Source of the DNA: Elusimicrobia bacterium RIFCSPLOWO2_02_FULL_39_32
GTDB taxonomy: Bacteria; Elusimicrobiota; Elusimicrobia; 2-02-FULL-39-32
Direction: 5' to 3'
Length of the DNA stretch: 64,000 bases
Assembly: GCA_001800135.1 (NCBI GenBank)
Contig: MGUU01000022.1
Coordinates: forward strand, 39,004-103,003
Positions 1-64,000 of the stretch are shown here, one piece after another (the stretch's first letter is position 1; each line of letters starts with the position of its first letter). The notes beneath the pieces were generated by a model that was not told where the DNA came from, did not search any database, and saw only the letters and a list, made by a program, of their open reading frames with translations. The translations under genes and the position numbers were made by a program.

Positions 1-1715
1 ACAAGACCTCCTAAAATCTCTTCATGGCTTACGTCTCCCCAGCAAAAATTATCTAAAATCGCGCATTTTTTTAGATCTCCTCCCACGCTCACTAAATTGC
101 GCAGAGCTTCATCCATGGCATTGGCTGCCATCCAATAAGGATCCAATTCTCCAAACCTTGGATTAATGCCGTTGGAAACTACAACCCCTTTCCAAGAGCT
201 TAAGTCTGGACGGGAAACACTGGCATCGCTGGGGCCGTTCTGCCTTAATCCTACAAAAGGTTTAATTACGCTGCCTCCCTGCACTTCATGGTCGTACTGT
301 TTTATGATCCATTTTTTGGACGCGATATTCGGCTCTTTTAACAAAGATTTTAAAAGAAAAGAAGGATTTTTATAAAAATTAATTTTAGGAACTTCGCAAA
401 TTTTTTGTTGGGGAAAAATCTTCCAGACCGCTTTTTTCCTAACCTTAGGAATCCCTTTATGCAAAAAATTTAGTTCCAAATCGCATGTTTTTTCACACTT
501 GTAAAAAACTTCCAGTCTGCCGCTATCTGTAAACTCCCCAATCACAGAACATCCCACATCTTCTAAAAGACAGATCTCTTCTAATTTTTTTAAATTTTCT
601 TTAGGCACGGACAAGACCATGCGTTCTTGAGACTCAGAAAGCCAAATTTCCCAGGGTTTTAATCCCTGGTATTTTAAAGGCACATTTTCCAAATAAACTT
701 TTGCCCCGCAACCAGAGGCGAGTTCGCCCACGCTGGAAGAATACCCTCCTGCCCCGCAATCTGTGAGAGCGGAAAAAAGATTTTGATCCCTGGCTCTTAA
801 AATAGCTTCCATGGCTTTTTTTTCCATAATCGCATGGCCGATCTGCACCACGCTTGCGGAAATATCTTTTTCTAGGGCTAGGGAGGAAAATGTGGCTCCA
901 TGAATTCCGTCCCTGCCGGTTTTCCCTCCAATAGATACAATCAGTTCTCCTGCTGAAACTTTCTTTTTAACCTTATCCTTAGGCAAAAAACCAACCGTGC
1001 CACAAAAAACAAGAGGGTTTGCAAAAAACCCTTTATGAAAAAGCACCGCGCCATTGGTTGTAGGAATGCCCATTCTATTCCCATAATCTCTTACGCCCGC
1101 AATCACTCCGGAAAGAATTCTTTCCGGAGGCAAAATATTTTCTTCTAAGCCTCGACTAAAAGAAGCGCCAAATTCACCCACACAAAAAATATCAGTATTT
1201 AAAATTGGTTTTGCTCCTAACCCCACGCCTAAAATATCCCGAATCACTCCGCCAATGCCTGTGCCTGCTCCTCCATAAGGTTCCAGAGCTGAAGGGTGGT
1301 TGTGCGTTTCTACTTTAAAAGCAACCGCCTGTTTTTTGTCAAAACTAATCACGCCCGCATTATCTTCAAACACTGAAAGACAAAACTTCTTTTTTAGTTC
1401 CAGAGTTGCGCGCACAATGGTTTGCTCTAGAAGATCATCATAAACTTTTTCTTTTTTTCCTTCAGAACTTTCTTCAGTATAAAGGATCTCCCCTTTAAAA
1501 GTTTTATGTTTGCAATGTTCAGACCAAGTTTGAGCAATAGTTTCTAGCTCTATGTCCTTGGGCTCTCTGGCTTCAGAACGAAAATAGTTTTGAATGCTAA
1601 GCATTTCTTGCAAAGAAAGGGAAAGCAATTTTTCTTTGGAAAGACGCGACAATGCCTCATGGTTTAGAGAAATAAAAGAAATCGTCTCGGTCGCTGAATT
1701 TTCCAGTTGGTTCAT
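1..1715 (-). CDS. purL: Phosphoribosylformylglycinamidine synthase II (PurL), C-terminal end cut by window edge
   Basis: Frame open on minus strand from ATG (cat 1713-1715) to window edge; translation MNQLENSATETISF...TWSEHCKHKTF...VETHNHPSALEPYGGAGTGIGGVIRD...; ATGA overlap with upstream gene. Not in the ORF track because it runs off the edge. Confidence 0.95.
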   Translation of the reverse strand, partial: MNQLENSATETISFISLNHEALSRLSKEKLLSLSLQEMLSIQNYFRSEAREPKDIELETIAQTWSEHCKHKTFKGEILYTEESSEGKKEKVYDDLLEQTIVRATLELKKKFCLSVFEDNAGVISFDKKQAVAFKVETHNHPSALEPYGGAGTGIGGVIRDILGVGLGAKPILNTDIFCVGEFGASFSRGLEENILPPERILSGVIAGVRDYGNRMGIPTTNGAVLFHKGFFANPLVFCGTVGFLPKDKVKKKVSAGELIVSIGGKTGRDGIHGATFSSLALEKDISASVVQIGHAIMEKKAMEAILRARDQNLFSALTDCGAGGYSSSVGELASGCGAKVYLENVPLKYQGLKPWEIWLSESQERMVLSVPKENLKKLEEICLLEDVGCSVIGEFTDSGRLEVFYKCEKTCDLELNFLHKGIPKVRKKAVWKIFPQQKICEVPKINFYKNPSFLLKSLLKEPNIASKKWIIKQYDHEVQGGSVIKPFVGLRQNGPSDASVSRPDLSSWKGVVVSNGINPRFGELDPYWMAANAMDEALRNLVSVGGDLKKCAILDNFCWGDVSHEEILGGL

Positions 1716-2200
1716 GAATATTTGATAAGCTGGCATTGCTGCACTAAAGGATTTAACAAATGTTGGTTTGCAAAAAAGATTAATTTTTCATCTACACTTT
1801 TCTCTCTTGCTTGAGCGATTTCTTCAAATTCATACCGCATGCCAAAAAAAGCATTTTCAATCGTCATGATATTTAAATCTCGAATCGCTTTTAATACGCT
1901 TTCAGCCACTGGATCTGTGACGCCGGATTTAAACCAAACATCCAAAAAAATAGTTTTAAAATCTTTTGGCTCTGCGTCAATTATAAATTTTTCCGCAATT
2001 GGATCGCACAAAAGCTCTTGAGCTATCCTCTGAATCTCCTCTAAAGAAAAATTTCCTTCCAAACCATATAATGGTTCTATTGTATTACACTCAACATCCC
2101 CTAAACCTGAGGCGCGTAATAAATTTTTTATTTTTTTACAGTTCTGTAAAGAATTTTTTTTAAGAATTGAAGAAACCTCAACTAATACTTTTTTAATCAT
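1712..2200 (-). CDS. purS: PurS-like protein (apparently duplicated PurS module), FGAM synthase small subunit
   Basis: C-terminal half IFLDVWFKSGVTDPVAESVLKAI is PurS-like; N-terminal half LEGNFSLEEIQRIAQELLCDPIAEKFII resembles the N-terminal segment of fused PurS-PurL proteins; sits between purC and purL. Confidence 0.65.
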   Translation of the reverse strand: MIKKVLVEVSSILKKNSLQNCKKIKNLLRASGLGDVECNTIEPLYGLEGNFSLEEIQRIAQELLCDPIAEKFIIDAEPKDFKTIFLDVWFKSGVTDPVAESVLKAIRDLNIMTIENAFFGMRYEFEEIAQAREKSVDEKLIFFANQHLLNPLVQQCQLIKYS

Positions 2201-3101
2201 CTAACTTCCTCGTCCCTGTAATGCGCAAATAAGCTTCCAGATACTTGGCTCTGGTTTTTTCCACAATCTCCTGAGTGAGTTCAGGGATTGGCGGTTCGCG
2301 ATTCCACTGAATAGAATCTAGATAGTCTCTGACAAACTGTTTGTCAAAGGAAACCGGGGAAATCCCTGTCTTATAATCTTTTTTCTCCCAAAACCTGGAA
2401 GAGTCTGGGGTCAAGCACTCATCAATTAAATAAATTTCATTCTCCCCTTTTATCCCTTTTTTAATGCCAAATTCAAATTTCGTGTCCGCTAGAATTAACT
2501 GCTCGGACAAAAGTTTTAAAGAAGCGAGGCGATAAATAGAAATAGAAATTCTTTTTAGCTCCTCACTTAGAGTTTCCCCTAAAATTTTTTTCATCTCTTC
2601 AAAAGAGATATTTTGATCGTGTTTCCCTCCTTCTTCTTTGGTGGCTGGGGTAAAAATAGGTTCTGGAAGTTGTTCCGATTCCTTTAAACCAGAAGGAAGC
2701 GGAACCCCGCACACTTTTCCAGTGGCTCTATATTCTTTCCAGCCTGAACCAGAAAGATATCCTCGCGCCACGCATTCAATAGGAATTTTGTCTGTTTTCC
2801 AAACCAACATGGAGCGTCCTTTAAGAAGCTCCTCATATTTCTTAAGTTGAGCAGGATATTCTTTAACATCTGCAGTAATAAAATGGTTCTTGACATGAGT
2901 TTCCGTTTGCTTAAACCAATAAATAGAGAGCTGATTTAAAATTTTTCCCTTATCCGGGACTAAAGTTGGGAGCACATAATCATAGGCAGAGATCCTGTCT
3001 GAAGAAACAATTAAGAGCTGCTCTCCTAAATCATAGACATCCCGCACTTTCCCGCGAATAAAAAGCGGAAGATCAAGCGCGGGTTGAGAGATTAGATTCA
3101 T
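2193..3101 (-). CDS. purC: SAICAR synthetase
   Basis: FIRGKVRDVYDLGEQLLIVSSDRISAYDYVLPTLVPDKG... typical PurC. Confidence 0.95.
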   Translation of the reverse strand: MNLISQPALDLPLFIRGKVRDVYDLGEQLLIVSSDRISAYDYVLPTLVPDKGKILNQLSIYWFKQTETHVKNHFITADVKEYPAQLKKYEELLKGRSMLVWKTDKIPIECVARGYLSGSGWKEYRATGKVCGVPLPSGLKESEQLPEPIFTPATKEEGGKHDQNISFEEMKKILGETLSEELKRISISIYRLASLKLLSEQLILADTKFEFGIKKGIKGENEIYLIDECLTPDSSRFWEKKDYKTGISPVSFDKQFVRDYLDSIQWNREPPIPELTQEIVEKTRAKYLEAYLRITGTRKLDD

Positions 3102-3169
3102 ACAAAAGAAGCCTTCATTTACCGTTTAAAGTTTCCTTAAACCAAGTGAATGATTTGGGTTAATGTAAA

Positions 3170-4696
3170 TTATTCCCATTCTATAGTTGCCGGCGGTTTG
3201 GAAGATATGTCATAAACCACGCGATTGACTCCTCTAACCTCATTGATGATGCGGTTAGAAATTTTGACCAGTACTTCTCGCGGCAAATCAGCCCAGTCTG
3301 CGGTCATGGCATCTTGAGAAGTAACAGCTCTCACTGCAATCGCTTGTTCATAAGTGCGCGCATCCCCCATCACCCCAACTGAGCGCACAGGAAGCAACAC
3401 TGCAAAAGCCTGCCAGAGTTTTTCATACAAACCGCTGGCGCGAATCTCTTCTTCTATAATTTTATCCGCTAAACGAACTGTCTCTAATTTTTGTTCTGTA
3501 AGTTCTCCTAAGACTCTCACTGCAAGACCTGGCCCTGGGAAAGGATGGCGTCTCAAAATTTCTTCTGGAAGCCCCAGCTCTTTACCCAAAAGCCTCACTT
3601 CATCTTTAAATAAAAACTTTAATGGCTCAAGCAAAGAAAATTTCATTTTTTTGGGAAGCCCTCCCACATTGTGGTGCGTCTTAATCACTGCGGAGGGCCC
3701 TCTCACGGATTGGCTTTCAATCAGATCCGGATAAAGAGTGCCTTGCACTAAAAAATTGAATTCCCCTAATTTTTTAGATTCGGATTCAAAGACCCGGATG
3801 AATTCCCTGCCAATAATCTTTCTCTTTTTTTCTGGATGAGTCACGCCTTTTAATTTTTTTAAAAATCTCTTTCTGGCATCTACAGTTTGAAGCGCTTCCT
3901 TAAATTTCTTGCCAAAAATATTTTTTACTCTTTCTTCTTCTCCATGCCGCAAAAGCCCGTTATCTACAAAGATACAGTTTAATTGTTTCCCTATCGCTTG
4001 ATAAACTAAGCTGGAAGCTACTGCAGAGTCCACCCCTCCGGAAAGAGCGCACAAAACCTTTTTAGTTCCAACCTTTTCTTTAATATGTTGAATTTCTCTT
4101 TGCACAAAAGAAGAAATTTCCCAATCCCCTTTTTCCGCGCAGATCCTAAATAAAAAATTAGAAAGAATCTCCTTGCCTTGAGGGGTATGCATCACCTCTG
4201 GATGAAACTGAACTCCATAAAGCTTTTGTTCCACATTTGCCATTGCAGCTTGCAGAGAGCTTGCGCTTTTAGCCAGCCTGACAAAACCTTTTGGCAAAAC
4301 CTTGACTTCATCCCCATGGCTCATCCAGACAGACAGCTCTTTTGGCAGCCCTTGAAAAAGCAAAGATTCAGTTTCCACAAAAATTTCTGCATGGCCAAAT
4401 TCCCGAACCTGAGCTCTCTCTACTTTTCCACCAGAGGCATGAGCTAAAAGCTGCATCCCATAACAGATTCCTAAAACAGGAACATCCAGACTAAAAAAAT
4501 CCTTATAACAACTGGGGGAACCATTTCCATGCACGCTGGCAGGCCCTCCAGAAAGAATAATTCCTTTAGGATTTTTCGCTTTTATTTCAGCTGGAGAAAC
4601 TGTATAAGGAAAAATTTCACAATAAACTTTTAATTCTCGCACTCTGCGAGCGATTAACTGCGTGGTTTGAGAACCAAAATCAAGGATAACAATCAC
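3170..4696 (-). CDS. guaA: GMP synthase (glutamine-hydrolysing)
   Basis: GATase [17 protein letters not shown]-loop, C-terminal KPPATIEWE. Confidence 0.97.
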
Positions 4697-5223
4697 TGGA
4701 GACGGGAAAGAGCTTTGCGAAAGCCTTCGAGTTCTAATTTTTTTGCTTTAGACTCAACTTGAGATTTCATTTTTGATTTGTATTGAACCACCTTGTTTTC
4801 AATTCTTTTATCAGAAAGAGCTAAAATTTTGCAAGCTAAAAGAGCTGCGTTTTTAGCCCCATTGATAGCCACTGTAGCCACAGGCACCCCTTCAGGCATC
4901 TGCACGATAGAGAGCAATGAATCTAATCCATTCAATTTAGAAGTTTTAATTGGCACCCCAATCACTGGCAAAGATGTTAAAGCAGCCACCATGCCGGGCA
5001 AATGAGCAGATCCGCCTGCTCCAGCCAATATTACTTTAATCCCTCTTTTTTTAGCTTGGCTTGCGTAACGCGCCATGCGTTTAGGAGTTCTGTGCGCAGA
5101 AACAATTGTAAGTTCATATGGAACTTTAAATGAATCAAAAAGTTCAGCCGCAGATTTCATGATTGGAAGATCAGAATCGCTTCCCATAATAATAGCTGCT
5201 AACGCTTTCTGATTATTTTGCAT
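4693..5223 (-). CDS. purE: N5-carboxyaminoimidazole ribonucleotide mutase
   Basis: [17 protein letters not shown]...SAHRTPKRM...[15 protein letters not shown]. Confidence 0.96.
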
Positions 5224-6385
5224 CAGGCACCAGCGGTAAAACTTTAATGAGCTGCTGCACTTTTCCTGCTTTTTCTAAAGCTTCTTCTACTGTAGGCGCT
5301 AAAATAGTTAGATGGCCAAGTTTTCTTCTTTTCTTTAAATATTTTTTTCCATAAAGGTGCAGTTTCACTCCTGGAATCGCAAGAACATCTTTGATGCCTT
5401 CAATTGTGTAGGGATGCTCTTCTTCTCCTTCTCCAATAATATTTAGCATCACGCACGGGCTTAAAAGCAAAGGAGGCACTAAAGGAAGATTTAAAACAGA
5501 CCTTAAATGAAGTTCAAATTGGGAATGGTCGCATGCTTCAATTGTGTAATGACCAGAATTGTGTGGCCTGGGAGCGATCTCATTAATTAAGAGTTCCCCA
5601 TTTGCGCAAAGGAAGAGTTCCACGCCAAAAACTCCCACCCCATTTAAAGATTCAATCGCGCGTTTTGCGATTCTTTGCGCCTGCTCAATGATGGCTTTTG
5701 AAATTTGCGCAGGCACAATCGTCATTTTTAGCATATGTTCCTCATGAATATTTTCTACCACAGGATAAGCTTGGATTTCGCCTTCAAAATTACGAGCCAC
5801 CATTACGGAAAGCTCTTTAATGAATGGAACAAACTTTTCCAACATATATTTTCTTTGAGAAAGGTTTCCATTCAAAGAATGGGTAAACAATAAACTAGAG
5901 AGGTCGTCAATCTGTTTTAAAGTAAAGTTCCCTCTGCCATCATAAGAATCTTTTCTTAATTTTAAAATCGCGGGAAAATGAATTTGAGAAATACATTCAG
6001 CCAAATGTTCTCTGGAAAGGATTTCAAAAAATTCAGGAACAGGGATATCATAAGTTTTAAGATATTGTTTCTGTAAAAATTTATCTTGAATGATCCGTAA
6101 AGTTTCAGGAGCAGGAAAAATTTTAAACCCCTCTATCTCTAAAGTTTTTAAAATTTCAGTATCTCCTAACTCAATTTCATAAGTAAGAATATCGCAGCTT
6201 TCCGCAAGCTCACGAAGCGCGTTTTGATTTTTAAAATCAGCCACAATTTGTTTAGTGGCAACAGCGGCTGCCGGACAATGAGGCGTAGGATCTAAGACCA
6301 CAATCTCTATCGCCATCCGCCTTGCTTCTTGGGCAATCATTTTACCGATTTGCCCTCCTCCGATAATACCAACAATAGTATTCAT
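5213..6385 (-). CDS. purK: N5-carboxyaminoimidazole ribonucleotide synthase
   Basis: [19 protein letters not shown]...; ATP-grasp [18 protein letters not shown]; overlaps purE. Confidence 0.95.
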
Positions 6386-6453
6386 TGTTTATTTGCGAAC
6401 CAAAAATCCAAAAACCAAAATTTCAAATTCAAATAATCTTCTCATCATAAATT

Positions 6454-7647
6454 TTATTTACCCATGCCTAACTTCTGCGCTTTTTGATAAACTTTTCCTT
6501 CGCTCTTTATATCCGGAGCAATAATAATTTCAACCAATTGCATCTCCTTGATGTTGCGCGCTCCTAAAGAACCCATGGCCACTTTTAAAGCTCCAACTAA
6601 ATTTTGCGTTCCATCATCCACATTTGCAGGGCCTAAAAGAATTTCTCTTAACAACGCGGTGGTTCCCACCCAAACGCGCGTTCCTCTGGGAAGATAACGA
6701 TCCGGCATGGCCATGCCCCAATGATACCCCTTCCCAGGAGACTCTGTTGCTTTTGCAAGGCCTGAACCAATCATCACAGCGTCTGCGCCGGAAGCGATCG
6801 CTTTACAAATATCCCCGCTTGTGACCATGCCGCCATCCGTTATAATAGAAATATATTTTCCGGTTTTTTTAAAATAAAAATCTCGGGCTTGAGCGCAATC
6901 CACCGTAGAAGTCACTTGCGGAACTCCCATGCCTAAAACACCTCTTGTGGTGCAGGCAGCTCCTGGACCAATCCCTACCAAAATCCCAGAGGCTCCGGTT
7001 TCCATTAAAGCCAAAGCCTGATCGTAGGTAACGCAATTGCCGATTACAACAGCCATTTTCTTTTTTAAATTTTTACAAATTCTTGCAAAATCCACAGAAG
7101 CGTATTTGGAAGATTCATGGCGCACGCTGGTAACTGTGGATTGGATAAAAAATAGATCCGCTCCAGCCTCCAAAGCAATTTCCGCAAAGCGTTCCGCTCG
7201 TTTTGGTATTGCGGATAGTGCGACTGGAACCCCTGCTTTTTTAATTTGCTGAATTCGAAGTTTAAGCAGCTCTTCTTTGATAGGCTCTCTATAAATCTGC
7301 TGCAAAAGGTTCGTGACTTCATCTGGTTTTGCAGTTACAATTTTCTTTAAGATTTCCTGAGGTTTTTCATATCTGGTTTGAATCCCTTCAGAATTTAAAA
7401 CCGCTAACCCGCCGCAATGCCCCATCTCAATAGCGAAATTAACATCTACCACTCCATCCATGGCGCTGGCAATAATTGGAATCTTAAGATTAACATCTCC
7501 AATTTTACTGACCACATCCACTTCTTCCGGATCAATGGTAACTAACCCAGGCACAAGCGCCACCTCATCAAAACCATAAGCTCTTCTTGCTTCCCGATCT
7601 TTTCCTATAAAAAATGCCATAGTTTCTCCTCTAAATGTGTGGCGCAA
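6454..7647 (-). CDS. IMP dehydrogenase-related protein, GuaB3 type (no CBS domains); likely start at internal Met 7620
   Basis: GKDREARRAYGFDEVALVPGLVTIDPEEVD...IIASAMDGVVD...GGLAVLNSEGIQTRYE; GIGPGAACTTR. Confidence 0.85.
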   Translation of the reverse strand: MRHTFRGETMAFFIGKDREARRAYGFDEVALVPGLVTIDPEEVDVVSKIGDVNLKIPIIASAMDGVVDVNFAIEMGHCGGLAVLNSEGIQTRYEKPQEILKKIVTAKPDEVTNLLQQIYREPIKEELLKLRIQQIKKAGVPVALSAIPKRAERFAEIALEAGADLFFIQSTVTSVRHESSKYASVDFARICKNLKKKMAVVIGNCVTYDQALALMETGASGILVGIGPGAACTTRGVLGMGVPQVTSTVDCAQARDFYFKKTGKYISIITDGGMVTSGDICKAIASGADAVMIGSGLAKATESPGKGYHWGMAMPDRYLPRGTRVWVGTTALLREILLGPANVDDGTQNLVGALKVAMGSLGARNIKEMQLVEIIIAPDIKSEGKVYQKAQKLGMGK

Positions 7648-7692
7648 ACCCTTCTAATTCGTTGTTTGCGCCAGCCTGATTTTTCTTAAAAT

Positions 7693-8256
7693 CTATTTAA
7701 CCAATTTTGGAAGAGTAATCTCTTTTTGCTTTTGATACTTGCCTTTTTTGTCAGCGTAAGAAACTTCACAAATCTCATCGCTTTCTAAAAAAAGAACCTG
7801 AGCAATTCCCTCATTGGCATAAATTTTTGCTGGCAGCGGTGTAGTATTAGAAATTTCTAAAGTGACAAAACCTTCCCATTCCGGCTCAAAAGGGGTTACA
7901 TTCACAATGATTCCACAACGCGCATACGTGGATTTTCCCAAACAAATTGTAATCACGTTGCGTGGAATTCTAAAATATTCTACTGTTCTCGCCAAGGCAA
8001 AAGAATTAGGTGGAATCGTAATATAAGTGTCTGTGGCAATATCTATAAAAGCTTTAGGATCAAATGCTTTTGGATCCACAGTTGCGCCATACGCGTTGGT
8101 AAATACTTTAAAGTCCCTGCCCACTCGAATGTCATATCCATAAGAAGAAACACCGTATGAAATCACTCCTTGATTGACCTGACCTTCTTGAAAAGGTTCG
8201 ATCATGCCAAACTCTTTTGCCATTTTTTTAATCCACCCATCTGATTTAACAGACAT
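7693..8256 (-). CDS. dcd: dCTP deaminase (ORF extends to 8307; likely start MSVKSDGW at 8256)
   Basis: [14 protein letters not shown]...[14 protein letters not shown]...[23 protein letters not shown]. Confidence 0.93.
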
Positions 8257-8273
8257 AATTTTTCTCCTTTGAT

Positions 8274-11200
8274 TTAACCGCAGCGGGAATAACCGCAATC
8301 TTTGCAAACTGCGCAGCCATTTTCAAAAATTAAATTGACTCCGCAATCCGGACATACTCCAACAAAATCTCTTGTAGGACCATACTCTCTTTTAGGAGGA
8401 TCTTGAACCATAGGCGCAGGATTTTTAATTTCCGGAGCTGCCTGAGCTTTGTCCGCAAGAGAGGTTTTGGCAAAATCTAATTTTAGCTGCTTAACAAATT
8501 TTATAGGTTCTGGCAATGTGGAAGCCCGCGGATAAGCTTTTTGCGGATTAAATGAATCTCCATACAAATAGCGTCCTAAAGCAAGAGCGATTCCTTGAGC
8601 CACAGTAGTCACGCAAACCACAGTATCATCTACAGAACGGTCAAACGCCACTTCTCTGGTTCTTACCCTCCACATCTGTTCAATCACTTCTCTGGGATCT
8701 ATGGCTGCTCTTAAAAGCAGGCTGGCCAGCCTGCCAGTGACCTCTGCTTCCGCATCCAAAGATTTTACAAAAACTTCGCAAAGCCCCAGCTCGTCTTCAT
8801 TGATGGTCACATAAATTGGACCGCGCGGGGTCTCAATTCTTTCTGTACGGCCTTCAGTGACTTTAGGCCGTTTTCTAGAGGGCAAAGGATGAGCGGAACC
8901 TGCTCCTCCTGCCTTGGCAAGATTTTCTTTTTCCTTTCTTTTTACTTCCTCATCCGTAATCAAAACCCCTTCTCTGGAACCTTCCCGATAAACTGTAATG
9001 CCTTTGCATCCCATTTTCCAAGCAAGGAAATAGATTTTTTCCACATCCTCTTCAGTAGAATCCCGGTGAATGTTCACTGTGGATGAAATGGAATGGTCAA
9101 TATGCTTTTGAATGGTTGCCTGCATATAGACTCTTTTTTCTGGAGCGATATGGTGAGCTGTAACAAAAAATTCCGGCAGTTGAGAATCGTCTTTTAAATT
9201 AAATCTTTTCATGTAGCGGTCCACCAAAGGATGATAGACTTTAAAAAATTCCTGACTTAAAGACTCTGAACGCCTCACATAAGAAAGATCAAAGATAGGT
9301 TCAACCCCGCTGGTCGTGCCTGCCAAAGCTGCTCCAGAACCCACTGGGGGCACTGTAAGCACAGCCACATTTCTTAATCCATGAGCCTCCACTCTTTTTA
9401 ACACATTTGAATCAAGCCTTTGAATAAATGGGGACTTTAAATGCTGCTCTGAATCATAAAGTTTAAAAACCCCTTTTTCTAGTCCAATGTTCACGCTCTC
9501 ATCATAGGCGAAATTTTTGATCCGCTCAAAAAGATGATCCACAAAACTAATCGCTTGATCCGTATCGTACTTTAACCGCATTTGGCAAAGCATGTCGCCT
9601 AAGCCAGTAAAACCAAGACCAATTCTGCGAGAAGAAACTGAAGCTTCAGTTTGAGCTTTTAAAGGATGTTTATCTGCGTTGTAATCTAAAACATTGTCTA
9701 AAAATCTTACGCCATATCGAGCTGCTTTTTCTAAAGCGGTCCAATTCACTCTGGAATTTTCCGTAAATTCTTCTTCCACAAACTTAGAAAGATTAATATT
9801 GCCTAAGCAGCAATCCCCATACCCCTCCAATGGAATTTCTCCGCAATTGCCAGTGACAATCCCATTAAAAATTAAGGAATGGTTATAAAACTGAGTTGCA
9901 TCATAAACCGCTTCCTCGCCCGCATAAGTAATAGAGCTCACTTTTGCTAAAAATTTCTCTTTTTTTCTGGAGAAACTAAACTTCCTTTCCTTAAACCATT
10001 GTTGAAACTTCTCACTTTTTTCTTTTTGCAAGAATCCAATCTTTTGCATAAAATAAACTACATTCTCGCCATGCAGCCTTAAACTATAGCACTGACTAGA
10101 AGTGTATTCCCGTTTTTCTCCTGCTCGGGTAGTGTAGAAAAATTTTGACGGCATATTTCTCTTTTCTTGATAAATCCGACAAAAAATTCCAAAATTAGAA
10201 AGTAAAACCTGAATCTCTTTTAAAAAACTCAGATTAATGGAAGTAAGCGAAAGTGCGATCTCATCTTTTTTCCTCTTGCGAGTCCAGACACTGCCATCCG
10301 CGCTAAAGAGGCCCTGCAAATAGCCGCGCACGCAATCTTTAGTTCCTTGCCATACTAACTCAGGCACTTTTAATTTGGATTCCTTAGAAAAAGAATAGAG
10401 TTCTTTAAAAATTCTGGCTAATCTAACCGACCCAATTCTTATTTTTTTAAGTTCTGGCATTTCTTGAATTGCAAGGGAACTATTTCTTGAAATCCATTCC
10501 GGATCCCTATCTAAACGAGCATAATCTGCGCTGATCACACTTTCAGCCGCCCTATGCACTTCCTCAATAACTTCCTGGTTCTCATTCCACAATTCAATCA
10601 GAGCTTTTTTATCGCCAAAAGTGCCGTCTCCAGCGATCAGTCCGGAAACCAAACCAAGCTCGTAATAGCCAGTTTGCCCAAACTGTCCTTCGCCAGATTG
10701 AATTAAAAGAATTTCTCCTTCCTTAATCTCTTTTAATTTTTTCTTTTCTATATTAAACTTTGTAATGTTTCTTTTTTTCCCATCTTCATAAGAAACATGA
10801 TAAGGTTTAGCCACATAAAACTCATGCCAATCTGTTGCTTTAATTTCATAACCAGCATCTGTTTCCAGTTTATACACTTTTGCTTTATCCGAAGTTTTAA
10901 AGATAGGGGTGCTGGTTGTTGTAGCTGCGCCATAAAGGTCAGATTTACCATCTGTCCTTTTATCTATAGTTACTGTCAATGGTTTCGCTTCCGCGTAAAG
11001 CTCTTTGACTTGAACCAATCCATGTTCAGTATGAATTCTTGTATCGCCAGTTACACAAGGATTAGTGGAAATCACCTCCATGCCATTATATTCTGAGGTA
11101 GATTCTTTTTTAATGGAATCCCAAAAAAGCACTCCAGGCTCTGCCCAGTCTCTTGCGCCTTTAACCAGCTCTTTCCACACTTCCCGAGCCCGCACTTTGC

Positions 11201-12038
11201 GAGTCACCCTGACTTTTTCATTTTCAAAATAAAGCTCAAAATCTTCATCTTTTTCAACCGCTTTCATTAAAGCATCTGATACCCTTACGGAAATATTGGC
11301 AAAACGCACGGTTCTTAAATCTCTTTTCACCCGCACAAAGTCCAGAATGTCTGGATGAGAATCGCGCGTGGTAATCATCAAAGCGCCTCTTCTGCCAGAT
11401 TGGCCAATGGTGCCTGTAGTCAAAGAAAATAGATCCATAAAAGAAACTGAACCCGTGCTGGTCAATGCCGCGTTATTGACCCGAGCGCCTTTTGGACGCA
11501 AAATAGAAATGTCAGTGCCCACTCCACCGCCATAGGAATAGGTTCTAGCCGCTTCTTTCATCCAATCAAAAATAGCTTCCAACCGATCCTCTTTTACAGG
11601 GATCACATAACAATTTAATAAGGTAACGTTTCTTGGGTTGCCAGCTCCAAAAAGAATCCTTCCTCCTGGAATAAATCTAAAATCTGATAAAAGCCAATAA
11701 AATTTTTCTTGCCATTCATTTCTTAACGCTTCATTCTCTTCTACGCTGGCCAGCTCCCTAGCCACTCTTTGCCACATCTCCACCGGTGTTTTTTCTACGA
11801 CCCGGCCGCTTCTATCGCGGAGAGCATATTTGTCTAAAAAGACTCTGCATCTTAAAATATCGTCATTAAAAAATTCTTTTGTTTCTTGAGTTAACGGAGC
11901 TGGAGTTAAAGCCACTTCTTCTTCTAATGGGAGATTGGGAACTGATGGGCTCACTTCCTCTGAACTGTTACTAGAATTTACCCTGCCTTCTAAGGGTGGA
12001 TTCATAAGCGTTTTTTCCTCCTTGAAATTAATTGGCAA
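8274..12038 (-). CDS. nrdJ: Vitamin B12-dependent (class II) ribonucleoside-diphosphate reductase containing an intein
   Basis: Extein [39 protein letters not shown]-terminal CPDCG...[10 protein letters not shown] zinc-ribbon-like tail; intein inside. Confidence 0.95.
9846..11057 (-). mobile_element. Intein with LAGLIDADG (dodecapeptide) homing endonuclease domain, 404 aa, in NrdJ
   Basis: Starts [20 protein letters not shown] (block A), block [11 protein letters not shown], endonuclease motifs [12 protein letters not shown] and [12 protein letters not shown], ends FNGIVTGN followed by Cys (+1). Cys1 codon at 11055-11057, terminal Asn codon at 9846-9848. Confidence 0.95.
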
Positions 12039-12540
12039 TCTTTAATTTTGAAATTTTTGATGGCACAGCTTTGGAAAGAGCGTTTTTCTCCTTTCTATTT
12101 TTTAATTTATCAATCTCTTCTAAAAAAGAATTGACGTCGGAAAAATTTCTATAAACAGAAGCAAATCTTACATAAGCGACCTGATCAATCGCATGCAATT
12201 TTTCCATCACCTTTTCTCCAATCACTTTTGAAGAAATTTCCATCACATAATCCTTTAACTCATACTCCACTTCCGCCACAATCAGGTCTATCGTGTCCAT
12301 AGAGATCGGCCTTTTTTCACAAGCGCGCAAAATCCCTTGGCGCAATTTAGCTCTGTCATAAGGTTCTCGGCGCTGATCTGATTTTACAACCATTAAAGGC
12401 ATCTCTTCTAGCCGCTCGTAAGTGGTAAAACGTTTGTGACAATTCTTGCAGATCCTTCTGCGCCGAATTACGCTTGCGGATTCAAGAGGTCTTGAATCTA
12501 AAACTGAATCGTTAGAATGGCGACAAAAAGGGCATCTCAT
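12028..12540 (-). CDS. nrdR: Transcriptional repressor NrdR (Zn-ribbon/ATP-cone)
   Basis: MRCPFCRHSNDSVLDSRPLESASVIRRRRICKNCHKRFTTYER. Confidence 0.97.
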   Translation of the reverse strand: MRCPFCRHSNDSVLDSRPLESASVIRRRRICKNCHKRFTTYERLEEMPLMVVKSDQRREPYDRAKLRQGILRACEKRPISMDTIDLIVAEVEYELKDYVMEISSKVIGEKVMEKLHAIDQVAYVRFASVYRNFSDVNSFLEEIDKLKNRKEKNALSKAVPSKISKLKIAN

Positions 12541-12701
12541 ATTAATATATTGAACTCTCTAATAGCATGACATCATCTATAGGCGCTGCCTCTTTGCTTT
12601 TGGCGCTTTAGCAGCTATAAGATCAAACTTTTTTAAGACAACAATTTGCAACTTTAATAAACATGAAGAATGTTAGACTGGAATGAAAAAGAACTTTTTC
12701 A

Positions 12702-12717
12702 CTACCACAGATTGTGT
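12702..12717 (-). promoter_or_regulatory. Candidate second, weaker NrdR box
   Basis: ACACAATCTGTGGTAG, start-to-start distance 30 bp from the first candidate box. Confidence 0.4.
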
Positions 12718-12724
12718 TAATTGG

Positions 12725-12753
12725 ATTCTAACATCTATATGTAGAGTTGTCAA
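12725..12753 (-). promoter_or_regulatory. Sigma70-type promoter for nrdR-nrdJ: TTGACA-N17-TAGAAT
   Basis: Minus strand TTGACA (12748-12753), 17-nt spacer, TAGAAT (12725-12730). Confidence 0.65.
12732..12747 (-). promoter_or_regulatory. Candidate NrdR box in the promoter spacer
   Basis: ACTCTACATATAGATG, about 11/16 to the known NrdR box ACACWATATMTWGTGT. Confidence 0.5.
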
Positions 12754-12791
12754 GGTTTGATTTTCCCTCTTAAAAATAGAAAAAATGATCT

Positions 12792-12820
12792 TTGTTTTCC
12801 TGCAAAGAAATAGGTATAAT
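12792..12820 (+). promoter_or_regulatory. Promoter of the ThyX-like gene: TTGTTT-N17-TATAAT
   Basis: TATAAT at 12815-12820, TTGTTT at 12792-12797; CDS starts at 12854. Confidence 0.5.
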
Positions 12821-12853
12821 AAACTCTCGCCTGAAAAATAAAATAAATTTCCA

Positions 12854-14455
12854 ATGAAAATAAATCTAGAAAATTTAAGTGAATGTGGAAAACTTTCTAA
12901 CCAATTTTTTCCTGAACCCAGGGTTCTTTTGATCAATGCTTTTCAAGTTCCTTATGATAATTCGGTGGCTACTGCCAGAACCTGCTACTCCTCTAAGGTT
13001 ATTTACGCGGAAGATGTATCAAAAGATGAAAGCGCAAAAGCCCAACGCGATACCATTGCAAAAAGCACCTACCTCGCTGGCCATCACACCACTTTACAGC
13101 ACGCCACATTTCAATTTGTACTTGAACGGGTAAGCCGTCAGATGATATGGAGTTTTCTCCACAGCCATCCATTTTATAACAGCGAACAGGTGAGCCAGCG
13201 CTATGTGGCTGTAGCTCCTGTAAATTTTGCTAAACCTCCCATGGATGAAGCTGAAAAAGAAGAATATTTAAAGACCATCCAAATCAGCATGGCCGCGTAT
13301 GAAAAACTGCAAGTTCTGCTTAAACCCACAGTAGAAAAAGAATATCTAAAAATATTTTCAAATAGGAACTTACTAGAAAAAAAATGGCAGTCTGCGATTA
13401 AAAAAAGATGCCAGGAAATTGCGCGTTATGTTTTGCCATTAGCCACGCACGCGCATCTTTATCACACCATTTCTGCTTTGACTCTTCTGCGCTATTTAAG
13501 ACTCTGCCAAATTTTTGACGCGCCTTTAGAACAAAAAATAGTTGTTTTTAAAATGTGTGAAGAGGTGAAAAAATGGGATCCTGAATTTTTTAAAAACGCG
13601 GAAGATCCCATGCCTTTAGAAAAAACTCCGGAATACCAATATTTTCTTGACCAAAATGAACAAATCAATCCTCATGTGGAAAATTTTAAAAAAGAATTTG
13701 ATGAGTCTTTAGAGTCTTATTCCTCTAAACTCACAGATTACAAAGTGAATGCTGAAAAAAGCATGGCTAATGCGGTCAGGGCGATCCTTGGTCAAACATC
13801 CAAAAATTTAGAAGATTCTAAAGCGATAGATTTGGCGCTTAACCCAGAGAAAAACCATTATCTCGCGGAAACTTTAAATTTGAACCACCATGCAAAATTG
13901 AGCCGTGCCCTGATCCATCCCCATTTTACTTTTAGAAAAAAAATATCCCATACCGCGGATTCCCAAGACCAAAGACACCGCACTGTGCCCGGTTCAAGGC
14001 CAATTCTCTCCAAACATTTCTCTTCCACCCCAGACTATATTATTCCACAATTGATTGAAATCGCCCCAGAGGCTCACGAATTTTACACACAAACTATTGG
14101 AGAAATTTGGAAACAGATAAATAAGCTTTTAAACCAAAACCTTAACATGGAGTATGCGCTTTATCTATTGCCCAACGCATTCCCTATTCGCTTTGAAGAG
14201 TCTGGAAGTTTAATTGATTTTCACCATAAATGGACTCATCGGCTCTGTTACACTGCCCAAGAAGAGATTTGGAAAAACTGTTTAGAAGAAACCACGCAGG
14301 TTCAAGAGCTTTTTCCAAATATTGGAAAATATCTTTTTGCGCCCTGCGCTTTAAGGAAATATGCTAGTCGGAAACCTTTCTGCCCGGAAGGGGATAGGTT
14401 CTGCGGCGTGCCTGTCTGGACGCTCAATCTTAATCAATATCAAAGGATCCTATAA
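12854..14455 (+). CDS. ThyX-like (FAD-dependent thymidylate synthase family) protein with two ThyX-like regions
   Basis: N-half TARTCYSSK...GHHTTLQHATFQFVLERVSRQ...SEQVSQRYV; C-half LNHHAKLSRALIHPHF...DSQDQRHRTVPGSRP. Confidence 0.75.
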   Translation: MKINLENLSECGKLSNQFFPEPRVLLINAFQVPYDNSVATARTCYSSKVIYAEDVSKDESAKAQRDTIAKSTYLAGHHTTLQHATFQFVLERVSRQMIWSFLHSHPFYNSEQVSQRYVAVAPVNFAKPPMDEAEKEEYLKTIQISMAAYEKLQVLLKPTVEKEYLKIFSNRNLLEKKWQSAIKKRCQEIARYVLPLATHAHLYHTISALTLLRYLRLCQIFDAPLEQKIVVFKMCEEVKKWDPEFFKNAEDPMPLEKTPEYQYFLDQNEQINPHVENFKKEFDESLESYSSKLTDYKVNAEKSMANAVRAILGQTSKNLEDSKAIDLALNPEKNHYLAETLNLNHHAKLSRALIHPHFTFRKKISHTADSQDQRHRTVPGSRPILSKHFSSTPDYIIPQLIEIAPEAHEFYTQTIGEIWKQINKLLNQNLNMEYALYLLPNAFPIRFEESGSLIDFHHKWTHRLCYTAQEEIWKNCLEETTQVQELFPNIGKYLFAPCALRKYASRKPFCPEGDRFCGVPVWTLNLNQYQRIL

Positions 14456-14456
14456 T

Positions 14457-15752
14457 ATGCCAAGCATTGTTGTAGTTGGAACTCAGTGGGGAGATGAAGG
14501 CAAAGGAAAAATTGTCCACCTCCTAGGAAAAGAAGCGGACATGATTGTCCGTTACCAAGGAGGGCCAAACGCAGGGCACACGGTTGTTTTTGACGATAAA
14601 CTTTTTGTGCTGCATCTGATTCCAGCAGGGATTCTAATCCCTAAAAAAATCTGCATTATTGCCAATGGAGTGGTGGTGGATCCTCTTGCGCTCCATGAAG
14701 AAGTAAAACTGCTTGAAGAAAGAAAAATTAAAGTTGAAGGAAGGCTGTTTATTTCTGAACTGGCGCACCTTATTTTACCTTATCACAAAATTTTGGATGT
14801 CGCTAAAGAAGAATCAAAAAAAGGGGAAACTAAAATTGGAACCACGCGTAAAGGCATTGGCCCTGCCTACGCAGATAAAGTAGAGCGGGTTGGGATCCGT
14901 TTAGCCGATTATTTAGAAGAAGATACTTTTAAAGAACTTCTGGAACAAAATTTAAAATTAAAAAAAGAATATTTAGGGAGTCCCTCTCAGATTGAAGAGC
15001 TTAAAAATCAAATTCTTACCCAAGCGAGCTCTTTAAGACCTTTTTTAAAAAAATTCGCGTGCGATAGTTCTTTAGATCTTAATTTGGCTTTAAAAAAAGG
15101 GAAGAAAATAATTTTTGAAAGCGCTCAAGGCACAATGCTGGATATTGATTTTGGAACCTACCCTTATGTAACCTCCTCTAACCCTATTGCTGGAGCCGTA
15201 GGTTCAGATTGCGGCATTGGTCCAAACAAAATTGGCTCTGTGTTAGGCATTGTAAAAGCCTATACCACCAGAGTTGGGGAAGGACCTTTTCCTACAGAAT
15301 TAGAAGATGAAGTAGGAAAAAAATTAAGAGAGGTGGGAAAAGAATTTGGCGCTACCACAGGCAGGCCCAGGCGATGCGGCTGGTTTGACGCTTTAGTGGT
15401 TCAAAGATCTGTAAGCGTCAATGGCATAGAAAAATTAGCATTAACCAAACTGGATGTGCTTCAAGGAATGTACCCTTTAAAAGTTTGCATTGCCTATGAA
15501 CACCATGGCAGAATCCTAAAACATTTTCCCAATTCAAGAAAAGTATTGCAGGAATCTAAGCCTATTTACAAAACTTTAAATGGTTTTGGCGAGATCGGCA
15601 AATCTGTTCGGCGTTTTAAAGATCTGCCTCTTCCAGCGCAAAAATATGTTCGATTTTTAGAAAAGATTTCCGGAGCAAAAATCTCTTTTGTCTCTTTAGG
15701 TCGCAGCCGCGATGAAACGATCCGAATCTCCAAAACCTCTCTTTGGAACTAA
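14457..15752 (+). CDS. purA: Adenylosuccinate synthetase (ORF opens at 14361; start MPSIVVVG at 14457)
   Basis: VVVGTQWGDEGKGKIVHLL...RYQGGPNAGHTVV. Confidence 0.96.
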   Translation: MPSIVVVGTQWGDEGKGKIVHLLGKEADMIVRYQGGPNAGHTVVFDDKLFVLHLIPAGILIPKKICIIANGVVVDPLALHEEVKLLEERKIKVEGRLFISELAHLILPYHKILDVAKEESKKGETKIGTTRKGIGPAYADKVERVGIRLADYLEEDTFKELLEQNLKLKKEYLGSPSQIEELKNQILTQASSLRPFLKKFACDSSLDLNLALKKGKKIIFESAQGTMLDIDFGTYPYVTSSNPIAGAVGSDCGIGPNKIGSVLGIVKAYTTRVGEGPFPTELEDEVGKKLREVGKEFGATTGRPRRCGWFDALVVQRSVSVNGIEKLALTKLDVLQGMYPLKVCIAYEHHGRILKHFPNSRKVLQESKPIYKTLNGFGEIGKSVRRFKDLPLPAQKYVRFLEKISGAKISFVSLGRSRDETIRISKTSLWN

Positions 15753-15786
15753 GAATCCTAGTGTGGTGTAACCACAAAAAAACTCC

Positions 15787-17127
15787 TTACACCTTCCATT
15801 CCCGCACACCGTTTCTTCCGGACTCTTTTGCCTGATACAGGGCATGGTCTGCTCGTTGGATCAGCTCTTCTGCTAAAGGAGCCTCTGGCAAATAGTGCGC
15901 TACCCCAATACTGACTGTAATTTTTATGGTCACGCCTTCAGAAATTTCAATCGCGCTATTTTCAATAGCAGATCGCAAATGTTCCGCGGTTGCAAGCACC
16001 ACCTCTTGCGGAGCAAGGCCAATTAAAAGAGCAAACTCTTCACCTCCATAACGGCAAATATTAACTCCATGGTGAACATTACTCTTAAGGATTTCCGCTA
16101 TTTTTTTTAAAACCATGTCTCCGGCAAGATGACCATACCGATCGTTGACTAATTTAAAATGATCTAAATCCAACATCAGCAAAGAAAAAGAGGTGCCGTA
16201 TCGTTTAGTAAAACTAATCTCTTCGCTTAAACGTTCCAGAAAAACCCTTCTTAAATAAAGGTTCGTTAAGCCATCCCTTCTGCTCCGCTCCACAATTTTT
16301 CTATAAAGATGAATTTTATGAAAGCCTAGTCCTAACAATTGCACGGCAAAAGAAACTTTATCTAAAAAATCGTCACTGACAGAACCCTCTAAAAGAAAAA
16401 ACAATAAACCATGGGCTCTGCCTTGCCACCGCACTGGGGAACCTACCAAATAAAGGTCTTCTGTTTTTTTGCCATCCAGATATACTTCTGTTTTCAGAAT
16501 GCGGTCTAAGGGGGTAAAAATACGGTCTTCTGAACGATTCAAATTTAAAGGAAGAAGCTGTAAAATCTTGTTCCAACCCTCCTGATCCAAAAACCCCTTG
16601 GCAAAAAATGATTTCCAAATTTTTTCATCTTTAGATACGTCTAACTCTGGCTCAAGATCTGGGTTTGTGGCAAAACCATAACCCAATAAATTTTTTTCAA
16701 AGGAAAAAATAGAGTTTAAATCCTCTAAAATAGGAACTTCTTCCATATAACTCACAAGGCTCTTTGCAAAAAGGTAACGTTTAGAGATTTGTTCAGCTTC
16801 TTCCTGCAGTTTTTTTCTCTGAGATTCTAATTTTTCACATTCCAACTGCTTCTTGGATAGTTCAGCCTGTAAATATAGCTGCCTTTGCAAAGAATTGCTC
16901 ACTGCCTCTTGCACTTCTCTTTTCAAAGGATACTGAAAAAGTCCGGCAGCTATAAAAAGAACCGCATTTAAAAATCCGGCAACCATAAAATTGTTTCTAA
17001 AGCCCAAAAGAATAGAAAATGCTGAAAGAAAAATTGCCAAAAGTATGCCTCTCTTCCCCTTACCTTTAAAAGGGAGAACTAAAGGCAAAATAGAAAGAAG
17101 CGGAAAAAGAGCAAAACTGTTCATCAT
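15787..17127 (-). CDS. Membrane-anchored diguanylate cyclase (GGDEF; RYGGEEF)
   Basis: N-terminal hydrophobic helices, coiled coil, GGDEF domain RDGLTNLYLRRVF...CRYGGEEFALL. Confidence 0.88.
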   Translation of the reverse strand: MMNSFALFPLLSILPLVLPFKGKGKRGILLAIFLSAFSILLGFRNNFMVAGFLNAVLFIAAGLFQYPLKREVQEAVSNSLQRQLYLQAELSKKQLECEKLESQRKKLQEEAEQISKRYLFAKSLVSYMEEVPILEDLNSIFSFEKNLLGYGFATNPDLEPELDVSKDEKIWKSFFAKGFLDQEGWNKILQLLPLNLNRSEDRIFTPLDRILKTEVYLDGKKTEDLYLVGSPVRWQGRAHGLLFFLLEGSVSDDFLDKVSFAVQLLGLGFHKIHLYRKIVERSRRDGLTNLYLRRVFLERLSEEISFTKRYGTSFSLLMLDLDHFKLVNDRYGHLAGDMVLKKIAEILKSNVHHGVNICRYGGEEFALLIGLAPQEVVLATAEHLRSAIENSAIEISEGVTIKITVSIGVAHYLPEAPLAEELIQRADHALYQAKESGRNGVREWKV

Positions 17128-18473
17128 TGAAGGTTCACCTTATTTCTTCCTAAATCTTTAGCTTTATAAAGAGCGCGATCTGCTGTTTCTATAAGAATAT
17201 TTGAATGATCCATGTCAGGGGTTCTAGAGGATACGCCTCCGGAGATGGTGACATAAATTTTTTCTTTTCCCATTGGAGTGGCCATTACTTTTAAACGAAT
17301 GCGGTCGGCAATTAGATAAGCGTTCTCTTTACTGGTAAAAGGCATTAACACAGCAATTTCTTCTCCTCCATAACGGCTGCAAAAATCCGTGGTTCGAGTT
17401 TGGGTTACGATAATTTCCGCCACATTATGCAGAATTTTATCCCCTACTAAATGTCCCCAAGCGTCATTGACCCTTTTAAAATGATCAATATCAAAAATAA
17501 TTAAAGAAAGATCGGATTTATTGATTTTAGATCTAAAAAATTCTTCTTCTAAACGTTCGTCAAAACGGTAACGAACAAAAAGGCCGGTTAAAGAGTCTCG
17601 CACAGCCAAAGATTCTATCTTCTCATAAAAAAGAGCGTTGGTGGTCACCAGAGAAACAATGTTGGAAATGTCTGAAAAAAATCTTAAATCTTCCTCTTTC
17701 CATCTTTTTAGCTTAGGAGACTCTAAATTTAAAGTTCCCATAATTAAATTTTCTCGTTCTAAAGGAGCTGCAATAAAAGAACCTTTTTTCCCTGAATGAG
17801 AAGAGGTCAGCCGAGGGTCTTGACTCATATCTCCCACTAAAAAAGGAATGCGATGTTTTACAATCCACTCCCCTATCTCATCCCCTTTCGCAGGTGAACT
17901 TGGCAAAGGAAAAAGATTTAAAGAAATTTCTAAATCTGTTTCTCGGCTAAAAAACCTACGAATAGAATCTTTTGTTTGTCTTTTTATTTCTTCTATCTGC
18001 AAATAAGAAGAGAGGTCGTCTGTGAATGAACGCAATTGAGTATACCGGTAAATCTTTTCTTTTAACCCATGACAAAGTTCTTCCAGCTCCTTTCTTTTTT
18101 GTTCCAGGTCTTGAACCCCTATTTCCAAATTTTCAATTTTTTCTTGCACCTTTTGAACTTCTAAATCCTTAGCTTCTATCATTTTCTGGGCTTTCCAAAA
18201 AATATACCAGAGCCAACCCATTTGCAAAAGAAAAATAAACGGGCCCCCTGTGGCAAGACTCCCAATAGAAAATATTAAACCAACGGTCCCCACTAAAGTT
18301 GCAAATATAAACATGCCGGCAGCGGTCATGGGAATAGAAAAATAGGAAAGGAAAAGAATAGGAACTCCAAAAAAAGGGAAATAAAATTGAGGCGTCATTT
18401 CCCCGGTTAACATAAGGTAAGGAATGACTAGAGCAATGACATAAGGAACAGATTGGATAAATACGCTTAACAT
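17124..18473 (-). CDS. Membrane-anchored GAF-GGDEF protein (SRYGGEEI)
   Basis: N-terminal TM helices, GAF-like region, RDSLTGLFVRYRF...SRYGGEEIAVLM; ATGA overlap with next GGDEF gene. Confidence 0.86.
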   Translation of the reverse strand: MLSVFIQSVPYVIALVIPYLMLTGEMTPQFYFPFFGVPILFLSYFSIPMTAAGMFIFATLVGTVGLIFSIGSLATGGPFIFLLQMGWLWYIFWKAQKMIEAKDLEVQKVQEKIENLEIGVQDLEQKRKELEELCHGLKEKIYRYTQLRSFTDDLSSYLQIEEIKRQTKDSIRRFFSRETDLEISLNLFPLPSSPAKGDEIGEWIVKHRIPFLVGDMSQDPRLTSSHSGKKGSFIAAPLERENLIMGTLNLESPKLKRWKEEDLRFFSDISNIVSLVTTNALFYEKIESLAVRDSLTGLFVRYRFDERLEEEFFRSKINKSDLSLIIFDIDHFKRVNDAWGHLVGDKILHNVAEIIVTQTRTTDFCSRYGGEEIAVLMPFTSKENAYLIADRIRLKVMATPMGKEKIYVTISGGVSSRTPDMDHSNILIETADRALYKAKDLGRNKVNLQ

Positions 18474-18621
18474 GGGTTTAAAGTTTAACCTGATAATCCA
18501 CTAAAGATCAAAAATAATGCAAGTCAATGTCAAGCCAAAACGACTCTTTTACAAAGATATTTATAAAAAATTCCATTCAAAGGTGTTAAAACTTTATTAT
18601 ATAATATAAATCAAAAATAAA

Positions 18622-19329
18622 ATGACAAATCTATTATCGCTTTTTCAGGATGAAATTCTTAATTCTTCCATGAAAAATATTCCCATTTTTCCGCTTCCAG
18701 GTCATGTGCTTTTGCCCGGAGAACCTTTGCCTCTTCATATTTTTGAAGAGCGTTATAAACAGCTTGCGGAATTTGCCTTAACTCAAAAGCGTTTAATGGT
18801 GCTGGCAAATTTAAAATCCGATTTAGGAAAAATTGGAGAAGAAAAAAATAAAATTTATGATATTGCCGGATTAGGCCGCATTGTTTTAGATGAACGGATG
18901 GCTGACGGACGATTTAATCTTGTTCTTTTAGGGCTGAAACGCATCCGAATAAAAGAAATTGTGCAAGAAACCCCTTTTCAACAAGCAGAAATTGAAATAC
19001 TCCCAGAAACCTCTCCCTCAATATTCTTTCCTCAAGCTCAAAGTCTTGAAAATGAAATCTATGGGCTTATCTCACAAATGGGAAAATTAAATAATGACCA
19101 TTTGGAAGAAGACTTAAGCAAGATGATTAAAAATTTCTCTTATCAGGATATTTCTTTAGGAGCGCTGACGGATTTGGTCAGCGCCTATCTGCCTCTAGCC
19201 TCTAAAGAAAAACAAATGATACTGGAAGAGACTGATATGGTTAAGAGAGCTGAAAAATTAATCTTTGAGCTTAAATTTAAGATCTATTCTCTTCAAAGAG
19301 GCGGAAGCTCCTCCACACTCCTAAACTAA
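18622..19329 (+). CDS. LON N-terminal (substrate-binding) domain protein
   Basis: IPIFPLPGHVLLPGEPLPLHIFEERYKQL. Confidence 0.88.
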   Translation: MTNLLSLFQDEILNSSMKNIPIFPLPGHVLLPGEPLPLHIFEERYKQLAEFALTQKRLMVLANLKSDLGKIGEEKNKIYDIAGLGRIVLDERMADGRFNLVLLGLKRIRIKEIVQETPFQQAEIEILPETSPSIFFPQAQSLENEIYGLISQMGKLNNDHLEEDLSKMIKNFSYQDISLGALTDLVSAYLPLASKEKQMILEETDMVKRAEKLIFELKFKIYSLQRGGSSSTLLN

Positions 19330-19416
19330 AACTCCTGCGCTAGCTCCCACCCTTAAAATCATTTTTCAGCTGAAGATAATTCAAAAAAGTTAAGAAAAAA
19401 TTCCTTGAAATCTATT

Positions 19417-20169
19417 TTAGCTATTCTTGTAAAAAAGCAATCTTCCATACCCCAAAATTGTCTTTACCACATTCATTTTACTTTTGCCTTTTTTAAGGTC
19501 ATACCGCAAAATCAAAGGAACTTCTTCTACTTTAGCTCCGCATTTTACTAACTCAATCAAGACTTCTGCTGTGGCTACAAAACCTGTATCCTTAAAAAAA
19601 TCCCCTTTGGTTTTTTCTGCCAGCTCTTTTAAAAACTTTGCTCTGATCAATCGAAATCCCGAACTATAATCTCTAACATTTTTTAAAGGAACAAAAATTC
19701 TTAATATAAAACTACAAAAGAAACTTAAAAGTCTGCGCAAAAAGTTTAAACCAATTTCTTTGCCTTGAGGACTATAGCGGGAAGCAATAATAAGATCATA
19801 GCCTTCTTCTATTTTCTTTAACATCCTTAAGGTCAATTCTGGAGAATGACTATTGTCCGCATCCATGGTAAGAATAAGGTCATGGTCATCTTCCTCAACC
19901 AAAGAAAGAGCCTTTTTAAAACCGGTTCTTAATGCCTGGCCTAAACCTAAGTTATGCGGGTGCTGCTCAATGATGATTTGGATTTTTTTAGAAAAATCTT
20001 TGGCTCTTTGAACTGTTTGCTCTTTAGAACCATCATCCACTAAAATAATGGAAAGTTGAATGCCTTTACTTGCTAAATAAGGATTTTCTTTTAACTTTAC
20101 AAACTGTTCCAAAAGAGATGGAATATTTTCAGCTTCGTTATAGGCAGGAAGAACTACAAAAATTTTCAC
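19417..20169 (-). CDS. Family 2 glycosyltransferase (dolichol-phosphate mannosyltransferase-like)
   Basis: VVLPAYNEAENIPSLLEQ...ILVDDGSKEQT...TMDADNSHSPE. Confidence 0.88.
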   Translation of the reverse strand: MKIFVVLPAYNEAENIPSLLEQFVKLKENPYLASKGIQLSIILVDDGSKEQTVQRAKDFSKKIQIIIEQHPHNLGLGQALRTGFKKALSLVEEDDHDLILTMDADNSHSPELTLRMLKKIEEGYDLIIASRYSPQGKEIGLNFLRRLLSFFCSFILRIFVPLKNVRDYSSGFRLIRAKFLKELAEKTKGDFFKDTGFVATAEVLIELVKCGAKVEEVPLILRYDLKKGKSKMNVVKTILGYGRLLFYKNS

Positions 20170-20242
20170 AAGATTTTTTTATACTAAATGAGCAGCAACG
20201 CCCTATTTTTAAACCTAATTAAATAAAGAATAGGGTGCCCGC

Positions 20243-21295
20243 TTAATTTATGAGCTGTTCTGCAATTTGCACCGCGTTCAAAGCCGCGCCTTTACGCAAA
20301 TTATCCCCCACAGCCCAAAGCAAAAGCGCTTTAGGATTTTTAAGATCTTTCCGAATCCTGCCCACTAAAACCTCATCCCTACCGCTCGCCTCTTGAGGCA
20401 TGGGACAGTTTTTTCCATTGAGAGGGGACTGTTCATCTACAACTAAAACACCCGGAAACTTTTCTAATGCTTTGCGCGCTTCTTTTAAAGAAACTTTTTT
20501 CTTGGTTTCAATATAAATGGATTCAGCATGGGCATTAAAAACAGGGACCCGTACTGTTGTGGGAATAACCTGTACTTTATTATCCCCTAAAATTTTCTTG
20601 GTCTCATGAATGACTTTGAGTTCTTCATTGGAATAACCATCCTTCTCAATTTTCCAATTATTCGCCAGCACATTAAAAGAGATCGGAGCAGGAAAAATGC
20701 CGCAATCCTTTACCCTTCCTTGAGCCAAAAATTCTTGAGATTGGGCTCGCAAATCTTCCACTCCCTTTGCCCCAGCTCCAGATACTGCCTGATAAGTAGA
20801 AACAATAATTTTTTTTATCCCAAACTTTTTATGTAGAGGAGCCACAGCCATTAGTAAAACCGCAGTGGTGCAGTTAGGATTAGCAATGATTCCATGATGC
20901 CAAATAAGATCTTTAGCATTAATTTCAGGAATCACTAAAGGGACCATTGGATCCATTCTAAAATCAGAGCCATTATCAATTACAACTGTGCCTTTTTCTG
21001 CAGCTTGCTTGCCAAAAGTAACAGCAGCTCCTTTTTCGCCTTCGGTCCCTGCAAAAAGCGCGATATCCACACCCTGAAAAGATTCTGGTTTTGTCTCAAG
21101 AACTTGATAACTTTTTCCTTCAATTTCTAAAACTCTTTGTGAGCGAGCCAATACCCTCAGCTCTTTATAAGGGAATTTCCTCTCTTCTAAAATACGGACC
21201 ATCTCTTTCCCAACCGCTCCAGCGCCTACCACAGCCACAGTTACTGGAGGACTGAATTTTTTAAACTGTTTATTTTTTGCTGAATTTTTTTTCAC
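20243..21295 (-). CDS. asd: Aspartate-semialdehyde dehydrogenase
   Basis: VAVVGAGAVGKEMVRILEER...NPNCTTAVLLMA...STYQAVSGAG. Confidence 0.94.
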   Translation of the reverse strand: MKKNSAKNKQFKKFSPPVTVAVVGAGAVGKEMVRILEERKFPYKELRVLARSQRVLEIEGKSYQVLETKPESFQGVDIALFAGTEGEKGAAVTFGKQAAEKGTVVIDNGSDFRMDPMVPLVIPEINAKDLIWHHGIIANPNCTTAVLLMAVAPLHKKFGIKKIIVSTYQAVSGAGAKGVEDLRAQSQEFLAQGRVKDCGIFPAPISFNVLANNWKIEKDGYSNEELKVIHETKKILGDNKVQVIPTTVRVPVFNAHAESIYIETKKKVSLKEARKALEKFPGVLVVDEQSPLNGKNCPMPQEASGRDEVLVGRIRKDLKNPKALLLWAVGDNLRKGAALNAVQIAEQLIN

Positions 21296-21313
21296 TGGCT
21301 GTTCCTCTAAAAA

Positions 21314-21511
21314 TTAAATTTTTATATCTTTGTAATCTACAAACTTTCTCTTTGATTTGTAAGGTCTTAAATAACTTAATTGACGGATCATGGAAATATG
21401 ATCTTCAAAAGAAATTGAAACTCGAAAATTCTTTAGTCTGCGGAAGTCTTCTCTGCGAGCGCAATCCTGCGCATCTTCCAGCATTTCTTTCTTTTCAATC
21501 TCTGTTAACAT
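21314..21511 (-). CDS. Small protein overlapping a nucleotidyltransferase gene
   Basis: 65 aa ORF, 7-bp overlap with upstream nucleotidyltransferase ORF. Confidence 0.5.
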   Translation of the reverse strand: MLTEIEKKEMLEDAQDCARREDFRRLKNFRVSISFEDHISMIRQLSYLRPYKSKRKFVDYKDIKI

Positions 21512-22044
21512 TGGATTTTTTTCAAAAGAGAGAAAAATTCTTCCTCTCTATTAAAAAGTTTAAAATATTCCTGCACTAGTTTCAAATTTAAACTATTTTT
21601 ATTTATAACCATTAGTTCCTCTATGTCAGCCATATCTTTAAGATATCTTAAAGGGTCATTCGCACAAGACTGAACCTTAAGGCCAATAATATCTTCAGAT
21701 TTTAACACCTTTGCTTTAAAAGAAAAAATATTTACAGACTCAGCTCTCTTTAACATTTCTAAACCATATTTTCTGTGAGCAAACAAAAAATCAATCTGAC
21801 CTAGTCCTTTATTCTCAGAATAATAATTAGCCACATTTTGAGTTTTGTGAAGCAAATCAAAACCAGTACGCTTCATAATCTCATCTATCTCGTTAGCTTG
21901 AGCCAATAAAACCATCATATCAATGTCATAAGTGTTTCGTATAACTCCTGAAAAATGTAGCGCTAAACCACCCACAAGAGCAAAATCAATCTTAGCCTTT
22001 TGAAATTCAGGGATCAACAGTTTAAATACTTTTTCAAAATCCAT
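21505..22044 (-). CDS. Nucleotidyltransferase-fold protein (AbiEii/MNT-like)
   Basis: IDFALVGGLALHFSGVIRNTYDIDMMVL: G-G...DhDh nucleotidyltransferase signature. Confidence 0.75.
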   Translation of the reverse strand: MDFEKVFKLLIPEFQKAKIDFALVGGLALHFSGVIRNTYDIDMMVLLAQANEIDEIMKRTGFDLLHKTQNVANYYSENKGLGQIDFLFAHRKYGLEMLKRAESVNIFSFKAKVLKSEDIIGLKVQSCANDPLRYLKDMADIEELMVINKNSLNLKLVQEYFKLFNREEEFFSLLKKIQC

Positions 22045-22135
22045 TTAAATTCCAGCCTTCAAAAGCAAGATAAAATTTTACTGAAAATCTAGCCATTTTT
22101 TTCTCGGTTCTCATTTTCATAAGTAAATATTCGGT

Positions 22136-23116
22136 TTAAAGCGACTTGGCAATTTCTTTTGCATGATAGGTGATGATTAAATCCGCTCCTGCTCGTTTCA
22201 TGGAGGTCAATATCTCTAAAATAATTTGTTTCTCATCCAGCCAATTATTTTTAGAGGCAGCCTTCACCATGGCATATTCTCCAGAAACATTGTATGCGGC
22301 CACAGGCGCATTAAACTTCTCTTTTATTTTATGCACCACGTCCAAATAGCAAAGCGCGGGTTTTACCATCACCATATCCGCTCCTTCCTCTAAATCTTGC
22401 GCCACTTCCCGCAAAGCTTCATTCCAGTTGGAAAAATCCATCTGATAACTTTTCCTATCGCCAACCTGCGGTTTACCTTCTGCCGCATCCCGAAAAGGGC
22501 CGTAAAAATTAGACGCATACTTAGCAGAATAAGAAAGAATGAGCCGGTCGCTAAAACCATTTTGATCTAAAGCAGAACGAATGGTTTTTACCATGCCGTC
22601 TATCATGCCGGAAGGAGCGATAAGATCAGCTCCTGCGCGAGCTTGTGAAACCGCTATTTTCGCCAATAATTTTAAAGTCGCATCATTATCTAAAATAAAA
22701 GAATCTTTCTTTTTATGAATGACCCCGCAATGACCATGAGAGGTATATTCACAAAGACAGCAATCAGCAATCACGCTTAAGTCTGGAAATTTATCTTTAA
22801 TGGAGCGAATCGAATTTTGAATAATTCCATGAGGAGCGTAAGCTTCTCTGCCAAATTCATCTTTTTTAAAAGGAATGCCAAAAACAAGGATCGCTTTAAT
22901 TCCCAATTGGTGCGCCTCTTTAATTTCAAGCAGCAGCTGATCCAAAGAAAACTGAAACTGTCCTGGCATGGAAGAGATTGGGTTACGAATATTTTTTCCA
23001 GGTCGCACAAATAAAGGAAGAACAAGGTTATTAACAGAAACTTTTGTTTCCTGAATAAGCTTTCTTAAACTCGGGGATTTACGCCATCGTCTTAATCTAA
23101 CAGCTGGATATGGCAA
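22136..23116 (-). CDS. hemB: Porphobilinogen synthase
   Basis: MPYPAVRLRRWRKSPSLRKLIQET...FVRPG...MVKPALCYLDVV. Confidence 0.96.
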   Translation of the reverse strand: MPYPAVRLRRWRKSPSLRKLIQETKVSVNNLVLPLFVRPGKNIRNPISSMPGQFQFSLDQLLLEIKEAHQLGIKAILVFGIPFKKDEFGREAYAPHGIIQNSIRSIKDKFPDLSVIADCCLCEYTSHGHCGVIHKKKDSFILDNDATLKLLAKIAVSQARAGADLIAPSGMIDGMVKTIRSALDQNGFSDRLILSYSAKYASNFYGPFRDAAEGKPQVGDRKSYQMDFSNWNEALREVAQDLEEGADMVMVKPALCYLDVVHKIKEKFNAPVAAYNVSGEYAMVKAASKNNWLDEKQIILEILTSMKRAGADLIITYHAKEIAKSL

Positions 23117-23129
23117 AATATTTTCCTCC

Positions 23130-23945
23130 TTATACTGGAAACCTTTTTAATAAGAGTTTGTCCACAAGTTTTGGAGCCCAATAATTCAAATGATAGCCGA
23201 TTTTCCCTGGCCCCCAAATCATAGCCATCCGAGATCGTTTTTCTGATGCCTCCAAAATAAATTGACCCAGCTTTTCTGCTGGCTGCATGGGGATGGGAGG
23301 CAATTTTCGATTTAACCTGCCATAACTTTCTATGCGTTCATGGAACTTTGTTTCTACCCTGCCTGGGAAAATAAGAATCACATCAATTCCAAAACCTTTT
23401 ACTTCAAGTCTTAAGCTCTCAGTCAATCCATTCAAAGCAAATTTAGTTGCGCTGTAACTAGCCACCCCGGGAAGAGCTCTTAACCCAACCCCTGAAGAAA
23501 CATTGATAACTTGTCCGGATCTTTTTTCTTTCATCTCTGGCAGCACTGCTTGAATTAAAGCAATGGGAGCAAAAAAATTCATTTCAAAATTTTTTCTAAA
23601 CTGTTCTAAAGGACAATCCTCTACTAACCCTGTAACTGCATAACCTGCATTGTTGATTAATATATCCACCCCGCCCAACTCTTGCTTAACTTTTTTTATT
23701 ATTTCTGGAATTTCGTTTAATTTATAAAGATCCAATGGATAGACTGAACAGACTCCTCCGCACCTTTCTATCTCTTTAGCCACAGCTTTTAATGCAAGAA
23801 TGTCTCGAGCGCTTAAAGCGATTTTAGCTCCTCTTTTGGCAAAGGCTAAAGCAGTTGCTTTGCCAATACCAGAAGAAGCTCCTGTAATAAAAACTACTTT
23901 ATCTTTGACTTCGAAGCTCTTCAAGAATTTTTTCCCCTCCAGCAT
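23130..23945 (-). CDS. Short-chain dehydrogenase/reductase
   Basis: VVFITGASSGIGKATALAFAKRG...NNAG...YSATKFAL. Confidence 0.9.
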   Translation of the reverse strand: MLEGKKFLKSFEVKDKVVFITGASSGIGKATALAFAKRGAKIALSARDILALKAVAKEIERCGGVCSVYPLDLYKLNEIPEIIKKVKQELGGVDILINNAGYAVTGLVEDCPLEQFRKNFEMNFFAPIALIQAVLPEMKEKRSGQVINVSSGVGLRALPGVASYSATKFALNGLTESLRLEVKGFGIDVILIFPGRVETKFHERIESYGRLNRKLPPIPMQPAEKLGQFILEASEKRSRMAMIWGPGKIGYHLNYWAPKLVDKLLLKRFPV

Positions 23946-24846
23946 GAAGAAGTTTTTCCGCTAACTTTTTTCCTAAGTTCTCTGCTAAACTTACCGAACC
24001 CTCTATCCGATCTTTGAATAAAACAGTTCCATCTAAAGAAGCGATCATCCCTTCAAGGCTTAAAGATTCTCCTTCAACTCTAGCAATCGCTCCAATGGGC
24101 ACCTGGCAGCCACCCTCTAAAGTTCTTAAAAAAGATCTTTCGCATAAAACTGCGATCCTAGTTTCAACATCATTTAAAAATCCTACTACTTCTTTTGCAT
24201 TTAAGTCATCCTCTCTTATTTCAATGGCTAAAGCGCCTTGACCTGCTGCAGGCAAAAGCTGTGTAAAAGGAATGTCAAATAAATGAATCTCGGAATCCAT
24301 TTGATCTCCCATCAATCTTTTTACCCCTGCCTTAGCCACAACAATTCCATCAAAATCTAGGGTTTTTAATTTATGAATCCGGGTATCTAAATTGCCGCGC
24401 AAATTTTCTACCTTAAAGTCTGGACGCAGATGAAGCAGTTGAGATTTTCTTCTTAAAGAGCTTGTGCCAAGTTTCGCGGCTTTAGGCAAAGAATCTAAAG
24501 TAGTTTTCTGTAAAGTAATCAAACAATCCTCAGCGCTTTCTCTTTTAAGAACTGCTCCTAAACTTAAGTTCTGAGGAAGATCCGTAGTTAAATCTTTTAA
24601 AGAATGAACCGCACAATCAATTTTACCCTGAACTAAAGCTTCTTCCAGTTCCTTAATAAATAGTCCTTTAGCTCCAATTTGTGAAAGCGCGGATTCTTGA
24701 ATTTTATCTCCTAAAGTCTTAATAACCTCTACCTTAAAAATAAATTTAGGGAACTTTTTCTCTAAAGCTTTTACCACCAGCCCTGTTTGAGTCAGAGCGA
24801 GTTTCGACCCACGGGTGCCAACTTTTAGTTGTGCGCCTGGTTGCAT
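23899..24846 (-). CDS. hemC: Hydroxymethylbilane synthase (start MQPGAQLKVGTRGS at 24846)
   Basis: VGTRGSKLALTQT...VHSLKDLTTDLP...LEGGCQVPIGA. Confidence 0.95.
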   Translation of the reverse strand: MQPGAQLKVGTRGSKLALTQTGLVVKALEKKFPKFIFKVEVIKTLGDKIQESALSQIGAKGLFIKELEEALVQGKIDCAVHSLKDLTTDLPQNLSLGAVLKRESAEDCLITLQKTTLDSLPKAAKLGTSSLRRKSQLLHLRPDFKVENLRGNLDTRIHKLKTLDFDGIVVAKAGVKRLMGDQMDSEIHLFDIPFTQLLPAAGQGALAIEIREDDLNAKEVVGFLNDVETRIAVLCERSFLRTLEGGCQVPIGAIARVEGESLSLEGMIASLDGTVLFKDRIEGSVSLAENLGKKLAEKLLHAGGEKILEELRSQR

Positions 24847-25901
24847 CCTGGAATCCTCGACGAATTGTGTTTTAAACTTTTTTCCGCGCCCTCTTTTACA
24901 GAAACATACCACTGAAAAAACTCTTTTGCTTTTTCTTTAACAATGATAGAAGCGTTTTCAATTTCTCTGGAACGTTTTTCTATATTCTCTTGAACAATGC
25001 TCTTTAAATCATCAATATTATAAAGATAGACATTGTCCAAATCATGCACTGATGGATCTACATTCCTAGGCACTCCAATATCTATAATAAAAAGAGAACG
25101 GTTTTCTCTTCTTTTCATGAGATCCTGCACCTCTTTTTTGGAAAGCAATGGTTCAGCCAGAGATAAAGAGGTAATCAAAATATCCGCGCTCTCCGCTCTT
25201 TTTAAACCTTCTTCTAAAGAAAGAGGCTGGGCATGCAATTCAAGAGCAAGGGTTTGGGCAGTTTCTAGGGTTCTATTGGCTACAAATAATTTTTTTACTT
25301 TTTTGCTTGCCAAGTAGCGCGCAGCGATCCCAGCCATTTTACCAGCGCCTAAAATGAGAACTGAACTATCTCTTAAATCTCCAAAAATCTTCTCGGCCAA
25401 AGATACAGCTACGCTGCCGCTGGAAAGAAGACCTTGACTAATCCCGGTATGTGTTCTAACTAATTTTCCCACATAAAGCGCTCTTTGAAAAAGCACATTA
25501 AAAAGTTTTCCTGTCCAGCCGCTTTTTTGAAAAAGATGATAAGAATCTTTTACCTGTTTTAAAATCTCATTTTCTCCTAACACTAAAGAATCTAAACCGC
25601 TGGCTACATTAAAAAGATGAATGACCATCTCTTCTTCCTGTTTCAAATAAAAAAATTTTTCAATCTGCTGATTTTGAGAACGATCTATTAAAAATTGTTT
25701 AGCCCATGAATCTAAATTTTCTTCGGCAAAGATATAAATTTCTGTTCTATTGCAGGTGGATAAAATCATAAGCTCTTTAACAGGAATTTTTTCTTTTTGG
25801 CTCTCTATAAATTTTTCCAGGTCCAAAAGCCCAAAAGAAAGCTTCTCCCTTAGTTCAAGAGGAGCTGTGTGATGAGAAAGACCTACAACAACTAACCGCA
25901 T
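24825..25901 (-). CDS. hemA: Glutamyl-tRNA reductase
   Basis: GLSHHTAPLELREKLSF...ILSTCNRTEIY. Confidence 0.96.
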   Translation of the reverse strand: MRLVVVGLSHHTAPLELREKLSFGLLDLEKFIESQKEKIPVKELMILSTCNRTEIYIFAEENLDSWAKQFLIDRSQNQQIEKFFYLKQEEEMVIHLFNVASGLDSLVLGENEILKQVKDSYHLFQKSGWTGKLFNVLFQRALYVGKLVRTHTGISQGLLSSGSVAVSLAEKIFGDLRDSSVLILGAGKMAGIAARYLASKKVKKLFVANRTLETAQTLALELHAQPLSLEEGLKRAESADILITSLSLAEPLLSKKEVQDLMKRRENRSLFIIDIGVPRNVDPSVHDLDNVYLYNIDDLKSIVQENIEKRSREIENASIIVKEKAKEFFQWYVSVKEGAEKSLKHNSSRIPGCNQAHN

Positions 25902-26821
25902 TACATGCCTCTTCCGGAAAGGAATCCATGCAGTTCAGAAAGGTAATTCACCCCAATGTAGGTAAATAAAACAACTACAAACCCAATCATGGAGAGAATC
26001 ACTGTTTTTCTTCCTCTCCAATGAGCCACAAACCGCATGTGCAGATAAATCGCATAGGTAAACCATGTGATGAGAGCCCATGTTTCCTTTGCGTCCCATC
26101 CCCAATACCTGCCCCATGCATCATAAGCCCAGCGAGCCCCAAGAATAACCCCTAAAGTAAGAATGGGAAATCCCCATCCAATTAAACGGTAAATCATTGT
26201 ATCTAAAGACTCTAACGCGGGCAAAGCTTGCGAAACTCCGGAAAGTTTTTTTAATTTAAGCTCTTTTTCCTGAATAAGATAGATGATTCCAATGGCAAAT
26301 GCCACAGCAAAACTGGAGTAAGCGATAAACATCATGGGCACATGAATCGCCATCCAAATTGACTGAAGCGCAGGCATAAGATGAGGAATGGCTCTAGCTT
26401 CCATCACAGAAGACCAAACCTGATTAAAACCATTGAGCTCTTTCCATTGGCTAAAAAGAGGATAAGACATGGAAAAGCTAATCACGATCCAAAGCAGAGT
26501 GGTTACAAAGATTCCTAAAATATGCAACCTGTAAATTAATTGTACGACAATAAAAGTAAGAGCTATAACCAATGAAAAAAGAGAAAAACTTTCAAACCAA
26601 TTAGACCAGGGAACATACCATTTTAACTGGTGGACTGCTAGACCAATATAGGCTCGGAAAGCTAGATCGAAAACATGCAAAAAAGATGCGGCTAAAATAA
26701 AAGAAAACGCAATCTTCCCCAAAAAATCTCTTTTTTTAAAAGCATAAATTAAATAAAGGAGCATGCTGACCGTATAACAGAAATAAACCAAATTAAACAG
26801 ATAATGCTCTATTGTTTCCAT
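25901..26821 (-). CDS. ccsA: Cytochrome c biogenesis protein CcsA/CcsB (WWD-type heme handling, System II)
   Basis: WGRYWGWDAKETWALITWFTYAIYLHMRF; multiple TM segments. Confidence 0.9.
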   Translation of the reverse strand: METIEHYLFNLVYFCYTVSMLLYLIYAFKKRDFLGKIAFSFILAASFLHVFDLAFRAYIGLAVHQLKWYVPWSNWFESFSLFSLVIALTFIVVQLIYRLHILGIFVTTLLWIVISFSMSYPLFSQWKELNGFNQVWSSVMEARAIPHLMPALQSIWMAIHVPMMFIAYSSFAVAFAIGIIYLIQEKELKLKKLSGVSQALPALESLDTMIYRLIGWGFPILTLGVILGARWAYDAWGRYWGWDAKETWALITWFTYAIYLHMRFVAHWRGRKTVILSMIGFVVVLFTYIGVNYLSELHGFLSGRGM

Positions 26822-26909
26822 TTTCTCCTCCCTTCTCTAATGACATCTCCCTAAAGACTTCTTGTTTTCATCTTCCTTCATCTATTTCTTGACACGTTCC
26901 TTCTTTTCT

Positions 26910-27527
26910 TTAAAAATTATTCTTTAAAAGTTCTTTATTTAAACCAGAAACATTCCCTTTTTTTAATTCATTCAACATCTTCTCATTCAATATTTTATTT
27001 AAAAATGCGCTTCTTTTCTTAAGAGAAACTCTTAAGAGATCCTTACGAATTTTTTTTAAACCTCTAGACAAAACTATTAATTCTTTGCCAAAAAGTTTCT
27101 CCAATCGCGCGCGCAAAAACTTAGCAAGCGCAGGGCTTGCGCCTCCTGTGGAAACAGCAAAAACCACCTCTCCTCTTTTAACTATGGCCGGAACAATAAA
27201 ACTGCAAAGAGCCGGACGATCCACCACATTCACCCAAATGGATCTTTCCCTACAACCCCGGCTTATTTCCTGATTTAATCTTGAATCATTTGTAGCGCAA
27301 AAAACCAAATCTTTATTTTTAAGATCCTGCCAAAGGAATTTTCTTTTAAAAAGTAAAATTTTTTTAATTTGTGCCAGCTGCGCTATTCTTTCATGCGCTT
27401 TAGGAGCGCTTACATTTACTTTTGCTTTAAATTTAATCAGATTTAAAATTTTTCTTAAAGCGACTTTCCCTCCGCCAACCACAAGCACATTTTTACCCTT
27501 TAAATTAAGAAACGCTGGATAATACAT
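26910..27527 (-). CDS. Precorrin-2 dehydrogenase / sirohydrochlorin ferrochelatase-like (SirC/Met8p)
   Basis: YPAFLNLKGKNVLVVGGGKVALRKI...FAVSTGGASPALAK. Confidence 0.88.
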   Translation of the reverse strand: MYYPAFLNLKGKNVLVVGGGKVALRKILNLIKFKAKVNVSAPKAHERIAQLAQIKKILLFKRKFLWQDLKNKDLVFCATNDSRLNQEISRGCRERSIWVNVVDRPALCSFIVPAIVKRGEVVFAVSTGGASPALAKFLRARLEKLFGKELIVLSRGLKKIRKDLLRVSLKKRSAFLNKILNEKMLNELKKGNVSGLNKELLKNNF

Positions 27528-27532
27528 TATAT

Positions 27533-28897
27533 TTAAACTTTTTCTAGCTCCTGAACCAATCCCAAAAATTCATTTTCAAAGGATCGGCCTCTGGAAGAAG
27601 CCGCTCCCATACGGATTTGTGTCCCTAAAGTTAAGGAATCCTTGGATAAAAAAATCCAAATTTTCCTTTGATGAAAATAAAAAAGAACCATTAATCCTAA
27701 AACTAAAATGGAGCAAGCGATCCAAAAAAAATCCGCTCCCGGATCATAAGCGATCTGCAATCCTGTATAGTAAGCTGGCACATATTCTGCCAAGACCAAA
27801 ATAAATTCATCCTCTTTCTGCACCGGCGGCATTTGCAGAGTTGGAAAATTCTCAAAAATCCAAGGAGCTTTAAATGGTTTGCCGTTTCTTGAAACTAAAA
27901 TTTGCAAAGCCGGGTTATTTGCTTGGACAGAACGGCTGGAGACTTGCCGATTCTCATCCATGGAGAAATCTGGAATAAATTGTAAAATCCTCAAACTATA
28001 TGGAGTCCCGGGAACTGGGCTCTCTTCATCCAAGCGCAGAGTGACTGTGGGAGACTTTTTTGGATCTTTTCTTAAAAAAAACCCAATCCTTGCTTCTTTT
28101 AAATAAGGTCCATAACTCGCCTGATAAAATCTTACCTTTTTATATTCCAGAGGTTCATTCACAACGATCTCTTTATTTTCCACAAGCAGACCTTTTTCAA
28201 AAACCCGCAGACTGGAAGCGAATGTTTTTGGAGTAGAAGTTTGCGGATACCAATCTACTCTAAACTTGTCGCAAGCCACTGTCCATGGACGATTTTGCAT
28301 TCTGGAAGCAGTGCCTTCCGTCAAATTGAGCGTTTCCCGAAAACCATACAAAGCTCCGGTTAAATTCGCGGCTAAAACAATCAAGATAGAAATATGGCTA
28401 ACCCAGCTGCCAAATCTTTGAAATCCATATTTACTTGCAAAAATCTTACAGTTCTCGGATTCTTGCTCTTGAATAACTTTTAGTGTATATCTTTTTGAAT
28501 GAAGAGCCTGTTTTGCTCTTTCTAAAAACTCTGCTTGCGTCAAATTTGTCATCCAGGATTTTTGAAAGCTGAGCTTCTCTAAAACAGACGGCTCAAGTTC
28601 TTCCTTTTTAAAGGTTTTTAAGCCTGGGAATTTATCAAAAATAATCTTGCAAACAATAAGGTTAAAAGCCATTAAGGCTAATAGGCCAATATACCACCAA
28701 GAATAATAAATATTAAAAAACTCTATTTTCTCAAAAAAAGCGCCCCATTTTGGCGAGTTCTGAATAAATTCTTTTACCCGATCTGGGTTTTCCGGCATTT
28801 GCGGAATAAGAGTTCCCACTAAAGAGGCAAGAGCCAAAACAGCAAAAAGGTAAATATTAAATTTTATATTTCGAAAAGGAGTAAGCGCATTTTTCAT
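27533..28897 (-). CDS. resB: ResB/Ccs1 cytochrome c biogenesis protein (System II)
   Basis: N-terminal TM pair, periplasmic region with KVRFYQASYGP and C-terminal TM; adjacent to ccsA. Confidence 0.82.
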   Translation of the reverse strand: MKNALTPFRNIKFNIYLFAVLALASLVGTLIPQMPENPDRVKEFIQNSPKWGAFFEKIEFFNIYYSWWYIGLLALMAFNLIVCKIIFDKFPGLKTFKKEELEPSVLEKLSFQKSWMTNLTQAEFLERAKQALHSKRYTLKVIQEQESENCKIFASKYGFQRFGSWVSHISILIVLAANLTGALYGFRETLNLTEGTASRMQNRPWTVACDKFRVDWYPQTSTPKTFASSLRVFEKGLLVENKEIVVNEPLEYKKVRFYQASYGPYLKEARIGFFLRKDPKKSPTVTLRLDEESPVPGTPYSLRILQFIPDFSMDENRQVSSRSVQANNPALQILVSRNGKPFKAPWIFENFPTLQMPPVQKEDEFILVLAEYVPAYYTGLQIAYDPGADFFWIACSILVLGLMVLFYFHQRKIWIFLSKDSLTLGTQIRMGAASSRGRSFENEFLGLVQELEKV

Positions 28898-28911
28898 AGG
28901 AATTAATTGAA

Positions 28912-29514
28912 CTATTTGGAAACGTCGCGACGGATAAAACTTAAGAATTCAAGACGGGTTCTTTCGTGTGATTCAAAAATACCAAGCATTTCGCTAGTGG
29001 TGGCATAAGCATTTTGTTTTTCTACCCCTCTCATCGCCATGCAAAGGTGAAACGCTTCAATCACCACACCTACGCCTCTGGGTTTTATAATCGTTTCAAT
29101 AGCGCTGGCTATTTCTTGAGTTAATCGTTCTTGAACCTGCAGGCGCCTGGCAAAAGCATTGACCACACGCGGAAGTTTAGAAAGGCCTACAACTTTGCCG
29201 TTTGGGATATAAGCTACATGGCATTTTCCGTAAAAAGGAAGGAGATGATGCTCGCAAAGAGAATAAAAATCAATATCTTTTACTAAAACCATTTGATTAT
29301 ATTTTTCACTAAAAGCGGCTTTTAGCAAAATTTGAGAAGGATCCTCCCTATACCCGCGAGTCAAGAATCTTAAAGATTCTGCAACTCGTTTTGGGGTTTT
29401 TACTAAACCTTCACGCTCTGAATCCATACCCAACTCCTGCAAAATTCTTTTTACAGATTGTTCCAAAATAAGGTTAGATTTAGATTTTGTTTGCATTTGC
29501 AGCTTTGTTTTCAC
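28912..29514 (-). CDS. folE: GTP cyclohydrolase I
   Basis: [31 protein letters not shown]. Confidence 0.96.
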
Positions 29515-29602
29515 TTATAATCCTTTAAAAATAGAATTAGCAACACATCAATTTTCTATTGGAGAGTATAAAAAAGAATTATAACATATTTATTATTTGA
29601 GT

Positions 29603-29971
29603 TCAGCCTAGATTTATTTTATACTGATTAACCATTTTTAAGAAACGGGCATAGTTGTAGGGATCCAAATATTTAAAAGTAGTTTTATTTAATAAAGGAA
29701 CAAGAACTTTTCGTAAAGGCTCTCCTCGAACAATCCATTGATAATAGTTCCTATCTGAATGATGATAAGGTCCATAAAGCTTGGAGCCAGGTACAATTTT
29801 TACCAGCCATTGAAAAATCTGTTCATGCCGCACATGCATTCTTAAAGTGATTTGAGGCTGCTTCCCATCTCCCCCAAAATGACCCTCCCCAATTAAAATT
29901 CCAAGTAGGAATCCCAACGAGAACTGATCAATTTCAAACTGATTAATCAAATCATTTTTAAATTTGCTCAT
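29603..29971 (-). CDS. Stand-alone LAGLIDADG-type protein, single motif (ORF opens at 29989 with GTG; ATG at 29971)
   Basis: SLGFLLGILIGEGHFGGDGKQPQITLRMHVRHEQI. Confidence 0.65.
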   Translation of the reverse strand: MSKFKNDLINQFEIDQFSLGFLLGILIGEGHFGGDGKQPQITLRMHVRHEQIFQWLVKIVPGSKLYGPYHHSDRNYYQWIVRGEPLRKVLVPLLNKTTFKYLDPYNYARFLKMVNQYKINLG

Positions 29972-29994
29972 TATTTTATATTGTTTCACCGTTA

Positions 29995-30010
29995 TGTTTC
30001 ATGTGGAACA
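29995..30010 (+). promoter_or_regulatory. parS-like site 1 (class A)
   Basis: TGTTTCATGTGGAACA. Confidence 0.8.
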
Positions 30011-30073
30011 TTTTAAAATTATTAATCATTTCTATTAATTTCTACACTATTTGTTTTTATCACATTCATTAAA

Positions 30074-30089
30074 CGTTCTATGTGAAACA
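30074..30089 (+). promoter_or_regulatory. parS-like site 2 (class B)
   Basis: CGTTCTATGTGAAACA. Confidence 0.7.
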
Positions 30090-30162
30090 TTTAGAACATA
30101 TCATTCTTTCTTCATCCTAGTATTTAGAATCTATTTTTTTTGTTATTTTTGAGATCCTATTT

Positions 30163-30178
30163 TGTTTCATATGGAACA
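30163..30178 (+). promoter_or_regulatory. parS-like site 3 (class C)
   Basis: TGTTTCATATGGAACA. Confidence 0.75.
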
Positions 30179-30240
30179 TATAAAAACTTTTGCTTATTCA
30201 AATACACCGAATATGGTTTACTTTCATAATTTTTCTTAAT

Positions 30241-30256
30241 TGTTTCATGTGAAACA
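30241..30256 (+). promoter_or_regulatory. parS-like site 4 (class A)
   Basis: TGTTTCATGTGAAACA, one mismatch to TGTTTCACGTGAAACA. Confidence 0.85.
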
Positions 30257-30319
30257 TTATTTAATTATTAATTGTTTCTCTTAATCGAGATGATATCTGA
30301 TCTCTTATACTGCTTTACA

Positions 30320-30335
30320 TGTTCCACGTGAAACA
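30320..30335 (+). promoter_or_regulatory. parS site 5, exact consensus (class B)
   Basis: TGTTCCACGTGAAACA = TGTTNCACGTGAAACA. Confidence 0.93.
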
Positions 30336-30409
30336 TTTTAAAATATCTCATTCTTTTTCCATCTTAAATGGCTAAAATCTATCCTTATTTCTATTTTAAT
30401 ATCCTATTT

Positions 30410-30425
30410 TGTTTAATGTGAAACA
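30410..30425 (+). promoter_or_regulatory. parS-like site 6 (class C)
   Basis: TGTTTAATGTGAAACA. Confidence 0.75.
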
Positions 30426-30486
30426 TTCAAAATTTTTTACTTACCAAATAATCTAAATATTGTTTACATTCATTATCTTTCTTAAT

Positions 30487-30502
30487 TGTTTCATGTGGAA
30501 CA
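30487..30502 (+). promoter_or_regulatory. parS-like site 7 (class A)
   Basis: TGTTTCATGTGGAACA. Confidence 0.8.
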
Positions 30503-30566
30503 TTATGTAATTATTAATTATTTTCTCTTAATCCCGATGTTATCTACTCTCTTATATTGCTTTATA

Positions 30567-30582
30567 TGTTCCACATGAAACA
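30567..30582 (+). promoter_or_regulatory. parS-like site 8 (class B)
   Basis: TGTTCCACATGAAACA, exact reverse complement of sites 1, 7, 10 and 11. Confidence 0.85.
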
Positions 30583-30635
30583 AAATAGAATTTATTTAAA
30601 ATATAACGCATGAGACAGGAATAACATATTTTATA

Positions 30636-30651
30636 TGTTTTATGTGAAACA
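30636..30651 (+). promoter_or_regulatory. parS-like site 9 (class C)
   Basis: TGTTTTATGTGAAACA. Confidence 0.75.
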
Positions 30652-30712
30652 ATCTAAAATTTTAGATTATTCAATTAATTTAACTATATTTTCCTTGATC
30701 GTGTTTCAAAAT

Positions 30713-30728
30713 TGTTTCATGTGGAACA
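30713..30728 (+). promoter_or_regulatory. parS-like site 10 (class A)
   Basis: TGTTTCATGTGGAACA. Confidence 0.8.
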
Positions 30729-30729
30729 T

Positions 30730-31404
30730 TTATAAATTTCTACTTAATTTCCTAAATAGAACATAGACAAAGCCAAACAAAAAACCTCCTGCATGAGCAA
30801 ACCAAGCAACTCCACCAATATCTCTACCAATAGCATGCATTGCCTGCAAAGAGGCTGTTCCGCTAAAGGTTTGCATTAAAAACCAAAATCCCAAAAAGAA
30901 GATGGCTGGAATCTCAACAATTCGAGTAAAAAAACCAAATGGAATTAAAGTTAACACCCTTGCTCTTGGAAAAAGCACAAAATAAGAGCCCAACACACCT
31001 GCTATAGCTCCACTTGCTCCAATCATTGGCATTAAGCTATTTTGATTAAAATATATCTGCGATATAGAAGCTGCAATCCCACTCAAAAGATAGAAGATAA
31101 AATACCTTATATGACCAATCTTATCTTCCACATTATCCCCAAAAATGTATAAGTAAAGCATATTTCCTATTAAATGCAACCAACCTCCATGCAAAAATTG
31201 AGATGTTATAAGATTCGATAAATTGCCAAATGGATCAATAATTGTTTCATGTGGAACAATTCCATAAACACGAATAAGACTATCTAGTTGACCTAATGAA
31301 TTTAAATTTAATTGATAATAAAATGCAAGTATATTCGCAAATATAAGCAAATAGTTTACAAATGGAACTCTCCTTGAATTAATATTATCTTTTAAGGGAA
31401 TCAT
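30730..31404 (-). CDS. Rhomboid family intramembrane serine protease
   Basis: GASGAIAGVLGSYFVLFPRARV (catalytic Ser) and HAGGFLFGFVY (catalytic His). Confidence 0.93.
   Translation of the reverse strand: MIPLKDNINSRRVPFVNYLLIFANILAFYYQLNLNSLGQLDSLIRVYGIVPHETIIDPFGNLSNLITSQFLHGGWLHLIGNMLYLYIFGDNVEDKIGHIRYFIFYLLSGIAASISQIYFNQNSLMPMIGASGAIAGVLGSYFVLFPRARVLTLIPFGFFTRIVEIPAIFFLGFWFLMQTFSGTASLQAMHAIGRDIGGVAWFAHAGGFLFGFVYVLFRKLSRNL
31243..31258 (+). promoter_or_regulatory. parS-like site 11, inside rhomboid CDS
   Basis: TGTTTCATGTGGAACA, identical to class A array sites. Confidence 0.75.
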
Positions 31405-32197
31405 GGGTCATATTAATCTTCTTAACAATAACAATTTTTCTTGATTTAGAATCATTGGGTAAATAATATTCTTGCTCCTTAAAGAATATTCCACCTAAAG
31501 ATTTTTCACTCTTCTCAATAATATCTCTAATATCAGCCACACTGATTTCTGATCCTAACCAAAAAAAAGCAAAGCCGCCAATTTTTAAAAAAGGCAATGA
31601 CAATTTCAAAGCAGCTGGGAATTTAGCCATTCCTCTTGTTAAAACTATTTCAAAACTATCCTTATAGTTCCTATTTTCTTTCAAATTCTCAACTCTATTA
31701 CAGATAGCCTCTACATTCTTCAACTTCAATATGGGGACAAGAACATTTTCCAGAAAAAAATGCTTTTTTTTGTTAGATTCTACAAGATTAAATTTATGAT
31801 GATTAAGAAGAATGGATAATGGAATTCCTGGTAGTCCTGCTCCGGTTCCTAGATCAATAACATTTATCTTACTCTTCGTATCTATTGTTTCACTGTAATT
31901 AATATGATTTAGAGAATCTTTCAAATTAATCTTATTTAAAAAAGATTTTTCTGAAAAACTATTAATCCTAAATTGTTCTGGAAATAATAAGAGAGGAATC
32001 AGTGAGTCTTGAAAGTGTCTAGTCCATATTTTATCAATATCATTATGAGAAATCATATTGAATTTAAGATTATACTTATGAACAATCTGTTGATAAGTAA
32101 TAAACTTATTGTGGATATCATTTAAACCCACAGAATCTAAACACTTTAAAGAATTAAGAAAGACAATAAACTTTCTTTCAGACAATAAAACATCCAT
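31385..32197 (-). CDS. rsmG: 16S rRNA (guanine527-N7)-methyltransferase RsmG (GidB)
   Basis: VIDLGTGAGLPGIPLSILL...LVESNKKKHFFLENV...VLTRGMAKF. Confidence 0.88.
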   Translation of the reverse strand: MDVLLSERKFIVFLNSLKCLDSVGLNDIHNKFITYQQIVHKYNLKFNMISHNDIDKIWTRHFQDSLIPLLLFPEQFRINSFSEKSFLNKINLKDSLNHINYSETIDTKSKINVIDLGTGAGLPGIPLSILLNHHKFNLVESNKKKHFFLENVLVPILKLKNVEAICNRVENLKENRNYKDSFEIVLTRGMAKFPAALKLSLPFLKIGGFAFFWLGSEISVADIRDIIEKSEKSLGGIFFKEQEYYLPNDSKSRKIVIVKKINMTHDSLKR

Positions 32198-32274
32198 TCT
32201 AGTAGCACTCCTTTCTCATTATGCCTAAAAAGAGTATTGTGATTATGAGAAAATTTAGGAGAAGTAGATGGTTA

Positions 32275-32829
32275 TTATTTTTTCTCTAGGAGCTGACGAA
32301 AAAAGAGGAGACGGCACTGATTTTCCATCATGGAAATCCGAGCTGTGGCTTGACGAATATCTTTACCTACTGAGAAAGCGCCATGTCCACGGATCATAGC
32401 TACAACCTGTTTTGAAAAAAGTTTAGGAAAATGATCTGCAATGCAAAGAGATCCTTCTCCATATGGACATTCTGTCAACACAGGAATCTCTGGAATATAA
32501 AGAGAGTCTGAATCTATGGGCTTAATCAGCGTAGTATCCCAGGAAAGAGCTGTTGTATAGGGTGGATGCGCATGAACTATAGCTTGAACTTCAGGATTTT
32601 CTAGATAAATAGCTCTATGCACTGGGGTTTCAGAAGAAGCGCCCTTATCTCTAATCGTATTTTCTAAATTGACAGTAACAATGTCAGAAGCAGAAAGAGC
32701 GCCTAAAAGAGAGCCTGTGCGAGTCACATAAATGACTGAACCTTTTTTAAGGGAAATATTCCCAGAGGTAAGATGGATTAACCCAGCCTCCCAAAGCATT
32801 TTCCCATACTTTACAAATTCATTATACAT
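32275..32829 (-). CDS. Class II aldolase/adducin family protein (fuculose-phosphate aldolase-like)
   Basis: LTSGNISLKKG...SSETPVHRAIYLENPEVQAIVHAHPPYTTALS. Confidence 0.88.
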   Translation of the reverse strand: MYNEFVKYGKMLWEAGLIHLTSGNISLKKGSVIYVTRTGSLLGALSASDIVTVNLENTIRDKGASSETPVHRAIYLENPEVQAIVHAHPPYTTALSWDTTLIKPIDSDSLYIPEIPVLTECPYGEGSLCIADHFPKLFSKQVVAMIRGHGAFSVGKDIRQATARISMMENQCRLLFFRQLLEKK

Positions 32830-32906
32830 TTAACGTATTATACCACTCTTAAAAAACTTTTCAACAATTTTTCAAGCACCAAAATAATTCATTTGCAGAT
32901 AAACCC

Positions 32907-33665
32907 CTATTTTTTTACAAATGAACTCAACAGGTCAATCGGGACAGGGAAAATAATAGTTGAATTTTTTTCTGACGCGATTTCTGTCAAGGTTTGCAAA
33001 AATCTAAGCTGCAAAGTTGCGGGTTCTGTTCCTATAATTTTTGCCGCATCTGCTAGCTTTTGTGAAGCTTGATACTCGCCGTCTGCATGAATAATTTTTG
33101 CGCGCCTTTCTCGCTCTGCTTCTGCTTGACGCGCCATGGCCCGAAGCATTTCAGGGGGAAAATCAACATTTTTTACCTCTACCGCTGTTACTTTTATGCC
33201 CCAGGGTTCTGTGTGTTGATCAATAATTTTTTGAAGCGCCATATTGATCTCATCCCGGCTGGAAAGAAGAGAATCAATCTCTTTTTGACCTAATATAGAA
33301 CGAAGAGAAGTTTGCGCAATTTGAGAAGTTGCAAAGAGAAAATTCTGCACATCTAACGTTGCTCTTCGCGGATCCACCACTTTAAAATAAACAACCGCAT
33401 TAACTTTAACTGAAACGTTATCTTTAGTAATCACATCCTGAGATTCCACATCCATTGTAACCACCCGAGTGTCCACCACTTTCATTCTTTGAATCAGTGG
33501 AACTACCCAAACAAGGCCAGGTCCCTTCACTTTCCAAAACCGCCCTAGCATTAAAACAACACCCCTCTCATACTCCTGCAAAATCCTAAGCCCAGAGGCC
33601 CAGAGCACAACAGCTCCTACAATTACAAAAGTAACAAGTGACATTAAACTTGCCATAATATTCAT
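32907..33665 (-). CDS. SPFH/stomatin-like protein (slipin)
   Basis: [68 protein letters not shown]. Confidence 0.93.
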
Positions 33666-33740
33666 AAATGTTCCTCCTCATCAGCTACTGACCGCTTATT
33701 CACAAGCGATAGCTGGACTTCAATTTTTTCAACAAAACTA

Positions 33741-35024
33741 TTACTTCTTGCGCTTTACAATTAACTTTAACTTAACAACTTGCATAATTTCAACTTCTTC
33801 ACCCTCCAAAATCGTTTCTAGAGATTCAGCATTCCAAATTTCACCTCCATAAATCACCTGCCCTAAAGGAGAAAGATTAGTTTTCGCAGTTGCAGTTTGA
33901 CCAATCATTCCTTCAACCCCGCTTACCACTTTTGTTTTTCTGATCCTTAAAAGCAAAACAATTAAAATAAATAATAATAGGGCTGTAAGAATCACAGTTG
34001 AGAAAATAAGGGGCCTGGATATCTGCCAGTAAGGAAACTCAACTCGAACCAGCATCAATGAACCAAGAGCCAACGCAATCACTCCTCCCAGCCCTGCCAA
34101 ACCGCTTGGGATTTGGCTTTCAATAACAAACAAAACAACTGCCAAAACAATTAACCCTGCGCCGGCATAGTTGATTGGCAATGTCTGTAAGGAATAGAGA
34201 CCTAATAAGAGAGATATAGCTCCTGCTACGCCGGGCAAAACCGCGCCGGGATTCATGAGCTCGTATAAAATTCCATAAATCCCAATCATCATTAAAAGAT
34301 AAGCGATATTGGGATCAGTAATGGTTTTTAAAATTTTAACGCGAAGACTCATGGGAAAAATTTCTTTCTTTGCGCCTTTAGTTATCAAACCTTTTTTTCC
34401 GCTAGAAGTCTCAACTACTTTCCCATGAATACGTTCAATTAATTCATCTAAATCCTTAGCGATCAAATCTATCACGCCTAACTGAAGAGCTTCCTGTTCA
34501 GTTGCAGAACTGCTTTTTCTAACAGCATCTTCTGCCCATTTACTATTTCTTTTTCTAGATTCTGCGATTGTTTTAATAAAAGCTACTGTGTCATTTTCAA
34601 TTTTAGCGCGCATGTCTCCTTCGGTTGTTTTGCCTAGCTCCACAGGATGCGCTGCGCCAATACGAGTTTGAGGCGCCATGCTGGCAATGTGAGCTGCCAG
34701 TGTAATAAAAGTGCCTGCAGAAGCTGCCCGCGCCCCTTGGGGGGAAACATAAACCACTACAGGGATAGAGGAAGCGCTAATCTCTTTTACTAAGATTCTT
34801 GTGGATTCAAGCAAACCTCCTGGGGTATCTAGTTCAATAATTAAACAACTAACGTTTTTTTCATGCGCAACTCTCAGCGCAGAACCCAGCCATTCTTCTG
34901 CTGCAGGAGTAATTGCGCCGTCATAAGAAGCCACTAACACCACTGGTTGAGTGCTGGCATATGCCTTTAAAGGCAAACAAAGTAAAAAGAGAGAGAGAAA
35001 AAATTGTAATTTAATAAGTTTCAT
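33741..35024 (-). CDS. NfeD-type membrane serine protease (ClpP-like N-terminus, NfeD C-terminus)
   Basis: SYDGAITPAAEEWL...ELDTPGGLLESTR...YVSPQGARAASAGTFI; C-terminal TM + beta-barrel. Confidence 0.92.
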   Translation of the reverse strand: MKLIKLQFFLSLFLLCLPLKAYASTQPVVLVASYDGAITPAAEEWLGSALRVAHEKNVSCLIIELDTPGGLLESTRILVKEISASSIPVVVYVSPQGARAASAGTFITLAAHIASMAPQTRIGAAHPVELGKTTEGDMRAKIENDTVAFIKTIAESRKRNSKWAEDAVRKSSSATEQEALQLGVIDLIAKDLDELIERIHGKVVETSSGKKGLITKGAKKEIFPMSLRVKILKTITDPNIAYLLMMIGIYGILYELMNPGAVLPGVAGAISLLLGLYSLQTLPINYAGAGLIVLAVVLFVIESQIPSGLAGLGGVIALALGSLMLVRVEFPYWQISRPLIFSTVILTALLLFILIVLLLRIRKTKVVSGVEGMIGQTATAKTNLSPLGQVIYGGEIWNAESLETILEGEEVEIMQVVKLKLIVKRKK

Positions 35025-35143
35025 GGATTCCTAGTCAAAACGTAAATTTTTTCAGTGAGAACTAAATAGTTTATTTTTCTTTAAAATAAGAAATTAAACG
35101 AGGAGTCAAAGATAAATAGACTATCTAAAAATGGCTAAACAAA

Positions 35144-35797
35144 CTACCAAGCTTTAGCCCGTTCCAGGAGATAAACATCTACCTTTTTATGTTCCCAATT
35201 TCTAGATACAGCCTTATTTTCCACAAAAAGATCAATACGTTTCCCTTTAATCGCTGAGCCTGTGTCTGAAGAATAGGCATAGCCATAACCTGGTATATAA
35301 AGACGCATTCCTAAAGGAATAACGCTAGGATCTACAGCTACTAATCCTCTTCTCACACGATGGCCGCTATAAGTAATGGTCCCTGGAACTTGTGGGTCAC
35401 CCACCCAATAGGCAGTAGCAACCAGTCGTATTTTCTTCAGCTTAGAAAGATCATAAATTTTTATAGGGTAGTCTCTTTGATTTAAAAAAACCAATCTTTT
35501 TACAGGTTTTTTTTCAATTTTTTTAACTTTCTTTTTAGTTTCTACCTCTTTCCCATCATGAAAAATATGCTGGATGGTATAAACCGTGTTTTGCCGAACC
35601 CCTTCTTGAATCTCTACCTTGCGTAAATTTTTGGCAGTTCTTCTTTTCCACTCTAACACAAAATCCACAAGGCTATTTTCTTCTTCCAAAGTCTCCTTAA
35701 CGCGCACCACTTGCGCTTTTTCGCCCCAACGAATTTTTTCATTTAAAGAAGGACGGACAATATCTTTTGAACTCAACTTTACATCAAATTGCTGCAA
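35144..35797 (-). CDS. G5/DUF348 + 3D (Asp-Asp-Asp) domain protein; real N-terminus likely upstream (frame open to 35965)
   Basis: ATAYWVGDPQVPGTITYSGHRVRRGLVAVDPSVIPLGMRLYIPGYGYAYSSDTGSAIKGKRIDLF; TTG start in the track. Confidence 0.85.
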   Translation of the reverse strand: MQQFDVKLSSKDIVRPSLNEKIRWGEKAQVVRVKETLEEENSLVDFVLEWKRRTAKNLRKVEIQEGVRQNTVYTIQHIFHDGKEVETKKKVKKIEKKPVKRLVFLNQRDYPIKIYDLSKLKKIRLVATAYWVGDPQVPGTITYSGHRVRRGLVAVDPSVIPLGMRLYIPGYGYAYSSDTGSAIKGKRIDLFVENKAVSRNWEHKKVDVYLLERAKAW

Positions 35798-36037
35798 AAG
35801 TTCTGCTACAGTCTCTTTTTGTAAAGAATAGTGCGTATAAATTTTACCATCTACCTTTAAGGTAGTGCGGGCAAAAAATAAAAGTGTGCCAACAGTGGCA
35901 AAACTTACCAGAATTGCTAATCCAACAAAGAAAGAAACTCTTTTTTTATTTAAGATGCAATTAACTCAACTTGCCCGATTAATTTAATTAGCTACAATAG
36001 ATTATTCGGGTTGAATGCTCTAAATAATAAGCTAGAA

Positions 36038-36700
36038 TTACACGGATTCATATTCGTCTAAAAATGGGCGAAAACGCGCTTTTGCGCCTAACTTTAACAC
36101 GAAATTTTCAAACTTTTCCTTATCTTGAGCGCCCATCTCCACAGCTGTGACAAAAGTCTCTGGTATTTTTTTAGCGCAGGCTCGAATAAACTCTATGACG
36201 CTTTCAAAACCCTTTTCTTTAAATTCAGGTAAAGGACGATGAATTTTTTTCCACTCTTCTGGATCTAAAGTATTCAAAGAAATAGAGACCACATCTAAAA
36301 ATCTGGCTAGCTCTTGACTTATATCCCTACCATTAATTAAATTCCCTAATCCTATGGTATTTAAACGAATTTTTTTTGCGCCATGCTGTTTTAAATACAA
36401 AGAAATTTTTTCCATCTCAAGCAGACGATAGGACGATTCTCCATATCCGCAAAAAACAATTTCTGAATAGCGCTCTGGATTTTGGATGGTTGCAAGCACC
36501 TCTTCCACAGAGGGTTCTTTTGGCAAAAGAAGATTGTAATTCCTATACATGTATTCCCATGAAAATTTAATGCAAAAAGAACAGGCAGTAGGGCACCGTG
36601 GGGTAATGTTTAAATACAACGCATCCTTATACTGATAAGATAATGCCGGCAGCTTTCTTTGCTCTATTTTCATATCTTCAATTTCATTTATTGTATTCAT
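36038..36700 (-). CDS. TatD-associated radical SAM protein
   Basis: LNITPRCPTACSFCIKF (CX3CX2C); overlaps tatD. Confidence 0.85.
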   Translation of the reverse strand: MNTINEIEDMKIEQRKLPALSYQYKDALYLNITPRCPTACSFCIKFSWEYMYRNYNLLLPKEPSVEEVLATIQNPERYSEIVFCGYGESSYRLLEMEKISLYLKQHGAKKIRLNTIGLGNLINGRDISQELARFLDVVSISLNTLDPEEWKKIHRPLPEFKEKGFESVIEFIRACAKKIPETFVTAVEMGAQDKEKFENFVLKLGAKARFRPFLDEYESV

Positions 36701-37562
36701 GCAATCTAAACAATTTCAAAGCGTTTTGGGTTGTGATCCGGGCAATTTCATCTAAACTTTTTCCATAAAGGTTCGCCAATGCTTCAGCAATTAAAATAAG
36801 ATAGGAGGACTCATTTCTTTTGCCTCTATACCCCTGTGGGGGAAGATAGGGCGCGTCTGTTTCCAAAACAATTTTGTTTTCCGGCGCTTTAGAAAGCACC
36901 TCTCTTAAATTTTTAGCGCTCGGGTAGGTTAGAGGTCCATCCACTCCTAAATAAAAACCCAAATCCATGCAACCTTCAGCAAATCCCAAATCTCCGGAAA
37001 AACAATGAATGACCCCCGGACAAATATCTTTACGTCCCATGCCTCCAAAAAAACTTTTTAAAATCCTCAAAGTGTCTGCTTGAGCTTCTCTACAATGGAT
37101 AACAACTGGTTTGTTTAGCTCTGCAGCAACTTCTAAACATTTTCTAAAAAGCGAAATTTGATCTTCTCTGGAAGCAGTGCTTTTTACAAAATCTAAACCA
37201 ATTTCTCCAATAGCTACGCACAGGGGGGAAAAAGCGAATTTAGTCATTATACCAAAATCAAACTGATCCATTCTCTGGGCATAATGGGGATGAAAACCGC
37301 AAGTCCAAAAAGCTAAAGGCTTTTGCAATTGAGTTCTTAAGGCTTGTGAACCCCAATCAGTATGAAAACTGGTTTTCAAGTCAGAATGAGAATCTTCTGC
37401 AAACTGCTTTGCTTTTTCCCAGCTTTCAGGAGATTCGCCAATTTCTACGATCCACTGAATGCCTTTAGATTGAGCCCTCTCCAATACTGCTGACCGATCC
37501 TCGTCAAATTGAGGATCACAAAGGTGCGCATGCGTGTCTATCAACTGAATCCTAGAGATCAT
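36684..37562 (-). CDS. tatD: TatD family metal-dependent hydrolase
   Basis: LIDTHAHLCDPQFDEDR...GEIGLDF...HCREAQADT...LETDAPYL. Confidence 0.93.
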   Translation of the reverse strand: MISRIQLIDTHAHLCDPQFDEDRSAVLERAQSKGIQWIVEIGESPESWEKAKQFAEDSHSDLKTSFHTDWGSQALRTQLQKPLAFWTCGFHPHYAQRMDQFDFGIMTKFAFSPLCVAIGEIGLDFVKSTASREDQISLFRKCLEVAAELNKPVVIHCREAQADTLRILKSFFGGMGRKDICPGVIHCFSGDLGFAEGCMDLGFYLGVDGPLTYPSAKNLREVLSKAPENKIVLETDAPYLPPQGYRGKRNESSYLILIAEALANLYGKSLDEIARITTQNALKLFRLHEYNK

Positions 37563-39130
37563 GCTTTTCTAGGAAATAAAATTTCCTGTTTCTGAATTCT
37601 TGTACCCGGGGAATAAGTTGCAATAGGCTCTCTAAATACTTTCATGGCCACTTCTTCTAGTTTAGATAACTCTCCTAGTTGCTGCCACATTCTTTGAGAA
37701 AGTTCAGGCATAAATGGATGATAAAGAGCGCTCAGCCAACGCAATACAATCAAAGTTTCAGCTAGAACACTTTCGCAAAGCTCTGGATTAGTTTTTACTA
37801 ATTTCCAAGGAGCATTGACTTCCAAATAACGGTTCGCTTCTCTAGCAACTGACAATCCATCTTCTAACACTTCCTGAAAAGCGCTCTTTTCAAAAGATTC
37901 AGTTATTTTTTTATTTTTTTCTAGTATCAAAGGCATGAAAAAACCTTTTGGCATTTTTCTAATAACCCCTGAAAAATTTTTTTCAATCAAGGTAAGGATT
38001 CTAGAAAAAAGATTGCCTAAATCATTGGCCAGTTCAAAATTATATCGCTTAAGCAAAGCTATTTTTGAAAAATCTCCGTCTGCGCCAAAAGGCATTTCTC
38101 GTAAAAGAAAATAACGGAAAGAGTCTGCGCCAAATTCCTTACAGACTTCAACTGGATCAACTATGTTCCCTTTGGATTTAGACATTTTATCGCCTTCCAC
38201 AGTCCACCAGCCATGAGCAAAAACTTTTTTTGGTAAAGGCAGTCCCAATGCCATAAGCATGGCAGGCCAAATCACTGTATGGAACCGAAATATCTCTTTA
38301 CCCACAAAATGAATGTCGCAAGGCCATGTCTCCTCAAATTTAAAATTGGATGAAGATATCTGGGGTGATGCCTGATCCTCTATTCCCGCTAAGGACTTAA
38401 GTTCATAGTGGGTCGCGCTCAAGTAGTTGATCAAAGCATCAAACCAAACATAAGCGGTATGGCCAAGTGCAAAGGGAACTGGAATTCCCCACTTTTCTTT
38501 AAGCCGCGACACTGATAGATCTTTCAGACCCTGACGCACAAACTGAATCATCTCTTGGGCGCGATGGTAAGGAGAAAGAAAATCAGGGTTCTCTTTATAA
38601 TGTTGAAGTAACCGATCTCCGTACTTGGACAATTTAAAAAAATAACTCTCTTCCTTTAGTTTCTCTACCGGCCTTGCGCATTCAGGGCACTGCCATCCGC
38701 TTGAGGCAGCTCCTTTTAACTGATTTTCAAGCCAAAAACTTTCGCAAGCCACACAATACCAATCTTCATAAAAACCCTTGTAAATTTCACCTTGATCATA
38801 GAGCCTTGTAAGAATGGCTTGAACTGTTTTTATATGGCGGGTTTCTGTGGTACGAATAAAATCATCATTTGAGATGTTTAACAGTTTCCATAAGGATTTA
38901 AACTCCTCTGCGGTTCGGGTCGCATATGCTTCAGGAGTAATGCCAGCTTGCAGGGAGGCTTGAGCGATTTTAGAACCATGTTCATCTGTGCCGGTAAGAA
39001 AAAAAACTTTCTCTCCCTGCATCCTTTTCCATCTAGCTAAAACATCCGCTGCAATTGTGGTGTAGGCATGGCCAATGTGCGGACGGTCATTGACATAATA
39101 AATAGGGGTGGTTATGTAAAAACTTTTCAC
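37559..39130 (-). CDS. metG: Methionyl-tRNA synthetase
   Basis: TTPIYYVNDRPHIGHAYTTIAADVLARW...DKMSKSKGN. Confidence 0.96.
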   Translation of the reverse strand: MKSFYITTPIYYVNDRPHIGHAYTTIAADVLARWKRMQGEKVFFLTGTDEHGSKIAQASLQAGITPEAYATRTAEEFKSLWKLLNISNDDFIRTTETRHIKTVQAILTRLYDQGEIYKGFYEDWYCVACESFWLENQLKGAASSGWQCPECARPVEKLKEESYFFKLSKYGDRLLQHYKENPDFLSPYHRAQEMIQFVRQGLKDLSVSRLKEKWGIPVPFALGHTAYVWFDALINYLSATHYELKSLAGIEDQASPQISSSNFKFEETWPCDIHFVGKEIFRFHTVIWPAMLMALGLPLPKKVFAHGWWTVEGDKMSKSKGNIVDPVEVCKEFGADSFRYFLLREMPFGADGDFSKIALLKRYNFELANDLGNLFSRILTLIEKNFSGVIRKMPKGFFMPLILEKNKKITESFEKSAFQEVLEDGLSVAREANRYLEVNAPWKLVKTNPELCESVLAETLIVLRWLSALYHPFMPELSQRMWQQLGELSKLEEVAMKVFREPIATYSPGTRIQKQEILFPRKA

Positions 39131-39131
39131 T

Positions 39132-40013
39132 TCAAAAGGTAAAAGAAAAAAGAAGCGGCTCTAAGATAAAAGGGGGATAGACATTTTTCTTTAGCTCTTC
39201 TTGAGACTGTAAAATTAACTCCAAACGATTTAAATTTTTTTCCTGCGGATCAGCTCTTAAATTCTGGACACATTTTAAGGTTAAAATTTTTAAAAAAAAC
39301 TCTGCCTGTTTTTTCTGGGTTGTTTTTTTAGATTCAAAAATTTTACTTAAAAGAATTTGGGGTTCCTTATATTTTCCTGAAAGCGCTTCCTCTGCCAGCT
39401 TTTCAAAACTTGAGACTTCTTTCTCTAAAATCATCCCTGGTTGCAAAGGAGCAAAACAGATTTTCCTGCACCTGGAGCGAATGGTAGAGATGATGCGTTC
39501 AGAACTCTGGGTAAGCAAAATCCAATGAGAATTTTTAGAGGATTCTTCTAAAACTTTTAGTAATGCATTGGAAGACTCTAAATTCAGAGATTCGGCTCGG
39601 TCAATCATAAAAACTCTTTTTCTGCCTTCTAAAGGACTGAGGTAAGACTGTTGGATTAAAATACGAATCGCTTCAATTCTTAATTCTTTTTGTTTAACCC
39701 TCTCTTCCTCATTTAATCCTAATAGAGTCCCTTGGGATTCAAAATCTAAAATAAAAAGATCTACATGATTTTGGCGCTCAATCTTCTTGCATGAACTGCA
39801 AAGATCACATGACTCAATCCCATTTCTTTCACAATTAAGAGCTTTGACAAATTCAAGCGCGGTTTTTCTTTTTCCAGCTCCTTCCGGACCCACAAAAAGA
39901 TAGCTCTCTGCTACACGTTTTGAAAAAAGATCCGCCTTAAGCAAAGAAACAGCTTTCGATTGTCCAACAATATTTTTAAAACTCATTAGCTTTTTATTTG
40001 TTGAATACCACAT
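39132..40013 (-). CDS. holB: DNA polymerase III delta' subunit-like AAA protein
   Basis: FKNIVGQSKAVSLLKADL...FVGPEGAGKRKTAL...LLKVLEESSKNSHWILLTQ. Confidence 0.88.
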   Translation of the reverse strand: MWYSTNKKLMSFKNIVGQSKAVSLLKADLFSKRVAESYLFVGPEGAGKRKTALEFVKALNCERNGIESCDLCSSCKKIERQNHVDLFILDFESQGTLLGLNEEERVKQKELRIEAIRILIQQSYLSPLEGRKRVFMIDRAESLNLESSNALLKVLEESSKNSHWILLTQSSERIISTIRSRCRKICFAPLQPGMILEKEVSSFEKLAEEALSGKYKEPQILLSKIFESKKTTQKKQAEFFLKILTLKCVQNLRADPQEKNLNRLELILQSQEELKKNVYPPFILEPLLFSFTF

Positions 40014-40666
40014 CGCGCTTTTAAAGGTGCGGGGTATGATTCTATCCTATCTTCGATCTCTTTTAAAATTTTCTGGTGAAGTTCTTTTATAGTTCCTTTT
40101 GCGGAAAGGATCTTTACCCTTTTAGGATTTTTTTTTGCAATGGCAAAATAACCCTTGCGCACCCGCTTATGAAAAAACAGACTTTCCTGTTCCAAGCGAT
40201 CTCCACCACTTTTTCCTTTCATTTTCTTAATCCGCCCAAGCCCTTCTTCTGGCGGAATATCCAACACAATGGTCAAATCTGGAATTAAATTCTCTGTCGC
40301 TATAGAATTAAGCTGCTCAATCAAACTTAAGGGAATTCCACGTCCATAGCCTTGATAAGCAATAGTCGCATCCCTATAGCGCTCACAGATAATGTACTTC
40401 CCTTTTTGTAAGGCAGGACGAATCACTTCTTCTGTATGTTGAGCGCGGCTCGCTTCATAGAGCAGGAGTTCAACTAAAGGAGAAATTTTATATTTTGGAT
40501 TTAGAATGATGCTCCTTAACTCTTCTGCAAAAGAGCTTCCCCCTGGTTCTCTACTATGCACAACATCAAAACCCTTCTTAAGAAGTGCCTCTTTAAGCAA
40601 AAGGGCTTGGGTTGTTTTTCCACAACCATCCGGCCCTTCCAATGTAAGAAAAAATCCTTTTTTCAT
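39986..40666 (-). CDS. tmk: Thymidylate kinase
   Basis: LTLEGPDGCGKTTQALLL...SREPGGSSFAEELR...CERYRDATIAYQGYGRG. Confidence 0.96.
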   Translation of the reverse strand: MKKGFFLTLEGPDGCGKTTQALLLKEALLKKGFDVVHSREPGGSSFAEELRSIILNPKYKISPLVELLLYEASRAQHTEEVIRPALQKGKYIICERYRDATIAYQGYGRGIPLSLIEQLNSIATENLIPDLTIVLDIPPEEGLGRIKKMKGKSGGDRLEQESLFFHKRVRKGYFAIAKKNPKRVKILSAKGTIKELHQKILKEIEDRIESYPAPLKARCGIQQIKS

Positions 40667-40698
40667 TCTTCTTTAACCCAGATTATCAATATTCGGGT

Positions 40699-41568
40699 TT
40701 AACTTAACTCTTTAAAAATCATGGCTGCGCCAATTAATTTTTGAGCTTGATCTTTTATGGAAAAAGAGTGGCAAGAAAGTTTTAAGAGAGATTGGCCTTG
40801 CCGCTCTAAATTCAACTCTTTAGTTCGCATCCCATCTTTAGATTGCAGGGTTTGAGTTAATTCTTCTAAAAGAGAAGGATAGGAGTTAAATGCCTCGCTC
40901 ATTTTTTTCCCAATCAAATCCTTTCCTGAAAGTAAAAGAGATTTTTCAGCTATAGGATTAAATTCTGTAATAATAGAGGAGCTATTAACCACAATAACCC
41001 CTGTAGGAAATGTGGAAGTAAATTTTTCATTCACGCTCTTTAAAGATACAAGCTCTAAATAAAGTCTGCCATTTTCTAAAGCAATGGCTGCTTGTTTGCC
41101 AATTAAAGCAAGTAAATCTAAATCGTTTTTGTTAAAAGCAGAGCTTTTTTTATTTAAAATCTCAATCACTCCTAAAACATCCTCTGTGCTTGAGATCGGG
41201 GCGCAAATCATGCTTTTAGTTTTGTATCCAGTAAGGGTGTCGAATTGAGGGTTAAATCTAGAATCTTTCTGAACATCTTCTACCAAGACAGGCTGATTAA
41301 ATTGAGCTGCCCAGCCGCAGACCCCTTTTCCATAAGCAAAAGGCACCTCTTCTGAAATCATCTCCACCATGCCTTTCTTTGGGCCTAAACAACCCTTTAA
41401 AACCAGGGTCTTTTTTTGAATGTCGCAGACAAAAAGTGAAGCAGCATCCGCATCAATCGCTTTCAGAAGATTTTCCAGTAAATAAACATAAATTCTATCG
41501 GACTGATACAGAAAATGAATATTTTTCAAAATATCGTAAAGCACATTGAGATGATAGGTTCCTAGCAT
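40699..41568 (-). CDS. GAF-PAS sensory protein without recognisable output domain
   Basis: GAF: ADAASLFVCDIQKKTLVLKG...GKGVCGWAAQFNQPVLVEDVQKDSRF; PAS: GVIVVNSSSIITEFNPIAEKSL. Confidence 0.8.
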   Translation of the reverse strand: MLGTYHLNVLYDILKNIHFLYQSDRIYVYLLENLLKAIDADAASLFVCDIQKKTLVLKGCLGPKKGMVEMISEEVPFAYGKGVCGWAAQFNQPVLVEDVQKDSRFNPQFDTLTGYKTKSMICAPISSTEDVLGVIEILNKKSSAFNKNDLDLLALIGKQAAIALENGRLYLELVSLKSVNEKFTSTFPTGVIVVNSSSIITEFNPIAEKSLLLSGKDLIGKKMSEAFNSYPSLLEELTQTLQSKDGMRTKELNLERQGQSLLKLSCHSFSIKDQAQKLIGAAMIFKELS

Positions 41569-41699
41569 GGATTCTCCTTATCTAAAATTTTTTTGCATTA
41601 AGCAATTCTACAATAAAGCTCTTTTCACAAACAAATGAATCTTTATATCCGCTAAAGTTATTTTATAGGTATATAAATATTTAGAATGATTATTTGATT

Positions 41700-43058
41700 T
41701 TACCAACTTGCGTTAATTTCGCGCCAATAGCGTCTGGAAGGTTTTTGATTCAGAGTTAAAATACCTGTAGAAATATCCGCATCATAATAGACTGATATAG
41801 ACTGAGGATTTGTGGCTTGAGCCATATCTAAAACTCCTATAATATTTAAATTTGTTCCGGAATTACTGATATTTTCAAAATAACAATAGGCATGGAATAA
41901 AACATCAGAAACAATAAAATTGTTTCCAGCCCCAGAAGCAGAAAATGCAGTTGCATTTGTATCTTGAGCGCTGCTCCATCCCAAAGTACTATTTCCATGA
42001 GTTCCATTGTAAAGATACTCTGTTTGAGCGTCTGACGGTATCTTTACAGTACGATTAGGTAAAGTCGTGGCGCCATTGACAGATAAAGTTGCAAATGGAG
42101 CGATAAAAGCTCTACAAAAAATTTGGGAAGAGGAGTCACGGCTATCCAAACTATAATCCGCTTCTAAAAAAATTACAGAGGTAGAGTTACTAAAGGTGTA
42201 AGTTCCTCCTCCAGGCCAAGCTTTAATACCAATCTCTTCCGTTGCTGGAAAGTAACCAGAACCAGTGGGTGAGGAAACAGCTAATCTTCCTGAACTACTA
42301 GCGCCGCCTGTTCCATTAGTTTTGTAGAATGAGGGAACAGAAGAATTTTTTGCTAAGGTTCTATAAGAGTCTAGATCAATGGTTGGGGGTTGATCTAAAC
42401 TTGAGGAATGGCAATAATAATCATAAGTTCCGTCCCACGTTTCAGAACTATCTCCATGAGGTCCACTGGCGCTGGTGGGAGTGCGTTCATCAATATACCC
42501 TTTAACCATCTTGCGTGGAAAAACTGAACTATTGTCTGGAGAATTTGGCAAATCTATATCCCCATAACATACGATAGGACCCCAATGTACGCGCGTGCCT
42601 GACTTATAATCTAAATTAGAACGAATCTGCATGCCTGCTTCAATCCCGCTTTTATAATATTCAGCTTCTAATGCCCTCACCTCATCTGTTGACTTATCTC
42701 TGCCAATGGCTTGAACAATCACTCTTCCTGTAACAGAGCCGGTAGTAAGCTTTACCTTATATTCTCCTTGTTTGCCGCCATCCAAACCCGTAGAAACATA
42801 AACCACATCAAAATTATAACCTGAAATTGCTGCGCCGGTAGAAGCAGCAGTATAAACCGCATCTGATTCCTGCATTTTCCATACCCCGCGGTCTAAACCC
42901 TGTTCTGCCATATGAAAAGCTATAGAAGTTTTTTTCTGTTTTACAGACCATTTGGTTTCATTTTGAAAAAGATAAACAAATGCAGGCAAAAATATAGCGA
43001 GCACAAGCAATGTAAGAATCGCTCCGATTAAAATAATCCCTTTAGAATCTTTTTTCAT
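41700..43058 (-). CDS. PilX-like minor pilin / type IV pilus assembly-associated protein
   Basis: KGIILIGAILTLLVLAIFLPAFVYLF...MAEQGLDRGVW; follows two prepilin genes. Confidence 0.65.
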   Translation of the reverse strand: MKKDSKGIILIGAILTLLVLAIFLPAFVYLFQNETKWSVKQKKTSIAFHMAEQGLDRGVWKMQESDAVYTAASTGAAISGYNFDVVYVSTGLDGGKQGEYKVKLTTGSVTGRVIVQAIGRDKSTDEVRALEAEYYKSGIEAGMQIRSNLDYKSGTRVHWGPIVCYGDIDLPNSPDNSSVFPRKMVKGYIDERTPTSASGPHGDSSETWDGTYDYYCHSSSLDQPPTIDLDSYRTLAKNSSVPSFYKTNGTGGASSSGRLAVSSPTGSGYFPATEEIGIKAWPGGGTYTFSNSTSVIFLEADYSLDSRDSSSQIFCRAFIAPFATLSVNGATTLPNRTVKIPSDAQTEYLYNGTHGNSTLGWSSAQDTNATAFSASGAGNNFIVSDVLFHAYCYFENISNSGTNLNIIGVLDMAQATNPQSISVYYDADISTGILTLNQKPSRRYWREINASW

Positions 43059-43597
43059 TAATTCATCACCCTTACTTTTTCTATTGAAAGCTGCAAGGCT
43101 TTCGTATAGCCAGAATAAGTCGCCTCTTCAAAAGTTAAAGAAACAGATATGATCCCAGAATCATCTGTTCTAGGATAACTAAATGCGAGATAACGTAAGT
43201 TCTCTGCAATAGTCGTAGTGCTTCCATCTTTCATATATCTTAAATTTTTACCTTCTTGATAAAAACCATAATCCCCTAGAGCTGGGCCTGTGCCTTTATC
43301 AATAGAAAAAGTAATCCAAGAGTAGGGGGGCTGATTTGTTCTTTGAGATACAAGAACCGTAGAAGCTGAGGCTTGCCTTAAAGTACGGTTTACCAAATCT
43401 AATGCAGACCTGGAATTCTGCTGCACATTGGCGCGCGCAACTTGAACCCTCCAATACCTAACTAAATTCAACAAGATCGTTGCCCCCACCACAATCATAA
43501 TACCAACTATAGCCACTGTAATCATTAATTCTGGAACAGTGAATCCTTTTGACTCTAAAATTTTTAGATTCGATAATCTATCCCTTGATTTTACCAT
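43058..43597 (-). CDS. Prepilin-type N-terminal methylation domain protein (PilW-like)
   Basis: KGFTVPELMITVAIVGIMIVVGATILLNLVRYW. Confidence 0.85.
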   Translation of the reverse strand: MVKSRDRLSNLKILESKGFTVPELMITVAIVGIMIVVGATILLNLVRYWRVQVARANVQQNSRSALDLVNRTLRQASASTVLVSQRTNQPPYSWITFSIDKGTGPALGDYGFYQEGKNLRYMKDGSTTTIAENLRYLAFSYPRTDDSGIISVSLTFEEATYSGYTKALQLSIEKVRVMN

Positions 43598-46353
43598 GAT
43601 AGTTCCCTTGTAATGGTTCCTCCTGCTCCAACAGAATGTTGAGCTGAAGGGCTTGTCACCTGCCTTTTAGGAGTGCTGGAAGCATCTACTCCCAAACTAG
43701 ATGTGTACCATCCATAAAGATAATAAGAAGCTCCTCCGCGCAAAGAAAGAGAGTAGTTCCCAAGAGAATCACTGGAAACAGCATAATATACAGCCCCAGA
43801 AGCTCGTAAAGTTGCATCAATATCTGGTGGATTTTGAGAAGTAATGGCGCTGGTTGAAGCTACAACTAAAACGCCTACACTGATTGGAGATCCAGATTTA
43901 GTTACAGATCCATTAATTTTTCCAAATGCATTGCTCACTGTAAAAGTGGAAGACCATGTTCCTGTAGAAGAATTGGTAACTGTTATTTGAGACAAACTAG
44001 GACTAGAACTTTCTCCTGTTTCTAATTGAGGCACAATATTATAAGTCCCTGTCTGAATGCTTGGAATTGTAAAAGTACCATCTGTTCCAGTGATAGCTGA
44101 ACCATATACAGTGCTAGAGCTTAAATCATACGCCACAATAGGAATCCCAGGCAATGCGCCGCTAACAGAGCCATTGGTACTTACAAAACCTTTTACGCTG
44201 CCAGCGCTCACTAATACAAAATTAACTGTAGAAACATTAACCCCTAAACTTACACCAATATCTGTGACAATTTCTGTAGAGTAACCATTTTTACTTGCTA
44301 ATACAGAAATTGCAGAGCCAGAAGGAATGACACTTAGACGATATGCGCCTTGTGAATCTGTAGTGACTGAATCAGCTCCAGACGCAGAAATAGTGACTCC
44401 ACTTAACCCTTGATTCAGAATATCTTTTACTGTACCGCTCACATACCCATAGATCGTAATAGTTGTAAGCGCAATTTGTCCCCAAGAAGGGCTTAAAGAA
44501 GAAAACTGCCAAGCAGGATCCGTGCTTGCATTAGGAATTCCAGTACTAATGCTAGGAGTTATATTTACATACGATATATCTCTTGTATAATTTCCGCTTG
44601 CAATTGTAATGGTCCAAGAACCTGTAGCCATATTCACCACTGTAAAAGAACCATAGCTCTGCGCAAAACTCATGGCAGAAAGACCATCATTACTAGTAAC
44701 AGAAGCTCCTACTGCTGGAGTACCGCTATATGGAACTGCGGAAAAATCAGCATTGACAACTCCGGAAGAAGCGCTAAATAAACTGGTTGCTGCGGTTCTA
44801 ATCCAATCGCTTCCTGAATCATAGCTTGTGCCATTACTATTTCTATCAAAAGAATTCCCTGCAAAAGGCGTTGTGTTGCGACGATCCGCAGTTAAGACAG
44901 TGGCGTCATAACTATCATTACTTTTAAAAGCTGCTCTAAAAAGAATGGATCCTGCGGTTAAACCTACAAAAGAACTTAAATCATAGCCAGCTCCTTCTCT
45001 AACTAAGGTAGGGGAATTGTCTCCTGAAGTAGATCTCCATGCAATTCCATCATGCCAGTCGCTCCTAGCATTATAGGCTTTTCCCATAGCTCCTGTAACC
45101 CGTATTCCGCCAGCTCCTGTATTGTCAATTCGATTGCCGCTATAGTAAACATCCGCAATCTTTTGCGCATTCCCTGAAGGAGTGGCAAAAGTAATGGTAC
45201 TTTGGTTAGCGATCAAAAAATAATGATTGGAAGGAACGCTAATTGTAGAACTATTTGATGTCCAATGGCTAGAGCTGCTGCGAAAAGCAGTAAAAACGCT
45301 TCCTATAATTCCTGGCATACCTACCAGATATTTTGCGTTGTTGCCTGAAGCAGGTTCAGCATTATTATTATCAATCCATGTGACTGTAACAAAGAAAACG
45401 CTAAAATCACTTGCAGCTGAAACTCGACTTGCAATTAAAATATTGTAAGTGGTTGGGTTATAAAGTTCTACCCATTCCTGTTCTCCAGAACCAGCTACAT
45501 CTGTGCTCGACATCACCTGAGTAACCACCAGATGATCAAAAATGTATGCATATCCTGTAGCTTCTCCCACAGCTTTAAGACTAAGCCCAAAATTTTGACT
45601 AGAAGAACCAGTTTGTCCGGATGAAACCGCATAATTTGAGCTAATAGCAGTAAAATATCCTGTAGCGTTAGCTCTCAAGGTATAAGTGCCGGGTTGCACT
45701 TTAAAAGAATAGTAGCCAGACGCATCTGTTCTAGCAAAATAAGAAGGATTTTGTTGAGTTTCTACTAACGCGTTATAAAGCGCATTGCCTGTTGTCCCGG
45801 ATGTGACCGTGCCGCTAAAAGTGTACTCTAGCTCTGCCCGACTAGGATTATTTCTCAAATTTCTTAATTCCACACTTTTCCAATCCTCACCCTCTTTCCA
45901 AACCACATAAACAGTTATCTTTTTTATGCCTGTGTCATTCGCTGTCCATGGCTGTGCCACCAACTCGTTCCCATCCTGCTTTACAAATTCTATATAGGTC
46001 CGTCTCAAAAACTGCGTGCCGCCAACATTTAGGTTCTCTTCCGGATAATATCCAACATCATACATCATGCCAGAAAAGTTACTGTCTGTGGTAGAACCTG
46101 TGGTGACCAACAAACGATAATAGGTATAATTTTTTAAGGATTCTATTTTTTCTTGGGCTAAATTGGTTGCTAAAGTTTTAGTTTTATTAACTAAAAAACT
46201 TTTAGAAATAGAGGTGAAGATGGTTCCTAAAGACAAAAAAGCAATGGTTATGATGAGTAGTCCCATCATAATTTCTACAAGCGTAAAACCTTTGCTTTTT
46301 TCCTGTTGGAACGCTTTTATAAAAAGAGGTTTCTTATTTAAGAGAAAAGCCAT
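43591..46353 (-). CDS. Giant prepilin-like protein with lamin-tail-like region and carboxypeptidase-regulatory-like repeats
   Basis: KGFTLVEIMMGLLIITIAFLSLGTIF; VVTQVMSS...GSGEQEWVELYNPTTYNILI; several G.V.....L.GV.I.A....T.T...G.Y.... repeats. Confidence 0.82.
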   Translation of the reverse strand: MAFLLNKKPLFIKAFQQEKSKGFTLVEIMMGLLIITIAFLSLGTIFTSISKSFLVNKTKTLATNLAQEKIESLKNYTYYRLLVTTGSTTDSNFSGMMYDVGYYPEENLNVGGTQFLRRTYIEFVKQDGNELVAQPWTANDTGIKKITVYVVWKEGEDWKSVELRNLRNNPSRAELEYTFSGTVTSGTTGNALYNALVETQQNPSYFARTDASGYYSFKVQPGTYTLRANATGYFTAISSNYAVSSGQTGSSSQNFGLSLKAVGEATGYAYIFDHLVVTQVMSSTDVAGSGEQEWVELYNPTTYNILIASRVSAASDFSVFFVTVTWIDNNNAEPASGNNAKYLVGMPGIIGSVFTAFRSSSSHWTSNSSTISVPSNHYFLIANQSTITFATPSGNAQKIADVYYSGNRIDNTGAGGIRVTGAMGKAYNARSDWHDGIAWRSTSGDNSPTLVREGAGYDLSSFVGLTAGSILFRAAFKSNDSYDATVLTADRRNTTPFAGNSFDRNSNGTSYDSGSDWIRTAATSLFSASSGVVNADFSAVPYSGTPAVGASVTSNDGLSAMSFAQSYGSFTVVNMATGSWTITIASGNYTRDISYVNITPSISTGIPNASTDPAWQFSSLSPSWGQIALTTITIYGYVSGTVKDILNQGLSGVTISASGADSVTTDSQGAYRLSVIPSGSAISVLASKNGYSTEIVTDIGVSLGVNVSTVNFVLVSAGSVKGFVSTNGSVSGALPGIPIVAYDLSSSTVYGSAITGTDGTFTIPSIQTGTYNIVPQLETGESSSPSLSQITVTNSSTGTWSSTFTVSNAFGKINGSVTKSGSPISVGVLVVASTSAITSQNPPDIDATLRASGAVYYAVSSDSLGNYSLSLRGGASYYLYGWYTSSLGVDASSTPKRQVTSPSAQHSVGAGGTITRELSW

Positions 46354-46403
46354 ACTCTTAATTATAATGGTATTTCGATTATCTTCAAGAGCAAAACTTT
46401 TTA

Positions 46404-46940
46404 TTATCTTTTATTCACCAATTCAATTGAATGGGGCAGAATCGGAAGTACTGTTTTTACGGACTCCTCTACTCCTTTAGGGGATCCGGGAAGGTTCAGG
46501 ATTAAACATTTCTTGCGAATCCCGCAAATGCCCCGAGAACAATAGGCAAATGGAGATTTGCTTTTTAACCTCATTAACTCTGAAAGACCCGGGGCCTCTT
46601 TTTCTATGACAGAGTCTGTGGCTTCAGGGGTACAGTCTGATTGAGAAAATCCTGTTCCTCCTGTGGTAAAAATCAGGTCGCATTTTTTTTGATCGGCCCA
46701 TGTTTTTAAAACAGAACTAATCTTTTCTTTTTTGTCTGGAACAAGGCTATAACAAGAAATCTTAAAAACTTTTTTTCCTTTTAAAGTAGTGCTCTTTAGA
46801 ATTTCTTGAAGAACTTTACTAGAGATATCCTCTTTTGGACCATTCTTCTTTTTTGCTCTAGAGGTGGAACAACTCAATATGCCTACACGAATTAGAGAAA
46901 GATTTTTAGGATTGAAATGAAAATGTTGGTTAGCTTTCAA
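46404..46940 (-). CDS. MoaB/MogA-like molybdopterin adenylyltransferase
   Basis: LIFTTGGTGFSQSDCTPEATDSVIEKEAPGLSELMR...LNLPGSPKGVEE. Confidence 0.88.
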   Translation of the reverse strand: MKANQHFHFNPKNLSLIRVGILSCSTSRAKKKNGPKEDISSKVLQEILKSTTLKGKKVFKISCYSLVPDKKEKISSVLKTWADQKKCDLIFTTGGTGFSQSDCTPEATDSVIEKEAPGLSELMRLKSKSPFAYCSRGICGIRKKCLILNLPGSPKGVEESVKTVLPILPHSIELVNKR

Positions 46941-47434
46941 TTTCTTTTGTAATGACCGCTTTTACCGCCGCTTTTTTCCTCTAACTGAATTCTTGCAATC
47001 ACAGCAGCTCTATCCACTGCTTTAACCATATCATAAAGTGTAAGAGCGGCTATGGATACAGCGGTTAAGGCTTCCATTTCTACGCCTGTTTCAGATTTTG
47101 TTTTTACAGTAGAAAAAATTTTAATCCCAGAATCTTTTCCGCTTAAAATCTGAAAAGAAAGATCGCAATGAGTGATCCCTATGGGATGAGCTAATGGAAT
47201 AAGTTCAGAAACTTTTTTTGCCGCCAGGATCCCTGCGATCTTAGCTGCAGAAAAAATATCTCCTTTAGAAATAGAGTTAGATTTTATTGCTCTCATGGTG
47301 GAGGGTAAAAGCCGAATCCAGGCAGAGGCTTTTGCTAGCCGTTCAGTCTGTACTTTCTGAGAAACATCCACCATCTGAACTTTTCCATCCGTATCTAGAT
47401 GAGAAAAAGATGAAAATCGTTTTGATTGAATCAT
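46937..47434 (-). CDS. moaC: Cyclic pyranopterin monophosphate synthase
   Basis: GKVQMVDVSQKVQTERLAKA...IPLAHPIGITHCDLSF...VKTKSETGVEMEALTAVSIAALTLYDMVKA. Confidence 0.95.
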   Translation of the reverse strand: MIQSKRFSSFSHLDTDGKVQMVDVSQKVQTERLAKASAWIRLLPSTMRAIKSNSISKGDIFSAAKIAGILAAKKVSELIPLAHPIGITHCDLSFQILSGKDSGIKIFSTVKTKSETGVEMEALTAVSIAALTLYDMVKAVDRAAVIARIQLEEKSGGKSGHYKRN

Positions 47435-47460
47435 TGATCAATCTCTTTTAATAATTTTAT

Positions 47461-48027
47461 TCATGACTTTCTTCTTTGTTTTAAGCAACTGTTAAACCTT
47501 TTCAAAAGCCCTTTTTTCATGTTATCTGACCGATCAAATAAAGCGAGCCATGCTCTAATATATTGAAAATCAATTTTAGGATTCCTTGCAATTGTGGATT
47601 GAGTATCAGTTATATCTTGTGGCCTTCCTGCAAAAATTTTATGAATAATTAAATCTTCTGGAGACGCAAAAGATACTTTCTCTCTTAAGATTTCTATACT
47701 TTTAGCTCTTTTGATAGCTTGTTCCTCATAAGGAGTAAAGGAAAAAATAAAATCCACTCTTATTCCACTATTCATATCTTCTGTTGGTAGTACCATGGTT
47801 GTTTGAACAAAGGAATGGATATTTTTAGGTAAAGGACGGAGAGAAAGTTCTTTTACAACAAGAAGCAGCTGATCAAGTTGAGAGCTGCTGATTCCTAAAG
47901 TTATATCAATATCTCTAGTCAGCCTAGGCTCACCATAAATTAAGACCGCTTGTCCCCCAATAACCATATAAGGGATATGATGATTCTTAAGGACCTTTGC
48001 TATTTTCGCAAGTTTTTCTTGAAACAT
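47461..48027 (-). CDS. Nucleotidyltransferase-fold protein
   Basis: HIPYMVIGGQAVLIYGEPRLTRDIDITLG. Confidence 0.8.
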   Translation of the reverse strand: MFQEKLAKIAKVLKNHHIPYMVIGGQAVLIYGEPRLTRDIDITLGISSSQLDQLLLVVKELSLRPLPKNIHSFVQTTMVLPTEDMNSGIRVDFIFSFTPYEEQAIKRAKSIEILREKVSFASPEDLIIHKIFAGRPQDITDTQSTIARNPKIDFQYIRAWLALFDRSDNMKKGLLKRFNSCLKQRRKS

Positions 48028-48212
48028 TGGTTTATCGTTCTTTTCATTGCAATCACTGTCTCGATCCCCTTTAAGGGGTCTCCTAAAACCCCTAAGGTTT
48101 TAGCTTCTTCCCATAAAGAATCCATAAGCTGAAAAATCTTTTTGCGAGAAAGTTTTCTTCTCTTTAAATAAGCCAGCTCAAATTTCCTTAAAGCTTCTGG
48201 GTTCTTAACCAT
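48000..48212 (-). CDS. Small partner protein upstream of and overlapping a nucleotidyltransferase
   Basis: 70 aa ORF, 28-bp overlap with downstream nucleotidyltransferase. Confidence 0.55.
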   Translation of the reverse strand: MVKNPEALRKFELAYLKRRKLSRKKIFQLMDSLWEEAKTLGVLGDPLKGIETVIAMKRTINQCFKKNLRK

Positions 48213-48229
48213 TCTTTAACCCGTCAGGT

Positions 48230-49321
48230 TTAACTTTCATCCCCAAAAGATATGCTTAAAGCTCTGGCAGCGCGAATCACATCAGAATCTGTTGGAACTT
48301 TTTTCATTTTAGAAATCGCTTTTTGAATTGGGACGGAAACAATTCGAGGAGGGTCTAAAGCCACCATCTCTCCAAACTTCTCTTTTTCTATGAGTTCCAC
48401 CGCTCCTACTCCCAAACGGGTGGCTAAGAGCCTGTCAAAAGTGGTGGGTTCTCCTCCTCTTTGCAGATGACCTAAAACTAGACTTCTTGAATCATGTCCT
48501 GTCCTTTCTTGTATTTCTTTAGAAACAAAGTCGGCGATGCCTCCTAAATGAGGATGTTCTCTGCCTGCTTCTTTTTCTCCTTTAGTAATTAGTTTCCCCT
48601 CTTTAAGAACAGCTCCTTCCGCGCAAACCACAATGGCAAATTTAGGTCCTTTGGAATATCTCTCTTCTATTTTTTTGCAAACAGCCTCTAGGTTAAATGG
48701 GATTTCAGGAATTAATATTACATCCGCTCCTCCTGCAATTCCAGAGTGCAATGCGATCCAGCCCGCATAACGCCCCATCACTTCTACGCACATCACTCTT
48801 TGATGGCTATGGGCCGTAGAATGGAGCTTATCTAAAGCATCTGTGGCAGTAGAAACCGCAGTATCAAAACCAAAGGTAACCACAGTTTCAGAAAGATCAT
48901 TGTCAATAGTTTTAGGAACTCCAACAAGCGGAATTCCTTTTTCAAAAAGTTTTTGGGCAATGGTTAAAGAACCATCTCCGCCAATCACAATAAGCGCGTC
49001 TAGCTTTAGTTTTCTAAAACTCGCAACAGCTAATTCTGAAAGATCAGTAACTTTTTCTTCTTTTGAATCTTTATTTACATATTCAAAAGGATTGCCGCGA
49101 TTAGTTGTGCCTAAAATGGTTCCTCCTAAACGTAAGATTCCAGCCACATTGCTCTGCGTTAACTCTTCCACAAGATCAGGTTTTAGGAGTCCTTCAAAAC
49201 CCTCCCTAATCCCAAGCACTTCCCAACCCAGAGCCAAAGCTGCTTTAACACTTGCGCGAATGACTGCGTTCAATCCTGGAGCATCCCCTCCTCCAGTTAA
49301 AATTCCAATTTTTTTAATCAT
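48230..49321 (-). CDS. pfkA: 6-phosphofructokinase (group III-like)
   Basis: GILTGGGDAPGLNAVIRA...VIGGDGSLTIA...VGVPKTIDNDL...EVMGRYAGWIAL. Confidence 0.94.
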   Translation of the reverse strand: MIKKIGILTGGGDAPGLNAVIRASVKAALALGWEVLGIREGFEGLLKPDLVEELTQSNVAGILRLGGTILGTTNRGNPFEYVNKDSKEEKVTDLSELAVASFRKLKLDALIVIGGDGSLTIAQKLFEKGIPLVGVPKTIDNDLSETVVTFGFDTAVSTATDALDKLHSTAHSHQRVMCVEVMGRYAGWIALHSGIAGGADVILIPEIPFNLEAVCKKIEERYSKGPKFAIVVCAEGAVLKEGKLITKGEKEAGREHPHLGGIADFVSKEIQERTGHDSRSLVLGHLQRGGEPTTFDRLLATRLGVGAVELIEKEKFGEMVALDPPRIVSVPIQKAISKMKKVPTDSDVIRAARALSISFGDES

Positions 49322-49386
49322 TAAAATTCCTTTTAAGCTTGCCTTTTTTATTTCTTTATCTACCTTTTCATGAAAAAATAATAGCG

Positions 49387-49872
49387 CTAATTTTGAGTTG
49401 TGCTGGGATAAAAAATAACTTGATGGCTCTTGTATTCACCTTTTTTATAAATAAATTTAGCGGTAAAAAATCTTTTTTGTTTTAACCATTTTAAAAATAT
49501 TTTATCTCCTTCCCAAAGATGTAGAGAGGTTATGTCCTGATCTGGGATCCAATAAAGATGCCCTTCTTTACAATCCGTTAGCTTTCCGCTAAATTGACTG
49601 ACTGTATAAAGAAATACCATCCAATCGTTTTCATCGTCAAACCCTGGAAAATTTATAATTCCTTTTAAAATTGGATTTTTTATTTTTAGACCAGATTCTT
49701 CTTTTACTTCCCGCACTGCGCATTCTTCCGGAGTTTCCCCATCCTCAATTTTTCCACCCAGTCCATTCCAACGTCCTTCATGAAGATCGTTCTTTTTTTT
49801 AATGCGGTGCAACATTAAAGTTTTCCCATCTTTTTTTAGATAACAAAGAGTTGCATGAATCCTTTTGCTCAT
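49387..49872 (-). CDS. Nudix hydrolase (MutT-like)
   Basis: GLGGKIEDGETPEECAVREVKEESGLKI. Confidence 0.92.
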   Translation of the reverse strand: MSKRIHATLCYLKKDGKTLMLHRIKKKNDLHEGRWNGLGGKIEDGETPEECAVREVKEESGLKIKNPILKGIINFPGFDDENDWMVFLYTVSQFSGKLTDCKEGHLYWIPDQDITSLHLWEGDKIFLKWLKQKRFFTAKFIYKKGEYKSHQVIFYPSTTQN

Positions 49873-50414
49873 TCTATCTCTTTTTCAAGTTTCAACCAAT
49901 CATTCAAAGCATCGTGAGTGCTGCGAAAAGCGAGCTGATCCCATGGAATTTCACTTGCTCCAAACTGTTTAACTTCACTGGTTTCAAGACAAGTATGGAG
50001 TTCTCCTCCAATCACTTCCGCTCGATAAACCACCACAACAACTCCCGCGTCAGAATAAGAATAAACGCCTATGGCTTGTCCAACTCTTACATCTAACCCT
50101 ATTTCCTCTTTAGTTTCACGCGCCGCGCCTTCAGCCACTGATTCTCCTAACTCCACAAAACCAGCGGGATAGGTCCAAGCCCCTTTTTGAGGTTCAATGC
50201 CTCGTTTAAGCAAGAAAATTTTTTCATCTTTTTTTGCAATCACACCCGCAACGATCTTTGGATTTAAATAAGAAATGGTCTTACAGTTGAAACAAAACAG
50301 ACGTTCACAGGACTCTGCTTCAATAAATTTTTTTTCAAGAGGGTGGCCGCATTGAGAACAAAATTTAGGAATAAAATGAATCGGGGTGATTTTTTGATTT
50401 TCTAGTTTTATCAT
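49869..50414 (-). CDS. Nudix hydrolase with N-terminal zinc ribbon
   Basis: CSQCGHPLEKKF...CFNCKT; PAGFVELGESVAEGAARETKEEIGLDV. Confidence 0.92.
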   Translation of the reverse strand: MIKLENQKITPIHFIPKFCSQCGHPLEKKFIEAESCERLFCFNCKTISYLNPKIVAGVIAKKDEKIFLLKRGIEPQKGAWTYPAGFVELGESVAEGAARETKEEIGLDVRVGQAIGVYSYSDAGVVVVVYRAEVIGGELHTCLETSEVKQFGASEIPWDQLAFRSTHDALNDWLKLEKEIE

Positions 50415-50538
50415 TAAATCATTTAACGCTTATTAAACCCAAAATAGTAACATCAAAAAATAATCAGAATTATCTAATTTATTCTTACAAAATCATTGCT
50501 GGTCAAAGTTTTGGCTTTTGCCCTCTTTCTTTCAAAAA

Positions 50539-51234
50539 TTAGAAGTCATTCAGGATATCTTTAAACGGTTTTGCGATACAGGTGAAAGTAGGCGTGTCGC
50601 GCAAAGTATATTTGGAAGCTTTTGATTCACGCAATTCCATGACTAAATCCAAAAAATCTTTAGGGACATCACTTTCAAAAGCAACTACAAATTCCTGATC
50701 ATCTAAGCCAAAACAATAAGTGGTATTCAGTTTTACGGAAGGATACTTATTGCCCACCCGAATATGTTCATCCATCATGGCTTGCCGTTCAGGTAAGGGG
50801 AATTGGTACCAATCTCTACTTTTTACAAAAGGATAAACAAAAATATATTTATACTTTCCGGGGACAACTTTGGTTCTTGACTCTCCATGCTCAGGAGATA
50901 TTTTATCAATGTAACTGGAACGCTTGGTCATGCAAAGGTAGGAATAAGTTGGGACCACATATTTTCCAAAACCTGTTTTAAAAAACTGTGATGACATCTC
51001 TGTAAAATCTTCCAAACGTTCTGAAATGCGCCAAAACATAAATTCACAATCCGCGCGAATCCCTAAAGTAGAATAAGATCGAAGGATTACTTTAGAAGAG
51101 AACTCTTGATAAGCATTTAAGGACTCTTCTTTTGCGCGCTCTTTTAGCTTATCATCCAAAAATCTCCATTCTGGAAGAACCTTAAAAAACCTAAAGTTCA
51201 CAAACTGCCTTTTTACCTCGGTTGTTTCTGCCAT
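50539..51234 (-). CDS. hemQ: Chlorite dismutase family / HemQ-type coproheme decarboxylase
   Basis: YKYIFVYPFVKSRDWYQFPLPERQAMMDEHIRVGNKYPSVKLNTTYCFGLDDQEFVVAFE. Confidence 0.85.
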   Translation of the reverse strand: MAETTEVKRQFVNFRFFKVLPEWRFLDDKLKERAKEESLNAYQEFSSKVILRSYSTLGIRADCEFMFWRISERLEDFTEMSSQFFKTGFGKYVVPTYSYLCMTKRSSYIDKISPEHGESRTKVVPGKYKYIFVYPFVKSRDWYQFPLPERQAMMDEHIRVGNKYPSVKLNTTYCFGLDDQEFVVAFESDVPKDFLDLVMELRESKASKYTLRDTPTFTCIAKPFKDILNDF

Positions 51235-51236
51235 TC

Positions 51237-54304
<3,068 letters not shown>

Positions 54305-55517
54305 AGATAAGAACCGCCTGGCTCCGGACGGATCAAGCCCGGATTTAGAGAGGATGTAAATTCAAAATGTATTTCAGGACTATCGCTGTTTTTTAAAACA
54401 TCCAGCAAAAAAGCAGGATTAAAAGCAATATCAAAATCGTTTCCATTATAAGCAATGTCTAACTCCTCTTCTTCCTCTCCCACATTTTGCGCGTTAGCGG
54501 AAATTTTTAAAACTCCTTTCTTTAAAGAAAGCTTGACTGACCCGGAACGGTCCTGGGCAAAAAGCGCCGCTCTTTTAATTGCGGAAAAAATTTCAGATGT
54601 CTTTACTTTTAGTTCAATCTCTTTATTTTTAGGAATCACTTGATCATAATTTGGAAAGGTTCCATCAATTACACGGCTTACTAAAACAATTTCTTCTCCA
54701 TCTTTAACCCATTTAAAAGAGACTTGGTTTTCATAAGGAGCGATATGAATGGCGTCCTCTTCTTGATCAGAAGATTGGTGGCTTAAAAGCCTCAATAGCT
54801 CATTCGTGGCTTTGGAAGGTATGATCACATTCGCGTTTAAAGTTTGTTCTACGCTATTTTTAGATATAAAGGCTAGCCTTCTTCCATCTGTGGCTACCAT
54901 TTTTAGCTCTCCGGATTGAACTATGAAAAAAATACCATTTAAGACATATCGGGTTTCATCGGTTGAGACGGCGAAATATGTTTTTTTAATCATCTCTTGA
55001 AAAATAGATTTTTTAATTTTAAAAGATTGTTTTTCTGGAAACTGAGGGATTAAAGGAAAATCTTCCGGAGGCAAGGAAACAAGCGTGGCTTTTACCTTGC
55101 CGCATTTTAATTCGATTCTTTTGCCGTCATTTGAGATAAGCTCGATTTCTTTTCCTTCTGGCATTTCCCGAACTAATTCCCCAAATTTTTTAGCAGGAAC
55201 TGTAATCCTTCCTTCTTTTAAAATTTCCGCTTTTACAGTTGTGCGTATGCCCATTTCTAAATCCGTTGCTTCTAACCTAAGCACAGTGCCTGGTTTTTGA
55301 GAAGAACTTCCAGTTTGTAAAAGAAAATTAGAAAGAATAGGTAAGGTTGTTTTATTTGAAATTGAAGATTGAACAATTTGGATCGCTTCTAATAAATCCG
55401 CTTTATGAAATGAAAGTTGCATGCTTATTATTCCTCCTTAAAATATTACACACAAAAATTTTATCTTTTATCCTATTAATATTATTTATAAAGATTAGTA
55501 GTCGTAATCGTAGGTCT

Positions 55518-55656
55518 TGTGAATATTATCAAAAATTTTTTTAAAAAATTTAAAAGGTTTAAAATTAAGACTTTTACCAAACAATTTAATGTGAATATGA
55601 TGTGAATAATCTTTTATTTTTATTCACACAATCCCATTTGTTTTTAATTATCCACA
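55518..55656. promoter_or_regulatory. DnaA-box cluster between dnaA and dnaN (part of oriC), next to an AT-rich stretch at about 55525-55570
   Basis: TTATNCACA matches: perfect at 55601-55609 (-), 55620-55628 (+), 55648-55656 (+); one mismatch at 55518-55526 (-) and 55590-55598 (-). Confidence 0.8.
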
Positions 55657-55710
55657 TTTTCAAGATCATTTTAACAAAAACCAGGTATTTTTCCACAAAT
55701 TAGAGATATA

Positions 55711-57168
55711 TCAATCTTCAATATTTTCGTTTTTAATTTCTTGAGTGATCTTATTGACCAAAGAAGAGACAAAAGGGCTTTCAGCTAATTTTGCTTTTAC
55801 CTTTTCGCAGGCATGCAGCACGGTTGTATGGTCTTTGCCGCCAAAAAAATTTCCAATCTCTGTGGTGGAAAGATCCGTAAGAGTTCGAGCTAAATACATG
55901 GTAATTTGCCTGGGCCAGGCAATGGCATCCGTTCTTTTTTTAGATTTTAACTCTTTTATTTCTAAATTAAAATGTTTTGCAACCACTTCTTGAATAATTT
56001 CTATGGAAATTGGACGATCCACATCTTCTTTTTTTAGGATGTCTTTTAAGGTAGAGCGCACCGCATCTACGGTTAAAGGAGCGCTCATTAAAGAAGCGAA
56101 TGCCGCAATTCTAATCAAGGCGCCTTCCAGCTCTCTAATGTTTGATTTTACTTGGCTGGCAACAAATAAAATAACATCTTCCGGCACAAATATTTTTTCC
56201 AACTCAGCTTTTTTTCTTAATATTGCGATGCGCGTTTCCAAATCCGGAGGCTGCACATCCGCAACCACCCCCCACTCAAATCTAGAAATAAGCCTTTCCT
56301 GCAAAGCTCCCATTTCTTTAGGCGGCCTGTCTGAAGAGATAACAATCTGTTTTTTTGAGTCAAAAAGCGTATTAAAGGTAAAGAAGAACTCTTCTTCTGA
56401 ACGGCCTTTGCCCATTAAAAATTGAATATCATCAATTAAAAGACAATCCAAATTTCTATATTTGTTGCGAAAATCCGCGGGCCTTTCAAAGCGCAAAGAA
56501 TTAATGAATTCATTAATAAATTTTTCTGAACTAATGTAAAGCACCCGGGATTTTGGATGGTGTTGGAAAATCGCCTGTCCCAGAGCGTGCATGAGGTGAG
56601 TTTTACCTAACCCCACATCTCCATAAATAAAAAGAGGATTGAATCGGGTCCCAGGCTCTTTGGAAACGCCTTCAGCCGCAGCTTTTGCAAAACGGTTGGT
56701 TTCTCCTTCAACAAAAGTTTCAAAAGTGTATTTAGGATTAAATTGTTCAACGCTAAATGAAGGATCATACGGCTCTTTAGGTTTTTGAATTGCAGGCGAT
56801 TCTCTAAAGTTTGTTTGGGGCAGAGGTTCTAGTTCATCATTGGCAAGAACGATTTCTATTTCTAACTCTTTGGAAAACATTTCTTTTAAATAAGATTCAA
56901 TATTGCTTTTTGCGTGATCTTTAATCCAGTCTGAAAAAATTTTGTTGGGAGCCTCTAAAATAAGACTATCTTTTTTTCCAGGGAGATCGCTGGAAAAGGA
57001 TAGAGCCTTTACTGGTTTAAACCAGAGGTCATAGCTTTCTATTCCCATTTCATTTTTTAAGTGATTACAAATTTTTTCCCACAGTTCTTGCAGGAAAAGA
57101 GCTTCAGATGTGGAACTAAATTGAGCAGTTTCATTAGGAAGGACAGGATGATCAATATTTATACTCAT
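55711..57168 (-). CDS. dnaA: Chromosomal replication initiator DnaA
   Basis: NPLFIYGDVGLGKTHLMHALG...DCLLIDDIQFL...GNFFGGKDHTTVLHACEKV. Confidence 0.98.
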   Translation of the reverse strand: MSINIDHPVLPNETAQFSSTSEALFLQELWEKICNHLKNEMGIESYDLWFKPVKALSFSSDLPGKKDSLILEAPNKIFSDWIKDHAKSNIESYLKEMFSKELEIEIVLANDELEPLPQTNFRESPAIQKPKEPYDPSFSVEQFNPKYTFETFVEGETNRFAKAAAEGVSKEPGTRFNPLFIYGDVGLGKTHLMHALGQAIFQHHPKSRVLYISSEKFINEFINSLRFERPADFRNKYRNLDCLLIDDIQFLMGKGRSEEEFFFTFNTLFDSKKQIVISSDRPPKEMGALQERLISRFEWGVVADVQPPDLETRIAILRKKAELEKIFVPEDVILFVASQVKSNIRELEGALIRIAAFASLMSAPLTVDAVRSTLKDILKKEDVDRPISIEIIQEVVAKHFNLEIKELKSKKRTDAIAWPRQITMYLARTLTDLSTTEIGNFFGGKDHTTVLHACEKVKAKLAESPFVSSLVNKITQEIKNENIED

Positions 57169-57185
57169 AAATCACCTCGAATAAG

Positions 57186-57238
57186 TTATACACAGATTAT
57201 ACAGACTTGTGGATAATTTTTGTTAATAATGTGAATAA
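57186..57238. promoter_or_regulatory. DnaA-box cluster upstream of dnaA (part of oriC)
   Basis: TTATACACA 57186-57194 (+), TGTGGATAA 57208-57216 (-), TGTGAATAA 57230-57238 (-) perfect; TTATACAGA 57197-57205 (+) one mismatch. Confidence 0.85.
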
Positions 57239-57451
57239 TGTTATATTTTGTTATTTTCTACCATCTACTGCTATTTATTGCATAAAAAGATCGTCACAGC
57301 CAGTTCAAAAAATGACAAAATTCACTTAAATTTGATTTATCTTAACACTTTAAAAAATCTTTGTCAAACAATTAATTCAAAAAAACTCGAAGAGAGATAT
57401 TGACAAAGGAGATCAAATTATGATACAAAACATCCAAAAAAGGATGGATTT

Positions 57452-57589
57452 ATGCCTAAACGAACATTTCAGCCGCATGTAAGACGCAGGAAAAAAGTGC
57501 ATGGTTTTAGAGCCAGAATGAAAACCTATGGAGGCAGACGCGTTCTTTCTTCTAGACGCAAGAAGGGCAGACATAAGTTAATCCCTTAA
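57452..57589 (+). CDS. rpmH: 50S ribosomal protein L34 (45 aa, below ORF-track cutoff)
   Basis: [45 protein letters not shown]. Confidence 0.97.
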
Positions 57590-57652
57590 ATTTTTTTTAA
57601 GTCCCACGCCAAGCCTATCCTTTTAAAAAGAGCTCTTCCTTTTTAAAGCAGA

Positions 57653-58042
57653 ATGAATCTTCCAAAAAAAGAAACGCGTTATCGTTTTTTGCGGGAAGAG
57701 AAAATTAAGCGGGATAAAGAATTTGAGAGAATTTTTCTTATTGGCAATAGAGAGATAGGAGACTATTTTGATTTAATCTTTCTAAAGCAAGAGCAAAAAG
57801 AAAAATTGCCTTTAAGAAGACTAGGAATAAAAATTTCACGCAAAGTGGGGGGCGCGGTGTTGAGAAACCGGTTCAAAAGAATTTTACGGGAAATTTTTCG
57901 TCATGAAAAATGGAACCTGCAACCGAACATGGAACTTCTTTTAAGATGCAAGAGCCTGCCTAAGGAGAGGTCAACGCAATTTAAAATCTTGAGAGCTGAA
58001 TTTATTTCTCTTTGCCAGAAGGCTGGGATTTGGCAAGAATGA
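57653..58042 (+). CDS. rnpA: Ribonuclease P protein component
   Basis: RLGIKISRKVGGAVLRNRFKRILREIFR. Confidence 0.94.
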   Translation: MNLPKKETRYRFLREEKIKRDKEFERIFLIGNREIGDYFDLIFLKQEQKEKLPLRRLGIKISRKVGGAVLRNRFKRILREIFRHEKWNLQPNMELLLRCKSLPKERSTQFKILRAEFISLCQKAGIWQE

Positions 58043-58103
58043 AAATTTTAAGCGTGAAGTTAGAGAAAAAAACCGTTTGATTATTTTTTGAATTTAAAAG
58101 TTT

Positions 58104-58319
58104 ATGAAAAAAATTTTTTTAATTTTTATTAAAGTTTATAGAGTTATTTGGCCTTTTCTTCAGTCTGGAATGGGATTCAAAAGCAATTGCATTTTTGTTC
58201 CTTCGTGCTCTAGATATATGGAGGAAGCGGTTTCTCAGATGGGAGTTGTAAAGGGTTCTTGGGTTGGTTTAAAAAGATTAGCCAGATGCCATCCATTTGG
58301 TTCGCCCAGGGATAGATAA
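58104..58319 (+). CDS. yidD: Membrane protein insertion efficiency factor YidD
   Basis: FIKVYRVIWPFLQSGMGFKSNCIFVPSCSRYMEEAV...GLKRLARCHPFG. Confidence 0.92.
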   Translation: MKKIFLIFIKVYRVIWPFLQSGMGFKSNCIFVPSCSRYMEEAVSQMGVVKGSWVGLKRLARCHPFGSPRDR

Positions 58320-58344
58320 ATGTAACATGAGAGGTTATTAGTTT

Positions 58345-59943
58345 ATGGAAAAAAATGTGCTTTGGGCAACGATCTTATCAGCGGTTTTTTTAATGGGATG
58401 GTACTATTTTTTTATGCCCGCAGCTCAAGCTCCAGTAAGCATACCAGGCACAACGTCCCAAACTAATGTTTCGCAAGAGGATGGGAAAAATCTTGAGCCA
58501 GCCTTTACTAAAACCACACAACTTTTAGATGCAAAGCAAAGCATCCCTATTCAACCCACAGAACGGATTTTGGAAAATTCTAAACTTAAAATAGCGCTTG
58601 ATTCTCGCGGGGCAAGCGTAAAGCATTGGTGGATAAAAGAGGATGAAAGGATTACTTTAAATGGAAAAGAGCTTGTGGATTTGGTTAATTCAGGGCTTTC
58701 AAGCTCTGGAGCTGACTCATTTCCTTTAACAACATTCCCGGAACTTCAATTTAAAGAGGTTCGTTATGCTAAATTAGGGAGCGGTCAGATTAGTTCTGTT
58801 TGGAAAGCGGAGCTTGATTCTGGACTTGAAATTGAAAAAAGTTACTTCTTAGGCGATGAGAGGGGATCAGAAGAAGAGTCCTATTTTTCAAAGATGGTGC
58901 TTGTCTTTAGAAATTTATCTAAAAACCCAATTGTTTTAGAAAATTTTAAACTAGGATGGCAAGGCGGGTTAGGGACCACTAAGAGTGAACTTAAAGAAAA
59001 TCAGAGCGTGACCAGACTGCTTGCCTACCCATCTCCAACAAAAGAAGTCATTAAATTTAAATCTGGGAAAGAAAACGCGGATTTTACCTGGGCAGGGATA
59101 GACAACCGCTACTATTTGTTTGCTTTTCTTCCTAAACAGGGTCAATTAGACCACATACTAACAGAAAAATCAAAAACAAATTCTGGTGAAGTCTTTTTGG
59201 CCACAGATCGTCTTGAAATTAGTTCAGGAGAATCTAAAACCTATGCTTTTAAATTATATGGAGGGCCTAAAGGATATACACACTTAAAAGAATTAGGACT
59301 TGGTTTAGAACATGCAGTTGACTTTGGTTATTTTGGATTTTTAGGTAAATGGGCCTTAAAAGTTTTAAATGCGCTTAAAAAAACAACAGGAAATTATGGC
59401 TGGGCAATTATCTTATTAACTTGCGCTTTACAACTGCTTTTATTTCCTTTAAGCATGAAAAGTTATCGCTCTACAGCAGCCATGAAAAAATTACAGCCTA
59501 AGATTCAGGAACTGCAAAAACGATATAAAGAGGATGCAAAAAGGCTGAATCAGGAGATGTTGAGCCTTTATAAAGAATCTAAAACCAATCCTTTTGGAGG
59601 CTGTTTACCCATGATTTTACAAATCCCTGTTTTCTGGGCTTTTTTTACCATGCTGCGCAACTCTTATGAGCTAAGAGGAACCCCGTGGATTTTTTGGATT
59701 AAGGATTTGTCTCAGCACGATCCTTATTACATTTTGCCTGTGGTCATGGGCGGTGGCATGTTCTTACAACAAAAACTTTCTGGTTCCGTAGGAGACCCTA
59801 CTCAAGCTAAAGTCATGATGTTTATGCCTATTATTTTTACAGCCATGTTCCTTAATTTCCCAAGCGGTTTGGTCCTTTATTGGCTGACTAATAGCATTCT
59901 TTCCATCTCTATCCAATACTGGTGCACAAAGAAGTACGCGTAA
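58345..59943 (+). CDS. yidC: Membrane protein insertase YidC
   Basis: NYGWAIILLTCALQLLLFPLSMKSYRSTAAMKKLQPKIQELQKRYKED...FGGCLPMILQIPVFWAFF. Confidence 0.97.
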   Translation: MEKNVLWATILSAVFLMGWYYFFMPAAQAPVSIPGTTSQTNVSQEDGKNLEPAFTKTTQLLDAKQSIPIQPTERILENSKLKIALDSRGASVKHWWIKEDERITLNGKELVDLVNSGLSSSGADSFPLTTFPELQFKEVRYAKLGSGQISSVWKAELDSGLEIEKSYFLGDERGSEEESYFSKMVLVFRNLSKNPIVLENFKLGWQGGLGTTKSELKENQSVTRLLAYPSPTKEVIKFKSGKENADFTWAGIDNRYYLFAFLPKQGQLDHILTEKSKTNSGEVFLATDRLEISSGESKTYAFKLYGGPKGYTHLKELGLGLEHAVDFGYFGFLGKWALKVLNALKKTTGNYGWAIILLTCALQLLLFPLSMKSYRSTAAMKKLQPKIQELQKRYKEDAKRLNQEMLSLYKESKTNPFGGCLPMILQIPVFWAFFTMLRNSYELRGTPWIFWIKDLSQHDPYYILPVVMGGGMFLQQKLSGSVGDPTQAKVMMFMPIIFTAMFLNFPSGLVLYWLTNSILSISIQYWCTKKYA

Positions 59944-60005
59944 CAATTCCTATGATGCAAAGAGGTAAATAAAAAATATTCCTACCAGCAATTTTTTCTA
60001 AAAAA

Positions 60006-63000
60006 TCATGCTTGGATTTCAAACGTTTCAGAAGTACTGAAGTTTTCTAAATCTTTTGTTTGTGGATTCTTTTCTTGGATCGTGAGTTCGTTTTTCATCC
60101 AGTTCCATTCAACCCCATTCTCTTCTGTATATCCCATGTTTTCAATCAAACTCTTTAGTTCTCTTGCAAATGTTCCGCTCACTGCGATCTTTTCTCCTAG
60201 ATTTAAGAGATCTTTCGCAAACTTCCTCCATAGCTCTGGAAACGCGGTCACCACCAATGCGATCTTATACCCCTTGCTTTTCTCTAGCGCCTGCTTTTGG
60301 GTTTGAACTGAAAAAAGTACCAGATATTCTGGGATGCCATACTCTGTGAGCAATGTCTTTACTATCCCTTGAATCTTGTCTGATTTCATAATGAATCCAA
60401 GACGAACCCTTGGATTTTTTTCACCCATGAGCCTGTCTCTTGCTCCCTCCAAAGCTTTTCTTAAATCCATCTCTGCTTCAATTTTGTTTTCTACCGTTTC
60501 CTTCGTTTCCTTTACTAACCCATTTAAATCAACCAAAAAAATCGGATATTCTTCTTTGACTTTGCTTCTAAAAAGGGCTTTGTGAATGAGGGAGTAGGTG
60601 AGGTTGCTTAAAGGGTGTTCCTCCCTCGCTTTTCTAACCATAAGGAATTCCTTGAGCTCCTTTTCCGATTCTTTGTAAAGTTTAAGTTCTTTAAAATAGT
60701 TGGCAAGGATGTTCACTGCAAAGTGGGTGATGTATGATGCAAGGATGGAAGTAGGGATCACCAAAAGAGGGGATGCCGCAAATGTATGAGGCAGAATGTA
60801 GGGAAGAATATGTGGAACTAAATAAGGCAAAGAGAGATTAACTACGCTGATCAGCCCAGCTAGACCAATATTGATGGGAGGGGCTCGTATCCCTTTAGAA
60901 TCAGGAATAAAATGTGTGGCTATAAAGGTGTAAGACCATGTAACGAGATAAGAAGCGGTAAGAGAAAGGGTAAAATCACCCGTTGATAGATACATAGGCA
61001 ACCCAACCAGTAAACTCACGAAATAGGCGAACGTATTCTCGAATGGCGATGAAAACCACCGGCCATAGTTGCGAGAAGAAAGTAAGGGAATCTTTTTATG
61101 TGTGAGAAGATGAATTTGTTTTGACAGATTCATCGCCCACTCTTTGACCACAGGAATAATTCCACCAATACTGTTAGCTTCATCTTCTATCTCTCCAGAT
61201 TCTGGAAAGAATGCCCTTACCTCATACTTATAGTATTCTTTAAGACTCTTAAACAAAGCTTTTGCTCTTTCATCATCTAGCGTATCTCTCTCTTTGGGCT
61301 CCTCTGTAAAGGTTCTGGAATCCCAAATAATGGCAAGATTATCCTTGGCTCTGGATAAGCCCACATTCAACCGTCTTAAATCTTTTACAAACCCAATTTG
61401 TCCTTGCGGGTTGCTTCTTACAAAATCAAATATCACAGCGCTATTTTCTCCTCCTTGATAACTGTCAATCGTTGTGATTGTTGGCAAATCGCCGTTGGTA
61501 AGAGTGGGATATTCCTTTTGGATCAATGAGCGTATCAGCTCTACTTGAGGAAGATAAGGGGTAATAACAGTGATTTCTTTTAGAGGAATGCCTTTGATCT
61601 TGTTGTGATAAAGAATTAGAAACATCGCTTCATCTGCTGAGGGTGGATTTCTAAAAGAGCTCCCGACTCTTTCTTCATAATATTCATTGATCCCTTCATT
61701 GATATCTATCACCTTTAAACTGAGAGTCTGCGCATCAAAGTCTTCCCACCCTCTTCGGTGGACATCCCCTTCATAAAACAGATGGGACACTAGCCCGGAA
61801 ATTAAAGGATGGGAGCGATAGTTGGTAGAAAGCATGACCCGATCCCCATAGCTCCGTTCTAACAACCAATCGAACACGCTTGTGTTAAAAGCTTTGATCT
61901 CATCCTCTGATACCCCATTATCTTTTAATGCCCTCTCTTCTTCATTATTCAATCCAAAAGGAGGAAGCTGTTTTGTGTCTCCTACAAATATTACTTTGCC
62001 GTCATCTTTAAGATAACTTAAAGGGACCAGAGCCGCAGAAAGCGTTTCCCGGCTCGCTTCATCCATAATCACAAGATCGAACTTTCCTGTTCGTTGAATG
62101 ATGTTCCTAAAGAATGGATTGGTTTCAATTCCTATGTTGGTGCCGGCAAATACCATTCCAGTTCCGTTGATATTTCTTTTTTGAAACTCATCTAAAACCT
62201 CTTTTCTTAGTCCAGTTTCCTTATTCCCCACCCAAACCTTTTCCACTCCATACTCTAATCTCTTTGGATTTCCGCCAAATCGTAGAGCAGGTAGATCGTC
62301 CATTACCTTAGCTAATGCATTATCCACGGCTTGGTTCATCTGGGATACCACTAATACATTCTTCCCTAATTTCACATATTGTCGGATGATCTCTTCAATA
62401 ACTGTGGTCTTTCCTGTACCCGCAGGACCTTCAATGTAGAATGCCTCGGTGGGATTCAATGCTAGATTCACTGCTTCTTCCTGGGATTGGTCTCCAATGG
62501 ATTCCAAATTAGATATTTTTCTATAAGGGATCCCTTTATTAAAGAATTCATCAACAGACAGTCCAGTGTTTGGAGAGTTCCTATCTTGAGAGGTTAGTGG
62601 AATCAAACCAAATAAACGGTCTAAGACTCTAGAACCAGTTGAATGACCTTGACTCCTTTCTAAATGATCAATCACTCGTTGTAGATGTTCTATCTGTATC
62701 TTCGTGGGGAGATCGCTTGAGTCAGTGAATTCTTCATCACTATCAACTCTAGCAGTCCCTTGAGAGACTTGTGGAATGGGATGAGCCAATATTGCCTGCA
62801 AAACAGAAAGGCGAGTTTTAAGGTTGCGGATTAAACTCTGGCGCTCTGGAATCTTTAGAACTTCCATATCTTGAGAATTATACCGCTTGAGATGTTTTTC
62901 TCTATCTAGAGTTCCTCTTTTTTCTTCCGCCTCCCTTTTTCTCTTGATCCAATCTTCTACATTGGGAGTGTTTAAAGATTGGATAATAAGACTCCTCTCA

Positions 63001-64000
63001 TCTCCAAGGCGATAGACCCTTTGGAGTTGTTCAATATAACTCCATGGCAGAAGGTGTGTGGATAGAAGTAACTCCACTTCTGTTTCCGACAACCCTTTAC
63101 TTTGGTAGAGTTGGATTTCCCTTGCTAACCGATCAGCCAGTTCTGGAACATTGAGACGATTTAAATCTAATTGTCCAATCCCTTGCACTTCTGACTTAAG
63201 AAGAACCCCATGCTCTTGCAAGAGATGGAGAGACTGATCCCTTAAACGAACCATGGTTTCTGCAAGGATTTGCGCATATCGAGAGGGAAATCTATCTTTC
63301 AATTCATTTTGGAGCTTTTTGCTAAGTTGGTTTCTAAATTTAATTTCTAAATCGGTTAAAGCGCGTGTTATCCTTCCCCAACCAAAGAATCCAACGCTTT
63401 TTATGAAACCTTCTCTTTTGAGCTCAAGTTCAGGATGGTCAAAGACTTTGAGGAGCACTGTGATATAACTCCCGCCAAAGTAGGGGGCATTTCTTCCATC
63501 CATAGCCCCACTCAGCCCCCAAACATTGAAATGTCCTGACGTGATTTTATAAATCTCTTCTCTGAGAGAGTTAATCTCATCAGGAGATAACTTCTCAACC
63601 CTTTGATATTTTTCTATCAGCTCCGGCTTCTCTTTGGCTAAAACATACTTTACAGATGCGATTCCTAGGTTCTTATCTCCTTCTGGATCACCTCCCTCCC
63701 CTTTCCATTTTAATTCAAACCCCAATGGATTTAATCCCAACTTATGGAACACTTTATCCAGCGCTGCGATATGACTTCCGCCCAAGTAGGGGGCATTTCT
63801 TCCATCCATAGCCCTACTCAGCCCCCAAACATAGAAATGTCCCTGCGTGATTTTATATATCTCTTCTCTGAGGGAATCAATTTGTTCTGGAGATAACTCT
63901 TCAACCCTTTGATATTTTTCTATCAGCTCCGGCTTCTCTTTGGCTAAAACATATCTTACAGATTTGATCCCAAGTTTTTCATCTTCTTCTGGATCGCCTC
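60006..64000 (-). CDS. Giant multidomain protein: N-terminal 102-aa tandem repeats, UPF1/DNA2-like SF1 helicase, membrane segment, unknown C-terminal domain; N-terminus cut by window edge
   Basis: Frame stays open from 63809 to 64000. Helicase motifs GPAGTGKTTVIEEII, VIMDEAS, GDTKQLPP, NYRSHPL, TIDSYQGGENSAVI, RRLNVGLSRAKDNLAII. Confidence 0.9.
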   Translation of the reverse strand, partial: GDPEEDEKLGIKSVRYVLAKEKPELIEKYQRVEELSPEQIDSLREEIYKITQGHFYVWGLSRAMDGRNAPYLGGSHIAALDKVFHKLGLNPLGFELKWKGEGGDPEGDKNLGIASVKYVLAKEKPELIEKYQRVEKLSPDEINSLREEIYKITSGHFNVWGLSGAMDGRNAPYFGGSYITVLLKVFDHPELELKREGFIKSVGFFGWGRITRALTDLEIKFRNQLSKKLQNELKDRFPSRYAQILAETMVRLRDQSLHLLQEHGVLLKSEVQGIGQLDLNRLNVPELADRLAREIQLYQSKGLSETEVELLLSTHLLPWSYIEQLQRVYRLGDERSLIIQSLNTPNVEDWIKRKREAEEKRGTLDREKHLKRYNSQDMEVLKIPERQSLIRNLKTRLSVLQAILAHPIPQVSQGTARVDSDEEFTDSSDLPTKIQIEHLQRVIDHLERSQGHSTGSRVLDRLFGLIPLTSQDRNSPNTGLSVDEFFNKGIPYRKISNLESIGDQSQEEAVNLALNPTEAFYIEGPAGTGKTTVIEEIIRQYVKLGKNVLVVSQMNQAVDNALAKVMDDLPALRFGGNPKRLEYGVEKVWVGNKETGLRKEVLDEFQKRNINGTGMVFAGTNIGIETNPFFRNIIQRTGKFDLVIMDEASRETLSAALVPLSYLKDDGKVIFVGDTKQLPPFGLNNEEERALKDNGVSEDEIKAFNTSVFDWLLERSYGDRVMLSTNYRSHPLISGLVSHLFYEGDVHRRGWEDFDAQTLSLKVIDINEGINEYYEERVGSSFRNPPSADEAMFLILYHNKIKGIPLKEITVITPYLPQVELIRSLIQKEYPTLTNGDLPTITTIDSYQGGENSAVIFDFVRSNPQGQIGFVKDLRRLNVGLSRAKDNLAIIWDSRTFTEEPKERDTLDDERAKALFKSLKEYYKYEVRAFFPESGEIEDEANSIGGIIPVVKEWAMNLSKQIHLLTHKKIPLLSSRNYGRWFSSPFENTFAYFVSLLVGLPMYLSTGDFTLSLTASYLVTWSYTFIATHFIPDSKGIRAPPINIGLAGLISVVNLSLPYLVPHILPYILPHTFAASPLLVIPTSILASYITHFAVNILANYFKELKLYKESEKELKEFLMVRKAREEHPLSNLTYSLIHKALFRSKVKEEYPIFLVDLNGLVKETKETVENKIEAEMDLRKALEGARDRLMGEKNPRVRLGFIMKSDKIQGIVKTLLTEYGIPEYLVLFSVQTQKQALEKSKGYKIALVVTAFPELWRKFAKDLLNLGEKIAVSGTFARELKSLIENMGYTEENGVEWNWMKNELTIQEKNPQTKDLENFSTSETFEIQA
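63470..64000 (-). repeat. 306-bp (102-aa) tandem repeat in the helicase-fusion gene, two copies visible (second truncated)
   Basis: MDGRNAPYFGGS (Met codon 63501-63503) and MDGRNAPYLGGS (63807-63809) are 306 bp apart; flanking DNA nearly identical (caaccctttgatatttttctatcagctccggcttctctttggctaaaacata in both). Confidence 0.92.

Follow-up and report, generated by a model that had tools for sequence, protein, structure and literature searches.

Results

The DNA analysed here, referred to as the window, is a 64,000-nucleotide stretch of the genome of Elusimicrobia bacterium RIFCSPLOWO2_02_FULL_39_32 (contig MGUU01000022.1, positions 39,004 to 103,003; G000:C22:39004-103003). At its end, downstream of yidC, a minus-strand frame of 1330 codons runs without a stop (Table 1). 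Since the contig ends at 103003, exactly where the window ends, the N-terminus of the encoded protein is cut off by the assembly. The initial annotation had described this frame as a giant fusion, still open at the window edge, of tandem repeats, a helicase, hydrophobic segments and a C-terminal domain, and the observation as a whole proved to be real, with all of these elements confirmed. Indeed, codon statistics trained on gyrB, dnaN, dnaA and yidC, the housekeeping genes that form the neighbourhood of the ORF, backed the frame in all seven of its blocks of 190 codons. The placement head-to-tail against yidC, on the other hand, had to be corrected, as the two genes are convergent; no intrinsic terminator was found in the 62 bp between them.

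Table 1. Features of the giant ORF and its neighbour (positions in the window; aa, residues of the 1330-codon frame)
Feature	Position	Strand	Basis or remark
C-terminal 1330 codons of giant ORF, 5' end open at contig end	60006..63998	-	ORF listing, codon statistics
Two 102-aa WGL repeats, aa 10-94 and 112-198, all-helical	63405..63971	-	DNA repeat, predicted structure
Accessory segment ahead of helicase, aa 212-480	62561..63365	-	Sequence conservation
SF1B IGHMBP2/UPF1-like helicase core, aa 500-908	61275..62501	-	Domain matches, motifs, trees
Walker A / motif I GPAGTGKT, aa 524-531	62406..62429	-	Alignment
Motif II DEAS, aa 646-649	62052..62063	-	Alignment
CPBP (Rce1-like)-related membrane block, aa 975-1106	60681..61076	-	Predicted structure, profiles, motifs
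C-terminal alpha/beta domain, aa 1151-1307	60078..60548	-	Predicted structure, shared with large ORFs
yidC	58345..59943	+	Convergent neighbour, 62 bp between stop codons; no part of the system

The tandem repeats are present as proposed: the two DNA copies in the window (63442-63694 and 63748-64000) are 86% identical with a spacing of 306 nt, or 102 aa, and the second ends exactly at the contig edge, a repeat copy in this position being a natural stopping place for an assembler. This repeat, which we call WGL, occurs in 71 copies in the genome, filling contigs C12, C15 and C27, which are open from end to end, and lying also at the ends of C11 and C17. As C17 carries a start and the C-termini on C11 and on the window contig C22 differ, the genome must have several paralogous repeat genes; C27, too, reaches a C-terminal module. 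An overlap of 39 nt joins C17 to C12 into one repeat gene of at least about 4500 codons, the product of which starts with a signal-peptide-like segment, as judged by eye and by hydropathy, and continues as stretches of 8-10 repeats with two-helix membrane blocks in alternation. This was the sole join among the contigs, and the end of C22 showed no exact overlap with another contig.

The predicted structure of the WGL repeat is confident (pLDDT 93.9). A Foldseek comparison of the model with PDB structures gave nothing better than E=3.5, and the repeat had no match in Pfam. A likeness to HIV RT, raised by a PDB profile search, was rejected as a chance match (best E=0.11). From sequence and model, WGL is thus classed as a new helical repeat without a solved-fold counterpart. 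It is confined to this family, with copies in this genus (2 of the 290 genomes) and a weaker match in a further genome (G008). The earlier label of lineage specificity therefore holds for the repeats and fails for the helicase-plus-membrane core, which extends to other Elusimicrobiota families and to one Omnitrophota MAG.

At the same locus in a sister species, the contig likewise ends just beyond yidC (L083, G001:C24), and a homologous tail of 30 aa, 73% identical, is frame-disrupted. As no PF13087 helicase was found in the genome of that species (G001) either, the gene there would be dispensable, decaying or unassembled.

The claim of a complete UPF1-like SF1 helicase was borne out. The core matches AAA_12 (E=3.5e-35) and AAA_11 (E=7e-24) and keeps motifs I, Ia, II, III (GDTKQLPP), V and VI in two RecA-like domains. 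Its top solved relative is SMUBP-2/IGHMBP2, a UPF1-like SF1B enzyme (TIGR00376, PF13086/PF13087) with which it shares all helicase motifs. However, the match to the NCBIfam IGHMBP2 family TIGR00376 (E=3e-57), at 194.5 bits, lies below the curated cut-off of 348.9, so that by its sequence the helicase is related to that equivalog family but falls outside it; it differs also in being embedded in a giant membrane protein.

The same helicase was found in giant ORFs of 12444 aa (G022), 5311 aa (G020), 4557 aa (G091, Endomicrobium labiotermitis), at least 4242 aa (G028), 4103 aa (G011) and 2680 aa (G007). The nearest one, at 48% identity, lies in an Omnitrophota MAG within a giant ORF of at least 2486 aa (L092, JAGOLR010000068.1), which suggests either that the gene has moved between phyla or that the sequence was wrongly binned. 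The order of accessory segment and helicase, followed by membrane segments, is repeated in these giant ORFs (2486-12444 aa) of other Elusimicrobiota and the Omnitrophota MAG; for the accessory segment itself, partial conservation extends to the ORFs of Endomicrobium and the Omnitrophota MAG as well as to a paralogue of 4880 aa. The helicase lies mostly near the C-terminus, 243-885 aa from the end, and mid-protein in Endomicrobium. In a phylogenetic tree, the giant-embedded helicases form one clade (support 96/93) apart from the stand-alone helicases of about 640 aa in the phylum. When further SF1 families were added, they again fell on one side of a branch (98/95); the "giant" label (>1500 aa) behind this value excluded the window row, and all nine embedded rows stand together in the tree as drawn. 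The long branches of L171, L090, L164 and L170 call for caution in reading these trees. The distribution of the giant-type helicase is patchy (about 7 of the 341 genomes).

The hydrophobic segments noted earlier are real, in that the predicted structure has four helices at aa ~975-1125, but they are only moderately hydrophobic, since only one 19-residue segment of the block exceeds the Kyte-Doolittle value of 1.6. The block is flanked on either side by Lys/Arg-rich sequence, and homologous blocks in paralogues are more hydrophobic. Among 295 genomes of the phylum, a profile of this membrane module picked up 26 that carry it, almost always within frames 1000-10000 aa long. Its consensus (APxWEExxFR ... 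FxFSH ... HxxxN) is the motif set of CPBP proteases. In the block on C24, EExxxR and FxxxH are kept; G004 has the full set of three. Furthermore, the Pfam CPBP family PF02517 matched above its cut-off inside giant ORFs of 13760 aa (with two such matches; L147, G010:C13), 12118, 6542 and 4880 aa, and hhalign aligned the module family with stand-alone CPBP proteins (P=1.7e-5; Nuo control, P=0.59) with the E, FxxxH and HxxxN in register. On these profiles and motifs, the module, as a family, is related to the CPBP intramembrane proteases.

The copy in the window retains E987 in FENTFAY, the FxxxH motif with H1029 and the HxxxN motif with H1092/N1096, but has lost the second E and the R of EExxxR. 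It had no match to PF02517, and its membrane subclade alone gave no support for CPBP; the assignment thus rests on the wider module family. We accordingly describe the block, from its sequence, as CPBP-related and not as a CPBP member, and claim no protease activity for it, as proteolysis cannot be assumed. CPBP members often have non-proteolytic roles.

The C-terminal domain, which had been called conserved-looking, is predicted to adopt an alpha/beta fold, with many blocks at pLDDT 87-96, and recurs in other giant ORFs within this genus and family. Its best Foldseek match (E=0.015, rmsd 12) is not significant, and the best hit of the module against PDB profiles (E=0.025) is at the level of chance.

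Other large ORFs of the same genome carry different enzyme domains. The 2531-aa, open-ended ORF on C11 (L027, G000:C11:132000-150345, 10752-18344, minus strand) combines WGL repeats, an M48 peptidase, a UbiB/ABC1 kinase, a CPBP-related block with EExxxR and the C-terminal domain. The 2644-aa ORF on C24 (L029, G000:C24:85000-99778, 6846-14777, minus strand) has WD40 propellers and dynein-type AAA_5 domains and ends with the same membrane and alpha/beta module as the window ORF. The 4880-aa ORF on C17 (L025, G000:C17:20001-40000, 2797-17436, minus strand) contains a PLP-dependent enzyme domain, an HATPase, a CPBP match and a segment homologous to the accessory region of the window. SecA_DEAD domains occur in ORFs of 4433 aa (G000:C25:139691-140905) and, in the sister species, 5255 aa (G001:C42:7546-8754). 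In the West-Roberts preprint, SecA-like DEAD domains are said to be present in most giant genes.

Relatives of the window ORF with a complete N-terminus start, by eye and by hydropathy, with a signal-peptide-like segment, directly followed in G022, G020 and G011 by N(F/V)W(D/N)(E/Q)R(R/K), hereafter NFWxERR. Giant or contig-truncated ORFs starting in this way were seen at G022:C44, G020:C27 and G011:C76, and at L208-L217, L220 and L221. A DNA pattern scan for NFWxERR returned many chance matches; those behind a signal-peptide-like segment all start very long frames (4127, 4611 and 4776 codons where closed) or frames that run off the contig or the stretch examined. In the C17 paralogue, no such signature was seen. 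Signal peptide and NFWxERR together, present across several genomes of the class, are a candidate signature for the export of giant proteins. Between signal peptide and helicase, the Endomicrobium relative has one strong predicted transmembrane segment; among the relatives the predicted counts vary, and outside Endomicrobium they are ambiguous.

Discussion

Giant ORFs of more than 20 kb with many transmembrane helices and poorly understood functions are known from Omnitrophota, where attached cells of V. archaeovorus show an enrichment of one giant protein; helicases go unmentioned in that study (Seymour et al., PMC10066038). Giant genes are described as common in Elusimicrobia too (PMC12057145, citing the West-Roberts et al. 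2023 preprint 10.1101/2023.11.21.568195). With these proteins (Velamenicoccus) the present family shares very long ORFs, many transmembrane helices, few annotated domains, a signal peptide or membrane association, and an internal domain of the ATPase/helicase type (SecA_DEAD in this genus). In contrast to them, the window ORF has an SF1B helicase of its own clade, a CPBP-related block and family-specific WGL repeats, and its part in the window has no recognised carbohydrate-active or adhesion domain. Giant size and signal peptide are features seen in the relatives, the window gene being cut at 1330 codons with its N-terminus missing. A literature search, beyond which most subscription papers lay, found nothing on the SF1B subfamily, the CPBP-related block or the NFWxERR signature.

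On the best reading, the window ORF belongs to this known Elusimicrobiota/Omnitrophota giant-protein class, within a new subfamily that carries a helicase and a CPBP-like block. Its structural identity is well supported, and export or membrane anchoring is likely. We consider it probable that the frame encodes the C-terminal portion of a giant, modular, membrane-bound protein, one of several in this bacterium, which may function at the envelope or in cell contact. The signal peptide seen in relatives would take the protein into the Sec pathway, the WGL repeats may form a long helical rod or scaffold, and the CPBP-like hairpins would pin the chain to the membrane; the helicase, from its sequence, would act as a tethered ATP-driven 5'-3' nucleic-acid translocase. 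By analogy with other giant proteins of these phyla, its most likely use would be at the cell envelope or in cell contact, for attachment, attack or nucleic-acid handling at the contact. Since the helicase requires ATP, an extracellular site is disfavoured unless this segment lies on the cytosolic side or is passed into another cell.

The suggestions of a giant surface-associated protein and of membrane-tethered nucleic-acid processing both fit the signal peptides of the relatives and the membrane segments after the helicase, and are to that extent partly supported. The latter could also operate inside the cell, with the chain in the inner membrane and the helicase on the cytosolic face, handling, for example, incoming DNA or membrane-associated RNA. 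The intact motifs and ATP need would suit this, as would the Lys/Arg-rich flanks of the membrane block and the Endomicrobium transmembrane segment, which would put the helicase back in the cytosol; however, the ambiguous segment counts in other relatives, the absence of an operon partner acting in DNA uptake or RNA decay and the patchy occurrence of the gene leave such a role rather unlikely. Such giant chains carry several enzyme domains of the cytosol type, of which the helicase is one. A speculative extension, to which we give a similarly small chance, is an exported giant-protein family across the phylum, in which a signal peptide, in many cases with an NFWxERR mature N-terminus, CPBP-derived spacers and swappable cargo (SF1 helicase, SecA-like DEAD, UbiB kinase, M48 peptidase, dynein-type AAA, PLP enzyme) would make up a new modular contact-dependent system delivering to, or acting at, another cell. 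If the chains were instead polyproteins cut by their CPBP-type and M48-type protease modules, the helicase would act once released. The recurrence of CPBP-related modules throughout the giant ORFs and the M48 domain of one paralogue are consistent with such processing, but the loss of the EExxxR residues in the window block and the frequent non-proteolytic roles of CPBP members make it improbable.

Defence had been offered as another interpretation, and the PADLOC model of MkoA indeed matches aa 602-905 with E=1.6e-71. This best stretch, however, covers only model positions 759-1082 of 1112, the helicase core that the window has in common with Mokosh (MkoA/MkoC); the 1330 aa showed neither a recognisable defence partner domain nor anything else from the MkoA models of 1112 to 1607 aa, the neighbours are housekeeping genes, and the same helicase clade occurs in giant ORFs with signal peptides. 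An anti-phage role related to Mokosh or to other large SF1 helicase systems is therefore very unlikely. A chimera, frameshift or pseudogene, finally, might be suspected from the contig end inside a repeat and the disrupted tail in the sister species. The joining of unrelated genes by an assembly break had been named as what would overturn the observation; yet the module order recurs in independent genomes, the break lies at the repeat end of the frame and not inside it, and the frame is open and coding-like throughout, so that an artefact or decaying gene is largely refuted and scarcely credible.

The giant ORFs of Omnitrophota and Elusimicrobiota have so far been known mostly without recognisable domains. 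The present family offers testable handles on them, namely a monophyletic giant-only helicase subfamily, a CPBP-traceable membrane module that marks giant proteins phylum-wide, a new helical repeat and a shared candidate N-terminal export signature, which together may serve to find and classify giant genes. They also raise the question of why an exported or membrane-anchored chain would carry an ATP-dependent nucleic-acid motor.
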